DNA of 64,000 nt from Anaerolineaceae bacterium (GTDB lineage Bacteria; Chloroflexota; Anaerolineae; Anaerolineales; Anaerolineaceae), in assembly GCA_016841525.1 (NCBI GenBank), contig JAENYZ010000001.1, forward strand, positions 62,001 through 126,000, given 5' to 3'. The notes below the pieces were generated by a model that worked only from the letters and a program-made list of their open reading frames with translations, was not told the DNA's origin and did no database searches. The position numbers and the translations under genes are program-made. Positions 1 through 64,000 of this stretch are shown one piece after another. How positions within the stretch are numbered: position 1 is the first letter of the stretch; every line of letters begins with the position of its first letter.

Positions 1-133
1 TGTTTATCCATTGGACGCATTAAGAGCAGCCGGGGTTGATATGACCAGCTCTGAACCGGTTGATGCTGCCTTTGAAGTGATGGCTGCTTATGTTGATCGA
101 CTGGATAAACTGGTCGAAAATGATCTGGTCTGA
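1..133 (+). CDS. pepF: Oligoendopeptidase F, C-terminal end (partial)
   Basis: Only the last 43 codons lie in the window, read from base 2 to the TGA at 131-133. The tail contains a [15 protein letters not shown] stretch followed by an amphipathic helix, which I recognise as the C-terminal end of M3-family oligoendopeptidase F, a cytoplasmic zinc peptidase that trims oligopeptides. The HExxH zinc motif lies upstream, outside the window, so activity cannot be judged. The gene is followed directly by a strong terminator hairpin, so it is the last gene of its transcript. The family call rests on the tail motif alone. Confidence 0.7.
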
Positions 134-155
134 GTAATAAATCTGAATCAAAAAA

Positions 156-189
156 AAGCCTGGGTTTTGCAGTTACCCAGGCTTTTTTA
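156..189. terminator. Bidirectional rho-independent terminator
   Basis: A perfect 10-bp stem (156-165 pairing with 175-184) with a 9-nt loop is flanked by a T run on the plus strand and, because of the A run at 150-157, by a T run on the minus strand too. It sits between the convergent ends of pepF and the SDR gene, so it probably stops both. Confidence 0.85.
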
Positions 190-199
190 TTATTTTGTT

Positions 200-1084
200 T
201 TACCAATTGATATTGGTTAATTCGCATGAGCGCTGCCACAATTTCTCTGCCAGATCTTTTTTTCTCGCATTAATGCTTGGGATTTCTGGTTCACAATTTC
301 GATAAAAGTAACCGTGAGAGGTATTCACATTTTCAACACCGGCAAGATAGTTAATCGCCTCTGCAGGGATATCTGGTGATTCCCCATCTTTTCGACGTAA
401 ACGCCAGACCCAATCAGATATCCCGTCGCTTCCTTTAGATGCAATCGATGTGTCCACCAGCCCCGGGTCAAGAGCGATGGCAGTCACTTTGTTATCATAC
501 CTGCGATTGAATTCGTAAGAGAATAATATATTGCTCAATTTTGAACGTTTATAGGCTAGTAAACCGATATAAGGCCAGGGATTATCCAGTCGATTGACCA
601 TCAGAGGTGTATTACGATGTGCATATGAGCTTACTGTGATGATCCGCCCCTGGTTTGAGGCTTGTAGCAAAGGCATCAATTCATGACTTAGCAGAAAAGA
701 TGCCAGATGGTTAACTGCAAATGTCTGTTCAATGCCATCTTTTGTTGTTTGCTTCTTCTCCAGGTAGATGCCAGCATTGTTAACAAGCACATCCACAGCG
801 TTTATCTCATGTCCTTGAAGTAAGACATTGATATTCTCTGCGAGTTTTTTTACCTGGTCTTGACTTGCCAAATCAGCAAATAAATAATCCACATGAGCCA
901 TAGGGAACTCGTTTTGAATTGCCTGCTGCGCGTTTTGGTTACGCATTTCAGATCGGCCAACCCCAATAACATAAGCCCCATTTGAGGCGAATTTCTTTGC
1001 AGAGGCAAAGCCTATCCCGGATGTCGCGCCTGTCAGGACAATTGTTTTCTCTGTCAGGACAATCTCTTGTTTACAACAAATCAT
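200..1084 (-). CDS. Short-chain dehydrogenase/reductase (retinol-dehydrogenase-like)
   Basis: A 294-residue classical SDR that would oxidise or reduce an unidentified alcohol/carbonyl substrate with NAD(P)(H) in the cytoplasm. The cofactor motif TGATSGIG is at residues 18-25, NNAG at 102-105, the catalytic Ser at about 152, and the catalytic pair Tyr178/Lys182 in YKRSK. An Arg-rich strand end after beta-2 (GVGRSE) hints at NADP preference. The C-terminal third is longer than in minimal SDRs, as in the retinol dehydrogenase/WWOX-like group. The start has a fair ribosome site (AGGA, 7-8 nt upstream). It is a single-gene unit convergent with pepF. The substrate cannot be told from sequence. Confidence 0.85.
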   Translation of the reverse strand: MICCKQEIVLTEKTIVLTGATSGIGFASAKKFASNGAYVIGVGRSEMRNQNAQQAIQNEFPMAHVDYLFADLASQDQVKKLAENINVLLQGHEINAVDVLVNNAGIYLEKKQTTKDGIEQTFAVNHLASFLLSHELMPLLQASNQGRIITVSSYAHRNTPLMVNRLDNPWPYIGLLAYKRSKLSNILFSYEFNRRYDNKVTAIALDPGLVDTSIASKGSDGISDWVWRLRRKDGESPDIPAEAINYLAGVENVNTSHGYFYRNCEPEIPSINARKKDLAEKLWQRSCELTNINW

Positions 1085-1287
1085 TTCTACTTCCTAAGTT
1101 TATGATCCAGAACTGCTCAATTATACTCACTAAGGTATTGATGTATCCCAACAAAACATAATTTATACTGGTAAAAATCAAAAAAATGAGCCTTAAAGAG
1201 TTCACAAATAATACAGTGAATATTCCTCATCTCCACAAATCACAATTATAATAACTATTGTTTTGATCACCAATTACATAGGGAATA

Positions 1288-1704
1288 ATGAAAACCAAAA
1301 TATTTAATTACGATAGATTGGTAAAAAGCGAAGATTTAAATCACCACCGCACTTTATTTGCCGGCCGCTGCAGTGAATGGTTTGTCGAGGCTGGTTTTAT
1401 TGCGGTTGCCAGTGTATTACCTGCCAACAATATTGTCTGCGTCAAAATTCATGGGCTCACCTTTACAAGTCCCCTCAAATCAGGAGATATCGCCTGCTTT
1501 GAAAGTAAAATCGTCTATACTGGACGCACTTCTATCATCGTTTACGTTGCTGTTAAAGACCAGAAAAATGGGCGTACGCTTGTCCGCGGCTTCATAACCT
1601 TTGTACATGTAGATCAAAACGGCAAATCATTACCCCATGGCTTATCCCTTGAATTGACAAATCCAGAAGACATTGAGCTGAACAAACAAGCGAAGTTATT
1701 GTAA
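1288..1704 (+). CDS. Hotdog-fold acyl-CoA thioesterase-like protein
   Basis: A 138-residue single-hotdog protein resembling the YciA/ACOT7 acyl-CoA thioesterases, which hydrolyse acyl-CoA to free acid and CoA. The N-terminal NHHRTLFAGRCSEW segment matches the family's NHxGTLFGG helix region, and the later HGLTFTSPLKSGD stretch matches the second conserved block. The usual Asp in the M-D-E part of the hotdog helix is replaced here (FVEAG), so a changed specificity or mechanism is possible. The start is an ATG with a purine-rich AGGGA close upstream. A TATAAT box is at 1247-1252 but no good -35 is seen. It stands alone between the SDR and a membrane protein. Confidence 0.7.
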   Translation: MKTKIFNYDRLVKSEDLNHHRTLFAGRCSEWFVEAGFIAVASVLPANNIVCVKIHGLTFTSPLKSGDIACFESKIVYTGRTSIIVYVAVKDQKNGRTLVRGFITFVHVDQNGKSLPHGLSLELTNPEDIELNKQAKLL

Positions 1705-1793
1705 TTTCCAATCTCTTATCAATCATAATTTTTTCGAAATGAGCTTCTCTGAGATTGATTCAAAATACACAAATCACACAAAGATTTGAGTAA

Positions 1794-1821
1794 TTGCAAA
1801 TAAATCTATTAAAGATATACT
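1794..1821 (+). promoter_or_regulatory. Promoter for a probably leaderless transcript
   Basis: TTGCAA (1794-1799), a 16-bp spacer and TATACT (1816-1821) are followed only 7 nt later by the ATG at 1829. Transcription should therefore start at or next to the start codon, and no Shine-Dalgarno sequence is present. Confidence 0.5.
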
Positions 1822-1828
1822 TAGTCTT

Positions 1829-2590
1829 ATGAAAAAACAAAGCTTGGAAAATATTTTCATTATCTTGATAAGCATTGGTGCTTTATGTTTTGTTCTTATC
1901 GGTGGATTATCAATTTGGGCTGATTTCGAAGCTTCGCTGTTCAATTCTGCGAGAAGAACAAATGAACGCTTATCGACATTCAACTGCCCATCATTTATCG
2001 CTGAGAATGAAGTTGGGATTGTTTCAGCAAGTTTCACGAACACATCGGACCGAGAAATTAAACCCCGAATTCAGACATTTGTTACAGACGGCTACGTTAT
2101 TTTGATGCAGGAACAAATCGACACGCTCATTATTGCACCTGAAGAAACAGCGTCAGTTGAAGTAGAAGTAACAGCGGATAATGCCGTCTATAACCGGCTG
2201 ATTTTAATAAGAATGCATCAATTCAATTATGGTCCGCTGCCCTATAGAAACGCCTCATGCGGTATTTTTGTTCTTGGCACCTCATTTATGACAGGCTCAC
2301 AATTTATCACAATAGCAGTGATCACCGGCATAATCCTCTCACTTGCCGGCATTGCATTATGGCTGATTTCCTTCAAGCCGATAATTTGGGATCGCATGAC
2401 GACCTTACATGAAATGATTGTCCTCGTGGGTCTTGCCCTCTTAATCATGATTGCGGGTTTAGCAAGCCTTTGGTTATTTGGCATTTTCCTGATCGTCATT
2501 TGGCTCTTACTCGTTGTCGGCATTATCAGCCAAAAGGTTTTATCTTCAAATAAGCGGTCAAACCAGGACAAACGTCACAGCATAGAATAG
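1829..2590 (+). CDS. Uncharacterised membrane protein
   Basis: A 253-residue protein I do not recognise. It has one N-terminal membrane segment (about 8-30), an extracytoplasmic part of about 125 residues rich in beta-strand-like sequence (about 31-155), then two or three hydrophobic segments (about 158-185 and 193-235) and a short Lys/Arg/Ser-rich cytoplasmic tail. The middle part, with phrases such as VSASFTNTSDREI and TASVEVEVTADNA, looks like an Ig/beta-sandwich fold of the kind found in cell-surface proteins. No catalytic motif is visible. The gene has no Shine-Dalgarno but a promoter ending 7 nt before its ATG. It precedes the phn operon on the same strand, separated by 144 bp that hold a second promoter. 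Confidence 0.75.
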   Translation: MKKQSLENIFIILISIGALCFVLIGGLSIWADFEASLFNSARRTNERLSTFNCPSFIAENEVGIVSASFTNTSDREIKPRIQTFVTDGYVILMQEQIDTLIIAPEETASVEVEVTADNAVYNRLILIRMHQFNYGPLPYRNASCGIFVLGTSFMTGSQFITIAVITGIILSLAGIALWLISFKPIIWDRMTTLHEMIVLVGLALLIMIAGLASLWLFGIFLIVIWLLLVVGIISQKVLSSNKRSNQDKRHSIE

Positions 2591-2653
2591 GTATTTTCTC
2601 TTGACAATTTGCCATTTCTAATTAATAATTTTCCATGACTCGGGTGGTTTCAT

Positions 2654-2683
2654 TTGTACGAATCATCGATTTTAGACTATACT
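2654..2683 (+). promoter_or_regulatory. Likely sigma-70 promoter of the phnDCE operon
   Basis: TTGTAC (2654-2659), an 18-bp spacer and TATACT (2678-2683) lie about 50 bp before the phnD ATG. A second pair further up, TTGACA (2601-2606) and AATAAT (2624-2629) with a 17-bp spacer, could also serve. I see no convincing Pho-box direct repeat. Confidence 0.45.
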
Positions 2684-2734
2684 TATAAATGGAATTACCA
2701 CATTCAACCCTAATATCTTTTAGAAGGAGTAAAA

Positions 2735-3643
2735 ATGAAACGTAAAGCTTATTTTTTGATAGCCTTATTTGTCATAGCCAGTTTAACTTTAGCTGGTTGT
2801 GGTCAACAAGAGGCTGAACTCGGTACTGAAGAGAACCCACTGATCTGGGCGCTTGTACCGTCAAGTGAGTCTGACACGGTTCTGGCAAGTTTTGATGCTG
2901 TCGCTGACATCATCTATGATGAAACCGGCCTTGTCATCGATCCATTTGTTGCAACGGAGTATGCAGGTGTGATTGAAGCTCTCTCAGCCGATCCGCCAAA
3001 AGCCCACATCTCCTCCCTGGCAACCTTTGCTTACCTGGTTGCTGCGGAACGTGGTGTTGCAGAAGCAGAATTGGTTTCCGTACGTTACGGCAGCCCATCA
3101 TACAACGGTCAGATCTTTGTCCGTGCAGACAGCGGTATTAATTCATTAGAAGAACTTGCTGGCAAGACCTTCTGCCGCCCTGACCCACTGAGCACCTCTG
3201 GCTGGATCATCCCCTCCATTGAACTTCAGGCTGCTGGTGTCAATCCTGAGACCGACCTCGCCGAAGTTGTCGATGCAGGCTCACACGATGCTTCTGTAGC
3301 TGGCGTTTACAACGGTGATTGTGATGCAGGCTCATCCTTCGTTGATGCTCGCTCATCACTCGAAGAAGACTATCCTGATATCATGGATGTCATCAAGATT
3401 ATCAATGTTTCCGTTGAGATCCCCAATGATGGTGTTCAATATCATCCCAGCGTCCCTCGAGAAATCCGTGATCAGATCAATGCCGCCCTGATTGCAATGC
3501 CTGAGACCGAAGAAGGGGCTGAAGCCCTTGATCTCGCTTATGAGTGGAGTGAACTTGCTCCACGAACCGATGATTTCTATGATCCCTTCCGCCAGGTCCT
3601 CGATGCGGCAGGTGTCAATATTGAAGACTTCATGGGACAGTAA
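2735..3643 (+). CDS. phnD: Phosphonate/phosphite-type ABC transporter binding lipoprotein
   Basis: A 302-residue PhnD-family solute-binding protein, lipid-anchored outside the membrane, that would hand a phosphonate, phosphite or related oxyanion to PhnE. A signal peptide ends in the lipobox LTLAGC with Cys22 as anchor. The body shows the PhnD pattern: VASFDAVADII-like helix, EALSADPPKAHISS, NGQIFVRADSGINS and the FCRPDPLSTSGW block that corresponds to the ligand-binding STSG helix. A strong ribosome site (AAGGAG) precedes the ATG. It is first in phnD-phnC-phnE and is separated from phnC by a perfect hairpin. No C-P lyase or phosphonatase gene is nearby, so the ligand is open. Confidence 0.9.
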   Translation: MKRKAYFLIALFVIASLTLAGCGQQEAELGTEENPLIWALVPSSESDTVLASFDAVADIIYDETGLVIDPFVATEYAGVIEALSADPPKAHISSLATFAYLVAAERGVAEAELVSVRYGSPSYNGQIFVRADSGINSLEELAGKTFCRPDPLSTSGWIIPSIELQAAGVNPETDLAEVVDAGSHDASVAGVYNGDCDAGSSFVDARSSLEEDYPDIMDVIKIINVSVEIPNDGVQYHPSVPREIRDQINAALIAMPETEEGAEALDLAYEWSELAPRTDDFYDPFRQVLDAAGVNIEDFMGQ

Positions 3644-3670
3644 TTCCAAAAATTGATCAATACCCCAAAT

Positions 3671-3693
3671 GGGGGCTGGCAAAGCCAGCCCCC
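3671..3693 (+). promoter_or_regulatory. Intercistronic hairpin between phnD and phnC
   Basis: A perfect 10-bp GC-rich stem (3671-3680 with 3684-3693) is closed by an AAA loop and followed by ATATATG rather than a T run. It is therefore unlikely to be a full terminator. It more likely stabilises the 3' end of the phnD message or lets only part of transcription pass into phnCE. A matching hairpin follows the sugar-binding protein gene at 32915-32946. Confidence 0.7.
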
Positions 3694-3750
3694 ATATATG
3701 TAAATACTGATAGTCAGGGGATGATTAAAAGAAGCGAGGATACTAAGGAT

Positions 3751-4554
3751 ATGCTTGAAATTCGCAATTTAACAAAAATATATGAAGATGGTACCTTAGC
3801 TGTCGATAATGTAAGCTTCACCGTCCCTGATGGTGAATTTTTAGTGGTTATTGGCTTGTCTGGTTCTGGGAAATCGACTCTGCTGCGCTGCATTAACCGA
3901 TTAATTGATCCAACGGAAGGGGAAATTATTTGGAATGGTGAAGACCTAGCTAAACTCGAAGGTGATGATTTGCGTCATGCAAGGCGAAAAATCGGCATGG
4001 TCTTTCAGCATTTTAACCTGGTCGACCGCTCTTCTGTATTGACGAACATTCTTACTGGTCGTCTGGGTTACTCAAAGACATGGCCGACAATGCTTCATCG
4101 ATTCCCAAAAGTAGACAGGGAAAAAGCATGGCAAACCCTTGAAAGATTGGGGATAGAAGACCAGGCTCACAAGTTGGCTAGGGAGCTTTCTGGCGGTCAA
4201 CAGCAGCGAGTTGGTATTGCCCGTGCACTGATGCAGGACCCAGAATTAATGCTGGCAGATGAACCGGTCGCCAGCCTTGACCCTGTTTTAGCACATTCTA
4301 TTTTGCAGCACCTTGAAGATCTCAACCAAGAGGATGGATTAACCATTATTTGCAGTTTGCATTATCTTGATCTCGTCCAACGGTATTCAACATCTGTCAT
4401 CGGCTTAAAGGAAGGTAAATTAGTTTACCAGGGAACGAAGAAAGATATTCGAAATATGACCGATGAAGAATTCAAATTGATCTATGGTGAAGAAGCCATT
4501 CGTATAAGCGATACATCACTTGAAGGCAGTCTAGGAGAGGTGGTGGAACAGTGA
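3751..4554 (+). CDS. phnC: Phosphonate-type ABC transporter ATPase
   Basis: A 267-residue ABC ATPase that energises the PhnDCE importer. Walker A GLSGSGKST is at residues 35-43, the Q-loop near 86, the signature LSGGQQQ at 146-152, Walker B ending ADEP with catalytic Glu171, and the H-loop in SLHYLD (His204). I place the start at 3751 (MLEIRNLTKIYEDG), where family members begin. An in-frame ATG at 3721 would add ten residues that look like non-coding spacer. Ribosome sites for both are imperfect. It follows the intercistronic hairpin and ends in a GTGA overlap with phnE, pointing to translational coupling. Confidence 0.9.
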   Translation: MLEIRNLTKIYEDGTLAVDNVSFTVPDGEFLVVIGLSGSGKSTLLRCINRLIDPTEGEIIWNGEDLAKLEGDDLRHARRKIGMVFQHFNLVDRSSVLTNILTGRLGYSKTWPTMLHRFPKVDREKAWQTLERLGIEDQAHKLARELSGGQQQRVGIARALMQDPELMLADEPVASLDPVLAHSILQHLEDLNQEDGLTIICSLHYLDLVQRYSTSVIGLKEGKLVYQGTKKDIRNMTDEEFKLIYGEEAIRISDTSLEGSLGEVVEQ

Positions 4555-6104
4555 AATCAAAGAAAAGTCAAATTTACAAAGAAGCGTCCACCCTTCCAAG
4601 CATCGTTCCGCCCTGGCTTGCGGCAGTCCTATCTGCAATAGTACCCGGCTTAGGGCAAGCCCTTGCTCGTGCCATCCAACGAGGACTCGTCATATTTTTC
4701 AGCTTTATCTCAATCGTTGGATTGTTGATCTGGCGGTTTACAGATGCTGCGCCCAGGGATGAAGGTGCGTTTGATATCATCCGTAAAGCTTTCAGACTTG
4801 AACCGATATTTGTATTAATAAGCATTGTTTTTGTCATCTTTTACATCTGGATCATTATTGATGCCTATCAAATGGCAAAAATTGCTGGTAAACCTGAAAA
4901 AAGAAAACCAATCGTTGTAATGGTTTTTTTGATCCTGGTTTTCTTTGTTATCGGTTGGCAAATAGGGCAAATAGATGTTTATGCATTCGTCACCAAGTTT
5001 GGTGATGCCTTTCCTGCTATATCTCGAGTGCTTTGGCCATGGGAAAGGGCAATAACCTATCCCGAAGAGATGTGGATGGGTACAGCAGCCCTTGAAACGC
5101 CCTGTGATGATACGCAGCCGCCCCCAACAGAACCCTTGGATGATAAGCCCTACCTGATTGTTGATCCAACTTGCGGCATACCATCTATACAGGTAGATCA
5201 GGAGGATAATTCAATCGAGGTCATACCTGGCACGACAATCCATGTGGAAGGGTACAACTTTACTCCAGATAAAGAAGTTGAAATCTGGTGGAAAGACCCT
5301 GCAATATCCCAATTCCGACATCGGGAAGGCGGCGACATTCTACGTGTGATCCCGGATGAAAAGGGTTACTTCGAGACAGAAATCACCTGGCCTTACCGTC
5401 TGATTCCGGATTCTTATCTTGAAGGCGGGGCAAACTGGGAGCTTCAAGGCAGACAGGTCACGACAATTGGCGATTGGGAATTCAGTGCAGAGTTAAAGAT
5501 GGCTATTGAAAAGATGATTGAGACCATCTTTATTGGTATGATGGCAACCTTTTTTGGCATCATCCTTGCGCTGCCATTCAGTTTCCTTGCTGCTCGCAAC
5601 TTGATGAGAACAAATGCATTCACGCTTGGCATTTACTACCTTGTACGCGGTGTTCTTAACATAATCCGCTCTATTGAGCCTCTGATTTGGGCGATCATCG
5701 CCATCATTATTGTAGGTTTAGGTCCATTTGCAGGTATCCTTGCTTTGGTCGTCCACTCGATAGCCGCTCTCGGTAAACTTTATTCTGAGGCAATCGAATC
5801 CATCGATCCCGGTCCAATTGAGGCAGTAACGGCAACAGGTGCCAACTGGCTCCAAACCATCATGTACGGCGTTATCCCCCAAATAATTCCGCCGTTTGTA
5901 TCCTTCACGATTTATCGGTGGGATATCAACATCCGCATGTCTACGGTCATTGGTTTGGTTGGCGGCGGTGGTATTGGCTACCTGCTGACCCAATGGATCC
6001 GTATGCTCGATTACAGTGCGGCTGGTATTGCTGTTTGGTTCATTGCAATCACCGTGGCTTTACTGGACTACATTAGTGCTGAGATCCGAGAGAGATTCGT
6101 TTAG
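4551..6104 (+). CDS. phnE: Phosphonate-type ABC permease with a large N-terminal extension
   Basis: A 517-residue protein starting at GTG 4551 and overlapping phnC by 4 bases. Residues about 318-517 form a complete PhnE permease with the EAA-loop segment (EAVTATGANWLQ, then YGVIPQIIPPF) and the closing GGGGIGYLL. Ordinary PhnE proteins are about 260-300 residues, so the first 317 are extra. They hold a VPGLGQ-containing membrane segment (24-62), two more membrane segments (about 85-105 and 121-138), and an extracytoplasmic part (about 141-315). Within it residues 222-300 (PGTTIHVEGYNFTPDKEVEIWW) look like an IPT/Ig-type beta domain. No stop or frameshift separates the halves, so this is a real fusion. 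It is the last gene of the operon, followed by a terminator. Confidence 0.9.
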   Translation: MKSKKSQIYKEASTLPSIVPPWLAAVLSAIVPGLGQALARAIQRGLVIFFSFISIVGLLIWRFTDAAPRDEGAFDIIRKAFRLEPIFVLISIVFVIFYIWIIIDAYQMAKIAGKPEKRKPIVVMVFLILVFFVIGWQIGQIDVYAFVTKFGDAFPAISRVLWPWERAITYPEEMWMGTAALETPCDDTQPPPTEPLDDKPYLIVDPTCGIPSIQVDQEDNSIEVIPGTTIHVEGYNFTPDKEVEIWWKDPAISQFRHREGGDILRVIPDEKGYFETEITWPYRLIPDSYLEGGANWELQGRQVTTIGDWEFSAELKMAIEKMIETIFIGMMATFFGIILALPFSFLAARNLMRTNAFTLGIYYLVRGVLNIIRSIEPLIWAIIAIIIVGLGPFAGILALVVHSIAALGKLYSEAIESIDPGPIEAVTATGANWLQTIMYGVIPQIIPPFVSFTIYRWDINIRMSTVIGLVGGGGIGYLLTQWIRMLDYSAAGIAVWFIAITVALLDYISAEIRERFV

Positions 6105-6127
6105 ACACTAATTCAGATCAGACTATC

Positions 6128-6165
6128 AAGAGGTTCCCAATCATCCGGGAACCTCTTTTTGTTTC
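6128..6165 (+). terminator. Rho-independent terminator of the phn operon
   Basis: A perfect 11-bp stem (6128-6138 with 6147-6157) with an 8-nt loop is followed by a T-rich tail ending at 6164. It lies 24 bp after the phnE stop codon and 70 bp before the convergent MFS gene ends. Confidence 0.85.
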
Positions 6166-6229
6166 TAATTGCTCTCAAAATACAGCTAATGCAAATATAT
6201 ATATACATACAAGAAACCCATAAAATAAA

Positions 6230-7432
6230 TTAAATGCGTGTCTTTTCTCCAACGCGATTTGATGTGAGTAAAACGGAAATAAGTACCAACAGACCAATGC
6301 AGGCAGTTACGAATAAAGCTACCATGATGTAATAACTGCCTACAAAGTCAAATATCTGTCCCAATAACATGGGCATAATGATCCCGCCAAGACTCACACC
6401 AAGGAAAAACATACTGGTGACAGTCCCAGTAACTTTCATCCTGGTCTCAGATAAAGCCATGAGGGTCGGGAATACAGAGGAAAGCGCAAAACCCAGGCTG
6501 ATAGAAACCAACCAGACAATATTTTTACTGGTAGGCCAAATTAAAATTAATCCCAAGGACAAAATCGCTAAGCTGAAGTTCCCAAGTAAAATTTTTGAAG
6601 GCTTCAATTTCTTTGCCAGATAGACCGACAGTAAACGTCCAAGGGTCAATGCCCCCCAGAAGAATGAGTTCATATAAGACGCAGATGTCTCACTGGCAAC
6701 CTTAACTTCAGTTGCGTATGTAAAAATCCAACCCCCAAAGCCGCCCTCTACTGCGACATACAGGAAAAATAAAACCAACATCAAAACAACAAGCAATGTG
6801 TTTGATTTTCCAGATTTTTGAGAGTCATGGTCTTTCTCAGGATTTTCAGGTGCCTTTAATAAGGACAAGCCGATGATTCCCGGGATGAAAGCAAAGGCTA
6901 AAACCCGATAAGGCCAGGTCAAACCACCGTTGGTGAGGTTCATCACATTATGAATGATCATTGGTGATAAAAAAGCCCCAATTCCGAAGCAAAAATGCAA
7001 ACCATTCATAAAAGGTCCAACCCTAGATTCAAACACCCATAAGAGATTGACGTTACCTCCAATATCTACAGAGCCGCTGCCAAGGCCTACAATAAACATC
7101 GCAATAAGAATCATATTAAACACCGGCAGCATTGGAATTAATAGATTAACAAGAAACATCAAAGCAAGAGCGATGATCATTAACTTATGACCATTCAGTC
7201 GATCGTATAAACGACCTCCACCTGTAGAACCCACCATGTACCCAAGGCTGGAAGCAGTGAATAAGAAACTGATCTGTGCCAATGAGGTCCCTGTGGTATC
7301 AGCCAGCGTCGGTAATAATGGTCCCAAAGATGCACTTCCCAAACCTAAAGCAATAAAACAAAGGCCATAAGTGAAAAAGTAATAGATTTCCATTTTCTTT
7401 TGATTCGTTCCTGGCTGCAATGCTTCTTGCAT
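6230..7432 (-). CDS. Major facilitator superfamily sugar porter-like protein
   Basis: A 400-residue twelve-helix MFS transporter in the cytoplasmic membrane. The pattern YGLCFIALGLGSASLGPLLPTLA at the start, GxxYDRLNGHKLM after helix 2, and the GLGSGSVDIGGNV motif resemble the FucP/MFSD4 (NaGLT1-like) sugar-transporter group, so a monosaccharide symporter is the best guess. I chose the ATG at 7432 because GGGAGA lies just upstream; an in-frame ATG at 7444 would add four residues. It is the last of a minus-strand run that starts with the yibE/F-like gene. The substrate is inferred from family only. Confidence 0.8.
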   Translation of the reverse strand: MQEALQPGTNQKKMEIYYFFTYGLCFIALGLGSASLGPLLPTLADTTGTSLAQISFLFTASSLGYMVGSTGGGRLYDRLNGHKLMIIALALMFLVNLLIPMLPVFNMILIAMFIVGLGSGSVDIGGNVNLLWVFESRVGPFMNGLHFCFGIGAFLSPMIIHNVMNLTNGGLTWPYRVLAFAFIPGIIGLSLLKAPENPEKDHDSQKSGKSNTLLVVLMLVLFFLYVAVEGGFGGWIFTYATEVKVASETSASYMNSFFWGALTLGRLLSVYLAKKLKPSKILLGNFSLAILSLGLILIWPTSKNIVWLVSISLGFALSSVFPTLMALSETRMKVTGTVTSMFFLGVSLGGIIMPMLLGQIFDFVGSYYIMVALFVTACIGLLVLISVLLTSNRVGEKTRI

Positions 7433-7510
7433 GATTTCTCCCATGATTGCATTGAATAATAACCTATCGTAACACGTAATTCTGGTATGGTTAATGTTAG
7501 GTTATTTTTT

Positions 7511-8299
7511 CTATTCCGCGATTGCCACAACAATTAAATTAGGAGATAAAAGCTCAGTAAACACTTCTCCTTCAAGATTCCCATAAAACAATAGGTTTTT
7601 AAACCCCGATTTTTCCAATGCCTTTACTACTGTTTCTTTTCTGATTGGCCAGAGGGTCGTGCTGATAATTTCCTGCTTAAAATCTTCACCTGCCTGGTTG
7701 TTCAATATTTGGATATTGAAAGTAAGTTGTTCATTATCCTCAAAGTCATAAAACCGAGAAAATATCCAGGTTTGATCCGCTTTACGATAGGTTTGAGGTT
7801 CCATCCAGCGAATTTTTTCAGTCATCACTTTGTCAAAATTGCGATTTTGGATAATGAGGAGACCGCCTTTTTTCAGAACCGCTCGGAAATCAGCCAAAGT
7901 TCTTAGCAGATTCTCTTCTCCTAAAGCATGGGGCAATGAATTCCCCAGGCACAACAAGCCGTCAAATCTCGCACTTCCAAATGCCGCTTTCAAATCACCA
8001 AAACCTGCTCGTTCAAAAACAATCTGGACATCACGATTTATTGCATTTTCTTTTGCAATGTCGATCATACCAGCGCTTGCATCTGCTCCAGTGCAGTTAA
8101 AACCTTTTTTAGCAAGAGCAATTGCATGGTGACCGGTACCACAGGCAGCATCCAATATCCATGGCTTTTGAGAATTTACACTTTTTATTGCAGATAATTT
8201 TGAAAGGAGAAAAGGGATTTCAGAAGATAATCGGGCATCCCAATCAACAAAACGATCGTAATTCTGACTGAATTTATCATACATATTTAATTCATTCAT
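7511..8299 (-). CDS. Class I SAM-dependent methyltransferase
   Basis: A 262-residue soluble methyltransferase. Motif I is LDAACGTGH at about residues 49-57, followed by the acidic end of beta-2 (GADAS) and the LCLGNSLPH motif IV region; the rest matches the Methyltransf_11/25 group. The start overlaps the end of the upstream yibE/F-like gene by 8 bases, which couples their translation. A second in-frame ATG (MYDKFSQNYD, 8284) is the more typical family start and cannot be excluded. The methyl acceptor is unknown; small molecules are usual for this group. Confidence 0.85.
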   Translation of the reverse strand: MNELNMYDKFSQNYDRFVDWDARLSSEIPFLLSKLSAIKSVNSQKPWILDAACGTGHHAIALAKKGFNCTGADASAGMIDIAKENAINRDVQIVFERAGFGDLKAAFGSARFDGLLCLGNSLPHALGEENLLRTLADFRAVLKKGGLLIIQNRNFDKVMTEKIRWMEPQTYRKADQTWIFSRFYDFEDNEQLTFNIQILNNQAGEDFKQEIISTTLWPIRKETVVKALEKSGFKNLLFYGNLEGEVFTELLSPNLIVVAIAE

Positions 8300-9473
8300 T
8301 TAATGGTCCCAAATATAATTTGAATTTACCGAAGTCTCTGTATTTCACTGCGATCAGGGCTGCCAAAGCTGTTGTGATCGGTACAGCAGCAAATAATCCT
8401 AATGAGCCCACAATTGTCCGAACTATTTCCTCTGCAATGTATTCAAGGTTGACAGCCAGGCCATAGTTTACATTTCCAAAAGAAAACAACAGCAGCATCG
8501 GTAAAGATGCACCGGCATAAGCAAGTACCAGCGTATTTACGGTCGCAGCGATATGGTCCTGACCAATGTTCATGGCAGATTTATAAAGCTTTTTATACGT
8601 TTGATCGGGTTGATTCTTGTAAAGCTCGAAAACCGCTGATGCCTGCGAGATCACCAGGTCATCCAGCACACCTAAAGTGCCGATAAGAATGCCTGCCAGG
8701 AGCAAGCTGCGAACATTCATCGTATTTTGGGTTAGCTGTGAGATATAAAACATATTCTCATCGCCATAACCTGTCAATCTTGTATTATTGACAAATACTA
8801 ATGCCAATACCCCGGTGATAACAAGGGCCAGAAAAGAACCCAGCACTGCAGTATGTGTTTTGACGTTCCACCCATAGATAATGTATAGGCTGAAAGACAC
8901 AAAGAAAAAAGCACCGAGAATGCTTACAGAAAGCGGATCTTTGCCGCTTTGAATTCCTGGCAATATTATAAGAATAATTACAGCCAAACTGAGTAAAATC
9001 CCTAATAAAGAACGGACACCCTTCCAGCCGCTTATAATCACACTTGCAAGAACAAATATAATCAGCAGCCACATTAAACTGCTTCGACGATAAAAATCAA
9101 TAAAGTGAGCGGATAGAATGCCATCAGGTGTTGATGAAATATTCACCAAAATCCTATCACCCTCTTGCATCATGATCATATTGTTTCTGATTTGGCGTGT
9201 GCCGTAATCAATTTCAAAGGGAATGCCAGCATACTTTCCCTCTTCAGGTATGACTGAAAGAATTTGATACGGCTGCCTCACTTCCCCGAGTGTGATCTGC
9301 CCTTCTTCGATGATGCTGTCGACAATCGCAAAGACTGCATCCGAGCCGTACCCAACGACTGTCTCCTCTTCTTGTGGTTGATTGAAATAATCAATTAGTT
9401 TGGGGGTCAGAACCCCTGCAAGAACAACAAGACCTACAAGGCTAATGATTATTTGAAAAGTTTTTCGTGACAT
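8292..9473 (-). CDS. YibE/F-family membrane protein
   Basis: A 393-residue protein with an N-terminal membrane anchor (about 8-28), an extracytoplasmic part of about 100 residues (29-130), then seven or so membrane segments. The conserved YibE/F stretches GVLDDLVISQASAV and GASLPMLLLFS are clear. The family's function is not established; in some Gram-positive bacteria it occurs as one or two membrane proteins near transport genes. The ATG at 9473 has a weak AGG upstream. It is the first gene of a short minus-strand unit with the methyltransferase and perhaps the MFS porter. Confidence 0.85.
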   Translation of the reverse strand: MSRKTFQIIISLVGLVVLAGVLTPKLIDYFNQPQEEETVVGYGSDAVFAIVDSIIEEGQITLGEVRQPYQILSVIPEEGKYAGIPFEIDYGTRQIRNNMIMMQEGDRILVNISSTPDGILSAHFIDFYRRSSLMWLLIIFVLASVIISGWKGVRSLLGILLSLAVIILIILPGIQSGKDPLSVSILGAFFFVSFSLYIIYGWNVKTHTAVLGSFLALVITGVLALVFVNNTRLTGYGDENMFYISQLTQNTMNVRSLLLAGILIGTLGVLDDLVISQASAVFELYKNQPDQTYKKLYKSAMNIGQDHIAATVNTLVLAYAGASLPMLLLFSFGNVNYGLAVNLEYIAEEIVRTIVGSLGLFAAVPITTALAALIAVKYRDFGKFKLYLGPLNE

Positions 9474-9666
9474 GAAATACCTATCCCTTTCAAAGAGGCT
9501 TCAAAGCAATTTAATCCACAAAATTACTGTGGCGTTGTCAAGAATATGACTATTGGCAAAAGGCTGTTACGATTAATTAATAAATACTATGCGAAACCAT
9601 TATTTATTTTATTCATAGTAAATTAACGTTTTGAAAATGCCAATCATCAATGTAAAAGCCGAATAT

Positions 9667-10380
9667 TTATGAGTGCAATTCTTTGTAATTCTCCCACAAC
9701 CCATCTAAAACAGATGATAAGCGCTCGCCTAATGCATCTCCCTGGGCTGTTGTTACATCATCCGCATTGTCAAATACAGCAAATGGGACTTCGAAACTTT
9801 TTATAACCAATGTGTCTTTTTGGTTTTCCACAAGGTCATGCCAGTCAGTTTCACGATATAGTTTTTCAAGTTTTTCATCCGGCAGTCCATGCTCCAAAAT
9901 ACTATCAGGACGATCCGGATTAAAGCGTCTGCGATTTTTTCTTAGGGATTCTTCCCACGGAACATCGAGGTAAAGAATGGCTAATTTTTCCAAAATATCC
10001 TCAGAGAGGTGCTCAAAAGCGCTGCGGTAACCACCGTGCTCAGAACCGCGTGAAAATTCCAAAATAGTGGTATCCCCATCAAAATCACGCATCATTTTTT
10101 GGTATTCAAGGCTGATTCGTTCGATCAATAAATCCCACAAATAGCGGTACTTAAAATAGCCGTCAGTAGTTGTGTGCAGCCTCGCGTTTCCCATCCTCTC
10201 AAGCAGTGCATCTTCTTCAAACCATGCCCACAACATTGGGAAATCGTCAATTTCCTCAAATTCACCAATGTGAAACCGCTCTTTTCGGTTTTGTATTGGT
10301 GTATTTTTTAGGTAATTGATCACTTCGCTTTTGCCTGCTGCTGGTCTTGCTATCAACAAAAGAATTTTGAATGTATCCAT
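9667..10380 (-). CDS. P-loop nucleotide kinase-like protein
   Basis: A 237-residue soluble protein with a P-loop near the N-terminus (LIARPAAGKSE), so it binds ATP or GTP. Later charged segments (EFSRGSEHGGYRSAF, LYLDVPWEESLRKNRRRF) look like the LID/substrate region of small-molecule or nucleotide kinases, with Arg residues placed to hold phosphate. I cannot name the substrate. I moved the start from 10392 to the ATG at 10380 because GAGG lies six bases upstream of it, while the outer ATG has no ribosome site. It is a single-gene unit. Confidence 0.7.
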   Translation of the reverse strand: MDTFKILLLIARPAAGKSEVINYLKNTPIQNRKERFHIGEFEEIDDFPMLWAWFEEDALLERMGNARLHTTTDGYFKYRYLWDLLIERISLEYQKMMRDFDGDTTILEFSRGSEHGGYRSAFEHLSEDILEKLAILYLDVPWEESLRKNRRRFNPDRPDSILEHGLPDEKLEKLYRETDWHDLVENQKDTLVIKSFEVPFAVFDNADDVTTAQGDALGERLSSVLDGLWENYKELHS

Positions 10381-10540
10381 TTTTAACCTCATTTATGATT
10401 TTTCAGAAATAACTATACCTTAATTGAATGGATTAATTAGTTCATATCGACCTTGCGGAAGAGCTGCATTTGCAGGATGAGCTATAAAATAATAAAATAC
10501 TGCTTGTGAATTAAAACGAAGAATATTGAAAGGATTGTCC

Positions 10541-10744
10541 ATGGAATGTAAAAAAGAACAAAATCTGCGACATTGTAATTGCTCCTACAACCCTTGCGCT
10601 CGCAAAGGAATTTGCTGTGAATGCATCAGTTATCACCTTAAAATGCGTGAACTACCTGGCTGTGCATTTCCAAAGGATGCAGAAGCAACCTACGATCGTT
10701 CTTTCGAAAATTTCGCACGGCTCGTAAACAGCGGGCAAATTTAA
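10541..10744 (+). CDS. Small Cys-rich protein, DUF6485-like
   Basis: A 67-residue protein with eight or so cysteines in the pattern [21 protein letters not shown], followed by a short tail with [10 protein letters not shown] recognise this as the DUF6485-type family common in anaerobes, with unknown function; the Cys spacing suggests a metal site. The start at 10541 is set by AAGG seven bases upstream. A TTG five codons earlier (10526) would overlap that ribosome site and is unlikely. The gene stands alone, pointing away from its neighbour at 10380. Confidence 0.75.
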
Positions 10745-10789
10745 CAACACGTTTTGATTTTTCCTTTTCATACTCTTTATGGCAAATTT

Positions 10790-11482
10790 TTAATTTCCCT
10801 CGTTCTTAACAAAATTTTGAAATCTTCTGGGGTCATTGAGTGCAATACGATCAAATCCCAATTCCTGAAGTCTGACATATGTTTCCTTATTTTCAACTTT
10901 TCCCATTGATTTTAATTTAATACTTTCTCCCTGGGTTTGCTTTATTAGAGAAATATAAGCTTCATCATCCTCTACTTTTCCCAAACCGGATGAGGGCGAA
11001 ATCCAATGCGCCTCGGTTTCGGCAATGAATTTTGCTCCAGAAACAATTAAATCCTCTGGAAGAAATTGACAATTCAATATGATGTTAACAAATGCATAAT
11101 TCATACGAGCTAAACAACAAATTGCTCGAATATCTTCCTCAAATAAATCATAATTATTATCTACAAGATACGCGGTGTTTGCAACGAGATTCAGTTCAAG
11201 AATACCTTCCGTCAAAGCCCGCTTTGCACCGGCAACTTTTACTGCTTTTGATTGATCACCAAATGGGTAACCTATAACCGTCGCTGGTTTTGTATCTGAC
11301 CCCCTCAAAGTAAAAACGGCTTGATGCACATAACATGGTTTTACAACAACAGCTGCAAATCCAAGGCTTTTTGCCGCTTCACAAGCTTCAATCGTTTCTT
11401 TTTCAGCAATTTCTGGGGCAAGAAGATTTACTTCAATAGAAGCTTTTGACTGGTCAGCGTGAGAAGGATTTTCTTTTGGCAT
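10790..11482 (-). CDS. DeoC-like aldolase homologue with degenerate active site
   Basis: A 230-residue TIM-barrel protein clearly related to deoxyribose-phosphate aldolase (GFAAVVVKPCYV, ATVIGYPFG, EGILELNLV). The residues that make DeoC work are mostly gone: the Schiff-base Lys (Lys167 of E. coli, in a VKTSTG motif) aligns with Ser162 in ISPSSG, and Asp102 aligns with Asn98. Only the third key residue, Lys201, is kept as Lys191 (LKSMGK). It is unlikely to be a normal DeoC. The start at 11482 is fixed by AAAGGAG five bases upstream; an in-frame GTG at 11512 lies before that site. It is divergent from the GNAT gene. Phosphopentomutase, DeoC's usual partner enzyme, lies 3.5 kb away on the same strand. 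Confidence 0.8.
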   Translation of the reverse strand: MPKENPSHADQSKASIEVNLLAPEIAEKETIEACEAAKSLGFAAVVVKPCYVHQAVFTLRGSDTKPATVIGYPFGDQSKAVKVAGAKRALTEGILELNLVANTAYLVDNNYDLFEEDIRAICCLARMNYAFVNIILNCQFLPEDLIVSGAKFIAETEAHWISPSSGLGKVEDDEAYISLIKQTQGESIKLKSMGKVENKETYVRLQELGFDRIALNDPRRFQNFVKNEGN

Positions 11483-11582
11483 ATATACTCCTTTGATATA
11501 ATCAGAAGTCACATATCAATGATTGTATCAAATAATATGAATGTAAAAGAAAAAACACACAATAAGTAGGATTTGCTTACAT

Positions 11583-12677
11583 ATGGAAAAATTGAATATC
11601 GATAATTACAATATCGCCAAGGAGCTGTTGGATCAAATCCAATATCAAACCGTTCTTCATACGATTCTATCCGGACAGACCCCTGGATGGATATATGTCG
11701 ATAACATTCGAGAACCGAAAGTTGCATTTGCCCAATTTAGACAACGAGTGTTTCTATCTGGTGCCCCTGATACCAATTTGGAAGTTTCTTGGGACAAATT
11801 TTTTCTCACCGAAGTTAAGAGCAATTGCGAAAAATCAAACGTAGCTTTCTTTAGATTAACGGTTAATGATCCCCGTTGGCTTGATATTTTGAGCAAGTCT
11901 CTGGCAAATAAAGACCCCATTCAAATGGCGTACCATATATACCAAAAGCAATTAAAAATCCCTGTAATTAACATTCAGATTCCTGACAGCTATCATCTGC
12001 TGCCTGTGAATCAATCTTTGATTCAGAAATCATTTCCAGGGAAAGATGAACTCCTAGAAGAAATCTGCTCCGAACGTGAGACGGTGGAGGCATTTCTCCA
12101 GAATAGTTTTGGCCTTGCAGCATTCAAGGACGGTTCATTGGCAGGTTGGTGTCTCTCAGAATACAATTTTCAAAATCAATGCGAGATTGGGATAGCGTCA
12201 CTGCCAGAACACAGACAAATAGGTCTGGCAAAGGCCATGACACAAAAATTCCAGCTTCAAGCCATTGAAAATGGTGTTTACAACCTCCTCTGGCATTGTG
12301 CTGCATCAAACCAGGCTTCATGCCGTACCGCTCAAAGCGCAGGTTTCGAACTTGTGGATCATCACGATGTATTGATGCTGTTTTGGGACAGAACCCTCAA
12401 TCTTGCTGTCCATGGCAACATAAATTTTGAAAACCAGGATTATGAAAAAGCAATTAACTGGTACGAAAGGGCTTTGTCCCAGGAAAACAAACAGGCCTGG
12501 ATGGCCTGGAATGCTGCATGCGCGGCATCCCATTTGGAACAGCTTGACGCCGCTTTCAAGTACCTGGAACTTTCGATTAGTCTAGGTTTCGACAATTTTG
12601 ATTTTATCAAAAATAGCGAGCATTTAACCCCATTAAAAAATGATCCACGCTGGGATGTTCTGATTAAACTTGCATAA
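11583..12677 (+). CDS. GNAT acetyltransferase with C-terminal TPR-like part
   Basis: A 364-residue soluble protein. Residues about 150-272 hold a GNAT acetyltransferase core of the ZmaR-like type: EIGIASLPEHRQIGLAKAM is the acetyl-CoA binding loop, followed by WHCAASNQASCRTAQSAGF, the usual beta-5/helix-4 region. Residues about 275-364 look like a TPR-type helix pair (GNINFENQDYEKAINWYERAL) and a terminal cap ending LKNDPRWDVL, often seen at the ends of TPR proteins. It would transfer acetyl from acetyl-CoA to an unknown amine. It is convergent with the next gene, with only six bases between the stop codons and no terminator hairpin. Confidence 0.75.
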   Translation: MEKLNIDNYNIAKELLDQIQYQTVLHTILSGQTPGWIYVDNIREPKVAFAQFRQRVFLSGAPDTNLEVSWDKFFLTEVKSNCEKSNVAFFRLTVNDPRWLDILSKSLANKDPIQMAYHIYQKQLKIPVINIQIPDSYHLLPVNQSLIQKSFPGKDELLEEICSERETVEAFLQNSFGLAAFKDGSLAGWCLSEYNFQNQCEIGIASLPEHRQIGLAKAMTQKFQLQAIENGVYNLLWHCAASNQASCRTAQSAGFELVDHHDVLMLFWDRTLNLAVHGNINFENQDYEKAINWYERALSQENKQAWMAWNAACAASHLEQLDAAFKYLELSISLGFDNFDFIKNSEHLTPLKNDPRWDVLIKLA

Positions 12678-12683
12678 TGAAAT

Positions 12684-13676
12684 TTAATCTGCTATTTCAG
12701 GCAGATAAATTGCAAATCGGCAAATCTCATCCCCATTGAGCACGCTTTGCAGTACTTCTGCTTTTATGCTTTGGCCAAAAATCATTTCATAAGGTTTCTT
12801 GTGAAATCCTGCAGAGCATTGACAGAAAGTTGCGCTCACTTTGAAAGAGCTATTTCTCAATGATTCTCGCGCCCAGGGGCAATGGCAATAATGGTAAGCT
12901 CTTTTACTTGGGTCCTTCTCCGCCAGAAATGCTTTTGTGTCATACGGGATTTTCGTTTCATAAATAATATTTCCTTCCCTGACCCCCTGCCCAATTTCCA
13001 TATTTGCATCAACAAAAGCAATCACATCATCGTTAATTTCTTGCCCAAAGAATAATTTTTTAGCTTCCTGGTATTGACGTAAAGTTCCTATAAATCTTTG
13101 GCCCTTTTTCACCAAATAACAATCAATGTCACTATTACATTCTTCCCTGAAGATTTTTTGGTGTTCCTGGTACATCGAATCAGGCAAATCACGCAAGCAG
13201 TCTTTTAATACATCCCGGCAAGAATTTTCCTCAAAAATTTCTTCAAGCCGATTCATGATTCGGTAGGCATATATTGATTTCTCTCGGGCAGACATTCCTA
13301 AGGGCGGAAGCGTCATTTCGTCAAAGATAATATCCCGAAGGTCCTCACCGACGACCTCTGCTAATTTTGAATGCAAATTATTAAATGCTTCATAACCATC
13401 CAAATGCTGCAGCAGCAGGATATAAAGGGCTTTGTTGTCAATTGAAATCGCATAAAGAAGCAAAGTCTGAAGATTTTCAATGGTATTCTCGCCCCTATCG
13501 ATCATATCTTCAACAATCGATTGCGAAGATGCACAGTTCACGTCCTCCAGGGTCCAGGTAGGAGCCTTCACTCTCAAAGCATCCTCAATTCCTTCGATGA
13601 AATTGATCCTTGCTTGTATTTCTTTATCATTCACACCCCTCGATGATAGAAAATCACGAAATGTATCTGCTTTCAT
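12684..13676 (-). CDS. Uncharacterised Cys-rich protein, DUF6144-like
   Basis: A 330-residue soluble protein whose function I do not know. The N-terminal 200 residues are helical and carry a few cysteines (CRDVLKDCL). The C-terminal 70 contain YHYCHCPWARES, then FCQCSAGFHKKPYEMIFGQ and GDEICRFAIYLP. That block resembles the Cys-containing end of DUF6144 and the V4R/thiazoline-hydrolase-type sensor proteins of anaerobes, so a small-ligand or metal-binding role is plausible. The start at 13676 is supported by GGAGG five bases upstream; the ATG at 13697 has no ribosome site. It is a single-gene unit. Confidence 0.65.
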   Translation of the reverse strand: MKADTFRDFLSSRGVNDKEIQARINFIEGIEDALRVKAPTWTLEDVNCASSQSIVEDMIDRGENTIENLQTLLLYAISIDNKALYILLLQHLDGYEAFNNLHSKLAEVVGEDLRDIIFDEMTLPPLGMSAREKSIYAYRIMNRLEEIFEENSCRDVLKDCLRDLPDSMYQEHQKIFREECNSDIDCYLVKKGQRFIGTLRQYQEAKKLFFGQEINDDVIAFVDANMEIGQGVREGNIIYETKIPYDTKAFLAEKDPSKRAYHYCHCPWARESLRNSSFKVSATFCQCSAGFHKKPYEMIFGQSIKAEVLQSVLNGDEICRFAIYLPEIAD

Positions 13677-13847
13677 CAGGACCTCCGCGGAAACCATGGT
13701 TGTTATTTAGAGCATACAACATTTTTGTCAATTTTACACGTGATTTTTAATACTTTATGGACATTAGTTTTTTATTACAATTCAATTTGGATTAAAATTT
13801 CGCCATAAAAAATAACCGGCATATGAATGATAAAGATTGGAAAGAAT

Positions 13848-14972
13848 TCAATCTTTTGATCCATCACCATATTTTGGTTTTCCTTTTAACCCATTGCCAG
13901 TCAATGGGACAACAATAATATCAGTTCTATTAAAATATTCAGCAATGTTATTTAATGCTGCAATGGCTAGTGCACTGGTTGGTTCTATATAATATCCATG
14001 GCGAGCAAGATCCTGCTGAGCCATTAATATCGCATCCTCATCGATTGCTACGACCATTCCATTGGTATCCTTTATTACCTGTAATAACCTCTTCCCCCGT
14101 ACTGGATGAGAGATCGCAACACCCTCAGCAACGGTAGGACCTGATGCTTCAATGGATTTTACTTCTTCCAAACCCTGGCACCAGGCATTGAACAACGGTG
14201 CAATCCGGGCTGGTTGGACGGCTACCATTCTAGGAATTCTATCAATCAAACCCACCTCGAGTAAGTGTTTGAAACCAAACCAAAGACCAAGAAATTGTCC
14301 TCCCTGTGCAACAGGGCTTATCACCCAATCTGGGACATGGCGATTGAGTTGTTCCCACAATTCCCATGCTGCTGTTATTTGCCCTGCAAGATATGCAGGA
14401 TTATAGGCATGTGAAGCATAAATACCATCTTTTCCAACACATGCTTGGGCAGCATTTTCTGCCGCACTGCGCAATCCTTCAATGGGCACCACATCAACAC
14501 CATAAATGCTTATCTGTGCAAGTTTATTTGGTGATGCATAGGCAGGCACAAATATTTTTGACTTTATTCCAAATCGAGCAGAATGAGCCGCCAGGGACGC
14601 ACCGGCATTTCCGGATGAATCCTCAACCAACAAATTTGCCCCCATCTTGACCAGTTGATTGACCATCGCATTGACGCCGCGATCCTTAAATGACCCGGAT
14701 GGAGATAGATACTCCAATTTCAGATGAATCTTTTGTCCCGATATTTCCACAGGAACAATTGGTGTCCACCCCACTCCCATCCTTTTAATTGGACGATCTA
14801 TGTCCAAACCAAGCATTCTGCCATAACGCCAAATTGAAAAATCCTGAACAAAAATTCTTGAAGGATCAAATTCCGGAAGTCTTGCTGGTTCCCAAGCGCC
14901 ACCGCAAGAACATCGCCACGCTGCCAGCTGGAATTCACCCTCAGTTCCACATTCGTTACAGCGAACGCGCAT
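13848..14972 (-). CDS. Threonine synthase-like PLP enzyme
   Basis: A 374-residue fold-type II PLP enzyme. An N-terminal zinc ribbon (CNEC at 5-8, CSC at 21-23) is followed by the PLP site SGSFKDRG with Lys96, the phosphate loop SSGNAGAS and the closing VVPLTGNGLKG. Threonine synthase converts O-phosphohomoserine to threonine and is the nearest named family; members with a zinc ribbon sometimes have other roles, so I give no symbol. It starts 3 bases after the deoB stop codon with AAAGGG upstream, so the two are co-transcribed. No other threonine-pathway gene is near. Confidence 0.8.
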   Translation of the reverse strand: MRVRCNECGTEGEFQLAAWRCSCGGAWEPARLPEFDPSRIFVQDFSIWRYGRMLGLDIDRPIKRMGVGWTPIVPVEISGQKIHLKLEYLSPSGSFKDRGVNAMVNQLVKMGANLLVEDSSGNAGASLAAHSARFGIKSKIFVPAYASPNKLAQISIYGVDVVPIEGLRSAAENAAQACVGKDGIYASHAYNPAYLAGQITAAWELWEQLNRHVPDWVISPVAQGGQFLGLWFGFKHLLEVGLIDRIPRMVAVQPARIAPLFNAWCQGLEEVKSIEASGPTVAEGVAISHPVRGKRLLQVIKDTNGMVVAIDEDAILMAQQDLARHGYYIEPTSALAIAALNNIAEYFNRTDIIVVPLTGNGLKGKPKYGDGSKD

Positions 14973-14975
14973 CGA

Positions 14976-16157
14976 TCAACCCTTTGATTTTTTTAAATCG
15001 CTTAAGAAACTGGTACCAATCATTGGCGGCGTCAAACCAAAGTTTTCTGTGATCGTCGCGCCCACATCTGCAAATGTTTTTCTGATTCCAAGGTCAACAG
15101 CGCCGACACGTGGCCCAAATACAAGCAGTGGGACGTATTCCCTGGAATGGTCAGTGCTTTTAGTGGTTGGATCAACCCCATGGTCAGCTGAAACGATCAC
15201 CAAATCATCATCCGACAATCGCTTTTGTATTTCAGGGATTGCATCATCGAATGTTTTAAGTGCCTCGTAATAACCCTGCGGATCGTTACGGTGCCCAAAT
15301 ATCATGTCGAATTCAATTAAGTTTATAAAGAGCAAACCTTTAAATGGTTCTTCTAAGAGCTCAATGGTCGCTTTTATGCTTTCCTTATTGTCTAATGTGT
15401 GATTCTTTCGTGTAATGCCGCGATGAACAAAAATATCATCGATTTTGCCAACTGACCAGACATCCAGCCCAGCAGCGTAACATTTATCAAGGACGGTGTC
15501 CGATTCCGGTGTTTTGGAAAAATCTCGCCTGCGATCTGTCCTTTTGAAATTCTCAGGGCTTGTGCCAATAAAAGGCCTGGCAATCACTCGACCAACCGCA
15601 TGTTTTCCCTTCAAAATATCCCGTGCGACCAGGCACATTTCATACAGTTCTTCGATCGGTATGACGTCTTCATGTGCTGCTATCTGGAAAACGCTGTCTG
15701 CGGATGTGTACACAATCGGTTTGCCAGTCCGAATGTGTTCCTCACCTAATTCTTTGATAATTTCTGTACCTGAAGCAGGACGATTAGCTAAAGTTCCACG
15801 ACCAATTTTCTCCTCAAAGACAGTCATGATCTCATCTGGAAAACCATTGGGATATGTCGGAGAAGGCTCGGGAAGGTGAATCCCCATCATCTCCCAGTGA
15901 CCTTGAATTGTATCCTTACCAGCAGACAAAGGCTGCATTTTCCCATAACCACCTGTTGGGTGGTCTGTTGGTGGAACACCTTTAATTTCTTCGACATTGC
16001 CTAATCCTAGCTTTTCCATGTTGGGCAAATCAATGCCGCCCAATACTTTGGCAACATTGCCAATGGAGTTTGTACCTTCATCGCCATAATCCGCTGCATC
16101 AGGTGCAGCGCCAATGCCAACGCCATCCAATACAATCACTGAAATGCGATTAAACAA
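14976..16157 (-). CDS. deoB: Phosphopentomutase
   Basis: A 393-residue alkaline-phosphatase-superfamily enzyme that interconverts (deoxy)ribose 1-phosphate and 5-phosphate, linking nucleoside salvage to the pentose phosphate pathway. The metal-binding VLDGVGIGAAPDA at the N-terminus, HWEMMG, the active-site Thr in NRPASGTEI, and VSADHGVDPTTKSTDHSREYVPLL are all as expected, and length is normal. The start is TTG with AGGAGG four bases upstream. It is first of a two-gene unit with the threonine-synthase-like gene. The only DeoC homologue in the window (10790-11482) lacks the Schiff-base lysine. Confidence 0.95.
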   Translation of the reverse strand: MFNRISVIVLDGVGIGAAPDAADYGDEGTNSIGNVAKVLGGIDLPNMEKLGLGNVEEIKGVPPTDHPTGGYGKMQPLSAGKDTIQGHWEMMGIHLPEPSPTYPNGFPDEIMTVFEEKIGRGTLANRPASGTEIIKELGEEHIRTGKPIVYTSADSVFQIAAHEDVIPIEELYEMCLVARDILKGKHAVGRVIARPFIGTSPENFKRTDRRRDFSKTPESDTVLDKCYAAGLDVWSVGKIDDIFVHRGITRKNHTLDNKESIKATIELLEEPFKGLLFINLIEFDMIFGHRNDPQGYYEALKTFDDAIPEIQKRLSDDDLVIVSADHGVDPTTKSTDHSREYVPLLVFGPRVGAVDLGIRKTFADVGATITENFGLTPPMIGTSFLSDLKKSKG

Positions 16158-16294
16158 AGCACCTCCTATTTTTTATTTAAATTTCTATTAACATTTTACC
16201 TGTTCTTATACAACCAGAACGAATTCTTCGATGCAAAAATTTAATCTACAAGATTGTTATAATTATAAAATAGAATGATGAATAAGGAGGATTT

Positions 16295-17593
16295 ATGTTG
16301 AAAGTAGCAGTGATTGGCGGCGGATCGACTTACACCCCGGAACTTATCAATGGTTTCATCGAAAGGCAAGATCAATTTCCATTAGACCAATTATGGTTGA
16401 TGGATATCAATAGTAAAAGATTGGATATCGTTGGCCGATTCGCAAAGAGAATGGCTAAATCCAAACATGCCAAATTTTCGATCGTCTTAAGTAACAATCA
16501 AAAAGAAGCAATTGAAAATTCCTCCTATGTCATCACACAATTGCGTGTTGGTCAGATGGAAGCGCGCCGTGAAGACGAATATCTTGGAAAACGACATGGT
16601 TTGATTGGACAGGAAACAACCGGCGTTGGCGGGATGGCAAAGGCATTGCGAACAATTCCGATTATTTTGGAAGTCGCCAATGACATTGAAAAATATGCGC
16701 CAGGTGCATTGCTAGTAAACTTTGCCAATCCATCAGGTCTGGTGACTGAAGCTTTATTCAGGTTTGCACCGGGTGTTACATCAGTTGGCGTGTGTAATTC
16801 AGCACTGACAACAAAGATGGAGATGCTTGAAATTATAAACGAACGATTGGGTACCAATTTTTCACCATCGGAAGCAAAAATTAAGACCCTGGGCTTAAAT
16901 CACCTCACCTGGTATTCCGGGTTTGAAATTCAGGGTCAGGATTATTGGCCAGTAATAATGGCAGAACTTATCAAAGAAATGAACAATCAAGAAGACCCTT
17001 ACTTCGATCCACACACACTGGAAAGCCTTCAAATGCTCCCAAATTCTTACCTGCGCTATTACTATTACACTCCCAAAATGCTTGAGAAACAGGAGCACTG
17101 GCCTCCTTCCAGAGCGGAAGAGGTAATGGAAATTGAAGAGGATTTGCTTGAAAGTTATAAGGACGAAACCCTCTCCGACCCACCCGAGAATTTAATGAAA
17201 CGCGGCGGTGCTTATTATTCAACTGTTGCAACCCAACTCTTAAACGCGCACTATAATGATCTGGACGAAGTTCATGTCGTCAATACTCAGAACAACGGGG
17301 CTGTTCCTTTCTGGAACAAGGATTGGGTATTGGAGATACCCTGTCATATTAATGCAAAAGGCGTTTTCCCAATAACAACGCCGCCGCTGCCTCTGGAATG
17401 TGAAAGCCTAATTACCACTATCAAAGCTTACGAAATCCTAACCGCACAAGCTGCAGTTAAGGGTGATCGTATCGCAGCCTACAAAGCACTATTAGTCCAC
17501 CCTCTCGGCCCTTCTGTTGAAAATATTTCAACGGTACTGGATGACATGCTCGAAACAAATCGGCGATACTTGCCAAATTTCTTTATGGAGTGA
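16295..17593 (+). CDS. GH4 family 6-phospho-beta-glucosidase-like enzyme
   Basis: A 432-residue GH4 glycosidase, cytoplasmic, which cleaves phosphorylated glycosides by an NAD+- and Mn2+-dependent oxidation-elimination mechanism. The NAD motif GGGSTYTPELI is at residues 8-18. The metal ligands are Cys167 (GVCNS) and His203 (GLNHL), and NPSG is at 145-148. The LicH/ChbF/BglT subgroup fits best, so a 6-phospho-beta-glucoside or phospho-chitobiose is likely. An excellent ribosome site (AAGGAGG) precedes the ATG. It is followed 6 bases later by a BadF-type sugar kinase. No PTS gene is in the window, so the kinase may supply the phosphorylated substrate. Confidence 0.9.
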   Translation: MLKVAVIGGGSTYTPELINGFIERQDQFPLDQLWLMDINSKRLDIVGRFAKRMAKSKHAKFSIVLSNNQKEAIENSSYVITQLRVGQMEARREDEYLGKRHGLIGQETTGVGGMAKALRTIPIILEVANDIEKYAPGALLVNFANPSGLVTEALFRFAPGVTSVGVCNSALTTKMEMLEIINERLGTNFSPSEAKIKTLGLNHLTWYSGFEIQGQDYWPVIMAELIKEMNNQEDPYFDPHTLESLQMLPNSYLRYYYYTPKMLEKQEHWPPSRAEEVMEIEEDLLESYKDETLSDPPENLMKRGGAYYSTVATQLLNAHYNDLDEVHVVNTQNNGAVPFWNKDWVLEIPCHINAKGVFPITTPPLPLECESLITTIKAYEILTAQAAVKGDRIAAYKALLVHPLGPSVENISTVLDDMLETNRRYLPNFFME

Positions 17594-17599
17594 ACAAAA

Positions 17600-18616
17600 T
17601 TGGATCGAAAATTCCAGCACAAAAATCAGGAAAAACCATATCTTCTGGGTGTGGATACTGGCTCCAGCAAAACCCATGCTTTGATATCGGATATGTCAGG
17701 AAGGATACTTGGGTTTGGTGAATCAGGATGCGGGAATTACGAAGTGGTTGGTGCAGATGGCTTTATTGAAGCTGTGAATGAAGCTGTGAATGAAGCTGTA
17801 AATAAAGCTTTGTCCTTCGCAGGTGTCAGCAAATCAGCAATTGCTGCGATGGGCTTTGGCTTTTCTGGATACGATTGGCCATCAGAAGCACCAATTATGA
17901 TCAAAGCTATTCGCTCCCTTCAGATCAACAGTCGTTATCAATTCGTGAACGATGTTATGCTCGGTTTAATCGCCGGGTCCACAGAAGGATGGGGGGTTGC
18001 TGCGGATGCCGGTACAGGTAACAATATTATTGGACGGGATAAGTTTGGAAAGATTGGCCGCATTACTGGAAATAGTATACAGTTTGGCGAATTTGGTGGG
18101 GCAAGTGAAATGGTTTGGCGAGCGATGCTCGCTGTAACCTATGCCTGGTCAAAACGCGGACCAGAAACACGCCTTACCAAGTTGTTTATTGATCATGCCC
18201 AGGTTGAAAGTGAATTTGAGTTAATTGAAGCGCTTGCCACGGACAAAATCCATCTTGATCCAGCATTGGCAAAAAATATCATTCAACTCGCTCATGAGGG
18301 GGATTTACAAGCCCAGGAAGCAGTAAAATTCTCTGCCAATGAATTAGCTTTGAATGTAAATGCTGTAATCCGGCAGCTAAAATTTGAAACCATTGATTTT
18401 AAAGTTATCAAGATGGGAAGTGTCTTCAAAGCCGGGGATATTTATATTAAACCATTTCAAGAAACCATTCAACAATTTGCTCCAAAGGCAAAGTTCGTCC
18501 ATCTACTTGTCCCGCCAGTCGTCGGTGCAGTGCTTCTGGCTGCCGAGGTATCAGGACTTCCTTCCGAATCGTTACGAAAGCAATTATTCCGGTCTGTGGG
18601 TGATATTTTATCTTAA
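17600..18616 (+). CDS. BadF/BadG/BcrA/BcrD-type sugar kinase (GlcNAc kinase-like)
   Basis: A 338-residue actin-fold ATPase like eukaryotic N-acetylglucosamine kinase and bacterial MurK. Phosphate-1 motif GVDTGSSKTHALI is at about residues 14-26, the phosphate-2 motif VAADAGTGNNIIG near 133-145, and GEFGGASEM after it. It probably phosphorylates an amino sugar or glycoside using ATP. The start is TTG, with GGAG upstream inside the end of the GH4 gene. Residues 57-71 contain a three-fold EAVN repeat encoded by a 12-bp tandem repeat at 17768-17803. It is co-transcribed with the GH4 gene, suggesting that it makes that enzyme's substrate or handles its product. Confidence 0.8.
   Translation: MDRKFQHKNQEKPYLLGVDTGSSKTHALISDMSGRILGFGESGCGNYEVVGADGFIEAVNEAVNEAVNKALSFAGVSKSAIAAMGFGFSGYDWPSEAPIMIKAIRSLQINSRYQFVNDVMLGLIAGSTEGWGVAADAGTGNNIIGRDKFGKIGRITGNSIQFGEFGGASEMVWRAMLAVTYAWSKRGPETRLTKLFIDHAQVESEFELIEALATDKIHLDPALAKNIIQLAHEGDLQAQEAVKFSANELALNVNAVIRQLKFETIDFKVIKMGSVFKAGDIYIKPFQETIQQFAPKAKFVHLLVPPVVGAVLLAAEVSGLPSESLRKQLFRSVGDILS
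17768..17803 (+). repeat. Three-copy 12-bp tandem repeat inside the kinase gene
   Basis: Copies at 17768-17779 and 17780-17791 are identical (GAAGCTGTGAAT) and the third, 17792-17803, differs by one base. Each encodes Glu-Ala-Val-Asn in frame, lengthening a surface helix. The near identity suggests recent duplication by replication slippage. Confidence 0.9.
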
Positions 18617-18758
18617 TGTCAATTGAACCATTTCTATTCAACAAATAACATGAATTTGCTGTATACTTGCAGTGAAGTCTGGCCAATCCAAGCAAATCCT
18701 CACTTATAACGGGTTGGCGAGATACCAATAGAAATTTCTAATGATCAGGAGAGAAATA

Positions 18759-20003
18759 ATGGAAAAATTGGCAGTGCTTGGTGGTGAGCCAATCCGAAGT
18801 GAAAAGTATCCTGCCTGGCCAATTTTCGACGAGCGCGATATTGAGGCCGTCACAAGGACTGTGAAATCAGGACGTTGGGGTGGATTGCCATATCCAGGAC
18901 CGAATACTGCAGAATTTGCAGTTAAATTTGCAGAAATGCAAGGAGGTGGTTACGCGGTACCCATGCTGAACGGCACCATCACAATGGAGGTGGCATTAAG
19001 GGCAGCAGGTATTGGTTGGGGTGAGGAGGTAATTGTGCCGGCCTACACTTTTCAAGCAACAGCATATGCACCAATGGCTGCAGGTGCCCTCCCTGTGCTT
19101 GTTGATATCGATCCAGAGACCTATTGCATCGATCCCAATAAAGTTGAAAAAGCCATAACCGAAAAAACAAAAGCGATTATTGTGGTCCACATTGCGGCCC
19201 AAATGGCGGATATGGATGCAATCATGGAGATTGCACGGACCCACAAACTGGTCGTCATTGAAGATAGCGCTCATGCACACGGGGCAAAATGGCGAGATAT
19301 GGGTGCTGGTACCATTGGAGATTTTGGCTCATTCAGCCTCCAATCCGCAAAGAGCCTTACAACAGGAGAAGGCGGCGTCTTATTGTGTAAAGATCCTGTA
19401 ATGGCACAGAGAGCGTCAAGCATCATTGATTGCGGACGCCCGAAAGATCCTGATGGATTAGAATACACCATGGGCGTTAACTATCGCTGGTCGGAGTTAC
19501 ATGCAGCACTGGGATTGGTTGCCCTCGAACGTTTTCCTGATCAACTAAAAGAGCGTGAGTCAATGGCAGATTACCTGGAGGAATCCTTAAGTGAAGTTCC
19601 CGGCGTGAAAATGTTAAAACGTGATTTGCGGCTTACAAGACGTAGTTTTTACCGTTACATCATAAAAATTGATCCGGATTTTTTTAGATGTAATAACGAA
19701 ACCTTTTGTAAGGCTCTGACGGCTGAAGGTATTCCTGTGGACACAGGCTATCCCCCAATGAACAAGTACGAATTATTCCAGCCTGGACTCTCAAAATTAC
19801 CTGTACCCTCCGCATTTCCGGAATATTTTGATTTTGAATCCATGTCTTTTCCAGCTGCCGAGCGCGCACGGTGGCAAGAATCCGTATGGATGGGTGAATA
19901 TATATTCCGTTCAGGGAAGCAAGGTGTCGATGATTTAATTAACGGTCTAAATAAGTTGGTCAAGCATCGTGATGATCTCGACGCCGTAAACATAAATGCA
20001 TAA
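18759..20003 (+). CDS. DegT/DnrJ/EryC1/StrS-family aminotransferase
   Basis: A 414-residue PLP-dependent sugar aminotransferase-type protein. The PLP aldimine Lys is Lys198 in SAKSLTTGEGG, the pyridine-N partner Asp169 in EDSAHAHGA, and GSFS precedes the lysine as in the family. Such enzymes transaminate keto-sugars or, in the StsC/BtrR group, keto-inositols; NTFCKALTAEGIPVDTGYPPM near the C-terminus resembles the latter subgroup. The start at 18759 is set by AGGAG seven bases upstream (in-frame ATG at 18741 rejected). It follows the GH4/kinase pair by 142 bp on the same strand and is closed by a terminator, so an amino-sugar theme is plausible. Confidence 0.85.
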   Translation: MEKLAVLGGEPIRSEKYPAWPIFDERDIEAVTRTVKSGRWGGLPYPGPNTAEFAVKFAEMQGGGYAVPMLNGTITMEVALRAAGIGWGEEVIVPAYTFQATAYAPMAAGALPVLVDIDPETYCIDPNKVEKAITEKTKAIIVVHIAAQMADMDAIMEIARTHKLVVIEDSAHAHGAKWRDMGAGTIGDFGSFSLQSAKSLTTGEGGVLLCKDPVMAQRASSIIDCGRPKDPDGLEYTMGVNYRWSELHAALGLVALERFPDQLKERESMADYLEESLSEVPGVKMLKRDLRLTRRSFYRYIIKIDPDFFRCNNETFCKALTAEGIPVDTGYPPMNKYELFQPGLSKLPVPSAFPEYFDFESMSFPAAERARWQESVWMGEYIFRSGKQGVDDLINGLNKLVKHRDDLDAVNINA

Positions 20004-20020
20004 AGCCCAATTAAAACAAA

Positions 20021-20050
20021 AAAACTGCCGCGTGTGAACGGGGCAGTTTT
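20021..20050. terminator. Bidirectional terminator
   Basis: A 9-bp stem (20021-20029 with 20042-20050) is flanked by A residues on the left and T residues on the right, so it can act on both strands. It lies between the convergent DegT and gamma-glutamyltransferase genes. Confidence 0.8.
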
Positions 20051-20072
20051 ATCTTTTAATTGAATATGTCCA

Positions 20073-21758
20073 TCAATATCCCATTGCAAAGCCATCTTTT
20101 CGCGGGTCAGAACCCGCTGCAAGAACGCCGGTTTTTGGATCACGTTGAATGACCTGTCCCCCGCCAAAAATAATCCGTTCCAGTCCGCTGATAGGCGTCA
20201 CGTGATGACCCTTGCGGGATAGAGCAGCCATCTCTTCAAAACTAAATCCTCTTTCTAACAAAACTTTCCCACCAGAATCTTCGGCCCCAATGCCCTCTCC
20301 CGGTTGAACATCGATATTAAAGCGGGGCATATCCAGGGCTTGCTGCGGATTGTGTTTGAAATCCACGAGGTTTGATAATACTTGAAGATGTGCCTGGGGC
20401 TGCATAAAACCACCCATGATGCCAAAACTTGCAAATAATTCGTCATCCTTTGTAATCATCCCAGGGATAATTGTGTGATATGGGCGTTTTCCGCCTTCTA
20501 AAGCATTGGGATGTTTGTGATCCAGGCTGAACAAAGCCCCTCGATTTTGAAGCAAAACACCGGTGCCTGGGACCACCAGACCCGTACCGGGGCCTGTGTA
20601 AAGGCTGGCAATGAAAGAGCATGCATTTCCTTCACCATCCACGACACTTAAATAGACAGTATCTTCCCCTACAGCATGAATTCCCGATTGCAAATGCTTG
20701 GTGGTGTGCTGAGGATGAATCGCCTGTCTGAGATTTTGGATATTAGCTTCGGAAAATAGCTCCTCATAGGGAATATCAGCAAATTTTGGATCTGAGACCC
20801 AGTTGAAAGCTTCTGCAAAACCCAAACGTAAGCATTCAATTAATGTATGTGTCCGTTCCAAATTATCCATTCTTGCAATGTCAAATCCATTTGCGATTTT
20901 TGCAGCTACAATTGCTGCTAAACCCTGCCCGTTTGGGGGGCACTCGTACAAACGAACACCATGATAATCAGCGAAAATCGGATCCACCCATTCAGCTTCA
21001 AAACCCTCCAGATCCGATGGTTCCAACCATCCATCATATTTCCGCACATGCTCGCATAATTTTTTAGCAAATTCACCTGTGTAGACATAATCTTTTCCAA
21101 ATGTTGCAATATTTGTCAGTGTTTCACCAAGTGTTGGCAAGGTGATGACTTCACCCACTTCCGGTGCTCTGCCGTTGATAAGGAATTCATTTCCGGAAGG
21201 TTGCGCTGGACCAGTGACTTGAAGATGTTTCGGTTTGGTCTCGTCTAAATTTTTGCGCAGCAATCGAGGAGCGCTTATCTTCCAGGTCGCACCAATCCAT
21301 TCTGTGACGGGATAGCCTTCATAAGCATAACGAATTGCGCGGGCAAGTAATTCTTTAAATGACATTGTGCCAAATCGAGTTCGCAGTGCTTGCCATCCAG
21401 CAACAGCACCCGGAACGCTTACTGCTTGCCCGTTGAAAAGGGGTACTTCTTCATAACCTGCCCGTTTCAATTCATCGATCGATGCTTTCCTGGCACTTGG
21501 TCCGCTACCATTCAACGCAAACACCTTTTTGGCTTTCGCATCCCAGTATAAGGCAAAACAATCGCCACCCACACCGTTAGAAAAGGGCTCAACAACATTA
21601 AGCGCTGCCGCAATGGCAATCGCTGCATCTGCAGCATTGCCCCCTCTACGAAGAATGTCAAGTCCTGCAAGGCTTGCCAGGGGTTGGCTCGAACCTACCA
21701 TTCCATTCTTGGCTAACACATTGCTGCGACGAGAACGAAATTCAAAATCATATTGCAT
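20073..21758 (-). CDS. Gamma-glutamyltransferase family protein
   Basis: A 561-residue Ntn-hydrolase proenzyme that would cleave itself just before Thr367 (GED-TVYLSVVD), the nucleophile of the small subunit; GPGTG and the NRGALFSLD loop follow. The large-subunit part shows GGNAADAAIA and PFSNGVGGDCF. No signal peptide is present, so it is cytoplasmic, unlike E. coli Ggt; it resembles the YwrD group. It would hydrolyse or transfer gamma-glutamyl groups from glutathione-like or other amides. The start at 21758 has GGTGAT just upstream; an in-frame ATG at 21776 adds six residues without a ribosome site. It is a single-gene unit. Confidence 0.9.
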   Translation of the reverse strand: MQYDFEFRSRRSNVLAKNGMVGSSQPLASLAGLDILRRGGNAADAAIAIAAALNVVEPFSNGVGGDCFALYWDAKAKKVFALNGSGPSARKASIDELKRAGYEEVPLFNGQAVSVPGAVAGWQALRTRFGTMSFKELLARAIRYAYEGYPVTEWIGATWKISAPRLLRKNLDETKPKHLQVTGPAQPSGNEFLINGRAPEVGEVITLPTLGETLTNIATFGKDYVYTGEFAKKLCEHVRKYDGWLEPSDLEGFEAEWVDPIFADYHGVRLYECPPNGQGLAAIVAAKIANGFDIARMDNLERTHTLIECLRLGFAEAFNWVSDPKFADIPYEELFSEANIQNLRQAIHPQHTTKHLQSGIHAVGEDTVYLSVVDGEGNACSFIASLYTGPGTGLVVPGTGVLLQNRGALFSLDHKHPNALEGGKRPYHTIIPGMITKDDELFASFGIMGGFMQPQAHLQVLSNLVDFKHNPQQALDMPRFNIDVQPGEGIGAEDSGGKVLLERGFSFEEMAALSRKGHHVTPISGLERIIFGGGQVIQRDPKTGVLAAGSDPRKDGFAMGY

Positions 21759-22161
21759 TATAATCACCCATCTCATCTATAGGATATGCTGACCATAAAT
21801 TATACATTAATAGGCTGGCTTTATCGGTTTAATTCTGTTCTTTGATTCAGATTTTGCAGGAGACAATTTCCAGATCGTTTAGCCCCCCAGTAGATAACGA
21901 ATAACAAATGTCCCGAGAATACGACATTTTTCTTGAGCTAAATCAGGTGCCTTACAAAATGGGATTATTTTTTTTGTGATGCCACTACACCACACAATAA
22001 TTTCTTATCCTTGTTCAGTTTGAGAACTAGAAATTACAGGATGTTGATATCGTAAATTTTGAAATAACATATCCACCCGGAACAAAATAGCGAATTGCCA
22101 AGAAACAGAAAAAAGAAGAGCACCACAACCCGAATTTGCTTTCCGGGTTGTGGTTATAGTT
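21759..22161. other. Intergenic stretch without a gene
   Basis: About 400 bases separate the gamma-glutamyltransferase start from the end of the DUF5320 gene. It contains the ggt upstream region and the terminator hairpin at 22122-22154. I see no open frame of useful length, no tRNA and no repeat in the remainder. Confidence 0.6.
22122..22154 (-). terminator. Terminator after the PadR-DUF5320 unit
   Basis: A perfect 11-bp stem (22122-22132 with 22144-22154) lies 7 bases beyond the DUF5320 stop codon. On the minus strand it is followed by a short C/T stretch and then a T run. Confidence 0.75.
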
Positions 22162-22434
22162 TTACTGGTTTTGTTCCATATCCCTCAAGCGTTGATTAAC
22201 TGCGTCTAATTGCTGAGAGAGCCATTGTTTCTCAGAATCAAGTTGCGATTTTTCATCAGTTATGGTTGGCACTGCACGCCAGCGCGCAGGCCAAAATCCT
22301 CGACCGCCACCCCGTCTTCCGCGTCCAAATTCAAAAAATCCTCGATTTGTTCTTTGGTTTCCCTGGCCGCATGGGCCAAAACCTCTCCCGTTTGGACCAG
22401 ATCCACCTGGTCCTGTACCATCAAATCCTGGCAT
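22162..22434 (-). CDS. DUF5320-type Gly/Arg-rich small protein
   Basis: A 90-residue protein starting MPGFDGTGPGGSGPNGRG, the hallmark of DUF5320. Residues about 2-50 are Gly, Arg and Phe rich and probably disordered; residues about 58-90 form a coiled-coil-like helix (LDSEKQWLSQQLDAVNQRL). Members sit beside NifX/NifB-like and Mrp-type ATPase genes in anaerobes, but their function is unknown. A strong GGAGG precedes the ATG. It is encoded 36 bases after the PadR gene and is probably co-transcribed with it, divergent from the NifX-like gene. Confidence 0.85.
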   Translation of the reverse strand: MPGFDGTGPGGSGPNGRGFGPCGQGNQRTNRGFFEFGRGRRGGGRGFWPARWRAVPTITDEKSQLDSEKQWLSQQLDAVNQRLRDMEQNQ

Positions 22435-22470
22435 AACAACCTCCGTTTCTAAAACTTTGCCAATATTTAC

Positions 22471-22911
22471 TTATTCATTCTGATTGTTAATACTTTGCAA
22501 TATCATTTTTATGCGATCCACAGTTTCACGTAAGGATATCTCCGCTCTCTTCAGTGCTGAACGACCTTCTTTTGTAAGTGCATATACTCTTCTTGGTGGC
22601 CCCTGGGTCCGTTCGTCTTCCCAGTCAGATTGCACCAAACCAATTTCTTCAAACTCACGTAAAATTCGGTAAACGACACTAGGGCTGATCGATTCAAGCC
22701 CCAGAGAAGCAAGCTTGTCCAATAAGCCATAACCATGCATTTTTTCTTCATTGAGAAAAGCGAGCAAAGCAGGTTCAATTAATCGAACATCCATGAGAGA
22801 ATAATCCCCCATCCAACGCATGCCGCGCCCCAATCTCCTGCCAGGTCCTCGGCCGCGACCTAATCCTCTTCCATACCCATTTGTCCCAATATCTTTTATG
22901 TCGTCCTGCAT
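22471..22911 (-). CDS. PadR-family regulator with RG-rich N-terminus
   Basis: A 146-residue repressor-type protein. Residues about 50-130 are a PadR winged helix (ALLAFLNEEKMHGYGLLDKL, then SPSVVYRILREFEEIGLV and the wing RRVYALTKEG). Residues about 10-33 form a run of Gly-Arg repeats absent from ordinary PadR proteins, possibly an extra nucleic-acid-binding tail. The start at 22911 is supported by AAGGA eight bases upstream; the outer ATG at 22953 would run through the palindrome at 22944-22964. It likely controls itself, DUF5320 and the divergent NifX-ATPase operon. Confidence 0.85.
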   Translation of the reverse strand: MQDDIKDIGTNGYGRGLGRGRGPGRRLGRGMRWMGDYSLMDVRLIEPALLAFLNEEKMHGYGLLDKLASLGLESISPSVVYRILREFEEIGLVQSDWEDERTQGPPRRVYALTKEGRSALKRAEISLRETVDRIKMILQSINNQNE

Positions 22912-22943
22912 AAGTTTTATCCTTTTAACTATATTATAAACAT

Positions 22944-22964
22944 CTATTGTCAAATAGTCAATAG
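22944..22964. promoter_or_regulatory. Candidate PadR operator in the divergent region
   Basis: CTATTG (22944-22949), a 9-bp spacer and CAATAG (22959-22964) form a perfect inverted repeat between the PadR gene and the NifX-like gene. Half-sites of this form also occur upstream of the other PadR gene at 44711-44729. Confidence 0.5.
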
Positions 22965-23022
22965 TGTGAGATAATGACTCAGTACTATAATTTCTGTCAA
23001 TCTTTCAAATATAGGAGCAATT

Positions 23023-23358
23023 ATGATTATCGTGATCTCAAGTTTAGGAAAAACTTTAGAAAGCCCACCAAACCCAAGGTTTGGAAGAACAGAATTCTTT
23101 ATCAAATACAATTCTGAGGACAACACCTGGGAAGCACTTGAGAACCCTGCTGTAACCCAGCGAGGTGGTGCAGGTATAGCTGCCTCACAATTTTTGGTCA
23201 ATCATAACATATCAGCTGCTATCAGCGGTCATTTTGGGCCTAATGCATACAGCGCTTTAAATTCAGCAAAAATTAAGATGTTTACATTCCAAAATAATTA
23301 CGAAACGGTTAGTGATGTAATCCAGGCTTACGAACAAAATTCTTTAGAAGAAGCATAA
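23023..23358 (+). CDS. NifX/NifB-type (dinitrogenase Fe-Mo cofactor) domain protein
   Basis: A 111-residue protein of the dinitrogenase iron-molybdenum cofactor-binding fold. RFGRTEFFIKYN and ENPAVTQRGGAGIAASQFLVNHN, then SGHFGPNAYSAL, match the family. Stand-alone members exist in many non-diazotrophic anaerobes and are thought to bind or carry metal clusters. It is first in a four-gene plus-strand run (NifX-like, two ferredoxin-MinD ATPases, TrmO), 15 bases before the first ATPase gene. No nif structural genes are in the window, so nitrogen fixation is not implied. Confidence 0.9.
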   Translation: MIIVISSLGKTLESPPNPRFGRTEFFIKYNSEDNTWEALENPAVTQRGGAGIAASQFLVNHNISAAISGHFGPNAYSALNSAKIKMFTFQNNYETVSDVIQAYEQNSLEEA

Positions 23359-23373
23359 ATTCGGAAAAATTCT

Positions 23374-24237
23374 ATGAAAATTGCGATCGCCAGTGGAAAA
23401 GGTGGGACCGGTAAAACAATGGTTGCTACCAGTATGGCAGCTGCCCTAGCGCCGATCCACAACATACAAATGTTAGATTGTGATGTTGAAGCACCAAATG
23501 CACATCTATTCTTAAATCCAACAATCAATGAAATTAAGCCAGCAAGTATAAATATACCCACTATCGATTATGAGCAATGTATTCTCTGCGGGCAATGCGT
23601 TGATATTTGTGAATTTAATGCATTGGCGTTGTTAGGGGATAAGATTGAGGTTTTTGAGCAGCTTTGCCATGGCTGCGGGAGCTGCTCAATTCACTGCCCT
23701 GTTAATGCAATCACAGAAACTCCCAGGAAAATTGGGGAATTGAAATTTGGCACGTTTAATAAAAATCGCCCGTTTTTATTTGGAGAATTAACAATCAGCG
23801 AGCCTATGTCAACACCCATTATTCGTCAATTAAAGTCAAATATGAAGGATGATGTTGAAGTCACAATTCTGGACTCGCCGCCTGGTGCTTCCTGTTCTGT
23901 TGTGGCTACACTTCATGATGCTGATTATGTAATCCTTGTTACTGAGCCCACACCTTTTGGATTACATGATCTAAAACAAATGATTGGGGTCATCTCTGAG
24001 ACAGGATCCCTGGCAGGTGTCATAATCAATCGCGATGGCATCGGGGATTCGGCTGTTGAAGATTTTCTTTCAAAAAATGGCTATCCAATCTTAATGAAAA
24101 TCCCGTATCAAGAGAATATTGCAGAAGGTCTGGCTTCAGGGAAACTATTAATAGATATCATCCCAGAATTTGAAGATGCTTTTTTAAACCTTTATGAGAT
24201 GATCAAAGAGCAAATCCATGAGGAGATATATCATTGA
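23374..24237 (+). CDS. MinD/CooC-type ATPase with ferredoxin insert (first copy)
   Basis: A 287-residue P-loop ATPase of the deviant Walker type (GKGGTGKT at residues 8-15, D35CDVEAPN switch region, DSPPGAS near 170). A two-cluster ferredoxin domain is inserted, with Cys at 69/72/75/79 and 98/101/104/108. Such Mrp/CooC-like proteins are thought to use ATP to move metal clusters onto target proteins. It runs into the second copy with overlapping stop and start, so the two probably work as a pair, perhaps as a heterodimer. Confidence 0.9.
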   Translation: MKIAIASGKGGTGKTMVATSMAAALAPIHNIQMLDCDVEAPNAHLFLNPTINEIKPASINIPTIDYEQCILCGQCVDICEFNALALLGDKIEVFEQLCHGCGSCSIHCPVNAITETPRKIGELKFGTFNKNRPFLFGELTISEPMSTPIIRQLKSNMKDDVEVTILDSPPGASCSVVATLHDADYVILVTEPTPFGLHDLKQMIGVISETGSLAGVIINRDGIGDSAVEDFLSKNGYPILMKIPYQENIAEGLASGKLLIDIIPEFEDAFLNLYEMIKEQIHEEIYH

Positions 24238-25157
24238 TGTCGTCTCTAAACAAAGTTGTAAAAGAATTAGTCATCCTGAGTGGAAAAGGCGGCACCGGGA
24301 AAACGAGTATAACAGCCGCCCTGGTTCACCTGGCTTCTCAATCGCCAACAAAGAGCATATTTGTTGATGCTGATGTTGATGCAGCCAATCTTGCGTTAGT
24401 CACCAGCGCAGAGCACCTGGAACAGCATGATTTTATCAGTAGTAAATTAGCGCAAATAGATCCAGAACGCTGTAATCTATGCAATGAATGCTATGAAGTA
24501 TGCCGGTATGACGCGATCGAATTGCCCACAGAAGCAAATCCCACATATCGGGTCATTGATTTATTATGTGATGGATGTGTCTCTTGTGTATACAGCTGTC
24601 CACAATCAGCCATTAAGATGATCGACCAACAAGATGGCGTGTGGTTTTTTTCTTCCTCCCCTTATGGACCTCTCTTTCATGCAGAACTTTTCCCAGCAGC
24701 AGAAAATTCAGGAAAATTAGTTACCCTGATCCGACAACGTACAAAACAATTCGCTGAAAATAATGGGGGTCATCCCCTGATAATAATTGATGGGCCTCCT
24801 GGTATCGGCTGTCCAGTCATTGCTAGCAGCACAGGTGTTGATCTGGCTTTATTAGTTGCAGAACCTGGATTATCAGGAAGTCACGACTTGCGACGAGTGG
24901 TACAAACATTAGAACATTTTCAAATACCCCAGGTAATTTGCATCAATAAAGCCAACCTCTATAAAAAAGGTGTGGAAGAAATCAAGTATTTTGCAGAAGA
25001 AAATAATATCCAAATTATAGGTGAACTCCCCTTTGACACGTCTATACCAAAAGCCATGGTTCAGTCCAAACCCGTCACAGTATTTTCACCCAACAGCCCT
25101 GCTTCCAATGAAATTAAAAAGCTTTGGGAAAAACTTCAAAAAATATTATTTGATTAA
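24234..25157 (+). CDS. MinD/CooC-type ATPase with ferredoxin insert (second copy)
   Basis: A 307-residue paralogue of the preceding gene: deviant Walker A SGKGGTGKTS at about residues 16-25, DADVDAANL, ferredoxin Cys at 80/83/86/90 and 112/115/118/122, and DGPPGIGCP. Sequence identity to the first copy looks low outside motifs, so the duplication is old. The start may be TTG 24234 (GAGGAG eight bases upstream) or ATG 24237, which overlaps the preceding stop codon by one base. It probably partners with the first copy in cluster or cofactor handling. Confidence 0.9.
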   Translation: MMSSLNKVVKELVILSGKGGTGKTSITAALVHLASQSPTKSIFVDADVDAANLALVTSAEHLEQHDFISSKLAQIDPERCNLCNECYEVCRYDAIELPTEANPTYRVIDLLCDGCVSCVYSCPQSAIKMIDQQDGVWFFSSSPYGPLFHAELFPAAENSGKLVTLIRQRTKQFAENNGGHPLIIIDGPPGIGCPVIASSTGVDLALLVAEPGLSGSHDLRRVVQTLEHFQIPQVICINKANLYKKGVEEIKYFAEENNIQIIGELPFDTSIPKAMVQSKPVTVFSPNSPASNEIKKLWEKLQKILFD

Positions 25158-25183
25158 TAAACTTAGCAAGGGAATATTGATTA

Positions 25184-25642
25184 ATGGACAATGAAGTCAT
25201 TAAATTTCGAAAAATAGGCACATTGTATTCACCCCATAAAAATACCCAGGACATGCCTCGACAGCCAAAGTTTGCGAAGGGCATTCAAGGAAAAGTAGTC
25301 CTTGAACCAGAATTTATTGAAGGTTTACGTGATTTAGAGGGATTTTCACATATCTATTTGATTTGCTATCTTCACCAGGTTAAAGGCTATAAACTTACAG
25401 CAATTCCCCCATTAGATAACAAACCACACGGAGTATTTGCTTCGCGATCGCCTAATCGGCCTAATCCTATCGGTTTGTCTGTTGTGAAATTGATTTCAAT
25501 TCAAGATAATGTTCTGACCGTTGAAGATGTTGATTTACTGGATGGCACGCCAGTACTGGATATTAAACCTTACAGTCCAACGTTTGATATAAATGAGAAA
25601 ATGAGGTTTGGATGGATTGAAAACACGAATGAAAAAGAATAA
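25184..25642 (+). CDS. trmO: TrmO-type tRNA methyltransferase (TsaA/YaeB family)
   Basis: A 152-residue beta-barrel SAM-dependent enzyme of the TsaA/VirR family; E. coli TrmO N6-methylates t6A37 in tRNA-Thr. The family signature is plain: RKIGTLYSPHK, DLEGFSHIYLICYLH, GVFASRSPNRPNPIGLSVVKL and LDGTPVLDIKPY. It lacks the C-terminal domain of E. coli TrmO, as most short homologues do. In anaerobes these short forms often travel with NifX/Mrp genes, as here, so a role other than tRNA modification is possible. Confidence 0.8.
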   Translation: MDNEVIKFRKIGTLYSPHKNTQDMPRQPKFAKGIQGKVVLEPEFIEGLRDLEGFSHIYLICYLHQVKGYKLTAIPPLDNKPHGVFASRSPNRPNPIGLSVVKLISIQDNVLTVEDVDLLDGTPVLDIKPYSPTFDINEKMRFGWIENTNEKE

Positions 25643-25719
25643 CTAATTTTTCACATCCTTAACCAACCTGAGAAAAAAGGTTAAAACATTGCTTGATTGA
25701 AAAATCTAAAGATTTTTAT

Positions 25720-26478
25720 TCAAAATTCTTGACGAAAATAAGATATTATTTTTGATATAGGACGCTTTGCCATTAACCTGACAAACAAGGGAAACCGCTT
25801 CTTCATACCTCGCTCGCCCATTGTTTGCTGACAGGGATCGCATTTTCCACATGGAATTTCCCCAAGAATCGGCTGGTGACAGAACCAGGTTTTTTTCATA
25901 ATACTGAGCCAACCATTTTGCCTGGCAGTATTTAACATATCTTGCTTGGTTATGTGGAGAATCGGAAATTCAAAGCGCATAAATAGAATATATTCAGGCT
26001 CACTTGATCTGGACTTTTTGTAGACAAGTTCGCCGCTTATTTCATCCATTTCAAAAAATGGGGAAAACCTGCAATTATGCTCAGGATTTCCTAATTTTTG
26101 AACGCATAATTCCATATTGGCGATGTTATTCTGTTTACAAAACCTTGCTAACCAATCATATTGACTGCCTAAATGATGCTTCTTATTTGCTTCTTCAAAT
26201 GCTTTCCGAATAACAACATCATCTTTAATCTCGGATACTTTAGCAGAAACTGTTGGTAAAAATTGACCCTTTGTGAATGGGTATCTTTTGTAAATCAATT
26301 TTCTAATCTGATCCATCCTCTTCATTTCTATCTTATGAGACGGCCGATTTGGATCAATTATGTAAAATGTTTGGACAATTTCCCTTTCTTTTAAAAGGAT
26401 CCACAACAGACGAAATGTCGAATCCCAACCTCCTGTCCAAAACAAGTTAATCTTTGATGCCCTGTTATTTATTTCCAT
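25720..26478 (-). CDS. PP-loop ATPase, QueC-like
   Basis: A 252-residue ATP-pyrophosphatase. The PP-loop FWTGGWDSTF (about 13-22) is a variant of SGGxDS, and the C-terminal WFCHQPILGEIPCGKCDPC looks like the zinc site of QueC (7-cyano-7-deazaguanine synthase). Other QueC features between these motifs are weak, so it may activate a different carboxyl or amide substrate. It lies 64 bases after manA on the same strand and may be the last gene of that sugar unit. No other queuosine gene is near. Confidence 0.7.
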   Translation of the reverse strand: MEINNRASKINLFWTGGWDSTFRLLWILLKEREIVQTFYIIDPNRPSHKIEMKRMDQIRKLIYKRYPFTKGQFLPTVSAKVSEIKDDVVIRKAFEEANKKHHLGSQYDWLARFCKQNNIANMELCVQKLGNPEHNCRFSPFFEMDEISGELVYKKSRSSEPEYILFMRFEFPILHITKQDMLNTARQNGWLSIMKKTWFCHQPILGEIPCGKCDPCQQTMGERGMKKRFPLFVRLMAKRPISKIISYFRQEF

Positions 26479-26542
26479 GTATTACTTTCATGCAAGATTT
26501 AAATAGAAAAATTTTTGTCTTGTGAACTTTTTGGTTTTCTAA

Positions 26543-27529
26543 TTATCTGACAAAGGTTCGCAAAAGTACCGAGTCATCACAAGCAGCAATCGTATAAGCA
26601 CCCAGAGCAGCAGGCAGCAAAAAAAAATTGACTGGATCTAGCTCGATATCATTGATCTTTATACGTCCGCTTAAGACTCCCCACATCTCTAGGGTCGATC
26701 CATCACAAAAACCAGAATAGGTGCCGCCGTTTTCTATCCTTATGCGTTCAGATGTAAAATACCGGTTATCACACAAGCTCTCTGCGGTCCACCGATCACC
26801 ATCATTTAATGTTTTCGCATCAGGTAAGGAAACACCGACCTGTGCAAAATTTATCACATCCAGCGCTTTGTCTACATGTAAATCACGAGGTTTGCCGCCT
26901 TCACCAAGGCGATTCCAATCGAAAACACGGTAAGTTGTGTTTGAATTTTGTTGAATTTCTGCAATTAATGCACCTTTTAAAATGGCATGAAGTGTTCTGG
27001 AGGGAACACAGATGTGATCGCCCTTTTTAATTGGAATGTGATGAAGGAATTCTCCCAAAATGCCTTTATCAACAGCTTTAAGAAATGTCTTTTTATCAAT
27101 TTGCTCACGAAAGCCGTAAATGATTTCTGCCCCGGGTTCTGCATCGAGGATTACCCACATCTCAAATTTCCCAAGCTCATTGCCTTCATGCGCCATGGCA
27201 TATTCATCATCGGGATGTACCTGAACGGAAAGGGGCTGATTGGCGTCAATCAACTTCACCAATAAGGGAAATTTTCCACGATCCAATGCCCATTGATTAT
27301 TTGTTCCTACTAAGTCCACTCCAAGGCTTATCAATAAATCATCCAGCGTCTGTCCTTTGAATTTTCCATTTTTGATGATTGACATACCGCCATTATGGGC
27401 TGCAATCTCCCAACTTTCCGCTACTATAGTGTTCTCGGGGAGATCACGCCCTAATTTTTCTAAATTTCTACCGCCCCATAAATAGTGTTTCAGTACTGGT
27501 TCGAAAAGCAATGGATAATAATCTGACAT
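26543..27529 (-). CDS. manA: Type I mannose-6-phosphate isomerase
   Basis: A 328-residue cupin enzyme interconverting mannose 6-phosphate and fructose 6-phosphate. The zinc ligands are visible in QVHPDD, GKFEMW and SRTLHAI, and LKHYLWGGRNL is the typical N-terminal block. The length matches the short bacterial form. I chose the ATG at 27529, eight bases after AGGG; the ATG at 27535 is too close to it. It is downstream of the glucokinase-like gene in the minus-strand sugar module and feeds mannose into glycolysis. Confidence 0.9.
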   Translation of the reverse strand: MSDYYPLLFEPVLKHYLWGGRNLEKLGRDLPENTIVAESWEIAAHNGGMSIIKNGKFKGQTLDDLLISLGVDLVGTNNQWALDRGKFPLLVKLIDANQPLSVQVHPDDEYAMAHEGNELGKFEMWVILDAEPGAEIIYGFREQIDKKTFLKAVDKGILGEFLHHIPIKKGDHICVPSRTLHAILKGALIAEIQQNSNTTYRVFDWNRLGEGGKPRDLHVDKALDVINFAQVGVSLPDAKTLNDGDRWTAESLCDNRYFTSERIRIENGGTYSGFCDGSTLEMWGVLSGRIKINDIELDPVNFFLLPAALGAYTIAACDDSVLLRTFVR

Positions 27530-27691
27530 TTTCATTTCCCTTTTTTATTTTTAAAAAGGATATATATAAAATTTTTTTAAGAATAAATGACTATACGAAA
27601 TTATTGTTATTGTTGTTTTAAGATGTCTAATTTCTCCAAGTTTAATTACTGTGTGATAAATGTTTTTTTTACAAATTAGCCGCGCTCGTAA

Positions 27692-28675
27692 TCAAGCGTC
27701 AATACTTTGGCCTTTTTTGTAAGCACTCCAGGCTGCCATCCCAACAATGCCCGCCTTCGTTCCAAGCTTAGCATTTAAGATCTCTACTTTTTCAACAGGC
27801 ATCAGGAAGACACGCTCCTTCACCACTCTTTTGATCGGATCAAGCAGTAAATCTCCAGCTTTCCCAACGCCTCCGCCTATTACAACACGTTTTACGCCCA
27901 CAGATATCAAAATATTGGCGACGCCAATGCCCAAATACATCCCTGCCCGTTCCCAGACCCCCAGGGCAAATTCATCTCCCATATTCGCCGCTTTAGCCAC
28001 AACTTCCGATGTAAGCTTGTTTAAATCACCATCAATTAAATCAACTATTTTTGTAGCCCAACCTTGCCGAACACCCCTAGCTGCTTCTGCTGCAATTGCT
28101 GGTCCTGAAGCATAAACTTCGATACAGCCGTGATTACCGCAGCCGCAAATCGGACCGTTAATATCCACCGTTTGGTGACCAAGCTCGCCCGCAGCACCAT
28201 CAATCCCCAGAACCAATTGATTATTAACAACCAGTCCACCGCCTACGCCGGTGCCAATAGCAAAACAAGCCATTGAATCAACGCCTTTACCTGCGCCAAA
28301 TGCCCATTCACCATAGGTGATTGCCCGAACATCATTTAGCATTGAGATATCTAATCCTAAATGAGAAAACATCCTTTCACCAACGGGAATCCCACGCCAT
28401 TCTCCATACAGGTTGGGCAAAAACAAAGTTGTGTTGGTATCCAAATCAATCAAGCCAGGTGCGCTTATGCCAACACCACCAATATCGCCTTTCGAAAATC
28501 CACCTTCGACGATCATGTCCAAAATCAACTGCGACATCCGCTTAAGGACCGATTCTGGACCTTTCCTTGAAGAGGTTGAAATCGAGTTTGATACCAGAAC
28601 TTCGCCATTATCAACATCAACCAGCCCGGATTTAATATTTGTCCCCCCCAGATCGCATCCCACAAATACATTCAT
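27692..28675 (-). CDS. ROK-family sugar kinase (glucokinase-like)
   Basis: A 327-residue ROK kinase. DLGGTN (8-13) binds ATP phosphate, Asp115 (LNDV) is the catalytic base, and the ROK zinc site is complete: His167 plus Cys177, Cys179 and Cys184 in CGCGNHGC, followed by Glu186. Glucose is the commonest substrate for this subgroup; N-acetyl sugars or mannose are possible. It follows the Gfo/Idh gene and precedes manA, so it may make the phosphohexose that ManA converts. AAGGA lies upstream of the ATG. Confidence 0.9.
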   Translation of the reverse strand: MNVFVGCDLGGTNIKSGLVDVDNGEVLVSNSISTSSRKGPESVLKRMSQLILDMIVEGGFSKGDIGGVGISAPGLIDLDTNTTLFLPNLYGEWRGIPVGERMFSHLGLDISMLNDVRAITYGEWAFGAGKGVDSMACFAIGTGVGGGLVVNNQLVLGIDGAAGELGHQTVDINGPICGCGNHGCIEVYASGPAIAAEAARGVRQGWATKIVDLIDGDLNKLTSEVVAKAANMGDEFALGVWERAGMYLGIGVANILISVGVKRVVIGGGVGKAGDLLLDPIKRVVKERVFLMPVEKVEILNAKLGTKAGIVGMAAWSAYKKGQSIDA

Positions 28676-28748
28676 GTTAATATATCCTTCGAAATTCTAT
28701 TTGGCTAATGAAGATCAATAATTGTCTATTGATCCCAGCCTTCAAAAA

Positions 28749-29906
28749 TTAATAATTAACGTCAACCCATTTGTTTTCTTTTACGCTTTGCAATATCGCC
28801 TCATCAACCAGGATGGTATTGTGGCCATCTCTGAATGTTGGGAAATTCGGTGCTTGATTGAAATCTCCTTGTGCAATATAGCTGTAAAAAGCTGTTTGCA
28901 GCTGTTTAAAAGTGTCCGGGAAACCTTCCGCATGGCCACCAGGATAAGAAGCTGCCCACTGCGCTGACTTCGACATCAAAGAGGGGTCCTTGATCAGGTA
29001 CTGGTTCGGTTCAGGGCGATGACCGATCATCATCTGGTTTGGCATTTCAGAATCCCAAATCAAAGAGGAATCTGACCCATTAATTTCAAAAAACAGGCGA
29101 TTCTTGCGGCCGCTTGATACCTGGGAGACGCTCATCACACCACGCGTACCGCCCTCAAATTTGAAGAGAACTGCTGCATAATCTTCGGTTGTGATTTTCT
29201 TCTCCTCATATTGGACATCCATTTGCATCTTCCCACCAAAAGTATCAATCTTTTTCATTGGCTTTTTGCGGATCGGGAGAAATGTCTCAAAATCTGCAAA
29301 TACAGAGGTGATTTTCTTACCAGTAATAAAAGTTACCAAATCCATCCAGTGAGACCCAATGTCAGCAATTGCACGCAATTCTCCGCCATATTCTGGTTCT
29401 AAGCGCCAATTCCAATCTGTCTCTAATAATAACCAATCCTGCAAATAAGACCCTTGAATGATATAAATTCTTTCTCCCAGTTCTCCAGCCTCTATGCGAG
29501 CCCTGGCATCCTGGATCAGAGGATAAAACCGCAAGTTGAAGTTAACCGCATTAACCAGATTTTTTTCTTCAGCAATTTTCACAAGCAATTCGGATTCTTT
29601 CGCAGTCATCGCTAATGGCTTCTCACAGATGACATGCTTGCCGGCTTCAAGGGCACCTTTTGCATGCTCAAAATGCAAGAAATTTGGTGAGGCGACATGA
29701 ACAACATCAATATCAGGGTCAGCAACCAAATCCTTCCAGTCGCCATATGCCCTCGGAATTAATAGCCGCTCAGCAGCCTGTTCAGCTAATTCCTGGTTGC
29801 TTTCTGCAAGTGCCAGCACTTCAAACCCCTGCCGTCGAATAGCTTCCATATGTGCTGGACCAATAAAGCCTACGCCGATAACGCCTACCCTAAATTTTTT
29901 AGCCAT
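28749..29906 (-). CDS. Gfo/Idh/MocA-family oxidoreductase
   Basis: A 385-residue NAD(P)-dependent sugar or inositol dehydrogenase. The Rossmann motif [12 protein letters not shown], the conserved CEKPLAM, and the His/Asp of DIGSHWMDL are present. The substrate is not deducible; members with this length and the SWW-like C-terminal part ([14 protein letters not shown]) oxidise hydroxyl groups on hexoses, inositols or glycosides. It lies between two ROK kinases, so it belongs to the same catabolic module. AAGGA is seven bases upstream of the ATG. Confidence 0.9.
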
Positions 29907-30091
29907 TATTTATTCCTTTTGATCATTCTTTATTCTTATTGATTTTCTAATTACAAATTTTTTCATTTTTGATTGTAATTAAGATACCATAAATAAACCA
30001 GATTGAGATTCTTCGTTGTATTTATAAAGAAAATTTCCCAATTAACGCGCCAGCTAAACGAAACAATTGTTTTTGTTCCTCAGCTGTCGCA

Positions 30092-31048
30092 TTATGTAAT
30101 GTTAAATTTCTGACCTGCAAGCAGAATTGAGCCCACCAACACAATTGAGTCGCCTAACAAACATTGGCCTATCTGATAATTACCTTTGTTTATTAGGAAC
30201 GCAAATTTTTCTGTGTACTCCTGGATTGGATTAATTAATACGTCTCCCATATTGGAAACGCCTCCGCCAAAGGCTATTCTCTCCACGCTGGTCAAACACA
30301 GAACATTTGCCAGCCCCAATCCGATTGAACTTGCAATGTTATCAATCTCTTGTAATGCGAAACGATCCCCACATCTTGCTGCTTCTCCCAGATCCTTTGT
30401 GGTTATACGTGAACCTTTTGAAAAAAGTAAAGAGTCTGAAGGCACATAGCCAGGCTTGTTTAACCTTGTTTCAATAGACCAGCCAGAACATAGTTTTTCA
30501 ATCTCATCTACTGTTCCTGGAATTTCTGATGTCCAATCTGGAACAAGCGAATGCCCAAACTCACCTGCGCCAAACCCCTGCCCATCATAAAGAGTCCCAT
30601 TAAATACAAAACCGCCGCCAACGCCACTGCCAATATTGGTATAAAAGAAATGCTGACATCCCCTACCAAATCCTCTGCAATATTCACCCCATGCAGCAGC
30701 ATTCGAGTCATTTATCACCAGTGCTGGCAGTGAAAAAGTTTGCTGCAGCCAATCCTGGATTGGAAAATTCTGCCATCCCGAAATTTGGATGGATTTTAAT
30801 ACACACCCCTCATTTGAATTGATTGGACCGCCAAATCCACAGGCTAAAGCCTTTACTTTACCATAATTTCTTCCTGCCTTTTCAATGAACTCAGGAATAG
30901 ATTCTTGTAACCACTCCCGAATACCCTGCCCCCCCATCTCAGGATCAACCTTTTCCTGAAGGATTTCCAATATATCACCTGACGGTGTACCCAAACCTAA
31001 TTGCAATTTTGTGCCGCCAATTTCTATCCCCACAATCAAATCTCTCAT
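30092..31048 (-). CDS. ROK-family kinase lacking the zinc motif
   Basis: A 318-residue ROK-like protein with the ATP motif GIEIGGTKLQLGL, the catalytic Asp in INDSNAAAWGEY, and GSGVGGGFVF. The usual CxCGxxGCxE zinc block is missing: after GEFGHSL the sequence reads PDWTSEIPGTVDEIEKLCSG, with one Cys only. This resembles a subgroup without the zinc site; kinase activity is plausible but unproven. It is the first gene of the minus-strand sugar module with a strong AAGGAG. A palindrome overlaps its probable -10 box. Confidence 0.8.
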   Translation of the reverse strand: MRDLIVGIEIGGTKLQLGLGTPSGDILEILQEKVDPEMGGQGIREWLQESIPEFIEKAGRNYGKVKALACGFGGPINSNEGCVLKSIQISGWQNFPIQDWLQQTFSLPALVINDSNAAAWGEYCRGFGRGCQHFFYTNIGSGVGGGFVFNGTLYDGQGFGAGEFGHSLVPDWTSEIPGTVDEIEKLCSGWSIETRLNKPGYVPSDSLLFSKGSRITTKDLGEAARCGDRFALQEIDNIASSIGLGLANVLCLTSVERIAFGGGVSNMGDVLINPIQEYTEKFAFLINKGNYQIGQCLLGDSIVLVGSILLAGQKFNIT

Positions 31049-31082
31049 TGTGTTTCTCCTTGAAGCGCCTGTTCATTTGGAT

Positions 31083-31100
31083 TAATGTAAATGCATTATA
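31083..31100 (-). promoter_or_regulatory. Possible operator overlapping the minus-strand -10 box
   Basis: TAATG (31083-31087) and CATTA (31094-31098) are inverted around 6 bp and overlap the minus-strand TATAAT at 31095-31100, about 45 bp before the ROK gene start. No good -35 is visible, which would fit an activated or weak promoter. Confidence 0.35.
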
Positions 31101-31367
31101 ACAAGGAAGCTGAAATAATATTTTTCACTTGTATTAACAAAAAAAACAAAAGTAAATAAAAATAACACCTTTAATCTCAATGAAATAGATTACAGAAAAC
31201 ATGCCATGATAGAACCAGACGTTAAATTCCTAAAAAATAATCTATTAAATAAGAAATTTACAAGTTATAATTAGATTAATTTTTCGAATTAATTAAATAA
31301 TCCGTTGCATATTACTAATTAATTCAATTTTTCCAAAAAATTGAATTTTGAATTTTAATTGTTTAAT

Positions 31368-31396
31368 TTGACCCCTTGCGCATTATCTCGTATAAT
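31368..31396 (+). promoter_or_regulatory. Strong sigma-70 promoter of the sugar ABC operon
   Basis: TTGACC (31368-31373), a 17-bp spacer and a perfect TATAAT (31391-31396). The start site should be near 31403, some 450 nt before the ATG at 31854. Confidence 0.7.
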
Positions 31397-31853
31397 CCAG
31401 ACCTATTTGGTTTAATTATATGTGAACATCACGACAACGTATATTAACGCTGCTTAAAATTTAATTTATACGTAAAGTTCATTGCGAGCAGCACTGTAAT
31501 TCCCGCTCTTTGAGTAAACAAACCAACGGAGTTTGGGGGTTATATAAAAGCCAATTGTGAGTGTTCTTCGGGCTTAAATCACAAGAAAGGAGTTCCAAGC
31601 CATCGATTCAATATCCATTTACGACTTTGATTAAACAAAAGTCAAAATGGGAAAAATTCGATAAAAAGATCAAACAATATCTGTACGAGAACACAATCTC
31701 AAATATCTGAAACATTCAGGTCGGAAAAATTGTGACAATTTATTGAGACAAACAGAAAAATTCTATTTGTTCCGAAAATTGGCTTTCTCTCTACTAAATC
31801 TAAATGACTAAACTGTTTAGAAAATTTATAAATATTTTACAGGAGATAAGAAA

Positions 31854-32867
31854 ATGAAGAAGTTTTTTGTTGTAATATTAGCCGCTTTGATGGTCTTCGG
31901 CCTTGCCGCATGTGCAACGGATGATGACACCAAAGTCATGGGCATTGTTATGCCCAGTGCCACCCATGGTTTCACAGGCGAGAGCATTCAGCACGCTGAA
32001 GCAGCAGCCAAAGCATTAGCCGCAGAACATGGTTTCGAATATTTATTCCTAACCGCTGGTGAAGCTTCTGCTCAGAACAACCATATCGACACCCTGCTGA
32101 ATGAACAGGTTGACGTTATCGTTCTGTGGCCGATGAACGGTGATGAATTACGTTCAGCTGCCCAAAAAGTTATGGATGCAGACATTCCCCTGGTTATTTA
32201 TGACCGCTTGATCACTGACTTCACCCCTACTGTTGAATTCATGGGTGACAATGTCAAAATCGGTGAGATGAGTGGTGAATATTTCAATGATTATTTCGCC
32301 GATGAAATTGCAGCAGGCGAAACAATTAACATTCTTGAGTTCAAGGGTGACCTCTCAACCGTACCGCAGCAGCGCACCGACGGCTTCCTTTCCACCGCCT
32401 CTGAGAATTTCAACATTCTGCAGTCCTTCACCACCGACTGGCAGCGCGATAAAGCAATGTCCCAAATGGAAACTTTCCTGACAACAGCCAGCCCCGAAGA
32501 AATTTCAAGTGTAAAAGCTGTCTTCACCCATGACGACGAAGTCGTTCTGGGCGTTTTGGATGCCATTGCAAACTACAACGGTGAAACAGAATTGGACATC
32601 CGCTTGGTCTCAGGTGTTGGTGCCCGACGTGAGAACATCGATACCTTCGCACCAGTCAAAGAACAATATGGCATCGACCAGGTGACCTATGCCTTCTCAC
32701 CTGCAATGATTCGCCAGGCTGTTGAATTAGGCGCTGACATTCTTGACGGTGAAACCCCCTCTGGTTTGATCCTCGGCGAAACCGTTGAGGTTGATAACGA
32801 GAATGGTGAAGAGTTCCGAAATCACGAAATCTATATCACCCGCTACAGCCTTGAAGGTGGCAACTAA
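31854..32867 (+). CDS. Sugar ABC transporter binding lipoprotein (ribose/xylose type)
   Basis: A 337-residue lipoprotein with lipobox GLAAC and a type I periplasmic-binding fold of the Peripla_BP_4 group (MPSATHGFTGESIQHAEAAA, then VDVIVLWPMNGDEL and PLVIYDRLI). It captures a monosaccharide or polyol outside the membrane for the ATPase and permease downstream. Base composition is higher in GC than its neighbours, as expected for a highly expressed gene. AGGAG lies eight bases upstream. A perfect 15-bp hairpin follows before the ATPase gene. The ligand is unknown; the downstream enzymes suggest something other than plain ribose. Confidence 0.9.
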   Translation: MKKFFVVILAALMVFGLAACATDDDTKVMGIVMPSATHGFTGESIQHAEAAAKALAAEHGFEYLFLTAGEASAQNNHIDTLLNEQVDVIVLWPMNGDELRSAAQKVMDADIPLVIYDRLITDFTPTVEFMGDNVKIGEMSGEYFNDYFADEIAAGETINILEFKGDLSTVPQQRTDGFLSTASENFNILQSFTTDWQRDKAMSQMETFLTTASPEEISSVKAVFTHDDEVVLGVLDAIANYNGETELDIRLVSGVGARRENIDTFAPVKEQYGIDQVTYAFSPAMIRQAVELGADILDGETPSGLILGETVEVDNENGEEFRNHEIYITRYSLEGGN

Positions 32868-32914
32868 ATTAGATCGGGATAATTTGGTACTTTTCAAATT
32901 GCCCTGAGGTAAAT

Positions 32915-32946
32915 CATTGGCTGAGCTCAAATGAGCTCAGCCAATG
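32915..32946 (+). promoter_or_regulatory. Intercistronic hairpin after the binding-protein gene
   Basis: A perfect 15-bp stem (32915-32929 with 32932-32946) around an AA centre, with no T run after it. Like the one after phnD, it probably protects the binding-protein message or lets only part of transcription through to the ATPase gene. Confidence 0.7.
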
Positions 32947-33096
32947 AAACAATTAAGTATGTGTTTTGAATAGATTATTTGGTGAAAATATTGGAATTGA
33001 CAGCGAAAGTAAATTTTAAATTCTTGTTAATCAAATAATATTTAAAGCAGATTTTTAGTTGAAATAGCAATACAGAGCAAAGGCAGTCTCAAACTT

Positions 33097-34605
33097 ATGC
33101 ATATTGAAATGAAAGGCATCACAAAGTATTTTGGTGCAGTGAAGGCACTCGAAAACGTGAACTTCACAATAAATTCGCATGAGATACACGGCTTGATGGG
33201 AGAAAACGGCGCCGGTAAATCTACATTAATGAACATTCTCGGTGGTGCAATCCAACCAACAGAGGGTGAGATTTACATCAATGGGGATTTGATCGAAAAG
33301 ATGACCATCAGCCTGGCGACAGAAAATGGCATCAGATTCATACATCAAGAATTAAACCTTGTAAACGACCTCAAAGTCTACGAAAATCTCTACCTGGGTG
33401 AGGAATTAACCAACAAAATCGGCATCCTCGATAAAAAGCAGATGATTGAAAACTCCAAAGACGTCCTTGAGAAGCTTAAACTGGATATTGACCCATCCAT
33501 GCCAGTATCTGAATTAGAAACATCCCGCAAGCAGCTTGTAGAAATTGCAAAAGCTCTGTTATTTGAGTCTGAACTCATTATTATGGATGAGCCAACAACA
33601 GCACTCACAAATACAGAAATTGAAATTCTATTCAACATCATGCGCAAACTTCGGGATGAAGGTATATCGATTATTTTTATATCTCATAAAATGCCAGAGT
33701 TGTTCAGCATTTGTGATAAATATACAGTTCTTCGGGATGGGCTTTTCATTGAATCGGGTAATTTCAAAGACATCGATGAACATATCGCCACAAGTCTTTT
33801 GGTTGGTGACCGAGTAATCGATACGGAATGGATCAAAGAAGACAAACGTGAAGAAGTTATTTTGTCTGCCCGATCATTAACCTGTGCTGGTTTTTTCAAC
33901 GATGTGAGTTTTGACTTGCACAAAGGGGAAGTACTTGCAATCACAGGCTTACATGGTGACGGGCGAAGTGAACTTTCTGAAGCATTATTCGGAGCTCGTC
34001 ACCTAACCTCAGGAAAGATTTTTCTCAAGGGCAATGAATTGAAATTGACCAATATCGGTAGTGTCATGAAATCAGGGATTGGCATGATCCCTCGAAATAG
34101 AAAAGAACGCTCAATCATCAAAGATCTCAGTGTTGTCAACAATTTTTCGGTTGCCTATTTTGTGGCAAAACATAAAAAAGCATTCATCAATGATAAAAAG
34201 GAAATTAAGCGATTTAACCGCAGCAGGCAAATCATCGACATCAAAACAGATGATCCTAACAACTATATAACATCACTCAGCGGTGGCAATCAGCAAAAGG
34301 TTATTGTTTCCCGATGGCTTGAGTTGGATTCAGATGTTTATATCATGGACAACCCAACCCAGGGAATTGATGTCGGCACAAAGTTTGAAATTTACAGGTT
34401 GATTAATGAGCTCTCGCAGCGTGGAAAAAGCTTGATTATTTTTAGCGCTGAGTTTCCTGAAATCCACCGTATCGCTGACCGATGCTTTGTGATGTACAAA
34501 GGTCATATCAATGCTGAATTAAATCGAGATCAATTAACAGAGCGAAACGTTATGTATTATGCAACTGGATCAAACACAGAGGGCATCAATGGAAAAATTT
34601 CTTAA
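33097..34605 (+). CDS. Sugar ABC transporter ATPase, RbsA/XylG type
   Basis: A 502-residue protein with two fused ATP-binding domains. The first has Walker A GENGAGKST and Walker B IIMDEPTTALT, but its signature reads VSELETSRKQ instead of LSxGxxQ. The second has a degenerate Walker A (GLHGDGRSE), as usual for RbsA, and an intact LSGGNQQK. This mix, one good half-site from each, is a common pattern in the family, though the loss in the first signature is more marked than usual. The ribosome site is weak. It overlaps the permease gene by 17 bases. Confidence 0.9.
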   Translation: MHIEMKGITKYFGAVKALENVNFTINSHEIHGLMGENGAGKSTLMNILGGAIQPTEGEIYINGDLIEKMTISLATENGIRFIHQELNLVNDLKVYENLYLGEELTNKIGILDKKQMIENSKDVLEKLKLDIDPSMPVSELETSRKQLVEIAKALLFESELIIMDEPTTALTNTEIEILFNIMRKLRDEGISIIFISHKMPELFSICDKYTVLRDGLFIESGNFKDIDEHIATSLLVGDRVIDTEWIKEDKREEVILSARSLTCAGFFNDVSFDLHKGEVLAITGLHGDGRSELSEALFGARHLTSGKIFLKGNELKLTNIGSVMKSGIGMIPRNRKERSIIKDLSVVNNFSVAYFVAKHKKAFINDKKEIKRFNRSRQIIDIKTDDPNNYITSLSGGNQQKVIVSRWLELDSDVYIMDNPTQGIDVGTKFEIYRLINELSQRGKSLIIFSAEFPEIHRIADRCFVMYKGHINAELNRDQLTERNVMYYATGSNTEGINGKIS

Positions 34606-35608
34606 AAATATTACCTGGGAAAATTTTAAAAAGTTCAACACGAAATATTCTTACATCGTCTCTTTTGTATTACTGCTTACGCTGGCAACGATCATCAATC
34701 CCCGATATTTTTCATATCGAAACTTATCAACGCTTGCCCTTCAAGCATCAATCAAAGGCATCATCACCTTGGGAATGTCGCTTGTAATCATTGCGGGCTT
34801 AATAGACCTTAGTGTTGGTTCAATGGTAGCACTGACTTCTGGCCTTGGCGTCGTTGTTTTGAATCAAACAGGCAATGTTTGGATCATGCTTGCCTTCTGT
34901 GCAGCATTTGGAACCGTTTTAGGTGTGATTAACGGCCTCTTGGTAACAAAGGGAAAAATTGCCCCATTTATTGTAACGCTGGCGACGATGAGTGCCTACC
35001 GCTCCATAATTGTCCAGCTTGGCCAGGGCGGCCCTTTCAATGTCGATTCGGAAATTCTTGATAGTTTCCGCATGATAGCAGCCGGCGAGGTCTTTGGAAT
35101 ACCAAATCTTGCGATTATCTTTATTGTTATTACCATCATCATTTCATTATTGATGTCCAAAACCAAGTTCGGCCGCTATGTATATGCCGTCGGATCAAAT
35201 GAACAAGCAGCCAGGCTCACAGGAATCAATGTTGATCTTGTCAAAACGCTTACCTTCACAATAACAGGTCTGCTTTCAGGTATTACTGCATTCTTACTCG
35301 CTTCTCGACTGACGTCGATAACTGCGCCAAACGCAGGCCAATCCTTTGAACTCGACGCAATTGCTGCCGTAGCAATTGGCGGCATAGCAATGACCGGTGG
35401 ACGCGGTGTGATAGCAGGCTCCTTCCTCGGCGCAATAATGCTGCAAATGATTGAAGGTATTCTGATTATTGCAAAAATCCCACCCTTCTTAAACGGACTG
35501 GTGAAAGGTGTCATCATCATCTTCACCGTACTGCTCCAGCACCGCAGCGTTTTGAAGCGAAAGAAACGGCTAAAAACTGAAGCCACCAAAGCTGCTGCCA
35601 CAGAGTAA
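34589..35608 (+). CDS. Sugar ABC transporter permease, RbsC type
   Basis: A 339-residue permease with eight to ten membrane segments. The RbsC signature is clear: GLIDLSVGSMVALTSGL near the N-terminus, and the EAA-equivalent loop YAVGSNEQAARLTGINV, followed by AIAAVAIGGIAMTGGRG. I chose the ATG at 34589 with GAGG six bases upstream; an in-frame ATG at 34559 lies inside the ATPase gene and has no ribosome site. Completes the importer begun at 31854. Confidence 0.9.
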   Translation: MEKFLKNITWENFKKFNTKYSYIVSFVLLLTLATIINPRYFSYRNLSTLALQASIKGIITLGMSLVIIAGLIDLSVGSMVALTSGLGVVVLNQTGNVWIMLAFCAAFGTVLGVINGLLVTKGKIAPFIVTLATMSAYRSIIVQLGQGGPFNVDSEILDSFRMIAAGEVFGIPNLAIIFIVITIIISLLMSKTKFGRYVYAVGSNEQAARLTGINVDLVKTLTFTITGLLSGITAFLLASRLTSITAPNAGQSFELDAIAAVAIGGIAMTGGRGVIAGSFLGAIMLQMIEGILIIAKIPPFLNGLVKGVIIIFTVLLQHRSVLKRKKRLKTEATKAAATE

Positions 35609-35777
35609 ATCTGAAAACGATTGTTAATTTAAATAATCTTAGATAAATTATTTATATAAAATTTATTTCCAACATCATGTTGATAAAAATCACCATGTTT
35701 ATTGGTATCAATTTTTACAAAGAGATAATACACATAATTTACCAATATAAACAATCCAATAATAAGAGGAGATTCTT

Positions 35778-36806
35778 ATGACAATCCGACTTGGTGTAAT
35801 TGGCGCTGGTAAAATCGTGCGCGTTCGACATCTTCCTGAGGCAAAACAAAACCCTAATACAGAAATAATTGCTGTTTGCGATGCCGTTGAATCGCGTGCG
35901 CAAGAAATGGCTGAAGAATATCAATGCAAATCCTTTACAGATTATAAAGTAATGTTGAAAGACCCGGAAATTGACGCAGTTGTGGTTGCTGCTACAAATG
36001 CCACCCATGCTGTGATGACCATTGATGCACTCAATGCTGGTAAGCATGTCTTATGTGAAAAACCCATGTCAATCACGCTGGATGATGCACAAAAGATGAT
36101 CGATGCAGCAGAACGGAATAATAAACAACTGATGATCGGGCATAATCAGCGTCTCGAAATTGGGCACCAAAAAGCAAGGGAAATCATCCAATCTGGGAAG
36201 TTAGGCAAGGTTTTAACCTTCAGCACGACATTTGGACACCCTGGGTCTGAGGATTGGGCAGTCGAGGGGAAGAAAACCTGGTTTTACCGAAAAGCCGTCG
36301 CTGGATTAGGTGTATTAGGAGACCTCGCGATCCACAAATTGGATCTTGTTAGATGGCTGCTTGATGATGATTACATCCAGGTCAGTGCATTTATGGATAC
36401 GCTTAGCAAGACTTACACCGATGGCAGTTTGATTGATTTGGAGGACAATGCTTTGTGCCTGTTAAAAACTAAGAAAGGCGCATTAGGCACCCTGTCTGCT
36501 AGCTGGTCATATGCAAAAGAGAAAAATTCAACCACCATTTACTGCCAAAATGGTGTCTTAGAAATCTATACCGATCCTGAATTTCAGATCATCATTAATT
36601 ACAACCACCAGCAAGGCGAGTTTCACAAGTTGGGCAAAAAATCAACGAATGTTGAACAGCTTAATTCTGGGGTAATGGATGCCTTCATCGATGCATTGGT
36701 CAACAATAAGGATGTGCCGATTGCAGGGATTGAAGGTTACAAGGCTCTTGAAGCTGTCCTGGCATGTCAGGAATCGGCGAAAACGGGTCGAGTTGTAAAT
36801 TTATAA
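35778..36806 (+). CDS. Gfo/Idh/MocA-family oxidoreductase
   Basis: A 342-residue NAD(P)-dependent dehydrogenase: GVIGAGKIVRVRHLPE (Rossmann), CEKPMS, and GDLAIHKLDLVRWLL containing the conserved His/Asp. The short C-terminal domain fits the glucose-fructose oxidoreductase or inositol dehydrogenase groups. It begins the enzyme part of the plus-strand sugar module, 169 bp after the permease and with its own GAGGAG. It ends exactly one codon before the next gene starts. It probably oxidises the imported sugar or a derivative; which one is unknown. Confidence 0.9.
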   Translation: MTIRLGVIGAGKIVRVRHLPEAKQNPNTEIIAVCDAVESRAQEMAEEYQCKSFTDYKVMLKDPEIDAVVVAATNATHAVMTIDALNAGKHVLCEKPMSITLDDAQKMIDAAERNNKQLMIGHNQRLEIGHQKAREIIQSGKLGKVLTFSTTFGHPGSEDWAVEGKKTWFYRKAVAGLGVLGDLAIHKLDLVRWLLDDDYIQVSAFMDTLSKTYTDGSLIDLEDNALCLLKTKKGALGTLSASWSYAKEKNSTTIYCQNGVLEIYTDPEFQIIINYNHQQGEFHKLGKKSTNVEQLNSGVMDAFIDALVNNKDVPIAGIEGYKALEAVLACQESAKTGRVVNL

Positions 36807-37664
36807 GTGTCAAACTCATTTATGAACCAAAAAATAAACAAAACTTCACAAAACCTACCCTTTGAATTAATCAATCCTAGCATTCCACGTGGGAGGATAA
36901 AGTTTTCAATTTTTGATTTCGACGGCACAATCTCACTCATCCGTGAGGGTTGGCAGCAAATCATGATCCCAATGATGGTTGAGATTCTAATGCAAACACC
37001 GCGCCATGAAAGCCGGGAAGAGGTCAGCCAGGTCGTTAAAACATTCGTGGCAAATACAACAGGGAAACAAACTATTTACCAGATGATCCACCTTTCAGAA
37101 GAAATAGCAAAACGTGGTGGTCAGCCAAAAGACCCACTGGTTTATAAAGAACACTACCACAACCTTTTAATGGAACGTATTGAAAACCGAATCAAAGGTT
37201 TGAGTGATGGGAAAATCAAACCCGGAGAGATGGTTGTACCTGGATCATTACAGGCGCTTGAGCTTCTAAGGCGAGATGGTATTAAATGCTTTCTGGCTTC
37301 AGGAACCGATGAAAAATATGTTTTCCATGAGGCTGAGCTTCTCGGAATAACGGACTATTTCGAAGGCATTCACGGTGCACTTGATGACTATGAAAACTTT
37401 TCAAAAAGAATGGTTATTCAAAAAATAATCCGGGAAAATCATCTCAGCGGACCAGAATTGATTGCTTTTGGAGATGGCTTTGTTGAAATCGAAGATATCA
37501 AAGCCGCTGGCGGTATAGCCATAGGCCTTGCGACCAATGAATCTGAACGCAGCGGTATTGATCACTGGAAGCAAAATCGATTAATTGCCTCAGGTGCTGA
37601 CATAATTATGCCTGACTTTACTGAATTTGCTTCACTCTGGCAATATCTTATGGAGAAGGAATAA
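36807..37664 (+). CDS. HAD-superfamily phosphatase
   Basis: A 285-residue HAD hydrolase. Motif I FDFDGTIS (about residues 36-43) gives the nucleophile Asp, motif II lies in FLASGTDEKYV, and motif IV in AFGDGFVEIEDIKAAGG. A helical cap is inserted between I and II. The start is either GTG 36807, directly after the upstream stop codon, or ATG 36822. Given its neighbours (HldE-like kinase, GmhA-like isomerase), it could take the role GmhB has in heptose synthesis, removing a phosphate from a bisphosphate, but it is not a close GmhB homologue. Confidence 0.85.
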   Translation: MSNSFMNQKINKTSQNLPFELINPSIPRGRIKFSIFDFDGTISLIREGWQQIMIPMMVEILMQTPRHESREEVSQVVKTFVANTTGKQTIYQMIHLSEEIAKRGGQPKDPLVYKEHYHNLLMERIENRIKGLSDGKIKPGEMVVPGSLQALELLRRDGIKCFLASGTDEKYVFHEAELLGITDYFEGIHGALDDYENFSKRMVIQKIIRENHLSGPELIAFGDGFVEIEDIKAAGGIAIGLATNESERSGIDHWKQNRLIASGADIIMPDFTEFASLWQYLMEKE

Positions 37665-37668
37665 AACC

Positions 37669-38637
37669 ATGCCCTATCCAATATTTGATAGAAGTAGATT
37701 ACACCTCAAACCACTATCACAGCGAATCCATGATTTAGACCGCACAGTCATTTTGGAGCTCGAGGATCCGATCCCGCATTATGAAAACCCAAACCTTAAC
37801 ATACTTGCGGAAAGGATAATCGCTGCAAAAGCAAGAGGCGCTACAGTCATGATCATGATGGGTGCGCATGTGATACGCAGCGGCGTCAATAATTTTTTGA
37901 TTGATCTGATGGAGAAAGGTTTCATCTCCCTGATCGGAACAAATGGCGCATGCACTATTCATGACATGGAATTTGCCATGATTGGGAAAACAACCGAAAG
38001 CGTTGCCCGATATATAAAAGAAGGTCAATTTGGATTATGGAATGAATCTGGTCGAGTTAACGATGCGGCTGATATTGCAAAACAAGAAGGATTGGGGCTG
38101 GGGGAAGCAGTCGGAAAGATGATCGTTGAAAATCCTGACGAATTCCCTTACGGCAAATCAAGTCTTTTTGCAGCAGCTTACAAGCTTGGCATACCGATAA
38201 CCGTCCATGTAGGCATTGGACAGGACATTGTACATGAACATCCAAATTTTGACGGTGCCGCTGTAGGAGAATCAAGCTACAGAGATTTCTTGACCCTGGC
38301 ACATTTTGTGGAAAACCTTGAAGGCGGTGTTATGCTTAATATCGGCACAGCCGTCATTGGACCCGAAGTTTATCTTAAAGCTTTATCTATGGCTCGAAAT
38401 GTTGCTCATCAGGAAAATCGTGAGATCAAGAACTTTACAACCGCTGTTTTTGATATGGTGGATCTCGGGGATGATCCCCACACCGAAGCGGAAAAGTCAA
38501 ATGCGATCTATTATTTCCGCCCTTACAAAACTGTCCTTGTTCGTACAGTCGCTGATGGCGGCGAAAGTTACTATGTTCGCGGTCTGCATCGTGAAACAAT
38601 AACCAATCTTCACCGGCTGATTATGCAAAATTCATAA
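37669..38637 (+). CDS. Deoxyhypusine-synthase-like protein of a heptose-type cluster
   Basis: A 322-residue soluble protein. The Rossmann-like stretches ARGATVMIMMGAHVIRSG, GFISLIGTNGACTIHD and LGIPITVHVGIGQDIVH resemble the deoxyhypusine synthase fold, but the lysine that carries the butylamine in that enzyme is not evident and bacteria rarely have eIF5A. I recall similar proteins annotated beside heptose genes in other bacteria, with no proven activity. The start at 37669 is set by AAGGA eight bases upstream, within the operon and 4 bases after the HAD stop codon. An NAD-dependent sugar reaction is the working guess. Confidence 0.7.
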   Translation: MPYPIFDRSRLHLKPLSQRIHDLDRTVILELEDPIPHYENPNLNILAERIIAAKARGATVMIMMGAHVIRSGVNNFLIDLMEKGFISLIGTNGACTIHDMEFAMIGKTTESVARYIKEGQFGLWNESGRVNDAADIAKQEGLGLGEAVGKMIVENPDEFPYGKSSLFAAAYKLGIPITVHVGIGQDIVHEHPNFDGAAVGESSYRDFLTLAHFVENLEGGVMLNIGTAVIGPEVYLKALSMARNVAHQENREIKNFTTAVFDMVDLGDDPHTEAEKSNAIYYFRPYKTVLVRTVADGGESYYVRGLHRETITNLHRLIMQNS

Positions 38638-38651
38638 GGCTTAGTCAAAAA

Positions 38652-39722
38652 ATGATAAAAAATGAGCGTTTTGAAGAAATCTTAGGAAACTTTTCCAAAA
38701 CAAAAGTTGCGGTACTGGGAGATTTTTTCCTCGATCTTTACATCCAGTTAGACCGATCGCTGTCCGAATTTTCCCTTGAAACACACAAAGAAGCATTCCA
38801 GGCGATTGGTTTACGCGGTCAACCTGGTGCAGCCGGTGTCGTCACCAACAACTTGAGCGCATTGGGAGCGCAAACAGCTGCCATCAGTTTTATCGGCCAG
38901 GATGGCAACGGCTTCACCCTAAAAAAAGCGCTCGAAGCCAGAGGCGTAAACACAGAATATCTAATCGAAACTGATGAGCGGGTGACACCGACCTATACAA
39001 AACCGATGATGCTTGAGCTTGACGAGCAAAATATTGAGTTAAATCGTATTGACATCATCAACCGATCAGTTGGACCGTATGAAATTCAACAGGAATTGGC
39101 AGATAAAGTCCGGCAGGCATTGACAATTTATGAAGGCATCCTGGTTGTGGAACAGGTCAGCAATGATGGCTTTGGGACCATGTCTCCCCTGCTGCGAAGT
39201 CTTCTCAATGAATTGGGTAAACAAAATCCCGAAAAAATTATCATGGTTGACTCGAGGCACTTTGCTTCAGAATATCAAAATATATCTGTGAAAATGAATT
39301 TGTCCGAAGCCGTTAATGCTGCATTTTATCTTGATTCACAGTTAGATGACATTGATGAATCGGATTACATGCCCGCATCCGCACTGTGCTCAAATGCATT
39401 TTGGGAAGCCAATCAAAAGCCCGCCTTTATTACTCTGGGTGAAAAAGGGATTAGCGGAAATTATGAAGATCGCTTTTTCCTTTATCCCGCCTATAAAATA
39501 GATGGACCAATCGATATCGTCGGTGCTGGCGATTCCGTCCTGGCTGGCATTGGTTTAGCCATGTGCGCAGGAGCAACCCCAGCAGAGGCGGCTTTTATTG
39601 GTAACCTGGTAGGTTCAATTACCGTTCAACAAATTGGGACGACAGGGATAGCTACCCAGGATGCGCTACGTGGGCGTTATCATGACTACATCAAACAACA
39701 AAAGGAACAAAAACTAACATGA
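38652..39722 (+). CDS. PfkB-family kinase, HldE kinase-domain-like
   Basis: A 356-residue ribokinase-fold kinase. VLGDFFLDLYI, RGQPGAAGVVTNNLSALGA, VDSRHFASEYQN and the ATP/catalytic motif VGAGDSVLAGIG follow the pattern of the N-terminal domain of HldE (heptose 7-phosphate kinase). The cytidylyl/adenylyltransferase half of HldE is absent and no separate hldE-C gene is in the window. It would phosphorylate a sugar phosphate at C1 or a related position. It overlaps the GmhA-like gene by four bases (ATGA), so the two are translated together. Confidence 0.85.
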   Translation: MIKNERFEEILGNFSKTKVAVLGDFFLDLYIQLDRSLSEFSLETHKEAFQAIGLRGQPGAAGVVTNNLSALGAQTAAISFIGQDGNGFTLKKALEARGVNTEYLIETDERVTPTYTKPMMLELDEQNIELNRIDIINRSVGPYEIQQELADKVRQALTIYEGILVVEQVSNDGFGTMSPLLRSLLNELGKQNPEKIIMVDSRHFASEYQNISVKMNLSEAVNAAFYLDSQLDDIDESDYMPASALCSNAFWEANQKPAFITLGEKGISGNYEDRFFLYPAYKIDGPIDIVGAGDSVLAGIGLAMCAGATPAEAAFIGNLVGSITVQQIGTTGIATQDALRGRYHDYIKQQKEQKLT

Positions 39723-40279
39723 AAGATCCAAAACAAACTATTGGCCAATATTTTACAGCCATGAAAGCTGTGATTGATTCATTTCCATCCAATGATTTGA
39801 TCCGCTTTTTAGAAGTTTTAGAAGATGCCCGCGAAAACGAGAAAACTATTTTTGTCTGCGGCAATGGCGGCAGCTGGGCAACAGCATCCCACATGGTATG
39901 TGACTTTGGCAAAAATACCAGGATACCCGGGCAGAAACGCATGATCGTCCTTGGGTTGGGAGATAATATTCCTTCGCTAACAGCTTATGCAAATGACGAA
40001 GGCTATGATCGCGTGTTTGCCGAACCTGCCATCAGCTTGATGAAAAAAGATGATGTTCTGATTGCCATTAGCGGCAGTGGAAACTCACCCAACGTATTAC
40101 GGGCGGTAGATGTTGCAAACAATGTCGGCGGAACAACTTTGGGCTTAACCGGTTTTCAAGGTGGAAAACTGAAAGGGCTGGTTGATCATTGTCTCGTGGT
40201 ACCATCCGACAGCATGGAAATGATTGAAGATTTTCATATGATCGTCGACCATATTTTAACGATTTGCCTTAGAGGATGA
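39719..40279 (+). CDS. SIS-domain sugar isomerase, GmhA-like
   Basis: A 186-residue SIS protein. VCGNGGSWATASHMVCDFG and AISGSGNSPNVLRAVDVA are the phosphosugar-binding motifs of GmhA, which converts sedoheptulose 7-phosphate to D-glycero-D-manno-heptose 7-phosphate. It differs from GmhA in the segment after GNGGS (WATASHM for HxDAxHxAEE), so substrate may differ. Last gene of the plus-strand sugar module, closed by a terminator. Paired with the HldE-like kinase by translational coupling. Confidence 0.85.
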   Translation: MKDPKQTIGQYFTAMKAVIDSFPSNDLIRFLEVLEDARENEKTIFVCGNGGSWATASHMVCDFGKNTRIPGQKRMIVLGLGDNIPSLTAYANDEGYDRVFAEPAISLMKKDDVLIAISGSGNSPNVLRAVDVANNVGGTTLGLTGFQGGKLKGLVDHCLVVPSDSMEMIEDFHMIVDHILTICLRG

Positions 40280-40304
40280 GAAATAACAGATGAAAAGATG
40301 ACAA

Positions 40305-40330
40305 AAGCCCTGGCAATTCAGGGCTTGTTT
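40305..40330. terminator. Bidirectional terminator after the heptose-like module
   Basis: An 8-bp GC-rich stem (40305-40312 with 40319-40326) with a 6-nt loop, followed by GTTTT on the plus strand and a T-rich stretch on the minus strand. It lies between convergent operons. Confidence 0.75.
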
Positions 40331-40359
40331 TAATTAACTCGTCATAAAATGCCAACAAT

Positions 40360-41694
40360 TTATATTTGTCCCCTGACAACGACTGCATTAGGCCACCGTT
40401 GGAGTGCTTTCGGAAGCAAGGATGAACGAACCACGACACAGGCGACCTCGAACTGCCCTTGATCAAGCCTTTCCAGACCAGCCAACAAACCCTTATTTCG
40501 CAAGAATTCCAGAGGTCCCAGCTCATCAATGATCAGCAGATCGCTTTCTGCGCTGTTCTGAAGCCTCTGGTTGCCCCAAACTAACACATCTGGATCAAAT
40601 ACCCATCTTGGCGTTGAAATTTCGCCTTGTCCCTCCTCACGCAACCTTGCTAAACGCTTTCGTTCACCACTTACTAAATCAACAACCTCGATCCCTGTTT
40701 TTCTCCCACTCTCAAAAATACCTGGTGAAAGGATTCCTTCGACAGAGTATCCTGATGCTGCCGCTTCTTTGATCATTTGTTTACACCAGCTAGTTTTTCC
40801 GCTGCCGCTCAAACCAGTTACTAAAATTATTTGAGGTTTTTCTTTGCGATTTTGGAAAACCATGTTCAAGAAACTGTCCTCTTCATGCAGTGAATCAGGT
40901 TTAACTGCTAGGGGTTGTCGCGGTAATACTGCCCTGGCCTTTTTAACGCCATTTTCGTTCTGGTAAATCACTTCCGTCTGGATGCCATATACTGCTGACA
41001 TTAAAGGCTCTGTCAACACCTCCTGGGGTTCACCTACCTCAGTTACCCATCCCCCACTCAACAATAATACATTGTCAGCATAAGCAAGGGCGTCGTTGGG
41101 TTCATGAGAAGAGATGGTGAAAGATAAACCTTGCTGTCCCAATTGGTGGACAATCTCCATGACTCTGTGCTGGTTGCTGAGATCAAGATGGGCTGTTGGT
41201 TCATCCATCAATAATATGGGACATTTCTGAGCTAAACCCCTGGCAATCAAGACCAATTGCTGCTCCCCACCGCTGACCTCCGTATAAGGTCGATCTTGCA
41301 AATCAATTAAACCGACCTGTTCAAGTGCTTCTTCAACGATTAAGTGATCTTTTTCGGTTGGCGATCCCAACCAGGGTAAATGCGGTGCACGCCCCATCAT
41401 CACCATTTGTCTGACCGTATATGCAAATGCAGGGGTATGCATCTGCGGAATCAGGCCAATCCTTTTTGCACGTTCTGCAGCTGAAAAATCTTCTATCCGT
41501 GTACCATCTAGATACACGCGCCCAGTATTTGGTTTAAGCAGTCCCGCAAGGCATGAAAGCAATGTGGTCTTTCCGCAGCCGTTCTTTCCCAAAATATATA
41601 AAGTTTCCCCTGCATTTAATTGGAGAGAAACATCATGTAATACTGTTTTCCCGGGTAGATAAGCATAGCTAATATTGGAGGCCTCTAAAAGCAT
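40360..41694 (-). CDS. FecE/BtuD-type ABC ATPase fused to a THEP1-like NTPase
   Basis: A 444-residue fusion. Residues 1-240 are an iron/cobalamin-type ABC ATPase: Walker A GKNGCGKT (36-43), signature VSGGEQQ (140-146), Walker B ending MDEP (163-166), H-loop His197. Residues about 285-444 form a second P-loop domain: GLSGSGKTS (294-302) and DLLIIDELGPLEF (385-397), the pattern of the THEP1/NTPase_1 nucleoside-triphosphatase family. Between them is a linker of about 40 residues. Reading frame is continuous. The start ATG 41694 lies 2 bases after the permease stop codon; an in-frame GTG at 41703 overlaps that stop. The role of the extra NTPase is unknown. Confidence 0.9.
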   Translation of the reverse strand: MLLEASNISYAYLPGKTVLHDVSLQLNAGETLYILGKNGCGKTTLLSCLAGLLKPNTGRVYLDGTRIEDFSAAERAKRIGLIPQMHTPAFAYTVRQMVMMGRAPHLPWLGSPTEKDHLIVEEALEQVGLIDLQDRPYTEVSGGEQQLVLIARGLAQKCPILLMDEPTAHLDLSNQHRVMEIVHQLGQQGLSFTISSHEPNDALAYADNVLLLSGGWVTEVGEPQEVLTEPLMSAVYGIQTEVIYQNENGVKKARAVLPRQPLAVKPDSLHEEDSFLNMVFQNRKEKPQIILVTGLSGSGKTSWCKQMIKEAAASGYSVEGILSPGIFESGRKTGIEVVDLVSGERKRLARLREEGQGEISTPRWVFDPDVLVWGNQRLQNSAESDLLIIDELGPLEFLRNKGLLAGLERLDQGQFEVACVVVRSSLLPKALQRWPNAVVVRGQI

Positions 41695-41696
41695 GA

Positions 41697-42749
41697 TTAC
41701 CACCCTGTCCTGCTTCTTCTCATCAGTAGAACCAATATTGGCACACCAATCAAACCAGTTAATACGCCTAAAGGGATTTCGCCAGGCAGCAGCGTACGTG
41801 CCAGATCATCAATGATCATCAAGAAAGCAGCACCAAAGCTGATCGATACCGGTAACAATCGTTTGTGCTCTGGTCCAACGATCAAACGCCCTGCGTGCGG
41901 AATGACCAGGCCAACCCATCCAATGACACCGCTCACTGAAACCGCCACTGCGGTCATCAAAGTCGAAAACAGGATAATGCCAAGCTTCATCCTTGTTGGA
42001 TCGACACCCAAAGCGGAAGCTTCAGCATCCCCAAGCGAAAGGATATTCAAGCGCCAACGAATGGTCCATAAATAAATCAAACCAAATATTGTCAGGATGA
42101 TCAAAGGCATCAAGTTTTGCCAGGTGATGCCGGTCAAACTTCCTAATAGCCAAAAGGTGATTGCCGGCAGGCTGTCCAATGGATCAGCTGCATACTTCAA
42201 CAAAGAGGTCAATGAGCCAAAAAATGAACCTACAAGGATCCCCATCAAGGTCAAAATGAGTAAAGGGCTTGTTCTGTACAATCGACTGCCAAAGAAAGAT
42301 AAAAATACAGCCACCAATCCAAAAACAAAAGCAGATACCTGTACCAGCCATGGATCACCAAGAAACAGCAGTGCTAAAGCAGCGCCAAAACCTGCTCCCG
42401 ATGTTACACCAAGGATATTTGAATCCACAAGGGGATTCTTAAAAATCGCTTGAAAAGCCGTCCCTGTTGCACCATAACTGGCACCTATCAATAAAGCCGC
42501 CAGAATGCGGGGAAGTCGAATATGAAAAATTAACTGTTTTGCAATATCTGGAATACCCTCTGCGATGGATGGGAATATCGGAGAAAGTATCACTTTTAAT
42601 ACATCAATTGGACCGATTTGATAACGTCCTAATGTAAGCGACAGGATTAATAAACCCAAAGGTAGTCCAATGAGAATTAGAAATAAGTAGGCTTTTTGTA
42701 TTGAGTGTTTCTCTTTAATTGATGCTGCAGATTTTTGCAAGCTCTTCAT
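41697..42749 (-). CDS. FecCD/BtuC-family ABC permease
   Basis: A 350-residue permease with about ten membrane segments. FecCD motifs are clear: ALLIGASYGATGTAFQAIFKNPLVD, LGVTSGAGFGAALALLF, SGVIGWVGLVIPHAGRLIVG and GEIPLGVLTGLIGVPI. Family members import siderophores, haem, cobalamin or molybdate/tungstate. Its start lies 35 bases inside the end of the binding-protein gene, suggesting coupling. It follows the PadR and binding-protein genes and precedes the ATPase fusion. Confidence 0.9.
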   Translation of the reverse strand: MKSLQKSAASIKEKHSIQKAYLFLILIGLPLGLLILSLTLGRYQIGPIDVLKVILSPIFPSIAEGIPDIAKQLIFHIRLPRILAALLIGASYGATGTAFQAIFKNPLVDSNILGVTSGAGFGAALALLFLGDPWLVQVSAFVFGLVAVFLSFFGSRLYRTSPLLILTLMGILVGSFFGSLTSLLKYAADPLDSLPAITFWLLGSLTGITWQNLMPLIILTIFGLIYLWTIRWRLNILSLGDAEASALGVDPTRMKLGIILFSTLMTAVAVSVSGVIGWVGLVIPHAGRLIVGPEHKRLLPVSISFGAAFLMIIDDLARTLLPGEIPLGVLTGLIGVPILVLLMRRSRTGW

Positions 42750-44118
42750 CCATTATCTCATAATCAAAGAATGTATTATAGAAAAATTCTGCTTCAGTTG
42801 AGCAATCCAGGTCTATTCGTTCCGGATAAAGCTGCTGCGCCATCCAAATTATTCCCAAAACTGCATCGGGAGCAGGGGTGTCCCATGGTGCAACCAATTT
42901 TGGCATTCTGTAAACTTTGCCATCCTTAACAGCATCCAAAATTTGCCACTCCTGGCTCTCAGTGATTGCCTCCACACTTGCGCCACCGTAAGGAGGGACA
43001 ATAATTACATCGGGGTTCCAAATAACAACCTGCTCGAGGTTGATGTTATTCCAATAGCCTTCTAGTTCTGAACTCGCAGAAATTCCGCCGGCACTCTCAA
43101 TGATATAAGATTGGAACATATCCCCACTTGCAACACGCAGAGGTTCTGTGCCTGTAAAAAGCACTTTCACCCGATCTTCAATCGGGATTTCCGCCATTTT
43201 CTCTTCAATGGTTCCAACTATACTTTCATAATAGCGGACCCACGCTTCTGCCTGGGCAGTCGAATGGGGACCAAATATTTGCCCTGTTAATAAAACAGCT
43301 TCTTTCAATGCTTTAGGTGTTTCTGCATCAAACAAAAATACTGGAATATCTAACGCAGCAACTGTGTCAAGCCACCCTGAGCGAGCATTTCCAATAATCA
43401 AGTCCGGTTCGAGCATAGCGGCTTCTTCAATATTAAACTCACTTTGTGAAAAGGACTCATCACCTTGAATGCCCGGAAAACGAGAGTCCATCTTCTCCAT
43501 CACTGATGATCCCAGTGGATCCCTTGCACCAAGATAACTTGCTGAAACCAAACGATCCTCAGCATCCACACTATAAATCATTGCGGTTACCGGTCCATAG
43601 GCTGAGAGCACATCGCGTATCGGTAAATTTAGGCTCACGGTATTTCCAGCCTGGTCCGTTAGTTCGATACTTTCAGGTAATAAACCAGCTTTTATCAGGG
43701 TTTGCTGTCCATCAGTAGACACAGCGAATTGAATAAAAGCTTCGAGTTCTTCACTAACATTTTTCGGATACATGGCACCGTCTGTCAAAAAGACCGCGGG
43801 TAGCTCATCATAAAAATTCTCATATTCTCCTGGCGGCTCGACCAATAGATCAGGATCACTCTGAACAAAAATAGGCGATTTGCCGTTAAAAAATGCCTCA
43901 TAAAGCACGGTTACAGGCTCCATCAATTCCGGATCAGCCTTGATTAAAAAGCGGGATTGGTCGCCAATCGGCTCTTTGGTTTCAAGTTCAGAGGGTGCCT
44001 CATAATCGGATACAGTGATTTCCATGTTTGGTGTTTCTAAATCGCCAGTTGCACATGCCGTAATAACAAGGCTTGAAATGATCACCAACAAAATGATTGA
44101 GTACTTAAATTTATTCAT
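42715..44118 (-). CDS. Chimeric ABC binding lipoprotein (FecB/BtuF-type with extra N-terminal part)
   Basis: A 467-residue lipoprotein (lipobox VITAC, Cys22). Residues about 170-445 form a TroA/BtuF-type metal-chelate binding domain (EEAAMLEPDLIIGNARSG, VVIWNPDVIIVPP, DGKVYRMP). Residues about 50-160 are extra: the part ELEAFIQFAVSTDGQQTLIKAG closely resembles the C-terminal end of type II binding proteins such as PstS, ModA or TupA. That suggests a piece of a second binding protein was fused on. Ordinary members are about 300-380 residues. GGAGG lies upstream of the ATG. First structural gene after the PadR regulator. Confidence 0.85.
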   Translation of the reverse strand: MNKFKYSIILLVIISSLVITACATGDLETPNMEITVSDYEAPSELETKEPIGDQSRFLIKADPELMEPVTVLYEAFFNGKSPIFVQSDPDLLVEPPGEYENFYDELPAVFLTDGAMYPKNVSEELEAFIQFAVSTDGQQTLIKAGLLPESIELTDQAGNTVSLNLPIRDVLSAYGPVTAMIYSVDAEDRLVSASYLGARDPLGSSVMEKMDSRFPGIQGDESFSQSEFNIEEAAMLEPDLIIGNARSGWLDTVAALDIPVFLFDAETPKALKEAVLLTGQIFGPHSTAQAEAWVRYYESIVGTIEEKMAEIPIEDRVKVLFTGTEPLRVASGDMFQSYIIESAGGISASSELEGYWNNINLEQVVIWNPDVIIVPPYGGASVEAITESQEWQILDAVKDGKVYRMPKLVAPWDTPAPDAVLGIIWMAQQLYPERIDLDCSTEAEFFYNTFFDYEIMDEELAKICSIN

Positions 44119-44163
44119 TATTCCTCCCGCTTTTTGAATAGGATATTTACGACCATAATGTGA

Positions 44164-44706
44164 TTACTCCACATCTTTGATGGAAGAAAGCGGAATGCTA
44201 ATTTGATCTAACCAGGTAATGGCAGCATTCAGCTGACCAATAATAAAATCAACTGTTAAATTCTCAAAAGTATTACCTGTTTTTTTCCGCTCATCTAAAA
44301 ATACATTTAGCTGATCTATACATGCTTTTTTTTGATTTCTAATGATTTTCTCTCTTTCCACCTCCAGTAAATCAGCGATATATAGACGGCTTAAGAATAA
44401 AACTCGGATGCGGTGTATACTCGCTGAAGGATCAGTATCGTATAACCAATTGTTCAGCCTAGATAATCCTTTACTGGTAACCGAATAAACGACCTTGACC
44501 GGCGCATCATCGGAATACACTTGTTCGCCAGTTATCTCACCGGCTTCTTCCAATCGCTTTAACACAGAGTAAAGCTGACTTGTGCTTAATGTCCACATTC
44601 GACCAAGCTGACTTGGTGATCTAAAACTATCCAGCAAATCATAGCCATGGGCAGGTTTAGATCGTAACAACCCAAGAATAACTTCATCAGGCACTGGTCG
44701 TTTCAT
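44164..44706 (-). CDS. PadR-family transcriptional regulator
   Basis: A 180-residue PadR protein: winged helix at about 5-80 (ILGLLRSKPAHGYDLLDSF, STSQLYSVLKRLEEAGEI, YSVTSKGLSRL) and a Vir_act_alpha_C helical dimer domain at about 90-175. It precedes the FecBCD-type importer genes by 45 bases on the same strand and probably controls them. The ATG lies 6 bases from a TAGAAT box, so its mRNA should be leaderless, and the promoter is overlapped by an inverted repeat, consistent with autoregulation. Confidence 0.9.
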   Translation of the reverse strand: MKRPVPDEVILGLLRSKPAHGYDLLDSFRSPSQLGRMWTLSTSQLYSVLKRLEEAGEITGEQVYSDDAPVKVVYSVTSKGLSRLNNWLYDTDPSASIHRIRVLFLSRLYIADLLEVEREKIIRNQKKACIDQLNVFLDERKKTGNTFENLTVDFIIGQLNAAITWLDQISIPLSSIKDVE

Positions 44707-44710
44707 AATG

Positions 44711-44742
44711 CTATTCTATCATGGAATAGTCACATTAGGCAA
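44711..44742 (-). promoter_or_regulatory. PadR gene promoter with overlapping inverted repeat
   Basis: On the minus strand, TTGCCT (44742-44737), an 18-bp spacer and TAGAAT (44718-44713) end 6 bases before the ATG. CTATTC (44711-44716) and GAATAG (44724-44729) are inverted around 7 bp over the -10 box, a likely PadR operator. Confidence 0.55.
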
Positions 44743-44908
44743 CTTGGCTTCTAAATAAAAACCCAATTAACCAAGAAGGAGGCATTACGACAAAATTCGC
44801 ACATTTGACCCCCAAGCATTCAATTATGAAATTTTGATATGCGAAAATTTCGAAAAATACTTAAATCTTCAAACATTCAATTAACATTAGAAATCAAATT
44901 CCCCCACC
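44743..44908. other. Intergenic part without a gene
   Basis: This is the left part of the 545-base gap between the PadR gene and the DUF4380 gene. It is AT-rich; I see no open frame, tRNA or repeat. The right part of the gap holds the small-RNA candidate and about 220 AT-rich bases before the DUF4380 start. Confidence 0.5.
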
Positions 44909-44937
44909 TTGACTCACACATGGATATCATGTAAAAT
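44909..44937 (+). promoter_or_regulatory. Promoter of the small-RNA candidate
   Basis: TTGACT (44909-44914), a 17-bp spacer and TAAAAT (44932-44937). The predicted start, about 44944, falls at the base of the first hairpin of the RNA. Confidence 0.6.
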
Positions 44938-44942
44938 TTATC

Positions 44943-45030
44943 TAGTGAAATTATTTTCACTAAACCACCTACAACCACTAGTAAATTGTAGGAAGATCCA
45001 GGGAAAGCCCGTTGCAGCGGGCTTTTCGCT
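44943..45030 (+). ncRNA. Candidate small RNA of about 85 nt with three hairpins
   Basis: Directly after a good promoter come a perfect 8-bp hairpin (44943-44950 with 44955-44962), a perfect 7-bp hairpin (44968-44974 with 44986-44992) whose 11-nt loop contains the palindrome ACTAGT, and an 8-bp GC-rich terminator-like hairpin (45004-45011 with 45018-45025) followed by TCGCTTT. No open frame is present. It could be a free small RNA, or an attenuator or riboswitch leader for the DUF4380 gene 220 bases downstream. I could not match it to a known family. Confidence 0.45.
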
Positions 45031-45251
45031 TTAAGATTAAGTTGCTATACGAACCAAACCATAAAAATTACAAAAACACAAAAATTTCCCTCTGATATAG
45101 GATAGCTTTACAATTCTAGTCCTTTCAAATTCTCTCAAAATATAATGAAAATTTATCCCAAAATGGAAATAGAGAAAACTGAAACTATCAACCGATTGAA
45201 TTATAATATTTAGTTAATTCTGTCATGATGCATAAATTGAAAGGAATCCAC

Positions 45252-46145
45252 ATGGAAAAGATTGCGTATGGTGGTTGGGAAAATTGTTATCAATTAGCCA
45301 ACAATCAAATAGAACTGGTTGTTACAGCTGATGTTGGTCCCCGCATCATTCGATTTGGATTTATTGGTGGTGAAAATATGTTCCACGAATATCCACACCA
45401 AGTTGGGGTCACCTCATCTGATGAGTGGCTCAACTTTGGCGGGCACAGACTCTGGCATGCACCTGAATCTGTAGAGAGAACTTATTATCCTGATCTTGAG
45501 TCTGTTCATGTCCAGGAAATTGAAAATGGTCTCATTCTTACACAAAAGCCAGAACCCACCACGGGAATCCAAAAACAAATCCAGATTGTTCTTTCTTCAA
45601 ACAAACCTGAAGTCCGGCTGACACATCACCTGATAAATCATAATCTATGGGCTATAGAAACAGCGCCCTGGTCAATTTCTGTGATGTCTCCAGGTGGTAC
45701 CGCCATCCTTCCCTTACCACCGCGCGGCCCACACCCTGATTTCTTATTACCGACAAGCACCATTTCCATTTGGCCTTATACAAACTTTAAGGACTCACGC
45801 CTCCGATTAGGTAAGCATTTTATCATGGTAAAGCAAGATTCTCGTAGTACTTCACCTCAAAAAATTGGTATCTTCACTTCAGAAGGATGGGCTGCCTACG
45901 CAAATTATGACACTTATTTTGTCAAACAGGTACCAATACAATTTGATGGTATTTATCCTGATATGGGCACGAATTTTGAGGTTTTCACAGATAATGAAAT
46001 GCTGGAATTGGAAGCTTTAGGTCCTTTCGAATCCATCCCACCAAAAGGAAAAATCGACCACATGGAACACTGGACCTTAGTCCCCAATGTATCAGAACCA
46101 AAATCTGAAGCGGATGTCTTTGAAGCCACCTCACACCTTTTATAA
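45252..46145 (+). CDS. DUF4380-family protein
   Basis: A 297-residue soluble protein resembling DUF4380, whose fold is like galactose mutarotase. NQIELVVTADVGPRIIRFGF near the start and NFGGHRLWHAPE (about residues 65-76) are the family landmarks; His and Glu there could serve as catalytic residues on a sugar. The activity is not established. The start at 45252 is supported by AAGGA six bases upstream; in-frame ATGs at 45225 and 45228 lie before that site. It is transcribed after the small-RNA candidate and ends at a convergent terminator. Confidence 0.8.
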   Translation: MEKIAYGGWENCYQLANNQIELVVTADVGPRIIRFGFIGGENMFHEYPHQVGVTSSDEWLNFGGHRLWHAPESVERTYYPDLESVHVQEIENGLILTQKPEPTTGIQKQIQIVLSSNKPEVRLTHHLINHNLWAIETAPWSISVMSPGGTAILPLPPRGPHPDFLLPTSTISIWPYTNFKDSRLRLGKHFIMVKQDSRSTSPQKIGIFTSEGWAAYANYDTYFVKQVPIQFDGIYPDMGTNFEVFTDNEMLELEALGPFESIPPKGKIDHMEHWTLVPNVSEPKSEADVFEATSHLL

Positions 46146-46161
46146 ACAATTCTATTTTAAA

Positions 46162-46200
46162 ACAAGCATCGTGCTGGCAAATACTCAGCACGATGCTTGT
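46162..46200. terminator. Bidirectional terminator hairpin
   Basis: A perfect 15-bp stem (46162-46176 with 46186-46200) and 9-nt loop lie between the convergent ends of the DUF4380 gene and the ftsZ-linked small membrane protein gene. T tracts are short on both sides. Confidence 0.7.
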
Positions 46201-46222
46201 TCAATAAACAACAATTCAATTT

Positions 46223-46447
46223 TTAAAAATATTGGATAAGAGCTATCAGTCTCCCAAATATCATTCCAACGGTAAAACCAACAGCTGCCCAAATCAGTAT
46301 CAACAGAAGAAATGTTCCAATTCGAGAGCCGCTGCTTTCCCTGGATTTATTTATGAGTTTCATAACTGGTCCTTCCTCTTGTGCAATCATTATCACGATA
46401 TCCCAAAAGTGAATTTCACACTGCTGGGTAAATTTATCAAAGATCAT
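46223..46447 (-). CDS. Small membrane protein downstream of ftsZ
   Basis: A 74-residue protein of unknown function. The first 42 residues are soluble (MIFDKFTQQCEIHFWDIVIM); the last 32 contain one hydrophobic segment (TFLLLILIWAAVGFTVGMIFG) and a short tail. An inner ATG at 46363 also has a ribosome-like site (GGAAGGA), but the AAGGAG six bases before 46447 is stronger, so I annotate the long form. It starts 10 bases after the preceding small gene and is part of the ftsZ transcript. Confidence 0.65.
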   Translation of the reverse strand: MIFDKFTQQCEIHFWDIVIMIAQEEGPVMKLINKSRESSGSRIGTFLLLILIWAAVGFTVGMIFGRLIALIQYF

Positions 46448-46457
46448 TAGCGTCTCC

Positions 46458-46676
46458 TTACCGACTCATCGATGTTTTTACAATATTGCCATCTTCCGTT
46501 GCAACGACCCGTACTGTTTGCTGAATGGTCATCCCGTCAGGACTTTCTCCAGAACCAGAAAATATCAGCAAGTAATGGTTTTCACCTTGCTTGCTTACTC
46601 GGGGTCGTTTATCCTTAAGCGGTGGAAAACGCCGATAAATATTATTGCAAACTTTTTCTAAAGCTTTCTTTTCCAT
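46458..46676 (-). CDS. Small conserved-looking protein next to ftsZ
   Basis: A 72-residue soluble protein I do not recognise. It has a basic helical start (EKVCNNIYRRFPPLKDKRPR) and a beta-rich end (HYLLIFSGSGESPDGMTIQQ, VRVVATEDGNIVKTS) that looks like a small sandwich. AGGGG lies five bases before its ATG, 1 base after the ftsZ stop codon. Tight spacing says it is made together with FtsZ, so a division-related or regulatory role is possible but unproven. Confidence 0.65.
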   Translation of the reverse strand: MEKKALEKVCNNIYRRFPPLKDKRPRVSKQGENHYLLIFSGSGESPDGMTIQQTVRVVATEDGNIVKTSMSR

Positions 46677-46677
46677 A

Positions 46678-47883
46678 TTAACCCCTGATCCGTTTTCTCA
46701 AAAATGCAGGAACATCCAGATCCGCAGATGTCAATGTATGTCGCTCCGTGGAAAAAGAATAAGACTTCGTGATGTACTGGTCTTTTTCAATACGATTATT
46801 CGTATTTGGCCTTTGAGGTCTATTCTTTTCTTTGTCTTTCTCATTCTCCGGGTTTAATTCCGCCAGGAATTTCTCTGCCCCTGGAATGGCCTGTTCAATC
46901 GGAACTGCACCCAGGCCAGTCACGATCAATATCACCTGCGCACGATCTGATAAATTAGGGTCATTTATAACGCCAGGAATAATCTCTGTGTTCTCACCGG
47001 ATTGATCGTGCAAATAGGTTAATGTGTCTGCAACCTCCGAGAAAGTCAAATCATCCCCACCGCTGAAATTCGCAATGATTCCAGCTGCTGAATCAATATT
47101 CACATCGTCCAGTAATGGATGATGCAGTGCTTGATCAAGTGCTTTCCTGGCTTTGTTTTCCCCTTCTCCTGTACCGATGGACATCAATGCACCCCCACCC
47201 AGTGCCATCACATGACGTATATGCGCAAAATCGACATTGATCAAACCGGTTTCTGTTAACAATTCCGAAATACCGCTGACACCCTGTCTGAGAACATCAT
47301 CAGCCAATTTAAAAGCCATTTCCAACGGAAGATCATGGGGCGCAACTTCCAGTAATTTATCATTCGGAACAGTGATCATCGTATCTGTGTATTGACGTAA
47401 TTTTTGCAACCCAATCGCTGCATTCTTCTGGCGTCGTCCCATTTCAAAAGAGAATGGCGTTGTGACAACAGCTATCGTAACCGCACCAATTGTTTTAGAT
47501 ACCCTTGCAGCAACTGGAATAGCGCCTGTACCGGTGCCGCCGCCCATACCTGCCGTCAAAAAGACCATATCCGCCCCTTCAAGGGCTTCGGCCAAAGATT
47601 GAAAACTTTCTTCAGCAGCTTTTTCACCAACTGTGGGGATCCCTCCTGCACCAAGTCCACGCGTACTTCTCGGCCCTAGCTGGATTTTAACATCAGCAAG
47701 GGAATTCAACAGCGCTTGTTGATCTGTATTGCATGCAATGAATTCAACACCCTTCATGCCAAAATCGATCATACGATTAACCGCATTACAGCCGCCACCG
47801 CCAAGTCCTACGACCTTAATAACGGGTAAATTGGCATTGATTGGTGTTCGTTTGCTGGATTCTGAATTTTGTAAGTAATCCAT
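46678..47883 (-). CDS. ftsZ: Cell division protein FtsZ
   Basis: A 401-residue tubulin homologue that polymerises with GTP into the division ring. GLGGGGCNAVNRM (27-38), the tubulin signature GGGTGTG (114-120) and the C-terminal peptide DVPAFLRKRI are present. In the T7 loop, which completes the neighbouring subunit's active site, the sequence is NVDFAHIRHVM: the first Asp (E. coli Asp209) is kept but the second (Asp212) is His221. That position is usually essential for GTP hydrolysis. AGAGG precedes the ATG. It is preceded by the TIM-barrel-like gene (20-base gap) and followed by two small genes, without ftsA. Confidence 0.97.
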   Translation of the reverse strand: MDYLQNSESSKRTPINANLPVIKVVGLGGGGCNAVNRMIDFGMKGVEFIACNTDQQALLNSLADVKIQLGPRSTRGLGAGGIPTVGEKAAEESFQSLAEALEGADMVFLTAGMGGGTGTGAIPVAARVSKTIGAVTIAVVTTPFSFEMGRRQKNAAIGLQKLRQYTDTMITVPNDKLLEVAPHDLPLEMAFKLADDVLRQGVSGISELLTETGLINVDFAHIRHVMALGGGALMSIGTGEGENKARKALDQALHHPLLDDVNIDSAAGIIANFSGGDDLTFSEVADTLTYLHDQSGENTEIIPGVINDPNLSDRAQVILIVTGLGAVPIEQAIPGAEKFLAELNPENEKDKEKNRPQRPNTNNRIEKDQYITKSYSFSTERHTLTSADLDVPAFLRKRIRG

Positions 47884-47903
47884 AATAACCTCTATCCTCT
47901 ATC

Positions 47904-49166
47904 TCATAATCCTTGTAACATAGTTGCAATTTCTATTCCGGAATCAGGTAAAATCTCGACTTTGCACCCTGCTCTTCTCAATTTGTTAATGACTTCCTCG
48001 GGAAACAAAATCAAATCAGGGTAAATGCTAACTTTTTCAGCAAATGAAGCTTCAACCAACGAAAAGCCAACGGTTGGTCTAAACTTTTTTATTATCGGCC
48101 TTACTTTATTGAGAACAGCATCTGAAATGCTGTTTGCGTGGGTTGGAAGCAGCAGATAGTGTGAAATAATTTTTTGATTATCAAGATCAAAATCCTGAAC
48201 ATTTTTTGCAGCCTCAGGTTCGCCAAAGAGTTTAATTAAACTTTGAACAGACAATTCACCTTGCATAGACGTTTTTAATTTATCCAGAGAAAAATAGCAA
48301 CCTTGTAACAACCTGTTAAACTTGATTCCATCAACAGAATTTCCCATATCCTGGTCTGTAGACAATGCCTGCATAATTTCTTTAATCGTTGCTTTGGTTC
48401 TTTCGAATGGTTCCTGTTTTGTACCAGTACCAGAGGAACCAGCTTCCAGTATGATTGCAGGAATTGGGCGCATTAACTCACGCTCAGCAATGGATTGATA
48501 CCATTCAAAATTATTAAATCCCTTTTGATCTTCCTGGCCTTCGGGTGTGTTGTAGGGTTTCGATCCTGACCAGCGTTCAGGGCCACCTTTTCCCCATGAT
48601 AAGGGTTTTCCAAAAGTATGCCCAAAACTGGAAATGATTAACTGGTTCAGAACACTATCCACCTGTCGACTTTTCAATCCAGAAAAAACCCGGGCTATGA
48701 ATGAAGTGTCCCAGTAATCACCACCTGGTTGCAATGGGGGTAGGATAGGTTTGATACCGATTTGGACAGCATAGTGTGCTAAAGGGATAAAGCGGTCAAG
48801 AAATTGATCAACCAAATTTTCAAATTGCCAGCCGCTGGACGGCCATGCGCTTTTACCATTCGGTTGACTTCCCAATATCACCTTATTGACACCTCTTTTT
48901 GAATAGACATCAAGCAAAATGGAAGCCTTGTTAAAATCTTTTGCCTTTGGAAGTTCTGAAACAAAATGGACGATTGGGCTCAAACCATATTCATTAGCAA
49001 TCAGGAAGGGGTCTTCTGGAATGGCTCGTGTAAAATCACTTTGAAAAATAATTGAAGAAGCACCTAAATTTCTAATGGCATGCAGCCATTCTGTCAAATG
49101 GGTGTTTAAATAGGATTTTGGTGTTGAAAAATATGTAAATCCTAAATTTTGCAACTTCTCTCTCAT
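47904..49166 (-). CDS. Uncharacterised TIM-barrel-like protein upstream of ftsZ
   Basis: A 420-residue soluble protein I cannot name. Alternating strands and helices (IRNLGASSIIFQSDFTRAI, GVNKVILGSQPNGKSA, IGIKPILPPLQPGGDYWD) suggest an incomplete or modified TIM barrel of the glycoside-hydrolase kind. ILEAGSSGTGTKQEPFERT contains a candidate acidic residue, but no catalytic pair is certain. AAGG lies six bases before the ATG. It is divergent from the NmrA-like gene and co-oriented with ftsZ at 20 bases distance, so it is likely to be the first gene of the ftsZ transcript. Confidence 0.6.
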   Translation of the reverse strand: MREKLQNLGFTYFSTPKSYLNTHLTEWLHAIRNLGASSIIFQSDFTRAIPEDPFLIANEYGLSPIVHFVSELPKAKDFNKASILLDVYSKRGVNKVILGSQPNGKSAWPSSGWQFENLVDQFLDRFIPLAHYAVQIGIKPILPPLQPGGDYWDTSFIARVFSGLKSRQVDSVLNQLIISSFGHTFGKPLSWGKGGPERWSGSKPYNTPEGQEDQKGFNNFEWYQSIAERELMRPIPAIILEAGSSGTGTKQEPFERTKATIKEIMQALSTDQDMGNSVDGIKFNRLLQGCYFSLDKLKTSMQGELSVQSLIKLFGEPEAAKNVQDFDLDNQKIISHYLLLPTHANSISDAVLNKVRPIIKKFRPTVGFSLVEASFAEKVSIYPDLILFPEEVINKLRRAGCKVEILPDSGIEIATMLQGL

Positions 49167-49243
49167 GTGAAACCTTTTTTAGCGGCAATAATTGTACAAT
49201 GATCTGTGCAAGGGTCATGCCAACTTTTATTTCTTAATTCTGC

Positions 49244-49249
49244 TATAAT
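49244..49249 (+). promoter_or_regulatory. -10 box of a probably leaderless transcript
   Basis: TATAAT ends 9 bases before the ATG at 49259. No Shine-Dalgarno sequence lies in between and the -35 region is weak. The arrangement matches the leaderless candidates at 1829 and 44706. Confidence 0.45.
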
Positions 49250-49258
49250 TCCTCTGCG

Positions 49259-50215
49259 ATGATATTAATTACCGGTGGCACTGGCTTTATTGGGAACGTA
49301 TTAATCAGGCACCTTGTTGATCTTGGACACCCTGTTAAATTACTCATCCGCCCATCGAAAAAAACACCAAATCTTCCAAAGGGATTACCTTTAGAGGCCG
49401 CTGTTACGAGTTTAAACGATGTAAGAGGTCTGCAAGCAGCGCTTAAAGATGTCAATATCATCTATCACCTGGCAACCGCTGAATCCCTCGGTCGAAAAGC
49501 GGATCTTTCAGGGGTGGACATTAAAGGGACACAATCCCTGGTTGAAGCTGCATCGAAAGCAAATGTTAAGCAAATCTTCTATCTGAGTCATCTTGGTGCA
49601 GATCAGGCATCAGCCTACCCACTGCTAAAGGCTAAGGGCATTGCCGAGCAAGCCATCAAATCATCCAAGGTTCCGTATACGATCTTCCAGTCTTCCCTTG
49701 CATACGGTGAGAACGATCATTTCAGCAACAACCTTGCCTTTCTTTTAAGATTGTCACCCTACTTTGTTATGCTTTCAAACGAAGGGAAAACACTCTTTCA
49801 ACCAATTTGGGTTGAAGATCTTGCAAGGGTGTTGACATGGTCCCTAGAGATGCCAGAAACCATCAATAAAACAATTAAATTGGGTGGTCCTGAATACTTG
49901 AGCTTTAAGGAAATTTGTGAAATAATTATTCGGGTTTTAGAAATTCGACGGCAATTCGTCAATGTCTCACCTGTTTATTTGAATGTTTTAACGGAGCTAT
50001 TAGAAATTTTTATGCCAAATTTTCCAACATCGGTGTTTTGGCTGGATCAGCTTGCTGTTGATCATACTGCGGATTTAGATGTCCTTCCAAGGCAGTACAA
50101 CCTCTTGCCGGCTCGAATGAGCCAACAAGTTAAATACATAAGAAACGCCAACTTCCGCAAAAATTTATCACGGATAATCCTAAAAAGAAAGCGAATAACC
50201 ACACAATGGAATTAA
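49259..50215 (+). CDS. NAD(P)-binding NmrA/atypical SDR protein
   Basis: A 318-residue Rossmann protein of the extended/atypical SDR group, similar to complex I NDUFA9-type and NmrA-type proteins. TGGTGFIGN (5-13) binds NAD(P); IYHLAT and FYLSHLGAD follow, and YPLLKAKG places Tyr and Lys as YxxxK, so catalysis is possible. The C-terminal helices resemble the NDUFA9 group. Its end overlaps the GH57 gene by 10 bases, suggesting coupling. Substrate unknown. Confidence 0.8.
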   Translation: MILITGGTGFIGNVLIRHLVDLGHPVKLLIRPSKKTPNLPKGLPLEAAVTSLNDVRGLQAALKDVNIIYHLATAESLGRKADLSGVDIKGTQSLVEAASKANVKQIFYLSHLGADQASAYPLLKAKGIAEQAIKSSKVPYTIFQSSLAYGENDHFSNNLAFLLRLSPYFVMLSNEGKTLFQPIWVEDLARVLTWSLEMPETINKTIKLGGPEYLSFKEICEIIIRVLEIRRQFVNVSPVYLNVLTELLEIFMPNFPTSVFWLDQLAVDHTADLDVLPRQYNLLPARMSQQVKYIRNANFRKNLSRIILKRKRITTQWN

Positions 50216-51660
50216 ATGCACTTTGCGTCCATGCACACTTCTACCAACCACCTCGCGAAGACCCACTTTCCGGGCTTATCCCAGATGAAGTTGGTGCAGA
50301 ACCCTACCGAAATTGGAACGAACGCATCCACGCAGAGTGTTACCGACCCAATGCACTTTTGGGAAATTTTGAAAAGATAAGCTTTAATATAGGCCCCACC
50401 CTGTTTGGCTGGATGGAACACCATGATAAAGAAACTTATGATTTAATCATTGCGCAGGAACGAAAAAACTACCTGACCCATGGTGTGGGAAATGGAATGG
50501 CTCAAGCCTACAACCATATCATTTTGCCGCTTGCAAAAAAACAGGACAAGATCACGCAGATAAAGTGGGGAATTGCAGATTTCAAACATCGTTTTGGACA
50601 TAAGCCAATGGGGATGTGGCTTCCTGAGACAGCAGTTGACCTGGAAACCCTGTCAATACTCGCTGACAACCAGATCAAATTCACCTTATTAGCGCCCTGG
50701 CAAATTCAATCTACTGAAAAACTGGAAAAGGACCAGGCATATTTAATCGCTCTTCCTGGCAATAGGGACCCGATGATTGTTTTCCTTTATGAGCGGAATC
50801 TAAGCACTGCGGTGAGCTTCAGACCTGAAACAACTCGCAATGCCGAATTCTTCATTGATCAATGCCTCATACCTTCTTTTGTTTCATCAAAAACCACTAG
50901 TGATCGAATGACTCTCATTGCATCAGATGGGGAACTTTATGGTCATCATCGGTCTTTCAGGGACAAATTTCTTGCTCATATCCTTAATGGCGCACTAAAA
51001 CAGCGAAATGTGCAAATCACCTATCCCGGGCTATGGCTTCAAACCCATCAACCCCAAAAATTTATCAAACTCAACGAAAACACGTCCTGGAGCTGCCACC
51101 ACGGCATCGTGCGATGGATGGGCGAATGCGGGTGTACGCCTGGCGCCAGTTGGAAAGCACCCCTGAGATACAGCCTTGAAAAATTAGCAGAAGAAATAGA
51201 TCAAGAATACATCAGCTATATGAAACAATATACTGATGATGTTTGGAAAATTCGAAATGATTACATCGATGTATTCTTAGGAAAGCGAAGTCTAAAGGAC
51301 CATCTTCAAGATCACATTACTCAAACCCTATCTCCTGATCAAATTACATGTATTGGCATGATTTTGGCAGCACAATACGAACGGCAACGAGTCTTCACGT
51401 CATGTGGTTGGTTCTTTGATAATTTCCACCGCATTGAGCCGCAGAACAACATTGCTTACGCTGCCCAGTCTGTTTGGCTAACAAAACAAGTGACCGGTGC
51501 AGATCTTAAGACTAAAGCCATAGCCTTGCTAAAAAACGTCAGGGATCCAAAAACTGGCTTACGCGGCGATACCGTATTTATGGAAAAATATCTGCGATCA
51601 GAAAATTTTTCTGAGGATAAAGTATCTTATTTCAATCCCTCAAGTAATTTTTCCAGCTGA
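50206..51660 (+). CDS. GH57-family glycoside hydrolase
   Basis: A 484-residue GH57 enzyme of the group usually carrying a DUF3536 region. VHAHFYQPPREDPLSG is the first conserved block, GMWLPETAVDLETL supplies the nucleophile Glu141, and ASDGELYGHHRS supplies the Asp241 acid/base. GH57 members cleave or branch alpha-glucans with retention. Members I recall from this group are considerably longer, so this one may be shortened at the C-terminus. Its last 34 bases overlap the end of the convergent GH13 gene. No clear ribosome site; translation is probably coupled to the gene before it. Confidence 0.85.
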   Translation: MELNALCVHAHFYQPPREDPLSGLIPDEVGAEPYRNWNERIHAECYRPNALLGNFEKISFNIGPTLFGWMEHHDKETYDLIIAQERKNYLTHGVGNGMAQAYNHIILPLAKKQDKITQIKWGIADFKHRFGHKPMGMWLPETAVDLETLSILADNQIKFTLLAPWQIQSTEKLEKDQAYLIALPGNRDPMIVFLYERNLSTAVSFRPETTRNAEFFIDQCLIPSFVSSKTTSDRMTLIASDGELYGHHRSFRDKFLAHILNGALKQRNVQITYPGLWLQTHQPQKFIKLNENTSWSCHHGIVRWMGECGCTPGASWKAPLRYSLEKLAEEIDQEYISYMKQYTDDVWKIRNDYIDVFLGKRSLKDHLQDHITQTLSPDQITCIGMILAAQYERQRVFTSCGWFFDNFHRIEPQNNIAYAAQSVWLTKQVTGADLKTKAIALLKNVRDPKTGLRGDTVFMEKYLRSENFSEDKVSYFNPSSNFSS

Positions 51661-54600
51661 TATTCCGAGTTGGTCTCAGCCTTGAGAATGGATTTGACAA
51701 GAACCCAGGCGTCAAACAAATTTTCAATAGTACTTGTTAAACTCTTTTCCGGGTCAGAGGTTAATTGCAGCAATCCAGCTGTCATCATCCACCACATTAA
51801 TGACTCAAAAGCCTCTTTATTAAACCATAATTTATCGCGATAGCGGTTTATTTTCAAAAAGTCTCGAACAACTTCTTTTGAGATCCATGCTTCCATGAGC
51901 ATTAGCGGCGTTTTTTGTTCAATCTGATTGACCCAACTTTGCTGGTCTACAAGCAACTTCAAAATCTTCACGCCGTTTTTCGCCTGTTCAGCCTCAAAGC
52001 CCATCTCTTCTAACCGTTGTTGAATCAACCTTGAGATACCCCATTCATCGATCCAGCTTCTACTGATCTCAGCATATTGAGGTTCGGGTGTGATCACTTT
52101 TCCAATCAAGCGCAAATCATTCCACACGGTAAGTATGTGCCACACATATGGATATGCGTCCAAATTCTTTGAGATGTATTCCAGAACCTCCTGGTAGTCA
52201 TTTGATCCAGGGAATGGATATCGATCTTCAAAAACGGGCAACTGCAAAACCGCCTCAAAACCTCTTTGCTGGCTTTTTACCAAAGATTCTGTTTCGGTAT
52301 CAACGCTCACAAAATTCTTGAGGCTCTCAATAAAATTGGTGTAAGCTTCGTTATTTTGCGATAAAAGATCTGATTTTATCCTCCCTTTTTCATCAATAAC
52401 CCTCTCGAGGAATACCCTTCGGAGCCTTTCGACATTAATTAAAGCATGAAGTGGTTTGAGTATTGGTGCTAACATCAATTCCTTTAGAGCAGTATCAATA
52501 CTCGGAACCCCTCTGCCATCCAGATAATCATTCAATTGACTGTACTGGCCGTAACCATTCTCTTCAACTTCTCTAAAATCTAAAAATACATGACATTCGT
52601 AAGCGTTAAGATTAAAGAATAAGCCTTTTTCCTGAATCTCCCTGCTTGATCGAATAAATTCCATGCTAGAATCGCTGTCTCTAAAAATTGTGAACCGATT
52701 CGTTGAACCTGAAATATTTAATCCCTCGTGAAGCATCCGGTTTTCAAAATTTCCGGAATTTTTGTTCAAGTAACTGGCAGAAGTCCGAATCCAACCGCTT
52801 GTTGATCCAAAGCGATTATGGAACACCACCAAACCATTTTGGCGACCATTGCCATTCGAATAAGCAAATACATCTTCGTTCACGTGCCCGTCACTGGTGT
52901 AAAAATCATACAATAGGAAATTATTTACACCTGAAAATAAATCCCGTCGCTTCAATAAAGGAAATACAGCTTGCTGATGACGATGGATTAAATATTTATC
53001 GGGTTCCTCATCCCAGTATGGTCGATAATATTCCATCCCATATTTTTCGGCATAACCTTCAATTTGCCCATGGCCAAACATTGGCAAACCGGGCATGGTC
53101 GCCATCATCGTGCATATGCCAAAATACTTCTCGCCTTTACCAAATTGATCGACAGCGGTTTTTTCATCAGGATTGTTCATAAAGTTGACATAGCGTTTGA
53201 GGATTTCAGGATCAAATTCCAGTGTGTTCTTGATTAGATTGCGATACTTCGAATTTTCTTCATTCCGAAGCATATTCATGAAAGCACTGTTATAAACGCG
53301 ATGCATCCCCAATGTGCGGACAAAATAACCTTCCATGAGCCAAAAAGCCTCAGCCAACAAAAGCGTTTCTGGTACTTCTTCAGCTACTCTATCGACCACT
53401 TCTCGCCAAAATTCCTTGGGAAAAACACGGTCGAAGTCGTCCCTCGTTAACCCATGCTCTGCACGGCTTGGAATCGCGCCGCCGCTGCCCGGTTGTGGAA
53501 ACCACAACCGGTGATAGTGTTTCTTTGCCAGTGTCATCGCAGCATCAAACCGGATGATGGGAAATTTTCGAGCGACATGCAAAATTGTTTGGATAACCGC
53601 TTCCCTGACCTCTGAATTGAGATAGTCCAGTTGGGCAGTATCATTCCAGGGCATACTGGTTCCATCATTGCCGTGATAAATGTACCGGGTTACCCCTGTG
53701 CTGTGATCAACATGTTTAAAGACGACTGCCGCATCTGTTCGATCGTAATAGTGGTCTTCAATTAAGATAGCGACACGGTCCGTCGGGCTAAGATTGGGTC
53801 CGTTAAAAGAATAGGACGGGAAGGGGCTATAAGGTAAGGATACAAACCACTCAGGGTGATCGAGTACCCAATCTGAATCGATTCCCATGTGATTTGGTAC
53901 CATATCACTTGCCAATCGTATGCCGCGTTGTGCTGCCCGATTTCGCAGGTTTTCATAAGCGGCTTCACCGCCCAAATCCCATGCTATCGAATAATTTTTT
54001 AAAGAATAGGCAGATGCAACCGCTTCCGGATTGCCGCAAAGTTGTTTGATCCGTTTCGAGGCATCACTGCGTTCCCACAAGCCGATCAACCAGAGTCCAT
54101 TAAATCCCCATTGTGCTAATTTATCCAGTTCCTCATCCGGAATCTGGTCGAGGTGTTTGATCTCACGATTATAAGCCTGTGATAATTGATAAAGCCATAC
54201 ATAACTATTCTTAGCAATCATCACCGTTTTTGGCATCCAATCGCTGTCAGGACTGAAATTTTCTTCATCCGTCAACGAGTCAAAACTTGGCACTTCGGCT
54301 GGACCAGGGCCTCCAAAGATCAGCTTTGTTTCTTCTTTTATTAAATCAAGTGAATTTAATAGTCGATAAAGATAATCGCCGATCAATGATCCCCATTTTC
54401 GACGAATAAATTCTAGCTGTCCTGCTAAGGAATGGGGTTCTTCAACAGCTGGGCTTCGAAGCATGCTGATCAAATCCTGATTATCAGGTCCAAAATATGG
54501 TTTTTGCTTGAAATAATCCCTTAAGCTTTCAATAATTTCCCGGTAAATTGTGGCTTTGGTTAAATCAGAATCATCAAATAATTCCGAAAAGGATGAAACC

Positions 54601-55073
54601 GCTGGATTCATATTTGTCAGCCACAACATAAGCATTTCTTCAAGTACGATATGGGTGTTTGGCGTTCCATTGGATTCTGAACCCAGGTAATCTTTAACAC
54701 TCATCTCGCCCTTATAAACGGCAAGCGGTGGAAACGTTTCAGTAAATCTCACAAAAGCCTTTTCAATTTTTTCTTCCCCATGCTGTTCATTCAGCGAATC
54801 CAAAGCTTCGCCAATAACATTTGGCGCTTCTGTTTTTCGATAAAGAGAGACAACAAGGTGCATGATTTCATCGATTAACCCAATTGCGTTGATATCGCCA
54901 GAACTCACCGCCCCCTCAGGGAAGCTAACCAGGTCTCTTTGTTGGTTAATTTTTTGAGAGAAGGTTCTTGCAGCATAAAAATTTGTGAATACAACATTGC
55001 CATCAAAACTGAACATTGAAAGGTCAAAATCATATTTATCTCTTGCTAAACGGGAAACATGAAATTCATACAT
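51627..55073 (-). CDS. Very large GH13-type alpha-glucan enzyme
   Basis: A 1148-residue protein. An N-terminal region of about 280 residues has no familiar domain. Then comes a GH13 barrel: region I DMVPNH (390-395), region II RFDAAMT with nucleophile Asp510, region III LLAEAFW with acid/base Glu575, and region IV FMNNPDE, where the usual His-Asp reads Asn-Pro-Asp (Asp635). A C-terminal part of about 350 residues is helical and also unfamiliar. No signal peptide, so it acts inside the cell, likely on glycogen-like glucan or maltodextrin. The start at 55073 has AGGAG upstream; the ATG at 55088 does not. It overlaps the GH57 gene tail to tail. Confidence 0.85.
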   Translation of the reverse strand: MYEFHVSRLARDKYDFDLSMFSFDGNVVFTNFYAARTFSQKINQQRDLVSFPEGAVSSGDINAIGLIDEIMHLVVSLYRKTEAPNVIGEALDSLNEQHGEEKIEKAFVRFTETFPPLAVYKGEMSVKDYLGSESNGTPNTHIVLEEMLMLWLTNMNPAVSSFSELFDDSDLTKATIYREIIESLRDYFKQKPYFGPDNQDLISMLRSPAVEEPHSLAGQLEFIRRKWGSLIGDYLYRLLNSLDLIKEETKLIFGGPGPAEVPSFDSLTDEENFSPDSDWMPKTVMIAKNSYVWLYQLSQAYNREIKHLDQIPDEELDKLAQWGFNGLWLIGLWERSDASKRIKQLCGNPEAVASAYSLKNYSIAWDLGGEAAYENLRNRAAQRGIRLASDMVPNHMGIDSDWVLDHPEWFVSLPYSPFPSYSFNGPNLSPTDRVAILIEDHYYDRTDAAVVFKHVDHSTGVTRYIYHGNDGTSMPWNDTAQLDYLNSEVREAVIQTILHVARKFPIIRFDAAMTLAKKHYHRLWFPQPGSGGAIPSRAEHGLTRDDFDRVFPKEFWREVVDRVAEEVPETLLLAEAFWLMEGYFVRTLGMHRVYNSAFMNMLRNEENSKYRNLIKNTLEFDPEILKRYVNFMNNPDEKTAVDQFGKGEKYFGICTMMATMPGLPMFGHGQIEGYAEKYGMEYYRPYWDEEPDKYLIHRHQQAVFPLLKRRDLFSGVNNFLLYDFYTSDGHVNEDVFAYSNGNGRQNGLVVFHNRFGSTSGWIRTSASYLNKNSGNFENRMLHEGLNISGSTNRFTIFRDSDSSMEFIRSSREIQEKGLFFNLNAYECHVFLDFREVEENGYGQYSQLNDYLDGRGVPSIDTALKELMLAPILKPLHALINVERLRRVFLERVIDEKGRIKSDLLSQNNEAYTNFIESLKNFVSVDTETESLVKSQQRGFEAVLQLPVFEDRYPFPGSNDYQEVLEYISKNLDAYPYVWHILTVWNDLRLIGKVITPEPQYAEISRSWIDEWGISRLIQQRLEEMGFEAEQAKNGVKILKLLVDQQSWVNQIEQKTPLMLMEAWISKEVVRDFLKINRYRDKLWFNKEAFESLMWWMMTAGLLQLTSDPEKSLTSTIENLFDAWVLVKSILKAETNSEYQLEKLLEGLK

Positions 55074-55140
55074 TTCTTCTCTCCTCATAATGATAGATCT
55101 ATGAATTTATTATACACTGACTAAATCAATAAATATGAAA

Positions 55141-55163
55141 AAACCACCTTTCGGTGGCTTTTT
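55141..55163 (-). terminator. Terminator of the thiolase gene
   Basis: A short stem (55144-55148 with 55153-55157) closed by a GAAA loop on the minus strand is followed by a six-T run. It lies just beyond the thiolase stop codon. Confidence 0.7.
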
Positions 55164-55167
55164 GGGG

Positions 55168-56322
55168 TTAATTTTCTCTTTTTAAAATGTGAGTGACAAT
55201 ATTGGAACCGCTGCCCCCAATATTTTGCGCTAAACCAAATGTCGCATTTTTGACCTGTGTCTCCCCAGCTTGACCACGTAATTGTTGCACAAGCTCAACA
55301 AGCTGGTACATTCCAGTTGCCCCCACGGGATGTCCTCGTGCTTTTAATCCACCGCGAGTTGCTACGGGAATTTCCCCATCAAGCTTGATCGCACCGTCTT
55401 TAGCCAGGCTTGGTCCCATTCCTGGTGCTGCAAAGCCGCAGGCTTCCAATGATAAAGCTGCCATAATTGTGAAAGCATCATGATATTCAAACAAATCGAT
55501 ATCCTCATGGCTGATCCCTGCTTGTTGATAGGCTTCTTTTGCCGATTTCTCCGCTGCGTAAAGCCATAATGGCGCTTTTCGATCATGGATGGAGATTGTG
55601 TCTGTAGCCCCCGATGAACCCGCAACGATAATTTTAGGGGAACTTTTTGATAGGCGACTCGCGGCGACAAGCACAGCTGCGGCAGCGCCATCCCCAATTG
55701 GCGAGGCGTCCATTAGATTGATCGGATCACAAATCATCGGAGAATTGATAAATCGTTCTTCTGTCAACTTCGTTCGAAACCTTGCAAAAGGATTGTGAAC
55801 AGCATTAGCATGCGCGTTAATTGAGAACCCTGCAAAATCAATCCCCTTCCAACCATATTCATACATATATCGCTGCATGATTAAAGCATTTAAACCCACA
55901 AATGAAACCCCCTGGTCAACCTCCCAATCCGCATCCGCTGCTGTTGCTAAAGCTGCCGTAATTTCATTGCCTGGAGAATCTGTCATTTTTTCAACCCCAA
56001 CAACAAGTGCTGCGTCGACCTCTCCTGAAGCAACCGCCAAATAGCCCATCCGAAAAGCTGCACTGCCAGAACTGCAAGCTGACTCAACCTTCACAGCATC
56101 GGTATAGCGTTGTCCAATCCAATCTGCGATCAAACTTCCAAGTTGAGCTTGCTGGTTTGCCGTCCCCGACATCATATTTCCGACATAAACACTGTCAACG
56201 TGGTCAACCTGTGCTTCAACCATAGCTGCCAGAGCAGCCTCACCTGCAAGTTCTCGTAATGACTTGTCCCAATGTTCATCAACTTTTGTTTGCCCAATAC
56301 CAATTACAGCAACTTCGCGCAT
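55168..56322 (-). CDS. Thiolase-family acetyl-CoA acetyltransferase (archaeal/SCP2-like type)
   Basis: A 384-residue thiolase: the acyl-accepting Cys83 lies in VESACSSGSAAF and the conserved His in ARGHPVGATG. The C-terminal block reads NIGGSGSN, without the second catalytic Cys of classical thiolases, as in the archaeal/SCP-x group. In archaea such thiolases bind a DUF35 zinc/OB-fold partner next to HMG-CoA synthase; neither is present here, so the reaction is open. It is a single-gene unit with its own terminator. Confidence 0.9.
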   Translation of the reverse strand: MREVAVIGIGQTKVDEHWDKSLRELAGEAALAAMVEAQVDHVDSVYVGNMMSGTANQQAQLGSLIADWIGQRYTDAVKVESACSSGSAAFRMGYLAVASGEVDAALVVGVEKMTDSPGNEITAALATAADADWEVDQGVSFVGLNALIMQRYMYEYGWKGIDFAGFSINAHANAVHNPFARFRTKLTEERFINSPMICDPINLMDASPIGDGAAAAVLVAASRLSKSSPKIIVAGSSGATDTISIHDRKAPLWLYAAEKSAKEAYQQAGISHEDIDLFEYHDAFTIMAALSLEACGFAAPGMGPSLAKDGAIKLDGEIPVATRGGLKARGHPVGATGMYQLVELVQQLRGQAGETQVKNATFGLAQNIGGSGSNIVTHILKREN

Positions 56323-56456
56323 AGAATAACTGTCCTTTCACAGCAAATCATTCATAATGATTATATCGAATTTCTCTATCAAGTCCTATCAGCTTTCACA
56401 AATAGGACTAAAGTATAATCAAATAAGCCTTTAAAAATTATTAAAGAGTAGGATAA

Positions 56457-58196
56457 ATGCAAAGAAATAAACAAAAACTAATGTTGATCACCCTATTAGG
56501 GGTAGTTTTATTGAGCGGATGTCGTTTGCCTTTGATTGGTGTCAAAGATCCTCCCCAATTTCAAGAAATGTATGTACAAATCCAACGCACCTTGGCATAT
56601 TCAGAAACAGGTGATAATCCTTCCATTTTGAGTACACCTTTCCAACCCACAAGCCCACCTCTAAATGAAGAAAAGGATGATATATCCAATCAAATTTTCA
56701 TTCAGGATGGACTGCCTGAAATCCTCCAGATTTTGATTAATAAAACTGATTATTCAATTTCCGACTCCAGGTCGGATGCGGATATACAAATTCTTATTAA
56801 TCCTGAAGAAAGCTCACCAAACGCGATCCTTTCTAGCGAATGGACCTATGTACTGTCTGCTCCGTTCTACACAATTACAGACAATGTTTCACTTGAAAAT
56901 TTACAAGCCTTCTGGCAGGGTCAGCAAAATTCAATACTAGGATTCTCAAAAATCCTAGTCACAGAACCAACCCTGGCTGCAGTAAACACAATATTAGGAA
57001 AAGCAGATCAGGTAACTGTTGAGGTTGTCAACAACGAAGAAATGATCTCTAAATCATTGGGAAATGAACAAGTTTTATTCATTACCCCTTTCGAAGAATT
57101 GGATAAAATGATGAAGGTCATACGAATCGATGGAAAATCGCCAATCGATTCAGACTTTGAAAAGAAAGATTATCCTTTATCTGCATCTATTTGGATTGTA
57201 TCAAATGCTGCAGACTCTATTATCGACTTCCCACCCAGTAATTATGACCCGGATCTGCGAACAGTGTTAATCATGACGGGTGTAACAGCATTGACGAGAG
57301 CCACAGCCCACCGGATGGAAATTAACGGCAACAAGTTCCCGGGGCAAGATATTCACGATTGGTTAACTTCTGCAGACTTGACACATATCAGCAATGAAAT
57401 ACCTTTTGCCTCAAACTGCCCATCACCAGACCCAAACCAACCAGATTTGATCTTTTGTTCGTCACCGGATCGAATTGAATTATTAGAGTACATCGGTGCA
57501 GACATTATTGAGTTAACCGGAAACCACTTGTTGGATTATGGCCTTTCATCAATCAACTTAACTTTAGAAATGTATGAAGAAAGAGACTGGCATTATTATG
57601 CAGGCGGCTGGGATTTGAATGAAGCGCAGTCTCCAAGACTGATGTCCCACAATAAAAACAAATTCGCATTTATAGGCTGCAATCCAGTAGGACCGCCAAA
57701 CGTCTGGGCAACAAACACAAGTCCAGGTGCTGCCCCATGTGGAGATTTCAGCTGGATGATTGAGGAAATTGAGAATCTGAAGGCAGAAGGCTATCTTCCC
57801 ATTGTTACGATGCAATATGCAGAAGACTACACGGATTATCCAAGTGGAAAAATGGTATCAGACTTTGAGATGTTAGCAAATGCCGGGGCAGTTGTTGTCA
57901 ATGGGAGTCAGGCTCACACGCCAAAAATGATGACGTTCAAAGGTGAGAGTTTCATCCATTATGGACTTGGCAATTTATTCTTCGATCAAATGGAAGTCTA
58001 TTACGGTGATGTTTACATGCCGAATACAAGAGAAGAATTCTTAGATCGCCTTGTTTTCTATGATGGAGAACTGATCAGTATTGAACTGCTAACTGCAATG
58101 CTTGAGGACTACGCTCGACCGCGACCAATGACAGAATCGGAAAGAACATCCTTCCTGTCGCGCATCTTTTCAACAGCAGCAAATTTCGGAAGGTAA
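56457..58196 (+). CDS. CapA-like lipoprotein with long N-terminal part
   Basis: A 579-residue lipoprotein (lipobox LLSGC, Cys22). Residues about 265-575 match the CapA/PgsA-type metallophosphatase fold: SNEIPF, TGNHLLDYG, SQAHTPKMM and HYGLGNLFF hold most metal-binding positions. The first motif, normally GDxxLxR, reads GVTALTR, so one metal-binding Asp is missing. The 240 residues before that do not match the family; part of it (EWTYVLSAPFYTITDNVS) looks like a solute-binding fold fragment. A TATAAT lies at 56414-56419. Followed 8 bases later by the cyclase gene. Whether it acts on poly-gamma-glutamate is unknown. Confidence 0.8.
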   Translation: MQRNKQKLMLITLLGVVLLSGCRLPLIGVKDPPQFQEMYVQIQRTLAYSETGDNPSILSTPFQPTSPPLNEEKDDISNQIFIQDGLPEILQILINKTDYSISDSRSDADIQILINPEESSPNAILSSEWTYVLSAPFYTITDNVSLENLQAFWQGQQNSILGFSKILVTEPTLAAVNTILGKADQVTVEVVNNEEMISKSLGNEQVLFITPFEELDKMMKVIRIDGKSPIDSDFEKKDYPLSASIWIVSNAADSIIDFPPSNYDPDLRTVLIMTGVTALTRATAHRMEINGNKFPGQDIHDWLTSADLTHISNEIPFASNCPSPDPNQPDLIFCSSPDRIELLEYIGADIIELTGNHLLDYGLSSINLTLEMYEERDWHYYAGGWDLNEAQSPRLMSHNKNKFAFIGCNPVGPPNVWATNTSPGAAPCGDFSWMIEEIENLKAEGYLPIVTMQYAEDYTDYPSGKMVSDFEMLANAGAVVVNGSQAHTPKMMTFKGESFIHYGLGNLFFDQMEVYYGDVYMPNTREEFLDRLVFYDGELISIELLTAMLEDYARPRPMTESERTSFLSRIFSTAANFGR

Positions 58197-58204
58197 GCAA
58201 ATTT

Positions 58205-58858
58205 ATGAAAATCTATGACATTACTTTACCAATTTCTCCGGATATGGCAGTTTGGCCGGGTGATCCTTCTGTTAAAATTCAGCAATTATCATCCATTGAA
58301 AATGGTGAGGAAGCCAACGTTTCACAAATTCGTATGAGTGTTCACACTGGCACCCACATAGATGCTCCCAAACACTTTCTTCAAGAGGCTGGTTCAATTG
58401 ATAAACTTCCATTAGAGAAATTAATGGGCGAAGCCCTTGTCTTACGTATCGACGATAAGGTTGATGTGATTGATGAAAAAACCTTGAAAAATCTTCCGAA
58501 TGTTGACGATCTGGTGAATTGCAAAAAGGTTTTATTCAAAACCAGGAATTCTCAATATTGGGACGAAAATAAAACAAGGTTCAATGAAAATTATGTAGGA
58601 TTGAACACATCCGCTGCAGCTTTTTTGGCTGAATTGAACCTGGATTTAATCGGTGTGGATTACCTGTCAATTGCAGCTTATGCAGATTCTGAAGCACCTC
58701 ATAAAATACTTTTAGGTAAAGGGATCATCCTTCTGGAAGGGATCAACCTTCAAAGCGTGCCCCCGGGGATATATCATTTGATCTGCCTTCCCCTCCCCAT
58801 TGTAGACAGTGATGGTTCTCCTGCAAGGGCAATTCTCACCAAGAGAGATTCATTCTGA
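58205..58858 (+). CDS. Cyclase/kynurenine formamidase-like metal hydrolase
   Basis: A 217-residue cyclase-family protein. The metal motif HTGTHIDAPKHF puts His47, His51, Asp53 and His57 in the HxGTHxDxPxH pattern of kynurenine formamidase and related amidohydrolases. YDITLPISPDMAVWPGDP is the family start. It is probably co-transcribed with the CapA-like gene. No tryptophan-degradation genes are near, so another cyclic amide or ester is as likely. Confidence 0.85.
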   Translation: MKIYDITLPISPDMAVWPGDPSVKIQQLSSIENGEEANVSQIRMSVHTGTHIDAPKHFLQEAGSIDKLPLEKLMGEALVLRIDDKVDVIDEKTLKNLPNVDDLVNCKKVLFKTRNSQYWDENKTRFNENYVGLNTSAAAFLAELNLDLIGVDYLSIAAYADSEAPHKILLGKGIILLEGINLQSVPPGIYHLICLPLPIVDSDGSPARAILTKRDSF

Positions 58859-58938
58859 TAACTTGTGGTGCAGTACGGAACAAAATCAAATGCCTTCTCG
58901 TCTATTAAGTAGATGCACCACTAATATTTGGAGGAAAT

Positions 58939-60243
58939 ATGAGAAAATGGTTTAGTTTGTTTCTATTGATAACTATAATTTTGACAACAGGGTGCAATGC
59001 TGTTGATTTGAGTGATGGAGAAACACCAGTGGATAATAATGACTATGCGAAAAGCTCGATAAATAGGGAGACTGACCCGGGTATTAGCCTTGATAAAATC
59101 CAATCTTTGGCTCAGAATAACACAGATTTTGCACTATCTTTCTATGACAGGATCCGCGGTGAAAACGACAACATTATTTTCTCGCCAATCAGCCTATCCC
59201 TGGCATTGTCCATGACATTGGCTGGCGCCGAGTTGGAGACAGAGCAAGGCATGATCGAGGCACTGAAATTGAGTTTGCCGGAAAGCGAAATCTACCCCAC
59301 ATTCAACGCCCTTCTACTTGAAATTGAAAAATCCCAGAACAAAACAATGGAAGGCTCTGATGGCGATCAATTCCAGCTCAACATTGCTAATTCTCTTTGG
59401 GGACAGGCGGGTTATGAGTTTGAGTCGGATTTTCTTGATACATTGGCGAAAAATTTTGGTGCTGGCATGAATCTCGTCGATTACAAAACAAACCCCGAGG
59501 AATCACGAGAGATTATCAACCAGTGGGTTGAACAAGAAACCGAAGAGAAGATTCAGGATTTGATACCACCTGGTGCAATTGATACCCTTACAAGGTTGAT
59601 CCTTGCAAACGCAATCTATTTCAAGGGATCCTGGCAATTGCCCTTTAGTGAATCAGACACTGAAAAAGCACCTTTTTACACGCTGGATGGGTCAGAGATA
59701 GAAGTTGACATGATGCAGCTCTTTGGAGAAAATTTGCGATATTATCGAGGAGAGAACTTCCAGGCATTTGACCTGCCTTACCTATCCAATGATTTCTCAA
59801 TGAGAGTCATTTATCCTGACAAAGAGACATTTCTTGATTTTGAAGAAGAACTGGATTCAAACATCCTCATGGAGATTGAAGACAACCTAAGATCACAAAG
59901 AGTGAATTTGAGAATGCCAAAATTTGACTACGAATCTACAGTTAATGCAAATGAACCGCTGATCGCTATGGGAATGTCCGATGCTTTTGATCCCAACACC
60001 GCAGATTTTTCTGGCATCAACCTGGCTAACGAGTTATTTATCACAGAAGTTTTACACAAAGCCACGATCACGGTTGATGAAGAAGGTACAGAAGCTGCGG
60101 CAGCAACTGCAGTGATCATGGGATTGAAATCAATGGCTCCTGAAGACCCGGTTGAACTCACTATCGACCGCCCGTTCTTATACTTCATCCAGCATCATCC
60201 CACCGGGACAATTCTTTTCTTTGGTCGTGTTGCTCAACCTTAA
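58939..60243 (+). CDS. Serpin-family protease inhibitor (lipoprotein)
   Basis: A 434-residue serpin carried as a lipoprotein (lipobox LTTGC, Cys19), so it sits outside the cell membrane. The hallmarks are FSPISLSLALSMTLAGAE, NAIYFKGSW and the C-terminal DRPFLYFIQHHPTGTILFFGRV. The reactive-centre hinge EEGTEAAAATAV is the ideal inhibitory type, with small residues from P15 to P8. Counting from it places Lys397 at P1 and Ser398 at P1', predicting a trypsin- or subtilisin-like target. GGAGG precedes the ATG. It is a single-gene unit ending at a bidirectional terminator. Confidence 0.95.
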   Translation: MRKWFSLFLLITIILTTGCNAVDLSDGETPVDNNDYAKSSINRETDPGISLDKIQSLAQNNTDFALSFYDRIRGENDNIIFSPISLSLALSMTLAGAELETEQGMIEALKLSLPESEIYPTFNALLLEIEKSQNKTMEGSDGDQFQLNIANSLWGQAGYEFESDFLDTLAKNFGAGMNLVDYKTNPEESREIINQWVEQETEEKIQDLIPPGAIDTLTRLILANAIYFKGSWQLPFSESDTEKAPFYTLDGSEIEVDMMQLFGENLRYYRGENFQAFDLPYLSNDFSMRVIYPDKETFLDFEEELDSNILMEIEDNLRSQRVNLRMPKFDYESTVNANEPLIAMGMSDAFDPNTADFSGINLANELFITEVLHKATITVDEEGTEAAAATAVIMGLKSMAPEDPVELTIDRPFLYFIQHHPTGTILFFGRVAQP

Positions 60244-60302
60244 CATTGAGAAGGATTGATTAAGAATAAGTAATATCTTTCGATCAGAAGACAAGCACAA
60301 AT

Positions 60303-60345
60303 AAATCCGCTGATTTGGTTGCATAAAGCAATGATCAGCGGATTT
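60303..60345. terminator. Bidirectional terminator hairpin
   Basis: A 12-bp stem (60303-60314 with 60334-60345) encloses a 19-nt loop that may form a small inner stem (TTGC/GCAA). A T run follows on the plus strand and the flanking A residues give one on the minus strand. It separates the serpin and response-regulator genes. Confidence 0.75.
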
Positions 60346-60376
60346 TGGATTACCTTCTCAATGTTTTGATAAAAAA

Positions 60377-61168
60377 TTATGTCACAATTTCTGGCATTGT
60401 AATCAAATGATAAGCCAGGGTTTCAAGATCTCGGGCTTTTTTCGACGTGCCAATCTCCGCCAATATCTCTTCAAAATGGTTCCGAATAATTTGATTTTCA
60501 CCAATATATGAAAATAAATCTTCCTCTCCCATAATGATATCCGTCAATCCCATCTTTGTGTACAGCTCACTGACTAATCCATAGCTCCATTGCTCAGATA
60601 TCTTGAGTTCGTCTGCCAGGTCACGACGACCAAGGCTGAAAATAAATGCAAGTCTTGCAACTTCTGATTCATGGTCTGTAAAACCAGGGATTTTCTTCCT
60701 ACCGTCCAGAATCAGCCTATTTTCAGGTATTACAAGGTTCAAATTATTAGCCAATGAAAAAGTGCCTGGTGTGAAAATCCAATGCCCTTCAAAAGCAAAA
60801 GAAATTATCCAGCTTAAAGAATAACCCACTTCACCCTTAAGAACATAACCCACAACTCTATCATTATCCAAAAGTTTTACAATTCTAGGGTTAGGTTCCA
60901 CACCAGTCAACAAAATTTTGGCTGAATGCGCTTTATCTGATAACAGGTCACAAATGTCATCAACCGAATAAATCTCACCAAACAAATCCACGTCCATAAT
61001 CAGGATATCAAATGGTGCATACTCCTTTTCTAAAAACTCACATAATTCAACCCTTGTTCCAAATTCAGCAATGACTCGTGTACGCCAATCGCGAACCAGT
61101 AATAATGCCATCCAATTCTGTGAAAACAAATCATCTTCAAGAATGGTGACAAGAATATCTTTATTCAT
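60377..61168 (-). CDS. Orphan response regulator with degenerate LuxR-like helix-turn-helix
   Basis: A 263-residue protein. Residues 1-125 are a receiver domain: acidic EDD (11-13), phosphoacceptor Asp59 in LIMDVD, the Thr in LLTGVE, and the Lys of VLKG. Residues about 165-235 (GFTDHESEVARLAFIF, RRDLADELKISEQWS, LYTKMGLTD) look like a weakened LuxR/GerE helix-turn-helix. No histidine kinase gene is in the window. It starts 9 bases after the mscL stop codon and is probably on the same transcript, which is unusual. Confidence 0.75.
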   Translation of the reverse strand: MNKDILVTILEDDLFSQNWMALLLVRDWRTRVIAEFGTRVELCEFLEKEYAPFDILIMDVDLFGEIYSVDDICDLLSDKAHSAKILLTGVEPNPRIVKLLDNDRVVGYVLKGEVGYSLSWIISFAFEGHWIFTPGTFSLANNLNLVIPENRLILDGRKKIPGFTDHESEVARLAFIFSLGRRDLADELKISEQWSYGLVSELYTKMGLTDIIMGEEDLFSYIGENQIIRNHFEEILAEIGTSKKARDLETLAYHLITMPEIVT

Positions 61169-61177
61169 TTTCTTTCT

Positions 61178-61639
61178 TTACTCCAACTTAGAGGTACAGA
61201 ATGGGCAGCGAGTTGCTTCTACGGGGATAGCTTTCTTGCAGAATGGACAGTCTTTTTCTGTTGGCTCTGCTTCAGGTTCTTCTTTTTCACGTTGAAGTGC
61301 GTTAATTGCTTTGACAATTAAGAAAACGCCGAGTGCAAGGAGCAAGAAACTAAGCAAATCTGTAATAAATTGCCCATAGTTGAAAGTAACCGCGCCAACC
61401 TCTTTCGCCATTTCTAGAGTAGCGCCATCAGGGATAGCCTCAGAACCCCGCTTTAACACAACAAATAAATCTGCAAAATCCACATTCCCAAATAATAAAC
61501 CTAACGGCGGCATGAGCAAGTTGTCCACCATCGATTTAACGATCGTGCTGAATGCGCCCCCGATGATCACCCCGATGGCAAGATCAATCACATTCCCTCT
61601 TGAAATAAATTCCTTAAATTCGTTGAATAGTTTTTTCAT
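61178..61639 (-). CDS. mscL: Large-conductance mechanosensitive channel with C-terminal zinc ribbon
   Basis: A 153-residue MscL. FKEFISRGNVIDLAIGVIIGGAF is the conserved N-terminal helix and first membrane segment, and the second runs from about 91 to 112. It opens under membrane tension to release solutes in osmotic downshock. Unlike classic MscL, the acidic tail ends in a zinc ribbon with Cys131, Cys134, Cys145 and Cys148. First of a two-gene unit with a response regulator. A minus-strand promoter (TTGAAT, 16-bp spacer, TATTAT; 61715-61688) is plausible. Confidence 0.95.
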   Translation of the reverse strand: MKKLFNEFKEFISRGNVIDLAIGVIIGGAFSTIVKSMVDNLLMPPLGLLFGNVDFADLFVVLKRGSEAIPDGATLEMAKEVGAVTFNYGQFITDLLSFLLLALGVFLIVKAINALQREKEEPEAEPTEKDCPFCKKAIPVEATRCPFCTSKLE

Positions 61640-61757
61640 TTGTTTCCATCCTTATTGATAACTAATATATATGATCAATTTATGATTATAATATAATCAT
61701 GCAAAGCCAATTCAATGTTATAAAAAATTTAATTGCCATTATAGAAGAGAGGTCAAA

Positions 61758-62726
61758 ATGAAACGTGTTGCAGTATTAACCAGCGGTGGTGATGCTCCCG
61801 GAATGAACGCAGCAATTCGTTCCGTTGTCAGGTGTGGTGTATCAAAAGGATGGGACATGTACGGTGTCCGAAAGGGGTATGCTGGGCTTATTTCTGGCAA
61901 CATCCAGCAACTGGGTACCCGTGATGTTGGCGGCATCCTTAATAAAGGCGGCACAATCTTGGGCTCTGCGAGATGTGAGGAATTCAAAACAGAGGAAGGA
62001 CGTCTCAAAGCAATTAGGGGTTTGAGCCAGATGGGTATTGACGCCCTCGTAGTTATTGGTGGGAATGGTTCACAAACCGGATCCTATCTCCTGAGCGAGT
62101 TGGGGTTTCCAGTCGTTGGGATCGCCTCAACGATTGATAATGATCTTACTGGCACCGAAATGACCATTGGCGTGGATACTGCTTTGAACATCGCTTTAGA
62201 AGCCATTGACAGGCTCAAAGTGACGGCATCCTCACACCAACGCGCCTTCCTGATTGAGGTGATGGGACGAAAGTGCGGGTATATCGCCCTTATGGCTGGC
62301 ATAGCTGGCGGCGCAGAATATATCCTTTTGCCTGAAGTCGAAACAGACCCTGAAGAGGTTGCTGAAAGCCTTCGCTTAGCCTACGAACATGGGAAAGCCC
62401 ACGCCATCATCGTTGTAGCAGAAGGTGCTAAATATAACGCCGAAGCTCTGACAAATTATTTTGAAAAACACAAAGACAGGCTGGGATTTAAGATCAGGGC
62501 AACCATTCTTGGTCATGTTCAGCGCGGTGGTGACCCTGGTGCTTTCGATCGGATTTTAGCAAGCCGATTTGGAAATGGCGCCATTGAAGCAATCGATCGA
62601 GGTGAGTTTGGCGTACTGGTTGGATTAAATAAAGGCAAAATTACTACGACACCATTGAAGGACATTGTAGGGGGGACAAAACAAATCAGCCAGGAAATGG
62701 TCGAATTAGCACGAAAACTGGATTAA
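61758..62726 (+). CDS. pfkA: 6-phosphofructokinase
   Basis: A 322-residue PFK that phosphorylates fructose 6-phosphate at C1. TSGGDAPGMNAAIR, SAR (70-72), STIDNDL (124-130) and the effector-side MGRKCGYIALMAG are present, and numbering coincides with E. coli PfkA. Two positions deviate: residue 103 is Asn (GGNGS) where ATP-PFKs have the metal-binding Asp, and 124 is Ser in place of Gly. Residue 104 is Gly, as in ATP-using enzymes (Asp in PPi-using ones). It is therefore likely ATP-dependent but with a modified phosphoryl site. Single-gene unit, convergent with prfB with no gap. Confidence 0.93.
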   Translation: MKRVAVLTSGGDAPGMNAAIRSVVRCGVSKGWDMYGVRKGYAGLISGNIQQLGTRDVGGILNKGGTILGSARCEEFKTEEGRLKAIRGLSQMGIDALVVIGGNGSQTGSYLLSELGFPVVGIASTIDNDLTGTEMTIGVDTALNIALEAIDRLKVTASSHQRAFLIEVMGRKCGYIALMAGIAGGAEYILLPEVETDPEEVAESLRLAYEHGKAHAIIVVAEGAKYNAEALTNYFEKHKDRLGFKIRATILGHVQRGGDPGAFDRILASRFGNGAIEAIDRGEFGVLVGLNKGKITTTPLKDIVGGTKQISQEMVELARKLD

Positions 62727-63810
62727 TTAATCCAGTTTTCTCAAATATGCCTCAATAAAGGGATCAATTTCACCATCCAGAACTGCCTGGGTATTACCCA
62801 TTTCAAAATCCGTGCGATGGTCTTTCACAAGCTGGTATGGATGCAGTACATATGAACGGATCTGTGATCCCCATTCTGCCTTTGTGTATTCACCACGCAA
62901 TTCTGAAATTTGTTCATCCTGTTCTTCTTGTTTCATTTCGAGCAAACGCGCTTTGAGTACACGCATTGCATTCTCTTTATTTTGAACCAATGAACGCTCA
63001 TTTTGGCATGTCACAACCATGCCAGTTGGGATGTGGGTCAGCCGAACGGCGGTGGCATTTTTCTGTACATTTTGTCCACCTGCACCAGATGACTTATATA
63101 CATCCATCTTGATGTCATCCGCCGGAACTTTAATTTCGTTAAGGTCACCTAATTCCGGAAGAACTTCAACGAGAGCAAAAGATGTATGCCGACGATGGGC
63201 AGCATCAAAGGGAGATAGCCTGACTAATCGATGCACACCCTTTTCGGGGCGAAGATAACCATAAGCCAAAGGACCGCTGATTCCAATTGTCACACTTTTA
63301 ATGCCGGCTTCTTCACCTGCAGTTCGATCTAAAACATCAGTTTTATAATTATGCGATTCAGCCCATCGAAGGTACAATCGTTCCAGCATTTCTGCCCAAT
63401 CCTGCGAATCCGTTCCACCTGCGCCTGCGTGAATTGCTAAAATTGCATTTCCCCGGTCATACTTCCCTGATAACAGAGTCTTCAACTCAAGCCGATCAAC
63501 TGCGGTTTCAATCTTTTCTATTTCATGGACTAATTCGGCTTCCATGGAGTCATCAGCAATTTGTGTTAATTCACGGGTATCTTCAGTTCGCTTTTTTAAT
63601 GCCTCAAAGGATTCAATCTCATCCCGCAGTGCAGATTGTCTGATCATTATCCCCTGGGCACGCTCCCTGTTGTCCCACAAATCCGGGTTCTGTGCTTCTT
63701 TCTCTATATTTGCCAGTTCATCCTTCTTTTTAGCTAAGTCAAAGATGCTCCTGTAAGTTTAGGATCTTTTCATAGGTCTCATTTAATCGTTCTGTTAAAT
63801 CAATAGCCAT
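62727..63810 (-). CDS. prfB: Peptide chain release factor 2, with programmed +1 frameshift
   Basis: A 360-residue RF2 read in two frames. The first 23 codons run from ATG 63810 to CTT, where a TGA (63741-63739) must be skipped by a +1 shift; the remaining 337 codons end at 62727. RF2 recognises UAA and UGA and releases the peptide: the SPF anticodon motif (RLSPFDAAHRRHTS) and the catalytic GGQ (GAGGQNVQKN) are present. The frameshift site has AGGAG three bases upstream. The start overlaps the ftsY stop codon by one base (TAATG), so both are on one transcript. A TTG at 63680 looks like a start only if the shift is missed. Confidence 0.95.
63738..63753 (-). promoter_or_regulatory. RF2 programmed frameshift signal
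   Basis: On the minus strand an AGGAG is followed after CAT by CTTTGAC: a Shine-Dalgarno-like element next to the slippery CTT-TGA-C. When RF2 is scarce, ribosomes pause at the TGA and slip by +1, producing full-length RF2; this is the classic prfB feedback loop. Confidence 0.95.
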
Positions 63811-64000
63811 TAGTCCTCCATCGTACCTTCGAGAATGCCGCGTACAAAAGCAACCCGGTCAAATCGCTGTAAATCCTCAATACCCTCACCCAATCCTGCA
63901 TAAAGTATAGGTAAGTCCAGTTGTTCCTTGATTGCAAATGCCATCCCACCTTTTGCAGAAGAATCCAGTTTCGCCAATATGACTCCGTCAATGTGTATGG
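63810..64000 (-). CDS. ftsY: Signal recognition particle receptor FtsY, C-terminal end (partial)
   Basis: Only the last 62 residues are in the window, read on the minus strand from about 63998 to the TAA at 63812-63810. IHIDGVILAKLDSSAKGG is the G4-like TKLD segment of the SRP-GTPase family, and LYAGLGEGIEDLQRFD is the closing block before the C-terminus, as in FtsY. FtsY brings ribosome-SRP complexes to the membrane. The stop codon overlaps the prfB start by one base. A shifted reading frame over 63800-63991 is only a shadow of this gene. Confidence 0.9.
   Translation of the reverse strand, partial: IHIDGVILAKLDSSAKGGMAFAIKEQLDLPILYAGLGEGIEDLQRFDRVAFVRGILEGTMED

Follow-up and report, generated by a model that had tools for sequence, protein, structure and literature searches.

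A ribose-type importer operon in a Chloroflexota bacterium combines a GSU2086-family protein of predicted deoxyhypusine synthase fold with relatives of heptose-pathway enzymes

The window, a 64,000-nucleotide stretch of the genome of an Anaerolineaceae bacterium, had been predicted to carry eight plus-strand genes that join an importer to a set of enzymes. All eight open reading frames (ORFs) were found at the predicted positions, and Pfam and NCBIfam profiles bore out the prediction, matching them to a PF13407 sugar-binding protein (SBP), an RbsA-like ATPase, a BPD_transp_2 permease, a Gfo/Idh/MocA dehydrogenase, a HAD_2 protein, a GSU2086-family protein, a PfkB kinase and an SIS protein. The importer comprises a ribose-type periplasmic SBP (31854..32867; PF13407, 124 bits), whose nearest solved relative is the ribose-transporter binding protein 4joq (92.8 bits), a double ABC ATPase of the RbsA type (33097..34605; Pfam and NCBIfam) and a permease (34589..35608; PF02653, 141.6 bits). 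The Peripla_BP_4 SBP, the double ATPase and the BPD_transp_2 permease together define a ribose-type ABC importer. The SBP and ATPase genes lie 229 bases apart, and the ATPase and permease genes overlap by 17 bases, provided that the permease, whose ORF is open from 34559, starts at 34589. The enzyme genes are separated by 0 (Gfo-HAD), 4 (HAD-GSU2086) and 14 bases (GSU2086-kinase), and the kinase and isomerase genes overlap by 4 bases (39719-39722). The predicted overlap of one enzyme pair thus holds for kinase and isomerase and falls away for the HAD and GSU2086 genes, as the latter most likely starts at the ATG at 37669 and with this start does not overlap the HAD gene. In the sequence comparison, a methionine at this position is the first residue of eight sequences, and 58 of the 86 rows of alignment A3 carry methionine in this column. 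A promoter-like site (31368..31396, plus strand; TTGACC-17-TATAAT, 11/12 matches) precedes the importer genes, and a terminator-like hairpin (40305..40326, plus strand) lies 3' of the isomerase gene. Both are consensus matches only, and such sites are about equally frequent in the sequence and in shuffles (promoter-like, 26 versus 22.0; terminator-like, 9 versus 8.6).

The conserved block is larger than the limits first given for the operon, 31854-40279: it begins at about 27.7 kb, with a part on the minus strand (27692-31048) that these limits leave out. This part encodes a ROK sugar kinase (27692..28675), which shares 74.5% identity with the gene at the corresponding place in a plasmid cluster, L031; a second Gfo/Idh/MocA dehydrogenase (28749..29906), 78% identical to that of L031, whose best NCBIfam model was levoglucosan dehydrogenase (199 bits, cut-off 650); and another ROK kinase (30092..31048), which is divergent from the importer and 62% identical to its counterpart in L031 and 42% to that in L093, a Bacillota locus. 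A mutarotase resembling the TTE1925 family (45225..46145, plus strand; NF052227, 318 bits, cut-off 550) is a possible outlying member; it shares 43% identity with the gene that follows HAD-GSU-PfkB-TIM in the Anaerolineae locus L051, and a search for Pfam DUF4380 in the host genome gave no match. The operon's own Gfo/Idh/MocA dehydrogenase (35778..36806, plus strand; PF01408, 118 bits) has glucose-fructose oxidoreductase as its nearest solved relative and iolG as its best NCBIfam model (181 bits, cut-off 355), and is 68% identical to its counterpart in L031 and 40-41% to those in L093 and a second Bacillota locus, L055. The HAD protein (36807..37664, plus strand; PF13419, 43 bits; not a GmhB match) falls in the beta-PGM-like group and would be either a phosphatase or a phosphomutase. 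The DxD nucleophile and the later Ser/Thr, Lys and Asp motifs of the superfamily were all present: DxDGT occurred in 49 of 50 HAD sequences, the window protein included, and D37, D39, S165, T167, K200 and D223 were invariant in the 49 sequences of alignment A5. Its AF2 model (pLDDT 94.2) resembled HAD phosphatases and beta-phosphoglucomutases with Z scores of 18.8-22.3 among the 50 matches listed.

The GSU2086-family protein (37669..38637, plus strand; NF052581, 381.1 bits, cut-off 250) is predicted to use NAD. It had been described as deoxyhypusine synthase (DHS)-like, a label that stands at the level of the fold but not of the sequence. Its AF2 model (pLDDT 95.3) matched AgrE/ArgZ with a Z score of 19.3 and DHS (7cmc) with 18.5 over 248 residues at an rmsd of 3.6; among the 50 matches listed, fold relatives had Z scores of 15.4-19.3 over 208-268 residues at 9-16% identity, and one of them, 6lrg, was solved with NAD+. 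On the other hand, at E 0.001 the DHS profile PF01916 matched neither this protein nor any other in the host genome, and the relative L112 scored 21.7 bits, below 27. A polar core is invariant in the alignment, and K237 and K287, possible counterparts of the DHS catalytic lysine, are conserved across the window subfamily. The segment G.HVI..G...N.A..HD.E is shared with the DHS/ornithine-cyclodeaminase fold family, and the profile match to the cyclodeaminase-like family covers a single segment of about 100 residues. The GSU2086 family is uncharacterised in NCBIfam. The earlier view of this protein as an unassigned step is supported.

The PfkB kinase (38652..39722, plus strand), for which rfaE_dom_I was the closest NCBIfam model, is a relative of the HldE kinase domain without the nucleotidyltransferase domain (TIGR02198, 120.8 bits, cut-off 345), and its signature is common to the kinase-only relatives. 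The SIS-domain isomerase (39719..40279, plus strand), closest to gmhA, is a GmhA relative with a variant metal site (TIGR00441, 107.6 bits, against a cut-off of 209.45 that is strict here, being reached in 0 of 39 genomes). At the positions of the GmhA metal ligands, which we take to be His64, Glu68, Gln175 and His183 (Burkholderia numbering), the isomerase has H, D, E and H, so that D and E replace the E and Q of GmhA; its metal-site pattern is H-D/E-H-H. It is also the only full-length GmhA-like match in the host genome, which is 97% complete. Searches of this genome with PF01467 and TIGR02199 found two PF01467 proteins, named by eye as CoaD-like and NadD-like, and no HldE nucleotidyltransferase domain (TIGR02199), either in the module kinase or elsewhere. 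The predicted lack of a nucleotidyltransferase therefore extends, for the HldE type, to the whole genome. GmhB (TIGR00213) likewise had no match in the host genome at E 0.001. Furthermore, 11 of 39 module-bearing genomes, six of which have the kinase-only type of module, encode at a separate place a kinase above the HldE cut-off, indicating that the module is not the LPS pathway.

The GSU2086 family was found in Chloroflexota, Bacillota, Planctomycetota, Acidobacteriota, Armatimonadota and Deltaproteobacteria, among others. Among 45 loci in which the GSU2086-family gene is flanked by 6 kb on either side, a PfkB kinase was nearby in 37, a HAD protein in 27 and an SIS isomerase in 20; no PfkB was recognised within 6 kb in the other 8. 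The original prediction had asked whether the DHS-like protein always accompanies the importer and always lacks HldE-C. It does neither: a ribose-type permease lay within 6 kb in 4 of the 45 loci (5 of 91 at 10 kb, where some flanks were short), and an HldE-C-type nucleotidyltransferase was present near the gene in one clade of 11 and in that clade only, several of whose loci lie near glycan-type genes. The proposed link of the enzymes to uptake gained support from L093, with the order SBP-ABC-permease-Gfo-TIM-HAD-GSU-PfkB-SIS, and L055, with the same order and two ROK genes, whose importers are related to that of the window (SBP 39% and 43% identical, respectively; ABC 51-52%; permease 48-49%). 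In L051, an SBP 75% identical to that of the window lies two genes upstream of HAD-GSU-PfkB-TIM-mutarotase on the opposite strand, and CUT1-type importer genes occur near the module in L043 and L044. Three fused ORFs, one GSU-SIS and two SIS-HAD (L043, L080, L106), tie the module enzymes together, and recurrence of the enzyme order in distant phyla indicates that the gene set is more than chance. We found 15 neighbour clusters in at least four loci; none of their representatives, three of which had no Pfam match, was a nucleotidyltransferase, aminotransferase or polyamine gene. No homologous cluster already assigned to a known sugar appeared among the results listed by searches of the open PMC library.

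The analysis establishes the genes with their families and predicted folds, the recurring gene neighbourhoods and the lack of a nucleotidyltransferase of the HldE type. We favour, at a probability of about 50%, an uptake-linked sugar-phosphate pathway in which an enzyme of DHS fold acts on a sugar phosphate. The importer would take up an uncommon monosaccharide or polyol, which the Gfo/Idh dehydrogenase and the ROK kinases of the divergent operon would prepare. A conserved core would next act on the sugar phosphate: the GmhA-like isomerase would shift its carbonyl, the GSU2086 protein, holding NAD+ as its fold relatives do, may make a redox-neutral change such as epimerisation via transient oxidation, the HldE-like PfkB kinase would add a phosphate, and the HAD enzyme would take off or move one. 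In this scheme NAD use, the order and direction of the reactions and the substrate class are what we infer. Because no HldE-type nucleotidyltransferase is encoded, the product would most likely enter central metabolism and not become a nucleotide sugar. The earlier idea of a catabolic pathway reusing heptose-type enzymes is supported in its relatives of heptose enzymes, its uptake link and its missing HldE-type nucleotidyltransferase; catabolism itself is plausible. Against the favoured pathway, neither an aldolase nor another exit enzyme was recognised among the operon's genes, and a HAD phosphatase beside a kinase fits sugar 1-phosphate biosynthesis at least as well as breakdown. More broadly, and tentatively, GSU2086 may represent a sugar-phosphate branch of the DHS fold that holds NAD and epimerises, cyclises or rearranges its substrate without net redox change; with the variant isomerase, the HldE-like kinase and the HAD enzyme it could form an undescribed pathway, serving sugar import and breakdown in some phyla and nucleotide-sugar synthesis in one clade.

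That clade, with a nucleotidyltransferase-kinase beside GSU2086 and, mostly, SIS, and with radical-SAM genes and in some loci split transketolases nearby, suggests a biosynthetic role for the whole enzyme block, in which SIS, GSU2086, PfkB and HAD would convert a ketose phosphate to an aldose 1-phosphate destined for a glycan or cofactor. Its activation would fall to a nucleotidyltransferase from a different family, encoded elsewhere in the genome, and the importer would serve salvage. Kinase plus phosphatase follows heptose 1-phosphate logic, and many relatives have no importer; however, the host PF01467 proteins are CoaD-like and NadD-like only, none of the recurrent neighbours was recognised as a nucleotidyltransferase, and the importer order is common to two phyla, so that we regard this role as rather unlikely. 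The permease near GSU2086 in so few loci, together with the unrelated SBP and distant ABC importer of L031, also means that the importer may be an add-on to the enzyme module. Importer and enzymes could even be separate adjoining units, with the HAD-GSU-PfkB-SIS core serving sugar-phosphate metabolism in general as a side pathway or repair system. The AT-rich stretch of 169 bases that separates the permease and Gfo genes, the differing importer of L031 and the many Planctomycetota and Acidobacteriota loci with no recognised importer component by the core would fit such units, but the retention of order, related importers and Gfo genes in L055 and L093, the SBP near the core in L051 and the lack of a plus-strand terminator-like site from permease to Gfo gene make them unlikely.

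Characterised fold relatives such as DHS, homospermidine synthase and ornithine cyclodeaminase oxidise amines using NAD. Amine chemistry by the GSU2086 protein, with an amino sugar or polyamine as a possible substrate and the other enzymes handling the sugar part, would agree with this, with the one-segment cyclodeaminase-like profile match and with the adenosine-deaminase-family and trimethylamine-methyltransferase-family genes near the L044 module. We consider it improbable, as alignment is limited to that segment, the recurring neighbours are sugar-phosphate enzymes and no aminotransferase or polyamine gene is among the cluster representatives. Least credible is that the genes make ADP- or GDP-heptose in the usual way to supply a surface glycan: HldE and GmhA are the nearest models for kinase and isomerase, but both proteins fall far under the equivalog cut-offs, the metal-site pattern is altered, the genome has no HldE-C or GmhB match, and some module-bearing genomes carry a separate kinase above the HldE cut-off.

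The favoured uptake-linked pathway concerns a multi-phylum family that has no assigned reaction and yet keeps company with one family of sugar kinase in most loci. Solving a single operon would assign a reaction to a fold familiar from amine chemistry, would help to account for a gene required by Geobacter to grow normally on electrodes, and would put right the automatic annotation as "heptose" enzymes of isomerases and kinases that look unlike them. The importer-linked version offers a direct handle, since its binding protein could be used to identify the sugar.

In Geobacter sulfurreducens, hldE, GSU2086 and gmhA appear adjacent from their locus numbers in the available text of PMC5585712, so that a GmhA/HldE-type pair adjoins GSU2086 as in the window. 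According to the same text, insertions in the three genes caused similar defects (log2 -3.1, -3.2 and -3.7, respectively), suggesting that this family member probably works together with GmhA and HldE, although polar effects could possibly account for the defects. In the window, by contrast, isomerase and kinase are non-canonical and an importer replaces the nucleotidyltransferase. The relative in Geobacter seems to fall in a different GSU2086 subfamily. The window protein is 40% identical to that of L033, taken as a stand-in for the G. sulfurreducens type, with W124, N131, Y204 and T288 among the differing residues. The DHS/ornithine cyclodeaminase (ArgZ/AgrE) family shares its fold and one segment with the GSU2086 protein, which differs in lacking a Pfam DS match, in its low identity and in its sugar-phosphate neighbours. 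Compared with the ADP-heptose pathway (GmhA, HldE, GmhB), the window has homologues of GmhA and of the HldE kinase domain, but their scores lie far below the equivalog cut-offs, the metal-site residues vary, a nucleotidyltransferase of the HldE type is missing, and a HAD enzyme related to beta-PGM and sugar phosphatases takes the place of a GmhB match. A predicted mannoheptulose utilisation locus of Rhodobacteriaceae bin08 resembles the window in its ABC importer, sugar kinases and proposed heptose; it uses ROK, adenylylsulfate-kinase-family and tagatose-bisphosphate-aldolase-family proteins, and the available text of PMC5507952 names no GSU2086, SIS or PfkB protein. A further counterpart is L031, a cluster annotated without function on plasmid CP069395 of a cold-seep Chloroflexota bacterium. 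It matches the gene order of the window with eight orthologues (ROK, Gfo, ROK, Gfo, HAD, GSU, PfkB, SIS; 61-82% identical), and it carries its own importer genes between the Gfo and HAD genes, and additional DeoC, TIM-barrel, Gfo and GntR genes.

Eight plus-strand genes occupy positions 31854-40279 of the window, within a host assembly of 3.2 Mb in nine contigs that is 97.3% complete; judged by its nearest relatives, the host is probably a member of the Chloroflexota. In order, they encode a binding protein (SBP), a double ATPase and a permease, together a ribose-type importer, followed by a Gfo/Idh/MocA dehydrogenase, a HAD enzyme, a GSU2086-family protein, a PfkB kinase and a SIS isomerase. 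All eight ORFs of the original prediction were present, and their families were assigned with Pfam and NCBIfam. Position 37669, a start common to seven aligned relatives and 58 of the 86 rows of our alignment, is most likely the start codon of the GSU2086-family gene (37669-38637), which would therefore lie clear of the HAD gene; four bases are shared between the kinase and isomerase genes. The first gene is preceded by one good promoter-like site and the last is followed by a terminator-like hairpin, both of kinds about as frequent in shuffled sequences. Plasmid CP069395 of a cold-seep Chloroflexota bacterium (locus L031) carries the same module with a pair each of ROK kinases and Gfo/Idh dehydrogenases in the order and direction of the window, where a Gfo/Idh protein resembling levoglucosan dehydrogenase and both ROK kinases are encoded at 27692-31048 on the minus strand. 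This synteny indicates a conserved block that extends from near 27692 on the minus strand as far as 40279 and is larger than the eight genes first reported. A TTE1925-family-like mutarotase encoded at 45225-46145 on the plus strand (318 bits, cut-off 550) is a possible outlying member of the pathway, and its homologue in L051 (Anaerolineae) lies directly behind HAD, GSU2086, PfkB and TIM-barrel isomerase genes. The plasmid cluster also contains a DeoC aldolase; the DeoC-like ORF of the window (10790-11512), 28% identical to it, is 20 kb off. Elsewhere in the window, inspection by eye showed an iron/B12-type ABC ATPase ORF with an extra C-terminal P-loop NTPase-like stretch (40360-41703, minus strand) and a pair of ATPases resembling MinD/Mrp in which ferredoxin-type cysteine motifs are inserted (23374-25157, plus strand).

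The protein that had been called deoxyhypusine-synthase-like matched NCBIfam NF052581 ("GSU2086 family"; 381 bits, cut-off 250), whose name carries no function, and the C-terminal Rossmann domain of ArgZ (29 bits, cut-off 27). Neither this protein nor any other in the host genome matched deoxyhypusine synthase in Pfam, and a true enzyme of that kind was rejected on this ground. Its AlphaFold model, built with 86 aligned sequences, had a mean pLDDT of 95.3 and a pTM of 0.93. Among Foldseek's own matches, to which the re-examination of folds was confined, the closest solved structures were ArgZ/AgrE ornithine-cyclodeaminase domains, one of which was determined with NAD+ (Z 19.2-19.3 over 208-220 residues, rmsd 3.1-3.6); deoxyhypusine synthases reached a Z of up to 18.5 over 248 residues (rmsd 3.6). 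In addition, comparison of profiles with 12 cyclodeaminase-like proteins of the same phylum gave a probability of 95.5%, over about 100 residues only. Given these fold matches and the short profile match, the earlier label holds at the level of the predicted fold only. The polar residues H67, H98, D99, E101, E110, E126, H180, D186, H189, E233, K237, R243, N244, D262, R284 and R292 are invariant in 87/87 sequences. The HAD enzyme has intact catalytic motifs (DxDGT in 49/50 sequences) and a model with a pLDDT of 94.2. The 50 matches listed for this model (Z 18.8-22.3) include, among the closest, Rv3400, a Bacteroides pyrophosphatase, mannitol-1-phosphate phosphatase and beta-phosphoglucomutases, so that either a phosphatase or a mutase activity is possible.

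A scan of 84,980 species genomes recovered at least 543 encoded relatives. Together with nine further genome loci, two from plasmids and that of the window, the best 80 gave 92 loci including one duplicate; because these 80 were the top matches to an alignment headed by the protein of the window, the counts lean towards the window type. Neighbours were labelled with profiles seeded with proteins of the window, L031 and L032, gene families beyond those going uncounted. Counts within 6 kb were restricted to 45 loci with that distance on both sides, 46 of the 91 having short flanks and L036, a duplicate of L120, being excluded. On the strand of the GSU2086 gene, a PfkB kinase was found in 37/45 loci, HAD in 27, SIS in 20, Gfo/Idh in seven, an HldE-C-type nucleotidyltransferase in six, and a TIM-barrel isomerase and a ribose-type permease in four each; no PfkB gene was recognised within 6 kb in L048, L049, L054, L056, L078, L081, L088 and L099 (8/45). 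The survey proposed earlier thus has a divided outcome, HldE-C being usually absent, but so is the importer: the idea that GSU2086 and the importer always co-occur fails, with 4/45 loci within 6 kb and 5/91 within 10 kb (the window, L031, L055, L093 and L106). The order in two Bacillota loci is that of the window plus one TIM-barrel isomerase gene (L093) or plus three genes, a TIM-barrel isomerase gene and a pair of ROK genes of which one is on the opposite strand (L055), with identities to the window of 39-43% for the SBP, 51-52% for the ABC protein, 48-49% for the permease and 40-41% for Gfo. In L051, an SBP 75% identical to that of the window lies on the other strand, two genes upstream of HAD, GSU2086, PfkB and TIM; L043 (Ornatilinea apprima) and L044 have, close to the module, importer genes that belong to a different class (CUT1), and in L031, the closest relative overall, the SBP is unrelated and the importer distant. 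We conclude that the link between the module and sugar uptake is genuine and recurs, yet is exchangeable and holds for a minority of the family. Of 400 genomes sampled from the host's phylum, only 10, host included, exceeded the NF052581 cut-off; among the close genomes listed, 0/2 of the same genus and 0/6 of the same family did so. This patchy distribution, taken with the plasmid location of the close relative, points to horizontal spread.

Within 10 kb, an HldE-C-type nucleotidyltransferase was present at 11/91 loci, which form a single clade (98% SH-aLRT, one change) in a quick tree of 89 rows. The nucleotidyltransferase-kinase of L032 scored far under the HldE cut-offs (93 of 181.5 bits and 114 of 345 bits), and some loci of the clade have radical-SAM and split transketolase genes; the clade's gene content suggests that it makes an unusual higher-carbon sugar. 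Radical-SAM/SPASM genes, in some cases with split transketolases, were seen at L032, L067, L076, L112 and their neighbours. The 15 neighbour clusters present in at least four loci include SDR, radical-SAM, sugar epimerase, transketolase, UDP-sugar dehydrogenase, altronate-dehydratase-type and kinase clusters; no nucleotidyltransferase was found among their representatives, three of which had no Pfam match. Ten neighbour ORFs scanned near L055, L093, L103, L106 and L044 yielded nothing informative as to glycoside hydrolases or aldolases that would name the sugar, six having no Pfam match and some perhaps not being real genes. Beside GSU2086-PfkB genes of Oscillospiraceae, SIS and HAD are fused as one ORF (L080:8058-9830, L106:8579-10000). 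L043 encodes a fused GSU2086-SIS protein (3834-5534, minus strand), whose gene lies in one run with those of a CUT1 importer and of a ROK kinase. Opposite this run is a second HAD-GSU2086-PfkB set, followed by a nickel-insertion gene (PF01969, LarC-type; 11964-13250, plus strand) that may hint at nickel-pincer cofactor chemistry. Trimethylamine-methyltransferase-family and adenosine-deaminase-family genes near the module in L044 (1-1158 and 7922-9016, plus strand) may point to a substrate that bears an amine or is a nucleoside.

Isomerases were compared in 31 aligned SIS sequences at what we take to be the metal ligands of GmhA. The pattern H-D/E-H-H occurred in 24/31, H-D/E-Q-H, with Q at the helper His, in one (L044), Q-D/E-F-H, with Q replacing the first His, in three, and H-E/Q-H-H in two (L033 and L072); the L043 fusion was readable at the second site only, as Q. 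In Geobacter sulfurreducens, GSU2086 is flanked by hldE and gmhA according to the locus numbers, and electrode growth was similarly impaired by insertions in hldE, GSU2086 and gmhA (log2 -3.1, -3.2 and -3.7), polar effects being possible (accessible part of PMC5585712). L033, from the host's phylum, was taken as representing this type; its neighbours include a GmhA-like protein (187 bits, just under the cut-off of 209), a kinase above the HldE cut-off (365 against 345 bits) and an exopolysaccharide transferase. Y115, W124, N131, Y204, T288 and T293, otherwise nearly constant, are among the residues that distinguish window-type GSU2086 proteins from L033 and the L043 fusion, which alone represent the other type in this comparison. 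Since the GSU2086 protein and the isomerase change together, the two window-type enzymes would act on a different substrate from the other type. L072, with a canonical-type GmhA near a window-type GSU2086 gene, is an exception.

In the host genome, the module SIS protein is the sole full-length TIGR00441 (GmhA) match and the PfkB kinase the best TIGR02198 (HldE kinase) match, but these scores are low (108 and 120 bits) and the genome has no match to TIGR02199 (HldE nucleotidyltransferase) or TIGR00213 (GmhB), on which grounds we rejected ordinary heptose synthesis for LPS or an S-layer. The lack of a heptose nucleotidyltransferase holds genome-wide for the HldE type, the two PF01467 ORFs presumably being CoaD and NadD. 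A GDP-type route through other enzyme families may exist in the host, HldD (TIGR02197), HddA, PF00483-type (HddC-like) transferases and glycosyltransferases having lain outside the genome-wide search. Among 39 module-bearing genomes, TIGR02199 had some match in 30 and exceeded its cut-off in 18, TIGR00213 matched in 22 (three over cut-off), and TIGR00441 reached its cut-off in none, with at least 190 bits in eight. TIGR02198 exceeded its cut-off away from the module in 11/39, six of them of the kinase-only type; several organisms therefore hold a normal-looking HldE kinase plus the module. Reading NAD use, reaction order, direction and the kind of substrate from families, predicted folds and gene linkage, we infer an uptake-linked sugar-phosphate pathway. 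The importer would take up a sugar, which the Gfo/Idh and ROK enzymes would oxidise and phosphorylate; the SIS enzyme would interconvert ketose and aldose phosphates, the GSU2086 protein would use bound NAD+ for a redox-neutral step, a phosphate would be added by the PfkB kinase and one removed or shifted by the HAD enzyme, and the product would enter central metabolism. Because a kinase-phosphatase pair would suit the synthesis of a sugar 1-phosphate equally well, we hold the uptake pathway at a probability of about 0.5.

A description of the module was not found in the titles and abstract openings of open-access literature, subscription journals and preprints lying outside this search; of the papers found, one, PMC5585712, names GSU2086 itself. 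The proposal for mannoheptulose utilisation, in the part of PMC5507952 available, relies on other enzymes. The present locus is a sugar operon built round a central enzyme family that has an accession but no named function.
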